Shown here one piece after another: positions 1-23,793 of a stretch of 23,793 bases of DNA. Source of the stretch: a virus. Within the stretch, counting starts at the first letter, position 1, and every line of letters starts with the position of its first letter. Position numbers and translations under genes: made by a program. The notes under the pieces were generated by a model that did not search any database, was not told the origin of the DNA, and worked only from the letters and a program-made list of their open reading frames with translations. Where the stretch lies: IMG/VR virus record IMGVR_UViG_3300017730_003160, positions 1 through 23,793 of that record, one strand, 5' to 3'.

Positions 1-1
1 A

Positions 2-739
2 GCAGAGGCTGAAGCGAAGGCAGAGGCAGAAGCCGAAGCTGAGGCAGAAGCTGAAGCCGAGAAAGAGGCAAAGAGAGAAGAGGCTAAAGAAAAAAGAGAA
101 GCCAAGAGAGAAGAAAGAGAAGCCAAAAAAGAAGAAACCGAATCTGAAGAAAGCGAGGAGTCTGAGGAAGCCGAAGAGAGTGAAGAGTCAGAAGAGTCAG
201 AAGAGTCAGAAGAGACTGAAGAAACTGAAGAATCAGAGGATACGGAAGAACCAAAAGAATCTGAGGAGTCTGAGTCCGAGGAAACTGAAGAAGTTGTAGA
301 GGAAGAATCTGAACAGGAAACTGAAGAAGCGGAAGAGCCTGTAGAAGAAGCGGAGGAAGAACCTAAGAAGAAAAAGAAAGGTGGCTTCTTTGGACTATTT
401 GGAGGAGATGATGAAGAAGAGGCCGAAGAGACAGAAGAAGAATCAGAACCCGAGCAAGAAGTTGAACAGGTAACAGAAGAAGAGTCAGAGCCCGAAGCTG
501 AAGCAGAGCAACCAGAATCAACAGAAACGGGCCAAGAAGCCGTTGAAGAAGCTCCAGAGGTAGTAGAGGTAGAAGAGGCTCCAATCGACGAACTAGACCC
601 AATTAAACCACACTCAGACATAGAAAGTAATGACGCTGGAGAAATGATTGAAACAGAACTTCCAAAAGTATTAACGCCAGACGATGCTATTGTAGTATCT
701 CCATCTGGGCCAGTAAGATCAGTGTCACCAATCAATTAA
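2..739 (+). CDS. Acidic, Glu-rich low-complexity protein (5' end cut by window)
   Basis: Frame 2 is open from the window edge to TAA at 737-739, giving the last 245 residues of a longer protein. The first ~20 residues alternate Ala and Glu, followed by Lys/Arg/Glu-rich sequence that could form a charged helix. A long Ser-Glu-Glu and Thr-Glu-Glu region follows. At residues ~121-135 a lysine run leads into a hydrophobic GGFFGLFGG patch, after which acidic sequence resumes. The last ~50 residues are less biased and end in SVSPIN. Glu makes up close to half of the region, so any homology hit would be dominated by composition. No catalytic domain is visible. Its GFFGL patch recurs in the small gene starting 7 bases downstream, so the two products may act together. 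Function unknown; a scaffold, structural or membrane-tethered charged protein are all possible. Confidence 0.75.
   Translation, partial: AEAEAKAEAEAEAEAEAEAEKEAKREEAKEKREAKREEREAKKEETESEESEESEEAEESEESEESEESEETEETEESEDTEEPKESEESESEETEEVVEEESEQETEEAEEPVEEAEEEPKKKKKGGFFGLFGGDDEEEAEETEEESEPEQEVEQVTEEESEPEAEAEQPESTETGQEAVEEAPEVVEVEEAPIDELDPIKPHSDIESNDAGEMIETELPKVLTPDDAIVVSPSGPVRSVSPIN
182..208 (+). repeat. Three tandem copies of a 9-base unit (GAAGAGTCA)
   Basis: Three perfect head-to-tail copies encode Glu-Glu-Ser repeats inside the acidic protein, in a wider 2-360 stretch of GAR-rich low-complexity sequence. This is a likely site of slippage-driven length variation. Confidence 0.85.
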
Positions 740-746
740 AAAATTT

Positions 747-920
747 ATGATACAAGAAATAATAGAATTAGCAAAAGGAAATTTACTTAAAATAACAATA
801 GCCACAATCGGTATTTTATCTATCGTGTTCCACATTCTCCCCAAAGGTGAAAAGAAATCTGGATTTTTCGGCTTAATAGGGGACGCAATCAACTTTATTA
901 AAAATATATTTAAAAAATGA
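747..920 (+). CDS. 57-residue single-span membrane peptide with GFFGL motif
   Basis: A short gene, starting ATG at 747, 7 bases after the acidic protein's stop; its TGA (918-920) overlaps the next ATG (917) as ATGA. The N-terminus is a short charged helix. Residues ~13-31 form one hydrophobic span (KITIATIGILSIVFHIL). A linker GEKKSGFFGLIGDA and a basic amphipathic tail ending in IFKK follow. The KKxGFFGL(I/F)G patch matches one in the upstream acidic protein. The size and single span would fit a holin-like or envelope-acting phage peptide, but there is no endolysin beside it, so I do not assign that role. The overlap with the secreted PEP-CTERM gene suggests co-expression. Confidence 0.6.
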   Translation: MIQEIIELAKGNLLKITIATIGILSIVFHILPKGEKKSGFFGLIGDAINFIKNIFKK

Positions 921-1555
921 AAAAATTACTTATACTACTACTACTGCCTTTAATAGCGCATCCTACCACAATCACTTCGTTTGAAAGTTTTCAATTAGAT
1001 GTCAAAGAATACGAATTTCTTAGACCCGACGGAAGCTCGCAAGAAGACGAAGGTGAATACGCTTACGCATTAGCATCATTTACGGTAGATGTGGCTGGCA
1101 CTTATTCAGTAGAGAATGTTGGATTCTATGGCGTTGTTTATGTAGGCACGGACAATGATTATACTCAGAATCAAGGTTATACATTTATTGCACCTAACAC
1201 ACCAGATTGGAAAGCGGATACAATGCTTTATGTATATAATGAAGAACCAAATTTAGCAACACCATCAAATCCATTATATTTTGCAGATAACGATGACAAT
1301 GATAATTATACTGGCGAAAGTAATGTTGGTGATTTACTTTTTGCTTTAAGCGCAGATTTAGAAACCAACACAACCTATTATGGTCTTATAACAACCTTTG
1401 ATCCTAAAGTAAATGGAATGGGCACGATTAGAATGGATGGGCCAGGAAATGTAGATATGACATATCTCACAACAATACCCGAGCCATCAACTTATGTGTT
1501 AATACTCGCGTTTGGTGCATTCTTGTATGTAGCAATTCGTAAAAGAAATGCATAA
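917..1555 (+). CDS. Secreted protein with PEP-CTERM sorting signal
   Basis: A 212-residue protein. Residues 1-~16 are a Sec signal peptide (MKKLLILLLLPLIA). The mature part is acidic, rich in Asp, Asn, Thr and Tyr, and probably all-beta. The C-terminus is a textbook PEP-CTERM tripartite signal: PEPST at 188-192, a hydrophobic span to ~207, then a basic RKR cluster before the end. In characterised systems an exosortase cleaves at or near PEP and processes the protein during export to the surface or extracellular matrix; no exosortase gene is present here, so a host enzyme would be needed. The ATG overlaps the preceding stop by 4 bases and the downstream barrel gene by 8 bases, so it sits firmly inside this compact operon. 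The body of the protein matches no family I recognise. Confidence 0.85.
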   Translation: MKKLLILLLLPLIAHPTTITSFESFQLDVKEYEFLRPDGSSQEDEGEYAYALASFTVDVAGTYSVENVGFYGVVYVGTDNDYTQNQGYTFIAPNTPDWKADTMLYVYNEEPNLATPSNPLYFADNDDNDNYTGESNVGDLLFALSADLETNTTYYGLITTFDPKVNGMGTIRMDGPGNVDMTYLTTIPEPSTYVLILAFGAFLYVAIRKRNA

Positions 1556-2696
1556 GTTCCTTATAGTTTTATTATTAGTAGCATCCACTCTCTACGCAGA
1601 AAAGAAGTTTAAGCTGACTTCGTTCAGCAGAATATTCTACGACGATAATGTTTTTATGAGGGCGGCTGGTACGCCCAATCAAACATCAACTTTTTACTTC
1701 AGCCAATCGCTAGGAATAGAAGGTAAGTTCTTTAGGGATTTAATAAATCTAAAGGCTCAACCAGAAATAAGACATAGAAGTGTTGACAACAAAACACTGA
1801 TATTTGGAAACATTGGTATCAGAGGTCAATACGAAATAACACCAAAACTCATTCTTAATTCTACCGATTCATTCTCTCATTTAGAAAGGGAGCCAAGCGA
1901 CATTGATGATGATCTAGATGTGACTTACTTCATGTATAAGAGTTCGTACATGCTGACGTGGAAACCTCGGCATCTCTTAAAAGTTAAAGGTGGTTACGAA
2001 AACCATATCAAACGTTGGTCAGAAAACTTACCAGTAGGAGTTGGCGCTGAGTTAACTAACGGTGACTTTACTAAAGATGCATTTACGTTTGGCGCAGAAC
2101 AAATTATTGGCAAACGTTTTATTCTAGAGTTGATAGGCAAGAAATCATTTTTAGATTATAGTGGAGTTCGTGGAGCAATTGATACTGATACATATTATGC
2201 ACAATTTTCGTACATAATGAATCCCTCAACTGTTATAAAAATAAACTATGGTATAATCGACGCGTTAATAGAAGACCAATATGGGACACTAACTGAATAT
2301 TCAACTCCCACGTATGGAGCGAATATAACATACTTTACCGAAAAGGGCACAGTGATTTTGTTGGGCACTGTGTACGAAGTTCTAGATTCATCTGTAGCTT
2401 ATTGGAATATGAAAGAGAATTTAAAAACATCTCTTATGATAAAATATCCAATCACGCCAAAACTTGAAGTAAACGTAATGGGCGCCCATCTCCTTACTTC
2501 ATACAAAGATATTGGTAATCGGTATAATGCTGGATTGGAACGTGAAGAAGAAGTGTTTATGTCGAGCATAACTTTTGCTTGGAAATATAATGAGAGGCAC
2601 TATGCTGAAGTTGGTTATCAAGGCCTGCATCTATTAAACAAAGATGCCGATGTTTTTAAGAACAAAGCATTCGTTGGGTATCGCTGGGTATTTTAA
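1548..2696 (+). CDS. Outer-membrane beta-barrel protein (BBP2-like)
   Basis: A 382-residue protein with a signal peptide at 1-17 (cleavage after LYA). Near the mature N-terminus it has the FYDDNVF signature seen in putative beta-barrel porin families, including one often found with PEP-CTERM systems. The rest alternates polar and aromatic residues in beta strands separated by charged turns. The protein ends in GYRWVF, a terminal Phe typical of substrates of the outer-membrane barrel-assembly machinery. The start lies inside the PEP-CTERM gene (8-base overlap), indicating translational coupling. The stop at 2694-2696 directly abuts the stop of the convergent gene at 2697. It could be a pore for exporting a surface polymer, a receptor-masking protein or a structural surface protein; the sequence does not decide among these. 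Confidence 0.75.
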   Translation: MHKFLIVLLLVASTLYAEKKFKLTSFSRIFYDDNVFMRAAGTPNQTSTFYFSQSLGIEGKFFRDLINLKAQPEIRHRSVDNKTLIFGNIGIRGQYEITPKLILNSTDSFSHLEREPSDIDDDLDVTYFMYKSSYMLTWKPRHLLKVKGGYENHIKRWSENLPVGVGAELTNGDFTKDAFTFGAEQIIGKRFILELIGKKSFLDYSGVRGAIDTDTYYAQFSYIMNPSTVIKINYGIIDALIEDQYGTLTEYSTPTYGANITYFTEKGTVILLGTVYEVLDSSVAYWNMKENLKTSLMIKYPITPKLEVNVMGAHLLTSYKDIGNRYNAGLEREEEVFMSSITFAWKYNERHYAEVGYQGLHLLNKDADVFKNKAFVGYRWVF

Positions 2697-3482
2697 TCAC
2701 TCAAAATTTATATAAAAATTACAGCCAGTTTTATTTAAAATTTTAGCTAAATTTTTTTCATTATCTAAGATAATATCACCGTTACGAATGATGTGTATTT
2801 CACCATCTTCATCGCTTTTGATTTTTAAACTACCTTCCTTATCTATTCCTAAACTTGAAGATTTTATTGGGTAAATTATTTTTTTATTTTTTAAATAATC
2901 TAAATTATCGTATTCTTTTTGTATGTCGCCTTGTTGATCTTGACAATTTTCCCAAGCGTTGATAATTCCTTCTACAACTTTTTCTGTAATAAAATTCATA
3001 TCATATTTTTTATTTGATTGTATTTTTAAACTTGTCGCTATGTCTTTATATATATCTGGAAATTGAATAAGCTCTGTATTAACATTTAAACCTATAGAAA
3101 AAATATTTTTATAACATATTTTGTCTTGGATAGTTCCTTGGGATTGCATACCAGAAACTTTTTTTCCGTTACAATAGATATCGTTAGGCCATTTTAATTC
3201 GAAATTAAGCTCTTTAATTGTTTTATTTAAAATTTTACAAACTTCTATACCCGCCCAACAAGGAAGAATTAAAACATTTTCCATATTAAGATCTGGCAAA
3301 GCAACAGAAAGATGCAAATTATCTTTAGATTCGCTATGCCATCTTTTGCCAAATCGACCTTTGGCTGATGTCATTTTATTTGCCCTAACAGCAAAAGGGG
3401 GTTTGTGGTTTTTAGATATTAATCTCTCTGTTTCCCAAATTACGCCATCCAATTCTTCATGAAAATATATTGGGGTGCTCAT
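2697..3482 (-). CDS. birA: Biotin-protein ligase, catalytic domain without DNA-binding domain
   Basis: A 261-residue protein matching the BPL/LplA-type biotin ligase fold. I chose the ATG at 3482: it starts at MSTPIYFHEEL, 1 base after the upstream stop, whereas the earlier in-frame ATG at 3527 lies inside the neighbouring gene. The biotin/ATP-binding loop is visible at ~39-50 (SAKGRFGKRWHS, the GRGRxGRxW equivalent). KWPND is at 97-101 with GKKVSGM just after it, GLNVN is at 131-135, and a C-terminal SH3-like small domain spans ~190-240. The N-terminal winged helix of E. coli BirA is absent, so it should ligate biotin but not repress transcription. It is the last gene of a run with an oxygenase and a sulfotransferase. 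No obvious biotin-acceptor domain is encoded here, so its substrate is unknown. Confidence 0.88.
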   Translation of the reverse strand: MSTPIYFHEELDGVIWETERLISKNHKPPFAVRANKMTSAKGRFGKRWHSESKDNLHLSVALPDLNMENVLILPCWAGIEVCKILNKTIKELNFELKWPNDIYCNGKKVSGMQSQGTIQDKICYKNIFSIGLNVNTELIQFPDIYKDIATSLKIQSNKKYDMNFITEKVVEGIINAWENCQDQQGDIQKEYDNLDYLKNKKIIYPIKSSSLGIDKEGSLKIKSDEDGEIHIIRNGDIILDNEKNLAKILNKTGCNFYINFE

Positions 3483-3483
3483 C

Positions 3484-4167
3484 TTACATAAATTCTCTTG
3501 GCCTATTTTTCCAAGCAAGGAAAACATAACTTCTCCGATTGCCAGAAAAGGTTTCTACAGCATGGGGCATTCCGCCAGAAAAGACAACCAATCTATTAGC
3601 TACTGGCTTTACTCTTTGCATCTCTTTGTCATCTTTATCATAAAAAATACAGTCTCCGCCCTCTAGATTTTCGTCAACATCATCATAAAATAAAAATGTA
3701 TAATCTGGATATACTACACTTCCAGACAACATTAACAGAGCCGCATCACAATCTATATGTCTAGCTATCGCTAGCCCGTGACCGCCAAAATTTAATGAAT
3801 CATAGCACCACCACTCAAAACCAGCAAAATCACAAGGATACATTGAGGCTATTTTAGATAAACTTTTAGGAAAATGTTTTTTTGTTATCCATTGTTGGAG
3901 ATGTCCTTTTTCGTGTATTCTTGATTCAAGAGTTTCTTTGACTTTTTCGGAGTTACGAAATTTTTGTTTGTTTTCCTTTGTCCCAGTGTATGTTCCTTTC
4001 ATACATTGCGAGTTAGGTCTTAATTCATTTAATGTATCACCTCTCCAAGTAGCGTCTATTAAATTGTCTGTGTGCGGGCAAACAATTTTGCCTGCGAATG
4101 AATTTATATCAGAGACAAAATTTTTTAATTCTTCTTCCGTTAAAACATTATCGTATATCTTTATCAT
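3484..4167 (-). CDS. Fe(II)/2-oxoglutarate-dependent oxygenase
   Basis: A 227-residue protein with the prolyl-4-hydroxylase-like double-stranded beta-helix pattern. The iron ligands are visible as HxD at H137-D139 (in ARHIDCD) and the distal H202 (PHAVETF); R211 or R212 is positioned to bind 2-oxoglutarate. This family uses O2 and 2-oxoglutarate to hydroxylate proteins, nucleotides or small molecules, and the substrate cannot be read from sequence. Its ATG overlaps the stop of the upstream sulfotransferase gene as ATGA, and one base separates its stop from the biotin ligase start, so the three are probably made together. 2OG oxygenases of this type are frequent in marine phage tail regions, where their roles are mostly unproven. 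Confidence 0.85.
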   Translation of the reverse strand: MIKIYDNVLTEEELKNFVSDINSFAGKIVCPHTDNLIDATWRGDTLNELRPNSQCMKGTYTGTKENKQKFRNSEKVKETLESRIHEKGHLQQWITKKHFPKSLSKIASMYPCDFAGFEWWCYDSLNFGGHGLAIARHIDCDAALLMLSGSVVYPDYTFLFYDDVDENLEGGDCIFYDKDDKEMQRVKPVANRLVVFSGGMPHAVETFSGNRRSYVFLAWKNRPREFM

Positions 4168-4835
4168 GTCGCGTAGTTAAATCTTTCAAAATCTTCTGCC
4201 CAAAGTTCTTTTACTTTATTCTTTGAGGTTTCTGTATAATAACTCATATAATTTTCAGAATAAGAATCTAAGTCGTTTTGATTTAAATGGGGCAATATAG
4301 GATCAATAGTTAAATTATTATCTGTTACAAAACCAGAAAAATCATTCTGTAAATTTTCGAATCTTAAAATATTAATCTCAGTATCTACATCAAGATAAAA
4401 AGACTGGGAAAGATGACCTATGTCTTGGTTATCTACACAATAGTCAATAAAATTAGACAAGCCCTCAATATCGTTGTTATAAGCTCCAAAAGTTGTTTCA
4501 AAATGTTCACTACTTAGGCTCTTTTTATTAAAGAAAAATTGAGAAACCATTCTATCATATGGGTCTCTACAAACTGCAAAAGACGGATTATCTAAAATAC
4601 CACTACCTAAAACACTGATAGCTTTAGAAAAACTACAATGTGAATAGGGCCAAATTTTAAGGGTGTTTCCAGGGTATACATGCAAATCAAACCAATCTCT
4701 TGCTGCTATTTGACCTTGATCATAATTTTCGGAACCACTCATGCTTTCATCTGTAATGGTGTTTTTATCGCCTATGTGTGCGTAAATACTAGATGATGCA
4801 CATTTAGGTATTCTTATAAAATTCAATTCTGGCAT
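4164..4835 (-). CDS. Sulfotransferase family protein (PAPS-dependent)
   Basis: A 223-residue protein. The 5'-phosphosulfate-binding loop is at residues 7-17 (IRIPKCASSSI; K11 and S14-S16 match the P-loop-like motif). The 3'-phosphate-binding motif CRDPYDRMVSQFF follows at ~89-101, as in the Sulfotransfer_2 family. These enzymes transfer sulfate from PAPS to hydroxyl or amino groups of glycans, peptides or small molecules. The acceptor-binding middle region is short, and I cannot infer the acceptor. The 4-base overlap with the downstream oxygenase gene suggests coupled expression: a hydroxylase could in principle create the hydroxyl that is then sulfated, which is inference only. No Shine-Dalgarno is evident before the ATG; the upstream 25 bases are almost all A and T. 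Confidence 0.82.
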   Translation of the reverse strand: MPELNFIRIPKCASSSIYAHIGDKNTITDESMSGSENYDQGQIAARDWFDLHVYPGNTLKIWPYSHCSFSKAISVLGSGILDNPSFAVCRDPYDRMVSQFFFNKKSLSSEHFETTFGAYNNDIEGLSNFIDYCVDNQDIGHLSQSFYLDVDTEINILRFENLQNDFSGFVTDNNLTIDPILPHLNQNDLDSYSENYMSYYTETSKNKVKELWAEDFERFNYAT

Positions 4836-4840
4836 ATATA

Positions 4841-5026
4841 TTAATTATTACTAAAAGTTTCGTATATTATAAATTCTGGTTGAGCTTGCTTTTCTTTATA
4901 TTTATTTGGAAAAACTGTTACAGGATGTTTCTTGCCCTCTATTACTACATAGCCAGCTAAATATTTGCCATTTTTACCTTCTTTTTTCCAGAAAGCTCCC
5001 CTTTGTTGTTCCGTCCATTTACTCAT
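4841..5026 (-). CDS. Small basic protein resembling a conserved phage family (DUF736-like pattern)
   Basis: A 61-residue protein. The pattern is WxxxxRGAFWKKEGKNGKY near the N-terminus, then a YVVIEGKKHPVTVFPNK strand region, and an ending of QPEFIIYE. From memory, small proteins of this shape (an aromatic-Lys start, an FPNK-like strand, a K..PDFRIY-like end) are recurrent in marine phages, and the layout recalls DUF736; a profile search is needed. No catalytic residues stand out. It sits between the LRR protein and the sulfotransferase, 31 bases after the former. The length is complete and the start has no alternative. Confidence 0.6.
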   Translation of the reverse strand: MSKWTEQQRGAFWKKEGKNGKYLAGYVVIEGKKHPVTVFPNKYKEKQAQPEFIIYETFSNN

Positions 5027-5033
5027 ATTTAAG

Positions 5034-5061
5034 AATATAAAGTAAATTTTTGAAAAGTCAA
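5034..5061 (-). promoter_or_regulatory. Possible sigma70-like promoter upstream of the small-protein gene
   Basis: On the - strand TTGACT (5056-5061) is followed, after a 16-base spacer, by TATATT (5034-5039). It lies in the 31-base gap before the ATG at 5026 and overlaps the preceding stop codon. A transcript would begin almost at the start codon. In sequence this AT-rich, such a match can arise by chance. Confidence 0.22.
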
Positions 5062-6101
5062 GTTATATCTGCTACAACATCTAACCCTGCATAGGTTGAG
5101 CCGTACGCTGCGCTGGCTGAAGCGGGGACGTGTATTTCGCGAGTCTCAACTGTACCAGTGTAGAATATATCCCCTCCATCACTTGGAGGACTTGATGCAA
5201 GTAAGTTAATAGTAGTTAGGGCATTGGCGTGTTTGAATGCACCACTTCCAATCGAGGTCACATTGCTGGGGATCGTGATACCAGTTAGGTTATTACAGTA
5301 AGAGAATACACTATCTCCAATCGAAGTCACGCTGTCGGGGATCGTAATGCTTGTTAGGCTTCTGCATGTGGAGAAAGTTCCATTTTCAATTGAGGTCACA
5401 CCGTTGCCAATTGTAACGTCGCTTAGGTTTTCACATACACCAAATGCATTATTCCCAATTCCTGTCACGCTGTCTGGGATAATAATACTGGTCAGAGCAG
5501 AGCAGCTATTGAATGCACTTTGTCCTATTCCAGTGATCGAAGCACCAAGATTAACGGTAGTTAAATTAGGACACTGACTTAGCGCAACGCTTGGCAAAGT
5601 GTCGATAGCGTCCCCTATCAAAGAAAAACTTTTAATATCGCTGTTATTATTCAGACTAGGAAGATTAACGCCTTGACCACTTACTCTTGTTGTGCCACTA
5701 ACGTAGACATGAGAATTTTTGTCATACCAAATAAGGTTACTACCTTTGTAAACTTTGTTGACATTTGATTGAGGTACAGCTTCAAAAGATGTATATTCTG
5801 ATTCTAGATCACTTGCTGTAATTCCAGTAATACTATCTACGACACCAGTTGTAATATAAAAATTCGTGGCGCTGCCAGCGGCATATGAAGTGACAAATCT
5901 ACCAGAATTAGGCCCAGATTCTAAACGAGTGATACCATCACCGTAATTGCCAGCCGCGTCATAATCGTCTGGATGAATTGTGTTCCAATGATTACTCGTT
6001 ACTTTGTAAAGAATGCCAGCTGGAGTTCTGTTAGATTTAATAGAAACTGTATTTTCAGTTGGTGTTCCTATATTAATTTTATATGCGTCATTAGTTATCA
6101 T
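5058..6101 (-). CDS. BspA-type leucine-rich-repeat protein, putative adsorption/tail-associated protein
   Basis: A 347-residue protein. Residues 1-~110 are an N-terminal region of unknown fold. A short VNKVYKGSNLIWY segment at ~114-126 resembles linkers seen in phage structural proteins. From ~177 to 314 there are six consecutive 23-residue LRR_5/BspA units built on the pattern C-x-x-L-T-x-I-x-I-P-x-x-V-T-x-I-G-x-x-A-F. The C-terminus has the usual capping sequence (IHVPASASAAYGSTY). Such repeats mediate binding in bacterial surface proteins and occur in phage receptor-binding proteins. No signal peptide is seen, which favours a virion or cytoplasmic product over a secreted one. The ATGA overlap with the fibre-like gene upstream implies they are made together. 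The receptor-binding role is inference. Confidence 0.8.
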   Translation of the reverse strand: MITNDAYKINIGTPTENTVSIKSNRTPAGILYKVTSNHWNTIHPDDYDAAGNYGDGITRLESGPNSGRFVTSYAAGSATNFYITTGVVDSITGITASDLESEYTSFEAVPQSNVNKVYKGSNLIWYDKNSHVYVSGTTRVSGQGVNLPSLNNNSDIKSFSLIGDAIDTLPSVALSQCPNLTTVNLGASITGIGQSAFNSCSALTSIIIPDSVTGIGNNAFGVCENLSDVTIGNGVTSIENGTFSTCRSLTSITIPDSVTSIGDSVFSYCNNLTGITIPSNVTSIGSGAFKHANALTTINLLASSPPSDGGDIFYTGTVETREIHVPASASAAYGSTYAGLDVVADIT

Positions 6102-7027
6102 CCGACAATAATATAAACGGTATTAGTATCTGGTGTAATTAAATTATAAGCCGCTTGCGTCATTTGTCGTATAGTATTAACTGTGGTTGCGTCGCTTCTT
6201 ACATTTTGAACTGGCGCTCCTGCGGAGGTGTTGGAGACTCTTGTAGCATCTCCCAAAGAGACAGATCTTATCGTGTTATTGTCATTTACATCAACGAACA
6301 TTTCTGTGCCGTCGCGTCTAAACATACACATTTCTTTGGGCAATCTAATAGCTGGTTCTTTACCTTCACCGTTAGTAGATATGCCAAATTGTGTTCCAGT
6401 ATTGGGAAGTGTAAAAGCAACAAATCCATCACCAGGATTGAAAGCATCACCCAAATTAGAACAACGAACGCCAGCGCCTCGACTATTCGTTGAATTCCAA
6501 ATACCAAATTCGGCGACATTTGGTGGAGTTCTAACATTTTTGCCGAAAGCGAAGGAATCGTTACCAGATGTAATGTTTTGAAATCCAACAGCAATTTGCC
6601 TTGCTCCACTGGCGCAAGTGTTGCTTTGGCCAATGGTAAAAGAATGATTTCCTTTTTTTATGATGTTAGCTTTACCAAAAGCTTGCGAATAAACTGTAGT
6701 ACCATCTGTTGTATTGCTAAATCCATAAGTAAAAGACTGATCGCCAGACTGTACGTTTAGTTTGCCAAATGAAAAACTTTCGTTAGAACCTGCTACAAAG
6801 TCGTTATTAATTCCAACGCTAAAGCAATTTGCCCCCGCCATAAGAGAAAGTCCACCATCATTAACAAAATAATTGGAGCCATCTTTAATAAAAGCTCCAG
6901 CATGTTGGGCCTTCACTCTTTTAGTAATGCTTGTAGCGCCAGAATCGACTATAGGGAAGAAGTCACCGCCTAAGTCTATATCTGTATGAGCCAATAAATC
7001 TAATTGTGATATTTTTTTGTCTGCCAT
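6098..7027 (-). CDS. Phage tail-fibre-like protein with YadA-head-like repeats
   Basis: A 309-residue protein. The N-terminus (KISQLDLL...FFPIVDSGAT.ITKRVKA) resembles the virion-attachment start of many phage fibres. Residues ~66-165 hold degenerate ~14-residue repeats of the form SFxFGxxNxxxSGxxS, as in the trimeric YadA-type adhesin head. The last 28 residues (TIRQMTQAAYNLITPDTNTV then YIIVG) match the short C-terminal motif common to phage fibre and upper-tail proteins (roughly LTQAEYDALTPDPNTLYVIVG). This combination indicates a trimeric, solvent-exposed structural protein. It overlaps the LRR gene by ATGA, so the pair may form one adsorption apparatus. A GTGTAA-type element precedes the ATG. 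Confidence 0.8.
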   Translation of the reverse strand: MADKKISQLDLLAHTDIDLGGDFFPIVDSGATSITKRVKAQHAGAFIKDGSNYFVNDGGLSLMAGANCFSVGINNDFVAGSNESFSFGKLNVQSGDQSFTYGFSNTTDGTTVYSQAFGKANIIKKGNHSFTIGQSNTCASGARQIAVGFQNITSGNDSFAFGKNVRTPPNVAEFGIWNSTNSRGAGVRCSNLGDAFNPGDGFVAFTLPNTGTQFGISTNGEGKEPAIRLPKEMCMFRRDGTEMFVDVNDNNTIRSVSLGDATRVSNTSAGAPVQNVRSDATTVNTIRQMTQAAYNLITPDTNTVYIIVG

Positions 7028-7030
7028 TTT

Positions 7031-7042
7031 TATTATTTACAC
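7031..7042 (-). promoter_or_regulatory. GTGTAAATAATA element before the fibre gene
   Basis: The - strand reads GTGTAAATAATA, ending 3 bases before the ATG at 7027. Similar elements precede several other non-overlapped genes in this window. The function is unproven; a -10-like element is one reading. Confidence 0.3.
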
Positions 7043-7395
7043 TAAACATCCTGCTCAAGAACTAGATTAAATCCATTTTCTTGTACTAATATGCTAGAAT
7101 TTTCTGTTAGTATATTATCGGAAAGCCCAGGAGTACTAACACCTCCAAAAAAGTTTGTAAGATTAGTGGGTCTAAAGCCAGCATCTACTGGTGTAGAAAT
7201 TTTACTAATAAGCCCAAATTGATGGTACTTTCTATTTAGCTCTTGTATAATCTTTGCATATAAATTATAATTTTGACTAGTTGGAAGCGAAGACGTTAAT
7301 GACCCAATTCTATCCGCAAAATGATCATTTGAGAACAAAGTTTTGTTCGAACTTGTGTGTATTTCTTTTTCTAATTGATGTATACTTTCAGACAT
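7042..7395 (-). CDS. Small paralogous protein A with ENG/LEQ C-terminal extension
   Basis: A 117-residue protein of unknown function. The first ~83 residues align along their length with the gene just upstream (7397-7654). Shared landmarks are the start SIHxLEKEIH, the central KIIQELN(R/K)KY, and the end PVDxGxxPTxLTNF. After this it has a ~32-residue extension ending in SSILVQENGFNLVLEQDV. The alternating I/L-x-E-N pattern looks like the beta-rich tails of some phage structural proteins. The start lies 2 bases from the preceding stop, so the pair is an operon. The two are a tandem duplication followed by gain or loss of the tail. A structural or fibre-accessory role is guessed from context only. 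Confidence 0.65.
   Translation of the reverse strand: MSESIHQLEKEIHTSSNKTLFSNDHFADRIGSLTSSLPTSQNYNLYAKIIQELNRKYHQFGLISKISTPVDAGFRPTNLTNFFGGVSTPGLSDNILTENSSILVQENGFNLVLEQDV
7233..7255 (-). repeat. 23-base direct repeat, copy in paralogue A
   Basis: This stretch is identical to 7489-7511 and encodes the KIIQELN core. It marks the conserved centre of the tandemly duplicated small genes. Confidence 0.85.
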
Positions 7396-7396
7396 A

Positions 7397-7654
7397 TCAA
7401 GACATAAAATTAGTTAAAGTTGTTGGGGTTAAACCGCCATCTACTGGCGCGACAATTTTATTGCTTAAATTTAGTAATGTATACTTTTTATTTAGCTCTT
7501 GTATAATCTTTTGATAAGAAACTAAATGAGTAGATGTGCTATAAGAACTACCTAATGATTTGATTCTATTAGCGTATCCATTATTTGCAAATTCTGTAGG
7601 GCTTTGATCCCTATGTATCTCTTTTTCAAGATTATGTATAGATTCAACCGACAT
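7397..7654 (-). CDS. Small paralogous protein B
   Basis: An 85-residue protein, the shorter member of the tandem pair with 7042-7395. It carries SIHNLEKEIH near its start, KIIQELNKKY in the middle and PVDGGLTPTTLTNF at its end, but lacks the C-terminal extension. Helical, hydrophilic; no signal peptide, no membrane span, no catalytic motif. It is preceded by a 58-base gap with two GTGTAA elements on the coding strand. Its function is not recognised. Given its position just upstream of the fibre genes in transcription order, a small virion component or fibre-assembly factor is plausible but unsupported. Confidence 0.62.
   Translation of the reverse strand: MSVESIHNLEKEIHRDQSPTEFANNGYANRIKSLGSSYSTSTHLVSYQKIIQELNKKYTLLNLSNKIVAPVDGGLTPTTLTNFMS
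7489..7511 (-). repeat. 23-base direct repeat, copy in paralogue B
   Basis: Identical partner of 7233-7255 in the second small gene. The distance between the copies (256 bases) is about one gene length, as expected from a tandem duplication. Confidence 0.85.
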
Positions 7655-7658
7655 TTAT

Positions 7659-7709
7659 GTTATTTTACACAAAAAAAGTAAATTACTTCAGTCGTGCGCA
7701 AAATTACAC
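7659..7709 (-). promoter_or_regulatory. Gap with two GTGTAA elements before paralogue B
   Basis: In the 58-base gap 7655-7712 the - strand has GTGTAA at 7704-7709 and again at 7665-7670. The second copy extends as GTGTAAAATAAC and ends 4 bases before the ATG at 7654. Candidate promoter or regulator site. Confidence 0.3.
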
Positions 7710-7712
7710 AAT

Positions 7713-7949
7713 TTAATCTTCAAAACTGAAAATTTCCTCTTCTTCAGATTCGGAACTACATTCTTCTATTTTTTCGTATGTCTTTATAATAGTACCGTTT
7801 TTAACCAGAAATGAGTTTGTTACTTGTATTGCAGTTTTTTCGCTTACGGAGCTAAGATCATTATAAAGCGCTATTATTTCATTATGTAATGGGGCTTCTT
7901 TTAATAAATTAACAGAATTTTCTGTATATAATATTTGAAAATGTGACAT
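7713..7949 (-). CDS. Small hypothetical protein with acidic C-terminal tail
   Basis: A 78-residue protein. The first ~62 residues are mixed and probably folded (MSHFQILYTENSVNLLKEA onward). The last ~17 residues are dominated by Glu and Ser (SSESEEEE, then IFSFED). I recognise no family. It stands alone between short gaps of 37 and 58 bases, each with GTGTAA-like elements, so it may have its own transcript. The acidic tail recalls the acidic protein at the start of the window, but only in composition. Confidence 0.55.
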   Translation of the reverse strand: MSHFQILYTENSVNLLKEAPLHNEIIALYNDLSSVSEKTAIQVTNSFLVKNGTIIKTYEKIEECSSESEEEEIFSFED

Positions 7950-7964
7950 AATTATTTGTTTTTG

Positions 7965-7980
7965 TAAAGTTTACACTTTA
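7965..7980. repeat. Short inverted repeat TAAAGT-4-ACTTTA in a promoter-like gap
   Basis: Perfect 6-base arms separated by TTAC lie 15 bases upstream of the ATG at 7949. They overlap a GTGTAA element (7971-7976 on the - strand). It could be an operator-like site; the stem is too weak and AT-rich for a convincing terminator. Confidence 0.3.
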
Positions 7981-7986
7981 AATTTA

Positions 7987-8523
7987 TTAAGTATAATCTA
8001 TTTTTAGGCCCACCGAGACCCTGTTTGTTTGAGAGCCGACACAATGCCAAAAAGGTTTGTCTTTTGAAACTAAAAATTTTCTATGTTGCCAGCCTTTTTT
8101 ATCCCAATCTGTAATTATTTCTTGAGTTTCTGGGTCTTTGTATCTGAAGAAGCTTTTGTTATTTTCGGCGGCCCAAGCAAAATAAATACGCTCCCCTGGA
8201 GAATTGTTGTTTGTATGCCATCCGCAAAAAGCATTTGGAGGATACCAGAAAAAACCAGAATATTTTCTTTTAGTGCCTGTTTCCTCTCCTATCATCTCTT
8301 TTAATTTTAATTGATAAAATATTTTCTGATCAAGGAATACCCTATTATCATTATCTTCGATAAGCTTAGCGTAGGTTAAATCTCCATTGGCAATTATTTT
8401 ATTTAAGGTTTTTTCAGAGAGTATGTCGTCAACATTATATGGATCAACAGTGAAATTATTTGATTGGTCTATTTTTTTAAAATTATATAAAATTTTATCT
8501 AACTCTTTATATATATGCTTCAT
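7987..8523 (-). CDS. 2OG-Fe(II) oxygenase-like protein with atypical HxN motif
   Basis: A 178-residue protein. Its C-terminal half looks like a double-stranded beta-helix oxygenase: SGFFWYPPNAFCGWHTNNN at ~89-107, ERIYFAWA at ~111-118, a W-H segment, then FWHCVGSQTNRVSVGLKI at ~158-175. H103, H160 and R168 fit the first His, the distal His and the 2-oxoglutarate-binding Arg. The usual Asp/Glu two residues after the first His is Asn (N105), so metal binding may be altered or the protein may be non-catalytic. It overlaps the upstream GNAT-like gene as ATGA. It shows no obvious close similarity to the other oxygenase in the window (3484-4167), so it is not a simple duplicate. Assignment is by pattern only. 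Confidence 0.55.
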   Translation of the reverse strand: MKHIYKELDKILYNFKKIDQSNNFTVDPYNVDDILSEKTLNKIIANGDLTYAKLIEDNDNRVFLDQKIFYQLKLKEMIGEETGTKRKYSGFFWYPPNAFCGWHTNNNSPGERIYFAWAAENNKSFFRYKDPETQEIITDWDKKGWQHRKFLVSKDKPFWHCVGSQTNRVSVGLKIDYT

Positions 8524-9017
8524 ATGTGAAAAATTGCGCTAATTGGATCATCATATTTAATTGTTATATTATAATATCTCTTTAAAAAGTTTAAATATTT
8601 TTTTAAATCTTTTTCTTTTCTGCTTAAAATTGTATGGACTTCATCAAAACCCAGACGCTTCATACTCTCGAAAGCTTCGTAAGAGGCCTCAAACATACTC
8701 TTGTGTAATTTAAATTCCTCAGATTTAAATATAAAAGGAATGTAGCATAGACCATCTTTTATTCTAAAAGACCAGAACCCATAAATCTTGCCACTTTTTT
8801 CATCAATTGTAATGGTATTGTATTGGGAAGAATCTATCAATTCTTTTGTTTTTAACTTAAAAAAAGCAAATTTTTCAGTAAACGTTCTATGCGCTCTGCC
8901 ACTATTCAAGAAATATTTTGTTCCAGCTTTCTGTTGGAATTTCATTATTTGATATGATAATTCTTCCAAATATTTAGATTCATAAGGTATTAATTTATAA
9001 CTTTCGCAAACTCTCAT
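8520..9017 (-). CDS. GNAT-like protein, paralogue 1
   Basis: A 165-residue protein. The order of elements suits a GNAT acyltransferase fold: an N-terminal YKLIPYESKYLEELSYQIMKFQ strand-helix, a central strand pair (NTITIDEKSGKIYGFWSFRI), an IPFIF strand, a helix with SYEAFESMKRLGF, and a final NFLKRYY region. The canonical acetyl-CoA loop (R/Q-x-x-G-x-G/A) is not clearly present, so the enzyme call is tentative. It aligns over its whole length with the next gene upstream (9014-9514), which is almost the same length. ATGA overlaps on both sides show it is the middle gene of a three-gene coupled unit. Substrate unknown. Confidence 0.5.
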   Translation of the reverse strand: MRVCESYKLIPYESKYLEELSYQIMKFQQKAGTKYFLNSGRAHRTFTEKFAFFKLKTKELIDSSQYNTITIDEKSGKIYGFWSFRIKDGLCYIPFIFKSEEFKLHKSMFEASYEAFESMKRLGFDEVHTILSRKEKDLKKYLNFLKRYYNITIKYDDPISAIFHI

Positions 9018-9514
9018 TTTAAAAATTCTATATATACCCTATCAAACTGATCTTTTTGCATGATATTGATTTTAAATGATTTTTTCATAAAATTAACATA
9101 CTTGTCATACCTATCTCTTTTATTTAAACAGGCGAAAATCCTTTTGTTTGGGAACTCATTATGCATCTTCAACAATAACAAATATTTAAATACTCTATTG
9201 TAAGGTATTGCTTCATCCTTAAAAACTAAAATTAAATCAATTCCATCTTCAATAATACGGCTATCGTCAAAACATGTATATCCTATGATGGTATTTATTT
9301 CTGTATTTATGCCAACATAATGATATTTATGAGTTTTTATTAGTTTTTTTAACTCCCCTTTTAGATAAGGTAAGAAAAAAACAGGTTTTTGATCTTTGCA
9401 CATGTTATGGTGCTGACTTAGCTTAGCCTTTCCTTGAAATTTAAGAAAAAGCTTAAATACTTCTTCAAAGTCTTCAGATTCGTATTTTCTATATGAAATG
9501 TTTTTAACGTTCAT
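9014..9514 (-). CDS. GNAT-like protein, paralogue 2
   Basis: A 166-residue protein. I chose the ATG at 9514 (MNVKNISYRKYES). The longer reading from 9577 would overlap the divergent tail gene by 31 bases, and the shorter form matches its 165-residue paralogue end to end. Shared features are the start YxxYESxxxEE, a KFQ(Q/G)KA segment, a central YHYVGINTEINTIIGYTCF strand pair, an IDLILVF strand, and a late YVNFMKKSFKINI region. The fold suggests an acyltransferase of the GNAT type, without a clear acetyl-CoA loop. It is the first gene of the - strand block and diverges from the tail-tip operon. Confidence 0.5.
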   Translation of the reverse strand: MNVKNISYRKYESEDFEEVFKLFLKFQGKAKLSQHHNMCKDQKPVFFLPYLKGELKKLIKTHKYHYVGINTEINTIIGYTCFDDSRIIEDGIDLILVFKDEAIPYNRVFKYLLLLKMHNEFPNKRIFACLNKRDRYDKYVNFMKKSFKINIMQKDQFDRVYIEFLK

Positions 9515-9532
9515 TTTATTTTTATGTTTTCG

Positions 9533-9542
9533 GTGTAATATA
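9533..9542 (+). promoter_or_regulatory. GTGTAATATA element before the tail-tip operon
   Basis: It lies in the 32-base divergent gap between 9514 and 9547 and ends 4 bases before the gpL ATG. The identical 10-mer precedes the second gpJ gene at 19772-19781. There is no Shine-Dalgarno before the gpL ATG, so a very short or leaderless transcript is possible. Confidence 0.32.
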
Positions 9543-9546
9543 CTAC

Positions 9547-10590
9547 ATGGCAAATGGAATAAATCAAGATTTTGCAAGGGCTATTTTTGATGTGGAACCA
9601 ACAGCATTGTTGGAACTGTATACCTTGTACTATGATTATCAAAACGATTCTCAATCTCAGATCAATTTTCATGGAGGAACGAATGGAATTGGCGGCTCAA
9701 TTATATTTGATGGGCAGGAATATCTACCTTTGCCTATAGAATCTAATGGATTTGACATATTGGGCGACCAAAGGCTTCCTAGACCAATTCTAAAAGTATC
9801 AAACGCTGGGCTTTATATTTCTTCTCTTTTAAGGCGTTTTGACAACTTAAATAACGCAAAAGTAGTAAGAAAAAGGACATTCTTAAAATTTTTAGACGAT
9901 GCAAACTTTCCCAATAATAAAAATCCATGGGGCGCAGCTAATCCAAGCGCAAGAATGCCAGACGATAAGTACTTTATTTCAAGAAAAGTATCAGAAAATA
10001 AATTAGCAGTAGAGTTTGAGCTAGTATCTAGTTTAGAATTAGAGAATATAGAAATACCAGCTAGAAAAATATCATCAAGATATTGTTCCTGGATTTATAG
10101 GGGATTTGGTTGCCGATACGGATATAACGAAACTGCCGAAAAAGCCGATAGACCAATTGGAACCACTGATGATCAAACTTTTATAACTGGTGCGGGCAGC
10201 TCATTCGCTTATAATGGTGATCTATTCCCTGTAACAACATCTGCTAGCAGCGTAAATGATTTGATAGATAATAAGGGATTGTGGGAAACCGACACATCTT
10301 ATGCTATAGGAGATTACGTTTTCAAATATAGCGACAGGGTTTCAGAGGGGCAGGGTCTTACCTCTAATTATTATCAACAACACCCAGTTTATTACATATG
10401 TAAAAGCGCTCATACATCAGCTAGTGGTGCGCCACCAGAAAAAAAACCAGACTTGTGGATTAAGGACGAATGTTCTAAAAAATTATTTGGTTGTAGACTT
10501 AGATTTGCAAATGATGATTTTGGAGGAGTAAATAATAACAAAGATTTACCTTATGGTGGATTCCCAGGAACAGAGAAATATTCTTACTAA
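9547..10590 (+). CDS. L: Phage minor tail protein L with inserted carbohydrate-binding-like domain
   Basis: A 347-residue protein versus ~230 in lambda gpL. Residues 1-~175 are the gpL N-terminal domain (the FDGQEYLPLPIESNGFDI type of start, then a LELENIEIPARK segment). The four cysteines that in lambda gpL hold an iron-sulfur cluster are present as two pairs: C180/C189 and C309/C316 (RYCSWIYRGFGC and ECSKKLFGCRLRF). Between the pairs is a ~100-residue insertion with the pattern LWxxxxxYxxGDYVF...VYYICKSAHTS...PPxxxPDLW. That resembles small chitin/cellulose-binding CBM5/12 modules. The protein belongs at the tail tip next to gpJ. It is the first gene of the + strand tail run and overlaps gpK by one base (TAATG). 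Confidence 0.9.
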   Translation: MANGINQDFARAIFDVEPTALLELYTLYYDYQNDSQSQINFHGGTNGIGGSIIFDGQEYLPLPIESNGFDILGDQRLPRPILKVSNAGLYISSLLRRFDNLNNAKVVRKRTFLKFLDDANFPNNKNPWGAANPSARMPDDKYFISRKVSENKLAVEFELVSSLELENIEIPARKISSRYCSWIYRGFGCRYGYNETAEKADRPIGTTDDQTFITGAGSSFAYNGDLFPVTTSASSVNDLIDNKGLWETDTSYAIGDYVFKYSDRVSEGQGLTSNYYQQHPVYYICKSAHTSASGAPPEKKPDLWIKDECSKKLFGCRLRFANDDFGGVNNNKDLPYGGFPGTEKYSY

Positions 10591-10964
10591 TGAGTATTAA
10601 AAGAAAAATAGAATTTGAATGCGAAAAAGATGTTTCTGAAGAACGTTGTGGCTTTGTTATATATAAGGATGGAGAATTAGATTTAATTATGTGCGAAAAC
10701 CGTGCGGAAGATAAAAAGAATCAATTTTATATACCAGCAAAAGAATTTCTTTATATAAAAAACAATCACGATATTGTTGCAATTTATCATTCACATAACG
10801 ACGGCACGGAAAAGCCTTCTGATTTTGATATAAAATCTGCTGATATTATTTGTTACCCATTTTTAATTTATTGCACTAAAAATAATAAATTTGGAATTCA
10901 CACTCCAGAGTATTCAGACGCGAAAGAAAAACATTTTAAACAATTGATGGAGGAAATAGCATGA
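10590..10964 (+). CDS. K: Tail assembly protein K, JAMM metallopeptidase domain only
   Basis: A 124-residue protein. The JAMM/MPN+ zinc motif H-x-H-x7-S-x2-D is complete (H67, H69, S77, D80 in YHSHNDGTEKPSDFD). A Glu near E17/E18, just before CGF, is placed as the catalytic Glu. Lambda gpK is about twice as long and has a second NlpC/P60 peptidase domain; that half is missing here and not encoded immediately downstream. The protein probably processes a tail-tip component during assembly. It is coupled to gpL by TAATG and to the first gpI by ATGA, in the conserved lambda L-K-I-J order. Confidence 0.87.
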   Translation: MSIKRKIEFECEKDVSEERCGFVIYKDGELDLIMCENRAEDKKNQFYIPAKEFLYIKNNHDIVAIYHSHNDGTEKPSDFDIKSADIICYPFLIYCTKNNKFGIHTPEYSDAKEKHFKQLMEEIA

Positions 10965-11548
10965 CTGAAATAGTACTACATGGATTGGTTTCTAAAAAAT
11001 TTAAAGACGTCCACAAAATGGCGAATATAAAAACTCCTTCAGATGCTATTTTTGCTATAGACGCCAATTACGATGGATTTAAAAATTTTTTCTTAAAGGA
11101 AGCGAAAATAAATAACTTTTATCAGTTTGTTGTAGATGGAAATCTAGTAGAAAATGCTAATGAAGCATTAGAAAAAAAGGAAATGAAAAGAATAGATATA
11201 GTTCCTTATATTGGCGGATCTGGCCCAGCAATTATAGCATTTGTTGTTACTTTAGCTATTGGATTAGTAATGGCTGGAATACAATATTTAATGACTCCTA
11301 TACCCGAAAACGAACCAAAAGTAATGGTAGCTCAGTTGGGGGGTAATTCTTTTTGGTTTGCATCTAAATATAATCTTACGAATCAGTTTACTTCTGCCCC
11401 TATAGGTTACGGCGAGTTAAGGGTTGGATCGACTGTTATAGAAACACAAATTAAAGCAACAAATAGAAACGAAACTATTTCTGTTGGTTCTTCTAATAGT
11501 GTTTCAAGTTCGCCTGGTGGAGGTGGAGGAGCGGGAGGCACCTACTAA
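10961..11548 (+). CDS. I: Tail assembly protein I, first copy
   Basis: A 195-residue protein of the lambda tail assembly I type. Residues 1-~83 are a beta-grasp-like domain (an IVLHGLVSKKF start, PSDAI, an ending in RIDIVPYIGG). A hydrophobic Gly-rich segment at ~86-110 ends in YLMTPIPENEP. The C-terminal part includes APIGYGELRVGS and a disordered Ser/Gly tail. A Shine-Dalgarno (GGAGG) lies 7 bases before the ATG, one of the clearest in the window. The protein is paralogous to the next gene. By lambda analogy gpI helps assemble or activate gpJ at the tip and need not stay in the virion. Confidence 0.82.
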   Translation: MTEIVLHGLVSKKFKDVHKMANIKTPSDAIFAIDANYDGFKNFFLKEAKINNFYQFVVDGNLVENANEALEKKEMKRIDIVPYIGGSGPAIIAFVVTLAIGLVMAGIQYLMTPIPENEPKVMVAQLGGNSFWFASKYNLTNQFTSAPIGYGELRVGSTVIETQIKATNRNETISVGSSNSVSSSPGGGGGAGGTY

Positions 11549-12237
11549 TGAAAACAAAAATAAAATTACATGGTAAATTAGCAAAGAATTATGGAGATTC
11601 TTTTGAGTTTAGTAATATTAATAAACCATCTGATGTAATTAAGGCAATAGAATGTGTATTGCCAGGATTTAGAGATGCAATTATCGACGCAGCAAAGGTT
11701 GGGGCTCATTATGAAATAATTGTAAATGGTAAATCAAAAAATGCATTTGAATTAGATAAGAAAGTAAAAAATATAGAGCAAGTCGATATAATTCCTTGTT
11801 TACTTGGGCAGGGGGGAGGAGCCTTAGCTGCCCTGGTTCTTGGTGTTATAGCTGTGGGTGTAGGACTCGCCGCAACAAGTGTCGCCGCAGCTGCATTTTT
11901 TATAGCTTTAGGCGTTGGTTTGATTATAGCTGGAATTATGTATCTATTAACTCCAATACCAGAAACCGAGCCTAATGAAAACAGTATTAGAGCTTCAATT
12001 AGAAATTCATCTTTCTTGTTTCAAAACCCAAGCAACACAGCAACACAAGGGAGAGCTATACCTGTCGTTTATGGAAAATTAAGAGTTGGATCTTATGTTG
12101 TTGGTACGTCTGTAACAAATTTTGAACTACACGAAGATACGCAGCTTCAAAGAAGATTTTCAGCAAACAATACAAATGCATTACTAAAAATAAACAAATC
12201 TTTTGGAAGCTCTATATCTGAATTATATAGGACTTAA
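11548..12237 (+). CDS. I: Tail assembly protein I, second copy
   Basis: A 229-residue paralogue of the preceding gene. It shares KxKLHGKLAK.Y at the start, PSDVIKAIE, the closing VDIIPCLLG of the N-terminal domain, YLLTPIPETEP after the hydrophobic segment, and AIPVVYGKLRVGS in the C-terminal part. Its hydrophobic region is longer (~91-135, very Ala/Gly/Val-rich) and it has a ~45-residue hydrophilic extension instead of the Gly tail. It keeps the more canonical gpI C-terminus, so it is probably the ancestral-type copy. It starts with a one-base TAATG overlap and stops 2 bases before the first gpJ ATG. Confidence 0.85.
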   Translation: MKTKIKLHGKLAKNYGDSFEFSNINKPSDVIKAIECVLPGFRDAIIDAAKVGAHYEIIVNGKSKNAFELDKKVKNIEQVDIIPCLLGQGGGALAALVLGVIAVGVGLAATSVAAAAFFIALGVGLIIAGIMYLLTPIPETEPNENSIRASIRNSSFLFQNPSNTATQGRAIPVVYGKLRVGSYVVGTSVTNFELHEDTQLQRRFSANNTNALLKINKSFGSSISELYRT

Positions 12238-12239
12238 TA

Positions 12240-15200
12240 ATGAGAGATTATATACTAGAAAAATATAAGAACCGCGATACGTTAGCTATTACTGGTAGTT
12301 CTGATGGCGGCGGTGGTGGCACTACACCAAACGTAAATCAAGCCAATGCTGACAGACTGAGTGCTGAGTTCGCTAGAATGCTGCCCCCGCTTGCTAATGA
12401 TTTATTATTATCAAGTGCCGAGTTGACTGCATCAGATATGGTTTCAGAGGGGCCTATTGAAGGATTTGTAAATAATGAAGGGTTGCCCTGTCCCCCGTTA
12501 GAGGCTACTTTTTTAGATGGAACAGCTGTTGCTGAACCGTCTTCAAAAAAAATAACAAAACAAGATTTAATTTTTGAAAAATTAGATGGTGTCAGATCTG
12601 ATTATAAATCCTTTGTTAGTGGAGAATTGGATGGATATATAAGTTATTTAAATTCTAGGTTCGTACATAAAGAGCCAATAGTAATTTCAAATTGGATTCA
12701 AGGCAGGTCAGACATAAATGGAGATTATGATTCCGCCATTAATACTTATAGGGGAGGTAAAGTAGGTCCGCTACAAACCTCAGATAATATTTTAAATTGT
12801 ACTCCAACTGCTTTAAAAAGTACAATAATGAGATGGGGGCCTGGAGCAAAAGGTGCTGGTGGTGGAACCGATACTTCTGAAATGGCGCTAGCTCCAAATG
12901 AAATGTTGTATAGATATGCTGGAGCTGGATTTAGAAAAACACCATACTCATATAGAAAAATTTATCATCCTAATTCCGTAATTAACAGAGATGATTATAC
13001 TTCCCCTTCTTATGATTACGTATTTAGTGAAGATCAACCTGTTTTATATCAAGGAAGTTATGACTTTGGATGCTCTATAACTGAAAGGGGTTTTTTGAAT
13101 AGATCATTTTGTTCTAGAGCTTTTTTTAAGTTTATAGCAGAACCTACATCAAGCAATGGTGACTACTCAAATCATCAGAAATTTTGCGCAACAGCAGTAA
13201 GATTGACTGGAATTTATGATAGTAAATTCCCAAACGGAAAGCCTGGAAAATATACATATTCATTAGCCGCGCAAGCAGAGCCAGAAGGTTTAAAAGAACC
13301 TCTTATTGACGATGTTGTAAGTTCTATAAATTCTATGGGGTTAGATTATTGGAAGCCTATAAGATTTCATGAATCTTATTATCAATTAAATCGTTCAAGT
13401 ACCTCAATTGATGTCCCAGAGGATCATCATAGTCGTGCAAGAAGAGCTGGCAAATATAATAAAACCCCAAAAGATTTTTCTTATATAAGTGGCGGCGCAA
13501 CTCAGACAAGAAAAATAGATGATGGAATCGTAACATATAACACATGGAATTCAAAAAGAATCTATGTAGAAAAAGATGAAAATGAAACTGATGTAAATGG
13601 AAATGTTATACCAAGGACTAATCAAAATGCAGGTAACGACGTAATGTCGGCTGGCGGGCTACCAAAGTTGGTAAGAAACATACCTCTAGTAACACCCCAA
13701 AGAGTTCACCTATTTAGTGAAAAGCTGATTGTTATGGATCAAACGGCAGGATCAACGGATACAAGAGCATACTTACAAGAAGGATCGCTAGTAGGAGTTA
13801 GTGGTAATGTTCAAAGATGGTACAAACCAAATAAAACTTATAGAATTACTGGATCACTTTATTTTCCAAACGATAATGTTAAAGTTGATAGTTTTAATTT
13901 TTATTTAGTAGGAGATTCATCGCAAGGTATAGGTGGTCAGAGCATAGCAACAGTGGGCCCATTTAAAGACAACAATTGGAGAGATTTTGATTTTGAATTT
14001 ACAAACAGCGGAGATGGGAATTTCAGAAAGATGAGATTTAACTTAAAGAACGGAAACGATTCTACTGGGTTAACTCAGACTGGAGATTTTATAGGAATTA
14101 AAGATTTTACGGTTTTAGAAAAAACATTAAAAAATGAAGAGCCAGGAAAAGATCCGCGTATAGCGTATATGAATTTCAAGGCGCAAGATTTTTTAGGTAC
14201 GGGAGTTACGATTCAAGGGAATTCATATCCGTTTAACATGTCTCCTTTTGAAAAAAGTTCAGAAATAAGTTTTGCGTTAAACAATGTCCCGTTTGACGTA
14301 GGAGATAGTAATGCATTAAAATTTTTATTCCCCAAAATAACTGATTTTGAACTATCTACAAAAAATATAAAAGAATCTATAACTTTAAGAACTGTCACTA
14401 ACGAAACAGCAAGTTGTGGCACAAAAAATAATGATGATATGAAATTTCCATTTGTGACGGGGGCAACCAACTCGCCCACTATAGGATTTCAATTGTCAGA
14501 AGCCCTAACTAATGAAATAGAAGGTGCTTTTTTGTGGCCAGTATGGCTAGGTGACGATTTAGATCCAGTTAATAATTTTGGAAGCACTTCGTCCATAGAT
14601 ACTGGGAAACTTTTTATTGATTTAATTGAGGGAGAAGACATTGGATTTAATGGAGTTTTGACATCAGATTTTTATGAATCATCCAAATTTTCTAAATTAC
14701 AATCGGGAATAGAAAAAGGTTACGATGTTTTTGGTGTTATAACAGAACCTCCGCCTCCATTTGGTACTCCTGTTGAATTCCGCCTGGAGATGGGCAGTCT
14801 TGCTGGCACAACACAAGATTATGGTATTTTAGCCACCAATGGAACTTCTGACCCTCACGTAATGGAGGGGGTATACATAAAAACTGGAATAGATGCTTAC
14901 TACTCTCGTCACGCTGATACCGATAGTAACCTTTCAAATAGTTTAATTGATAATCAACGGAATGCTTGGGTTAGAGTAAGATCACAGTCCGAAGGAATAG
15001 ATACAACTATAGATATAAGTACGCCCTATGGCGCTACCAATTTTGTAGGTTTGAAAAACGGGGTATTTCATGACGTAGATGGAACTTCTCTACCTTCTAC
15101 TGGAAGAAACACAAACAATTCAGCATTTTATAGTGAAGGTGGTACTTGGAAATGTATTTTTGATGGAGCGATCGACAGTACAAGATTTGATTATTACCCT

Positions 15201-18200
15201 TATGACTATTTCGATTCTTATGATGATTTTGGTTGGGTAGCTATGAAGGGAGATGAATATGATACTTCGTCCTCAACTTCTACCAGTTATGAAAATGATG
15301 ATTATGATAATCCTTGGGAGGTTCCATCTTGGAAATTCCAAGGACTATTTGCAGCAGTTGCAAGTTATTACGGACCTCAAGGGAAATCAGTTAATGTTTG
15401 CCCTAATGATACTCCAGGTGGTCAAGGTGGTGGTGTGCTACCAGGAGGCGCACCACAACCTGGATGTGCTTATGCTCCGACAATGAACAGCCCTTATTAT
15501 TATAGTTACGCAAATCAAAGAAGGGTTACGCCAGTTGGACACCCATTTGATCCAAAGTCTGGGAATTTTAAAGATTTTAGAGACGAACTTGGAAGAACGG
15601 GGGATTTAGTCGATGGAACTATTGTAGGTAGGAGAACTAGTATCCCCACGAGAAAAATTATATATTTACATGCAGCAAACCCAAATTTAGGGGCGCCTAG
15701 CGCCAATGTTACTGGTAAACCATTAAGCATAAGTTTAAAAGAAAGTCTTCCAACTGCATTTAATTTTAATAATTTTAAAATAGATTATAGTTTAGGAGAA
15801 GAAGATCAAAAACCTCTTAGTAATGAAAGTGTCACAACCACAGAATATAATAAAAACATATATGGACCCAATGAGATTTATAGAGCTGGTTCTGCTGTAG
15901 GAGCGGCGGGCGGCGCAGTCGCTGATGTTACGCTCTCAAGATTTGATTATGGCACTGGCCCTTTAACCCATAGGGGAGCTACATATTATAGATGGCGAGT
16001 AAGCAGTGTAAATATAACAAATGGTGGCGCAAATTATTCTGATAATGTTACATTAAATTTTAATTCAAATTTACAAACTTATGTAGATCCAAATCCTACC
16101 GTAAATGTTAGTAATGGTGTCGTTCAAAGTGTATCGTTTGCCAATACAGCCGCTAAAGGACAATTCGAAGGAAGTGGTTTCATTTTTGGCAACTACAGCG
16201 CGCATACATATGGTCATTTGTCGCCAGTAGTCACAGCGACAGTTGTTGACGAAAACGATGGAGAAGTTGTAGCAGGCGACCTTTCTTTAAATTTAACTGG
16301 AGATAATACTGATTATAATTATGGAATGAGAAAATACAGTGCTATAGATGGCACTGCAAGCACGGACATCGAATCAGACGGAACATATCAATCAGATTGG
16401 ATGGAAAATATACCATTGGATGCAGATATTGTTCCTTTAATTCATGCTATAACTAGAAGAGAGGTAGACTGTGTTAAAATAACATTAATTATAGAATCCC
16501 TTTATCAACAATTAATACAGGGACAGGATCCATTAGCGGGCGCCACTATAAAAAGGGACGGTTTAGATATTAATTTTTCTGTTTTAACTTATTTTGATGG
16601 AGTGCCAGAAAGTATATATCCGAAGAAGGAAACTAAAATAAATTTCTTTGGAACTGTGACGACTTTCTATGCAGTTGATACCGAAGAAATAGCATTGCCA
16701 TCTTATTCAGAAATTTTAACTGCTTACCCAAATGAAGATTATAAAAGTCTTTCAGTGAAGTATCCTAGAGTGGTAGAAGTTAGAAAAAATGATTTTGAAA
16801 CAAATAGTGTAAGAATGTCTAGGGATGCAAGAGTTTTCCAAGTGGTGGAAGTTATAAAACAAAGTTTTAAATATCCATTTTCTGCAATTATGAAGAGTTC
16901 TGTAGATGCTAGAACTTTTAGAGAGCCACCCAATAAACAATGGAGGCTTAGATTAAAGAAAGTTTTAGTACCTTCTAACTACTATCCTTTAGATATAGAT
17001 GGAAGTGATAAAAGATTTGTGAAAGATGCAAATAGAGTAGGAACTAGAATAGTTTACGATGGAAATTGGGATGGAACATTTAAAACTGCTTGGACTGATA
17101 ATCCCGCTTGGATTCTTTATGACTTATTAATAAATCAAAGATATGGGATAGGTAATAGAATAGATGACTTACAGGATATTAATATATTTAATTTATATAA
17201 GATTGGAAGGTATTGTGATTCAGTAAATGATAATGGAGAGTTTGTTGGGTTAGATGACGGAGTCGGTGGATTGGAGCCAAGATTCTCTTGTAATATAATG
17301 CTTACGGCGTCACAAAACGCGTTTCAAACAATAAGTGACATTTGTACTGTTTTTAATGGCATGGCTTTTTGGGTTAATGGAAGATTAGACTTTTTCGCAG
17401 ACCAGCCAAAAGAGCCAATGACATTTTTTAATAATGAAAATGTTTTTGATGGTATATTTAATTATACAACAACAAATAAGTCATCATTATTTAATGTGGC
17501 GGAGGTAACTTTTTTAGATAAAAGAGATGATTTTTCAGCTAAAAAAGAAATAGTAATGGATGAAGACTCGATGCGACAAAATGGTGTAATAAGAAGAGAT
17601 ATAAATGGCAAAGGCTGCACCAGTAGAGCTCAAGCTGCTAGATTAGGCAGATATATTTTATACACCAATAAACTGGAAAGGGAAATAGTTAATTTTAAAT
17701 CGTCAAGTGAAAGTTTAATGCTTTCTATTGGAGATGTAATAGAAATACAAGATGAGCTTAAAAACTTTGAAGTAAGTTACGGTAAAATTTTAGAAATCGA
17801 AGCGGGGTCTGTAACAATAGAAGACAAGCCAAATGTTAATTCGATATTAACTAATCCTTCTGGGGCTTTTGTGGTCACTCCAACTGGTCAAGATCAACTA
17901 ACTGAATTATATGATCAAGTTCTAGCTGGTGGTTTTATTACAAATAATACATTAGACAATTTATACGATCCACAAGCAGTCAAGTTAGAAGTGACTGGAG
18001 CGATAAGGGTTGATAACAAAATTAAAATAGGTGTAGCAGATCCGAATTTTAGGTTAAATCTTGTACCAACTGGTACATTGATAAATTTAGATTTACAAAA
18101 TAGAAATACACATCAATATCGAGTATTAACTATAAAACCAGAAGAGGATAATTTATATTCAATTACTGCTACAGAGTATAAAAAAGAAAAATTTAATTTA

Positions 18201-19406
18201 ATTGAAACCAAAGAAGATTTTAAAATAGATGAAGAAGATTCATATAATGTAGGCATACCGAATAACACAACAAAACCCCTTAGTGAGCCAAGTGGTTTTG
18301 GAGCTCAAACAGTTCTCGTCAACAGTAGAGAGCAAAATATACAGTTTAATATTACAGGCTACGCAACTGGAAACGAAACCGCTTACCAGTTAACTGTTAT
18401 TTCTCCAAATGGTAAAGTAGATACTCAAATTGTTCCCAAGTCAGAAACGCTTGCACTGGCAGGCCCAAGTTCTAATAATTATTATGTCACCAAAGGAGAA
18501 GTTAAAGATTTAAATAGTTATGGAACTTATAATTTTGAAGTTAAATCAATTAGTTCAAAAGAGATATTTGGTACTCCATCTTCAATAGATTTTACTTCAC
18601 CTCAGACTACATTCAGTCCGTCTTCCTTAGATACCGACGGCGACGGATTAACAGATTATGAGGAAAATGTTATATACGGAACAAATCCAAACAATACTGA
18701 TACAGATTTTGATGGCTTGTCTGACTATGATGAAATTAATACGCATGGAACAAATCCTTTAAATAGGAATACTGATGGAGATTTGATAGATGATGGCGGG
18801 GAACTAACTATAGGAACAGATCCATTAACATTTAATGATCCTAGTGAATTTTACCCGTTGATAACTGGATTCAGAATTAAAGACACAATAAGACAGAGCG
18901 GAGTAGTTGAGTTAGCGTTCGCGAAAGGCGCTTATACCATACATGGCATATTACCGAATGTAAATGGATTATATCAATTAAGCGGAACTATAAACGGAAA
19001 GACAGCATGGGCTGGTGCAAGAGATTACCCAAGGGTGGCAGGAGACACTGCAAATTATATATCAAATAATAACCCATATAAAAACGTTCACAACCCAGGG
19101 TCTGGAATGGTTACTTATGACTCAACAAGTGGTCACTGGAGAATTGAAACTAACCAAACATTTGCGTCAGCATACTTCAGAAATGTACAATTGTGGACTG
19201 GAGGCTCTAATGCAGGGTATCCTTGGGAAGTAACCGATTGGAAACAAGTATCTATGGTAGACAGTGATGGTGATGGCGCTCCAGATTATGAATCCGTTTT
19301 AGATGAAACAAGCGATTCGACGACATTATCCGCAGCTGGTGCCGCAAGCCTCCCAACAATATTTTTCACTTATACACAAGATGGCACAGTAATAGATTTA
19401 TCATGA
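12240..19406 (+). CDS. J: Giant gpJ-type host-specificity tail-tip protein with TSP3 and CBM-like domains
   Basis: 2388 residues, about twice lambda gpJ. The N-terminus has the gpJ attachment motif (MVSEGPIEGFVN, ~67-78). Residues ~500-628 look like an inserted CBM4/9-type jelly-roll. A GGANY-type beta domain lies around ~1250-1345. The conserved J core spans ~1540-1900: PSNYYPLDIDGSDKRF ending at F1593, WDGTF at 1610-1614, WTDNPAWILYDL from W1618, and GIGNRIDDLQDINIFNLY just after. A fibronectin-III-like region is at ~2014-2128. The C-terminus carries TSP3 calcium repeats (DTDGDGLTDYE from 2131, DTDFDGLSDYDE from 2154, NTDGDLIDDGGE from 2177). A ~145-residue terminal domain and a further DSDGDGAPDYE at 2341-2351 follow. 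gpJ is the tail-tip receptor-binding protein; the extra domains probably set specificity. Confidence 0.9.
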   Translation: MRDYILEKYKNRDTLAITGSSDGGGGGTTPNVNQANADRLSAEFARMLPPLANDLLLSSAELTASDMVSEGPIEGFVNNEGLPCPPLEATFLDGTAVAEPSSKKITKQDLIFEKLDGVRSDYKSFVSGELDGYISYLNSRFVHKEPIVISNWIQGRSDINGDYDSAINTYRGGKVGPLQTSDNILNCTPTALKSTIMRWGPGAKGAGGGTDTSEMALAPNEMLYRYAGAGFRKTPYSYRKIYHPNSVINRDDYTSPSYDYVFSEDQPVLYQGSYDFGCSITERGFLNRSFCSRAFFKFIAEPTSSNGDYSNHQKFCATAVRLTGIYDSKFPNGKPGKYTYSLAAQAEPEGLKEPLIDDVVSSINSMGLDYWKPIRFHESYYQLNRSSTSIDVPEDHHSRARRAGKYNKTPKDFSYISGGATQTRKIDDGIVTYNTWNSKRIYVEKDENETDVNGNVIPRTNQNAGNDVMSAGGLPKLVRNIPLVTPQRVHLFSEKLIVMDQTAGSTDTRAYLQEGSLVGVSGNVQRWYKPNKTYRITGSLYFPNDNVKVDSFNFYLVGDSSQGIGGQSIATVGPFKDNNWRDFDFEFTNSGDGNFRKMRFNLKNGNDSTGLTQTGDFIGIKDFTVLEKTLKNEEPGKDPRIAYMNFKAQDFLGTGVTIQGNSYPFNMSPFEKSSEISFALNNVPFDVGDSNALKFLFPKITDFELSTKNIKESITLRTVTNETASCGTKNNDDMKFPFVTGATNSPTIGFQLSEALTNEIEGAFLWPVWLGDDLDPVNNFGSTSSIDTGKLFIDLIEGEDIGFNGVLTSDFYESSKFSKLQSGIEKGYDVFGVITEPPPPFGTPVEFRLEMGSLAGTTQDYGILATNGTSDPHVMEGVYIKTGIDAYYSRHADTDSNLSNSLIDNQRNAWVRVRSQSEGIDTTIDISTPYGATNFVGLKNGVFHDVDGTSLPSTGRNTNNSAFYSEGGTWKCIFDGAIDSTRFDYYPYDYFDSYDDFGWVAMKGDEYDTSSSTSTSYENDDYDNPWEVPSWKFQGLFAAVASYYGPQGKSVNVCPNDTPGGQGGGVLPGGAPQPGCAYAPTMNSPYYYSYANQRRVTPVGHPFDPKSGNFKDFRDELGRTGDLVDGTIVGRRTSIPTRKIIYLHAANPNLGAPSANVTGKPLSISLKESLPTAFNFNNFKIDYSLGEEDQKPLSNESVTTTEYNKNIYGPNEIYRAGSAVGAAGGAVADVTLSRFDYGTGPLTHRGATYYRWRVSSVNITNGGANYSDNVTLNFNSNLQTYVDPNPTVNVSNGVVQSVSFANTAAKGQFEGSGFIFGNYSAHTYGHLSPVVTATVVDENDGEVVAGDLSLNLTGDNTDYNYGMRKYSAIDGTASTDIESDGTYQSDWMENIPLDADIVPLIHAITRREVDCVKITLIIESLYQQLIQGQDPLAGATIKRDGLDINFSVLTYFDGVPESIYPKKETKINFFGTVTTFYAVDTEEIALPSYSEILTAYPNEDYKSLSVKYPRVVEVRKNDFETNSVRMSRDARVFQVVEVIKQSFKYPFSAIMKSSVDARTFREPPNKQWRLRLKKVLVPSNYYPLDIDGSDKRFVKDANRVGTRIVYDGNWDGTFKTAWTDNPAWILYDLLINQRYGIGNRIDDLQDINIFNLYKIGRYCDSVNDNGEFVGLDDGVGGLEPRFSCNIMLTASQNAFQTISDICTVFNGMAFWVNGRLDFFADQPKEPMTFFNNENVFDGIFNYTTTNKSSLFNVAEVTFLDKRDDFSAKKEIVMDEDSMRQNGVIRRDINGKGCTSRAQAARLGRYILYTNKLEREIVNFKSSSESLMLSIGDVIEIQDELKNFEVSYGKILEIEAGSVTIEDKPNVNSILTNPSGAFVVTPTGQDQLTELYDQVLAGGFITNNTLDNLYDPQAVKLEVTGAIRVDNKIKIGVADPNFRLNLVPTGTLINLDLQNRNTHQYRVLTIKPEEDNLYSITATEYKKEKFNLIETKEDFKIDEEDSYNVGIPNNTTKPLSEPSGFGAQTVLVNSREQNIQFNITGYATGNETAYQLTVISPNGKVDTQIVPKSETLALAGPSSNNYYVTKGEVKDLNSYGTYNFEVKSISSKEIFGTPSSIDFTSPQTTFSPSSLDTDGDGLTDYEENVIYGTNPNNTDTDFDGLSDYDEINTHGTNPLNRNTDGDLIDDGGELTIGTDPLTFNDPSEFYPLITGFRIKDTIRQSGVVELAFAKGAYTIHGILPNVNGLYQLSGTINGKTAWAGARDYPRVAGDTANYISNNNPYKNVHNPGSGMVTYDSTSGHWRIETNQTFASAYFRNVQLWTGGSNAGYPWEVTDWKQVSMVDSDGDGAPDYESVLDETSDSTTLSAAGAASLPTIFFTYTQDGTVIDLS

Positions 19407-19777
19407 TAAGGCATTCAATAACAGTTTTACCTCCAAGAGAGCCAAACGTAAAAATTTCTAGTATATTTTTAAATCAACAAATATGTTCGGATTTTAATAT
19501 TTCTAAAAAATTTATTAAAATTAAAAAAGAGAATAATATGTTTATAAAAATACAATTGTTTGATATAGATAATATGAGAAGCGTAGGCATAGATTATCCT
19601 AATTTATTTTTAAATTCTTACATATATGAAGAGGATACCAAGGATTATACAAAAATGTACTTAAAATTTAAGAAAGATGGGGTAATAATAAAACCAGGCG
19701 ACAAAAACATAAAATTAAAAATTAATCTGATAAGGCGAGGTGAAGTAATTGATTATTGTCTTATCGATATAGTGTAA
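19403..19777 (+). CDS. Unknown 124-residue protein between the two gpJ genes
   Basis: It starts with an ATGA overlap on the end of the first gpJ gene and ends 10 bases before the second, so it is co-transcribed with both. Hydrophilic and Lys/Ile-rich, with no signal peptide or membrane span. The second half (MYLKFKKDGVIIKPGDKNIK followed by INLIRRGEVIDY) looks like a small beta-sandwich. An internal ATG (residue 46, MFIKIQLFDI) could be an alternative start with AT-rich upstream sequence. I recognise no family. Placement suggests a tail-tip accessory or a chaperone for one J protein, but nothing in the sequence shows this directly. Confidence 0.6.
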   Translation: MIRHSITVLPPREPNVKISSIFLNQQICSDFNISKKFIKIKKENNMFIKIQLFDIDNMRSVGIDYPNLFLNSYIYEEDTKDYTKMYLKFKKDGVIIKPGDKNIKLKINLIRRGEVIDYCLIDIV

Positions 19778-19781
19778 TATA
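19772..19781 (+). promoter_or_regulatory. GTGTAATATA element before the second gpJ gene
   Basis: The same 10-mer as at 9533-9542. It overlaps the stop of the preceding gene and ends 6 bases before the ATG at 19788. AGG immediately precedes that ATG, too close for an ordinary Shine-Dalgarno. Confidence 0.3.
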
Positions 19782-19787
19782 ATTAGG

Positions 19788-22700
19788 ATGAACAGGGATT
19801 ATTTAAAAAATAAATTAAAAGGTATTCGAGGAGAAGCTACTTTACAGCCGCCAGAAGAGGATAAGGCGTATCAATCTGTTGCATCCATGGCAGTTTTAGA
19901 TTTAATCTCGGAAGGCCCAATTTATGGATTAATTGATGGTGTTGGGAAAAAAGCAAACAATATAACTGTTTTAGAATCCTTGTATTTGGATGATACTCCA
20001 GTATTACCACGAAATACATCTTCGCCGAGAACGGCAGATATTAAGTTCCAAAACGTACAAATGATACGCAGATGCACTAGCGGAAACTTAGCACAAGCAT
20101 TTGCGAACATTAGCGGACATTTGGAATCTGGCGAATCTAAAAATGTAAATAATACATATCTTTCTAATGTTAAAAAAACGGAGTTGGGTGTTGATAGTGG
20201 AGCTTTTTGTCAATATGTAGAAGATAATGGGTCTTTGGGTAATTATGGATTTATACAATATTCATTGTCTGGAATTTTTCCTACTGGCAACAATTCTGCA
20301 GAGAGAATATATAGTCGAATAAATAGAGACGCAGATGGGATAGGTCCGTATAATATAACAGTATTTAATTTAGATGCTTTTTTAGGTGAGACAGGGTCTT
20401 CTTATGGACATAGTTTATACCAAAGAAGCGCTAAAAACTCAAAAGATGAAGTTGTAAATATACCAGGATCTATACATTATGGATATCAGCTTTTTAATGA
20501 TGATAAATTTCCATATGATGCATCTCCATCAAGGCTGGGAACAGTAAGTGGTAAAGTCGGACAACAATTTATGCTAGATGGCTTTTGTGGTGGTGGAATA
20601 ACATTTTTTCATATCGGAGATAATGTAGCAGAAGATAGTAATGGTAATTTTTTAACTGGAAAATTTTTTATACAAAGAGGCTCATCTAATACGAGAGACG
20701 CAATGGAAAGCGGAATAACAAATAACCATGATGTCTTTATGTTTAGCAACGCTAGTGATGGAGGCATTTCATTAGAAAGGCCAACTCCAAACCAAGTATC
20801 CCCAGAAGTGGGTCATTGCGCAGGAAAAATGCTATCACTTGGGTTTGTAAGTGATGCTGATTTAACTTACAACTATGGTAATATTGATTTTGATTTTAGG
20901 GATGGTTTCGAAACGCAACCTAAAATGCAAGGGCACTCAGAAGGAACACAAGATTTTGATATAAGAAAAAAATTATTTGGCCCACTTGAATATGGAAATC
21001 AAGCTAGTCTTGGAGATGGATCTGGGTATAATGACACCAGGCTAGATGCAGACGGTGGTACAATTGCAGATTTTTCGGCTTGGATGTTAAACCCGCCCCT
21101 AGAATCAGATGCATATCCATACACCCACACAATAAAAAGAATGGATGTAAAAAAATGTGTGCCTACTATAGCTGTAGAACAGTTAGGAGATACTATACCT
21201 ACTGGAGATGACGCGGGTGTTCAAACAGCTGCTAGACTTCTTGTTAGTTTTGAACTTGGATTTGAAGGTGGAGTAACTGGTGATGTTGGGACTTTATTAG
21301 CTGCTGGAAATAGTTTGCAATCTATAGCTTTAGGTGAATATAATACAAGAGAAGAAGTTAGGTACTCTGGTATTATCGTTTCTAATTATTTAGATACATA
21401 TTCTTCAATAAGTGATTTGCCGCCTAATAAAAGCTTAAAGCATTTACAAGTGGATGATACAAGTGTACCAGGTTTAACAATGGCTTTAATAGCGGCATAT
21501 GGATATGCTTCTGGTGATTATTTATTTCCTGGAGAAGATTGGAAAGTTCCAAATAGAACTTTGACAATTAGAAAAGAAAGTTATGAAACGGATTCAACTT
21601 TAATACAAAGAGAGTGTTCTATTAGTTATGTCAGTGAGACTATAGGAGAGCCGTTTAGTTACCCGCTTGTTGCGTTGGGGGGTACTATATTTGACGCTAG
21701 AAATTTTGCAACTCAACCAACTAGGGATTTTGAAGTAAGGGGAAAATTAGTTTCAATACCATCAAACTATAACCCATTGAATGCAGACGGCGAAGATAAA
21801 AGATTTATAAGCAACGAATCTTATTATGGAAAAAGAAATATATATAGATTCAATGCATCCGCATCTATACCTCACGCTATAGTTTATCAAGATATAAATT
21901 TAGGAACTAGTAATTTTGAATTTAAAGTAAAGGCAAAGTTTGGCACAAAACATACTTCAACTTCATATCAATATATTTTTGATACTATGGGAGGAGTTAC
22001 AAGCGCAAATAGAATAGGTCTATTCCAAACTGACAATAAAATAAAATGCGCAACTAGAGACGGATCTGCTGTCTTTAAGGAAATCAATGTAGATATATCT
22101 TCTAATAGTGCAAGTGATGTTTTTGAAATTTCAGTTTTACGGGTCGGCCTAAAAATCACTCTTACAGTTAAAGTAGGATCTACTACTGTAGGCACATCTA
22201 GTCTTACAATGAGTAACTCAATGACAATGAACTTTTTAGGAGGTAGTAGACAATTTGTTATTGGAGGAAATGGAAATTCAACTAACACATCTGTTGGCGC
22301 AGGACTATCAACAAATTCAAAAATTGTAGATTTACAAATATATAAAAATAATGAATTAAAACATCATTGGGACGGAACACAAGCTTTTTCAATGAGACAT
22401 AGTAGGCAATTAAATGAAAAATTAGCAGGCTATCACGCTAGTTTAAATGATCCAGGAGCAGGAGATCAAGAGGATACTACCTTTGAATTTGGCAAAAATA
22501 AAGTAAATATTTATAATGGTTTATGGGACGGAACATTTAAGTTAGGGTGGACAGACAATCCTGCATGGATACTTTATGATTTAATGACAAACCCTATTTA
22601 TGGAGTAGGGAATGTAATAGATGACAGAGAAGATATAAATATATTTAATTTATATCAAATAGGTAGATACTGCGATGCCGTAGATGATGATGGTTATTTT

Positions 22701-23793
22701 GATGGTCTTCCAGACTCAACTAGAGGATTAGAGCCTAGATTTAGTTGTAATCTTAGAATTTACGACGCGAAAAATGCTTTTGAAACATTAGGGAATATAG
22801 CATCAGTTTTTAGAGGTTTTACTTTTTGGGATGGCGTTGGTTTAAATTTTTCAATAGATAAGGACAAAAAAATTAGCGCTATATTTAATAATTCTAATGT
22901 ATTTGATGGAGTCTTTAACTATGGGGATATAACAAGTACCGCACGATTTACAAGGGTCGAAGTGTTGTATGCTGACGCAAATGATTTGTATGGCAACAAA
23001 ACAGAGTACATAGAAGATGAAGAAGGGATAAGAAAATATGGAATGATAACTAAAATGCTCAATGGATTAGGATGCACATCCAAGTCCCAAGCAAAAAGGA
23101 TGGGTAAATATGTTCTCTTCAGTAATAAAATGGAAACTGAAATAGTACAATTTAGAGCTGGAAATGATTGTTTGTTTTTGGAGCCAGGAGACGTAATAAG
23201 AATAGACGATGAGCTGAAAAATTTTGAAGTAAACTACGGAAAAGTTTTAGAAATAGATACCTCAGCCACAGAGCCTTATATTTCAGTAGAAAGTACTATA
23301 AACGCTAACAATATACAATTAGGGGCTAATGGAGGGGTTTACCTATACACTAATAGAAAGCAAACTGAACTTGAAAGTTTATATGATGTTGTTAAATACC
23401 AAAGCACTTATGAGTTTGGAGAAAACTCCGATGTTTATAAGGGAGCAGTAAATAGCGATTTTATTGACACACATAGTTTTTCAGAAATACAAAAAATTCA
23501 AGTTACTGGAACAGCAATAGAAACAAACAGTATTAAATTATTTTTAGATACTGGAGACCCCAATATTAGTAATTTAACGGGAGTGCAAACAGGATCTTTT
23601 TCAAATATAGAATTAGTAAATAATGTAGATACAACATATAAAGTTGTAAAAAAACAAGCAACCGAAAGTAATTTCTTTCAGATTGAGGCTATGCAATATA
23701 ATTTAGAAAAATTTGATAAAATAGAGAAAGACGATTTTGATGATGAAGAAATAACTTATAATATAGGGATACCAGCGCAAAATGTAACTAGAC
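19788..23793 (+). CDS. J: Second gpJ-type host-specificity protein with LamG-like insertion (3' end cut by window)
   Basis: Open from ATG at 19788 to the window end, 1335 residues so far. It starts MNRDYLKNK, like the first J protein (MRDYILEK). The gpJ attachment motif LISEGPIYGLID follows at ~39-50. The J core is shared: PSNYNPLNADGEDKRF ending at F673, WDGTF at 913-917, and a long stretch similar to the first copy through GLEPRFSCN, GLGCTSKSQAKRMGKY, and DELKNFEVNYGKVLEI. Between KRF and WDGTF the first J has 16 residues and this one has 239. The ~223-residue insertion is beta-rich and LamG/concanavalin-like (F-E-F-K-V-K-A-K-F onward, ending KIVDLQIYKNNEL). The upstream part (~60-640) is strongly diverged from copy 1. 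Probably a second tail-tip subunit or an alternative receptor binder. Confidence 0.88.
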   Translation, partial: MNRDYLKNKLKGIRGEATLQPPEEDKAYQSVASMAVLDLISEGPIYGLIDGVGKKANNITVLESLYLDDTPVLPRNTSSPRTADIKFQNVQMIRRCTSGNLAQAFANISGHLESGESKNVNNTYLSNVKKTELGVDSGAFCQYVEDNGSLGNYGFIQYSLSGIFPTGNNSAERIYSRINRDADGIGPYNITVFNLDAFLGETGSSYGHSLYQRSAKNSKDEVVNIPGSIHYGYQLFNDDKFPYDASPSRLGTVSGKVGQQFMLDGFCGGGITFFHIGDNVAEDSNGNFLTGKFFIQRGSSNTRDAMESGITNNHDVFMFSNASDGGISLERPTPNQVSPEVGHCAGKMLSLGFVSDADLTYNYGNIDFDFRDGFETQPKMQGHSEGTQDFDIRKKLFGPLEYGNQASLGDGSGYNDTRLDADGGTIADFSAWMLNPPLESDAYPYTHTIKRMDVKKCVPTIAVEQLGDTIPTGDDAGVQTAARLLVSFELGFEGGVTGDVGTLLAAGNSLQSIALGEYNTREEVRYSGIIVSNYLDTYSSISDLPPNKSLKHLQVDDTSVPGLTMALIAAYGYASGDYLFPGEDWKVPNRTLTIRKESYETDSTLIQRECSISYVSETIGEPFSYPLVALGGTIFDARNFATQPTRDFEVRGKLVSIPSNYNPLNADGEDKRFISNESYYGKRNIYRFNASASIPHAIVYQDINLGTSNFEFKVKAKFGTKHTSTSYQYIFDTMGGVTSANRIGLFQTDNKIKCATRDGSAVFKEINVDISSNSASDVFEISVLRVGLKITLTVKVGSTTVGTSSLTMSNSMTMNFLGGSRQFVIGGNGNSTNTSVGAGLSTNSKIVDLQIYKNNELKHHWDGTQAFSMRHSRQLNEKLAGYHASLNDPGAGDQEDTTFEFGKNKVNIYNGLWDGTFKLGWTDNPAWILYDLMTNPIYGVGNVIDDREDINIFNLYQIGRYCDAVDDDGYFDGLPDSTRGLEPRFSCNLRIYDAKNAFETLGNIASVFRGFTFWDGVGLNFSIDKDKKISAIFNNSNVFDGVFNYGDITSTARFTRVEVLYADANDLYGNKTEYIEDEEGIRKYGMITKMLNGLGCTSKSQAKRMGKYVLFSNKMETEIVQFRAGNDCLFLEPGDVIRIDDELKNFEVNYGKVLEIDTSATEPYISVESTINANNIQLGANGGVYLYTNRKQTELESLYDVVKYQSTYEFGENSDVYKGAVNSDFIDTHSFSEIQKIQVTGTAIETNSIKLFLDTGDPNISNLTGVQTGSFSNIELVNNVDTTYKVVKKQATESNFFQIEAMQYNLEKFDKIEKDDFDDEEITYNIGIPAQNVTR

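Follow-up and report, generated by a model that had tools for sequence, protein, structure and literature searches.

The genes at the left end of a 23.8-kb virus contig belong to a phage and form a conserved unit, as the initial annotation had proposed, and the unit, shared by uncultured marine phages, recurs in 28 other contigs. It joins a PEP-CTERM gene to an outer-membrane barrel gene, and the ectodomain of the PEP-CTERM protein has been swapped between phages, which suggests that phages re-coat infected cells via a bacterial display route. Our leading reading, a tentative one that we place somewhat below an even chance, is that the four genes are a phage-encoded late surface-display module, which would use the host exosortase and re-coat the cell against adsorption. 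Ectodomain swapping, late promoters, T4-like carriers and PEP-CTERM genes in unrelated phage contigs all go beyond the initial annotation.

Organization of the operon

The window, by which we mean the whole stretch of DNA analysed, is the 23.8-kb IMG/VR virus record IMGVR_UViG_3300017730_003160. Its main features are:

2..739, plus strand: acidic, disordered protein; the ORF enters the window open and its start lies outside
747..920, plus strand: 57-aa membrane peptide with a single hydrophobic span followed by an amphipathic, Lys-rich tail
917..1555, plus strand: PEP-CTERM protein of 212 aa, with signal peptide, beta-rich ectodomain and PEP-CTERM
972..1471 (limits approximate), plus strand: exchangeable ectodomain of the PEP-CTERM gene, from nucleotide identity comparison between contigs
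1472..1546, plus strand: PEP-CTERM sorting domain IPEPSTYVLILAFGAFLYVAIRKRN, PF07589 match at residues 186-210
1548..2696, plus strand: outer-membrane beta-barrel of 382 aa, with 18 predicted strands, signal peptide and C-terminal Phe
9547..19406, plus strand: phage tail module (lambda L-, K-, I- and J-like genes), from PHROGs matches

The ORFs at 747-920, 917-1555 and 1548-2696 are tightly coupled. The PEP-CTERM ORF shares 4 nt with the 57-aa ORF (917-920) and 8 nt with the barrel ORF (1548-1555), an overlap with both neighbours that the initial annotation had reported and that the ORF coordinates bear out. The lambda-type tail module, whose PHROGs matches reach 2.8e-55 and 7.1e-109, marks the contig as phage, and a tail module of the same L/K/I/J type is also present in 7 related records. 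Within and beyond it lies a tandem pair of J-like tail proteins (12240-19406 and 19788-23792), the first of 2388 aa and with Asp-rich calcium-binding-like repeats (DTDGDGLTDYEE) in its C-terminal part.

The minus strand carries several further genes. A phage-borne, BirA-like biotin/lipoate ligase (2697-3527; PF03099, 43 bits) has a copy in contig L007 that is 77% identical, and genes for a 2OG-Fe(II) oxygenase (PF13640) and a sulfotransferase (PF03567) at 3484-4835 adjoin the operon. A 61-aa ORF (4841-5026) is 89-95% identical across contigs with differing neighbour genes. Positions 5058-7027 encode a BspA-type leucine-rich-repeat protein and a fibre-like protein with a Phage_tail_C end; at the matching site, L002, L003 and L011 hold leucine-rich-repeat-type copies, several in tandem. 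Two small paralogous ORFs (MSESIHQLEKEIH and MSVESIHNLEKEIH) neighbour each other at 7042-7654.

Features of the encoded proteins

The 917-1555 product begins with MKKLLILLLLPLIAH and ends with IPEPSTYVLILAFGAFLYVAIRKRNA. Pfam PF07589 matches residues 186-210 of its 212 with 21.9 bits against a cut-off of 20.7, and NCBIfam TIGR02595 falls slightly below its cut-off (15.4 against 16). The C-terminus has the PEP motif, hydrophobic helix and basic tail of an exosortase substrate, and it is kept in 17 aligned relatives (alignment A2), some of which end in PES instead of PEP. In 15 related virus records searched whole, all 14 PF07589 matches at E<=0.1 lie in this gene type; because of this, and because the gene order recurs, the match is not a chance one. 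Judged by eye, as were all signal peptides of the operon proteins, the protein opens with a Sec signal peptide (MKKLLILLLLPLIA...), and an equivalent is found in all full-length relatives. The ectodomain was modelled as a beta-sandwich with weak matches to adhesin and carbohydrate-binding folds, the AlphaFold models being built on shallow alignments of 14 and 17 sequences. Two contigs (L009, L016) carry two PEP-CTERM genes in tandem.

A pattern scan with VPEPSTYAL also returned PEP-CTERM ORFs in other phage-like contigs (L109/L110/L117 and L116) that are unrelated to the operon; they comprise a 117-aa family and a 95-aa ORF. A further one is in L118, a member of the L024 lineage, and has no adjacent barrel. 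Phage PEP-CTERM genes may thus be a wider, undescribed phenomenon.

For the barrel, the AlphaFold2 model (pLDDT 77) has 18 antiparallel strands. The protein combines a signal peptide, a closed barrel and a C-terminal aromatic residue, and the final F is invariant among relatives; its C-terminus, ...GYRWVF, agrees with the terminal Phe of the initial annotation. The closest structures are OprD/Occ channels (including OccK1) and AlgE, at modest Foldseek TM-scores of about 0.5-0.57. A PDB sequence search gave no credible match, the barrel had no NCBIfam match, and no sequence relation to any phage family was found for it in PHROGs or INPHARED; nor did INPHARED yield a match in tblastn with the barrel and the PEP-CTERM protein. 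The BBP2_2 profile scored 15.2 bits (E 0.0098), below its curated threshold of 23.7. Homology between the phage barrel and the exosortase-locus barrel of the metagenome-assembled genome (MAG) NP1052 was considered and is unsupported (hhalign probability 5.5%).

The 57-aa peptide has a Kyte-Doolittle maximum of 2.17 and is 93-100% identical in several contigs, and in L014 and L062 its slot is taken by different small membrane proteins, the one in L014 having two spans. Full-length relatives of the acidic protein measure 426-653 aa and share a conserved N-terminal region, a weakly hydrophobic segment and a Glu/Asp/Ser-rich tail with repeated KKKKGGFFGLFGG-type motifs; they were found solely in contigs that have the operon or end near it. 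The acidic tail, for example at L044:450-2066, also holds a Lys-rich GFFS/GLFG motif in two to three repeats, and the similar KKSGFFGLIG occurs in the 57-aa peptide.

The unit is conserved in phages with unrelated genomes

Scans of viral contigs returned 21 and then 30 barrel loci, and four more came via the PEP-CTERM protein. Leaving out the window, the PEP-CTERM gene lies directly upstream of the barrel gene in 28/28 contigs that have upstream sequence, a count that includes several contigs of one population as well as a 142-kb phage contig and a 12-kb T4-like contig. At 95% nucleotide identity, the barrel genes of 25 contigs (window included) make up 18 groups. An acidic protein and a small membrane protein usually precede the pair, so the four-gene order whose search in related phage contigs had been proposed does recur. 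In L023, L024 and L118 a PEP-CTERM gene stands without an adjacent barrel.

In contigs of the window's lineage, the encoded tail is of the lambda-J type. L044, G009 and their relatives are T4-like, with a clamp loader 59-60%, gp43 49% and RegA 67% identical to those of the Kyanoviridae phage C48C1, and in the G005/G006/G007 group neither T4 hallmarks nor J were found. The module therefore occurs in unrelated genome contexts. A temperate life style was considered; nine records, all partial, contain no integrase, and the phages therefore look lytic.

These contigs also bear on the possibility that the contig is a chimera, or that the segment was captured from a cell and plays no part in the phage. 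In its favour, PEP-CTERM proteins otherwise come from cells, and a bacterial MAG includes one of the related contigs. However, a phage/host junction between 2696 and 9547 is contradicted by independent contigs, among them L007, whose collinearity with the window begins at the 57-aa peptide, takes in BirA and several small ORFs and reaches J. The 142-kb contig G005 (IMGVR_UViG_3300020469_005214) carries the operon plus large-terminase-like, ribonucleotide-reductase-like and DnaE-polymerase genes (terminase and polymerase identified by tblastn, the others by eye). Confinement of the unit to cellular genomes without phage neighbours is contradicted as well, the unit being found almost only in virus records: the lone 'cellular' match in a GTDB contig scan, a 12-kb NP1052 contig, shares 99% identity with phage contigs of IMG/VR, and no cellular donors or relatives were found in 392 Pseudomonadales genomes (alignment A2) or 369 Gammaproteobacteria genomes (alignment A1). 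Because the unit recurs in other contigs, including the collinear L007 and G005, we regard a chimera as excluded for practical purposes; the 28 phage contigs, two phage lineages, phage promoters and purifying selection leave any such artefact a negligible probability.

The ectodomain is exchanged between phages

Between the window and L001, nucleotide identity is 89-96% in the 57-aa peptide gene and 80-94% in the barrel gene, but only 35-45% in the PEP-CTERM body that lies between them. By contrast, the pattern is reversed against L022, with 88-96% in the body and 47-63% in the flanks. Overall, the window ectodomain is 35-51% identical at the nucleotide level to contigs whose flanks reach 82-96%. 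Pair by pair, ectodomain and barrel are 96% and 46% identical for window/L022, 30% and 96% for window/L001, and 97% and 80% for L005/L018. Since L018 is T4-like, ectodomain types are, as judged from these alignments, crossing phage lineages. Aligned base by base, the sequences have one breakpoint where the signal peptide begins and another immediately ahead of the PEP motif; therefore what is exchanged should be the portion left once both signals have been removed. There are at least 5 ectodomain alleles, typically 20-49% identical to one another.

Pairwise Nei-Gojobori estimates of dN/dS are 0.035-0.086 for the barrel and 0.10-0.48 for PEP-CTERM genes within an allele. By these estimates, the barrel is under strong purifying selection.

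Late-type promoter motifs precede the operon

In the T4-like contigs, TATAAATA occurs upstream of ORFs 38 times against 2.5 expected. The acidic gene is preceded at 21-28 nt by this element in L014 and L062, and by CTAAATA in L044, L017, L019, L065 and L067, so that a T4-type late element lies near the first gene in T4-like members. In the J lineage, GTGTAAA was counted upstream of ORFs 16 times against 1.0 expected and, in 21 of the 25 upstream cases, is placed 14-16 nt ahead of the start. It precedes the acidic gene as well as tail and fibre genes, at -14 in the window's lineage. The same motif, found for example upstream of the window ORF at 6098-7027, is apparently a phage-specific promoter of J-lineage contigs. 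The enrichment of these motifs points to late transcription of the operon.

Exosortase and candidate hosts

No exosortase is encoded in the window, as the initial annotation had stated, nor in related partial records of 142, 92, 70, 51, 43 and 42 kb. Since none of the phage records searched encodes the enzyme, processing by the host would be implied, and the sorting signal itself suggests that the PEP-CTERM protein would be an exosortase substrate.

As to the host, L044 is contig C47 of NP1052, a T4-like phage contig binned with Porticoccaceae in the GTDB set, likely through mis-binning or infection. NP1052 has an exosortase locus whose enzyme scores best as XrtC (VPDSG type; 271 bits against a cut-off of 300), and it has no PEP-CTERM gene besides that on the phage contig. 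Across Porticoccaceae, exosortase occurs in 29 of 80 genomes and PEP-CTERM proteins in 24 of 80, both counts including NP1052, whose PEP-CTERM match is the phage contig. Because MAG binning of phage contigs is unreliable, Porticoccaceae are a weak lead, plausible but unproven as host. Judged from PEP-CTERM style, Verrucomicrobiota or Planctomycetota hosts are plausible.

Discussion

In the surface-display reading, the barrel would insert in the host outer membrane, and the PEP-CTERM protein would be exported by Sec, its C-terminal helix then keeping it at the inner membrane. Host exosortase would cut at the PEP motif, and the product would end up either displayed on the cell surface or released to it. 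As anchor or exit channel, the barrel may serve this protein as its outer-membrane partner, a partnership that we infer, and the small membrane peptide and acidic protein may act on the cytoplasmic or inner-membrane side. The variable ectodomain would set specificity on the constant platform of the barrel. Such late re-coating would keep progeny or competing phages from adsorbing to the infected cell or its debris. Its purpose would thus probably be to mask the cell surface against re-adsorption or superinfection; masking is our first choice because, with exchange confined to its exposed part, the gene is like other surface genes involved in arms races. Early expression is frequent among exclusion systems, which counts against this reading, the operon promoters being late-type. 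Also against it stand the XrtC-type score of the NP1052 enzyme and the three contigs whose PEP-CTERM genes lack an adjacent barrel. A more specific version, in which marine phages run an exosortase-display system whose fixed barrel carries or exports a host-exosortase-processed protein with a swapped specificity domain, is in our estimation rather doubtful.

The late-type promoters would equally suit an accessory role in lysis, with barrel, small peptide and PEP-CTERM protein weakening or opening the outer membrane at the end of infection alongside holin, endolysin and spanin. In L014, L062 and G015 the operon is divergent from, and back-to-back with, a cluster of small membrane proteins, of which a 73-aa gene in L014 matches the Rz-like spanin phrog_739 at 7e-5; the second operon gene of L014 is replaced by the two-span, holin-like protein. 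However, no operon gene matches a lysis family (holin, endolysin or spanin), only neighbours in some T4-like contigs do, and the neighbours in the window's lineage are fibre and tail genes. This role also gives no reason for the multiple exchanged ectodomain alleles, and we consider it unlikely.

Also unlikely, in our judgement, is a control of exopolysaccharide (EPS) or aggregation, whereby the phage protein would tether or replace matrix proteins of the host, with the result that infected cells adhere to their neighbours, or are left without matrix, at progeny release. In cultured bacteria, EPS attachment and floc formation depend on PEP-CTERM proteins (PMC12188702; PMC9850573). Among NCBIfam profiles, that of the floc protein PepA best matches the body of several alleles (E 4.5e-4), but at 20 bits it is far from the cut-off of 80. 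BBP2_2/EpsL-type barrels (PF10082, TIGR03014) are similar in size to the phage barrel and show weak profile similarity, and those of EPS loci adjoin exosortase genes, as the EpsL-like barrel does in loci L070 and L079. Nevertheless, the phage barrel stays below the profile cut-off, has no demonstrable homology to the NP1052 EPS-locus barrel, and is accompanied by no EPS genes within the operon.

Nutrient uptake, with the barrel as a phage-borne substrate channel and the PEP-CTERM protein as its surface binding partner, could draw on the OprD/Occ substrate channels as best structural neighbours and on ZepA, a PEP-CTERM exoprotein that supplies zinc in Anabaena (PMC10957091), but the TM-scores are only about 0.55, the promoters are late-type, and a binding protein that is quickly exchanged while the barrel hardly varies is more in keeping with antigenic variation than with the binding of solutes, which makes this reading very improbable.

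Several known systems resemble parts of the operon. The PEP-CTERM/exosortase (EpsH/XrtA) system of Gram-negative bacteria has the same signal peptide, diverse ectodomain, PEP motif, hydrophobic helix and basic tail; the phage version differs in having no exosortase or EPS locus, an exchanged ectodomain and late-type promoters. The Lc porin of PA-2 and Lom of lambda are phage-encoded outer-membrane proteins, likewise barrels able to alter host surface or receptors, whereas the operon barrel has 18 predicted strands and a PEP-CTERM partner gene, and its phages look lytic. Llp of T5 is a receptor-blocking phage lipoprotein, and the operon would likewise protect progeny from re-adsorbing to cells or debris; unlike Llp, it includes no lipoprotein, would use a host sorting enzyme and has late-type promoters. 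Phage use of the exosortase/PEP-CTERM pathway was not found in the literature searched, INPHARED, PHROGs or NCBIfam; in the paper that pairs PEP-CTERM with phage (PMC12642866), the genes at issue belong to the Microcystis host and not to a phage.

Otherwise, PEP-CTERM proteins have been associated with the attachment of EPS (PMC12188702) and with the supply of zinc (PMC10957091), and how they get through the outer membrane has yet to be settled (PMC12188702). With a barrel and a PEP-CTERM protein paired in one compact unit, the phage operon makes this question testable, and if the exosortase-display version were true, the barrel would be a candidate for the missing outer-membrane step of PEP-CTERM sorting. 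If confirmed, our reading would mean that phages exploit a bacterial surface-sorting route, and that competition among phages, or between phage and host, is being fought out at the swapped ectodomains.
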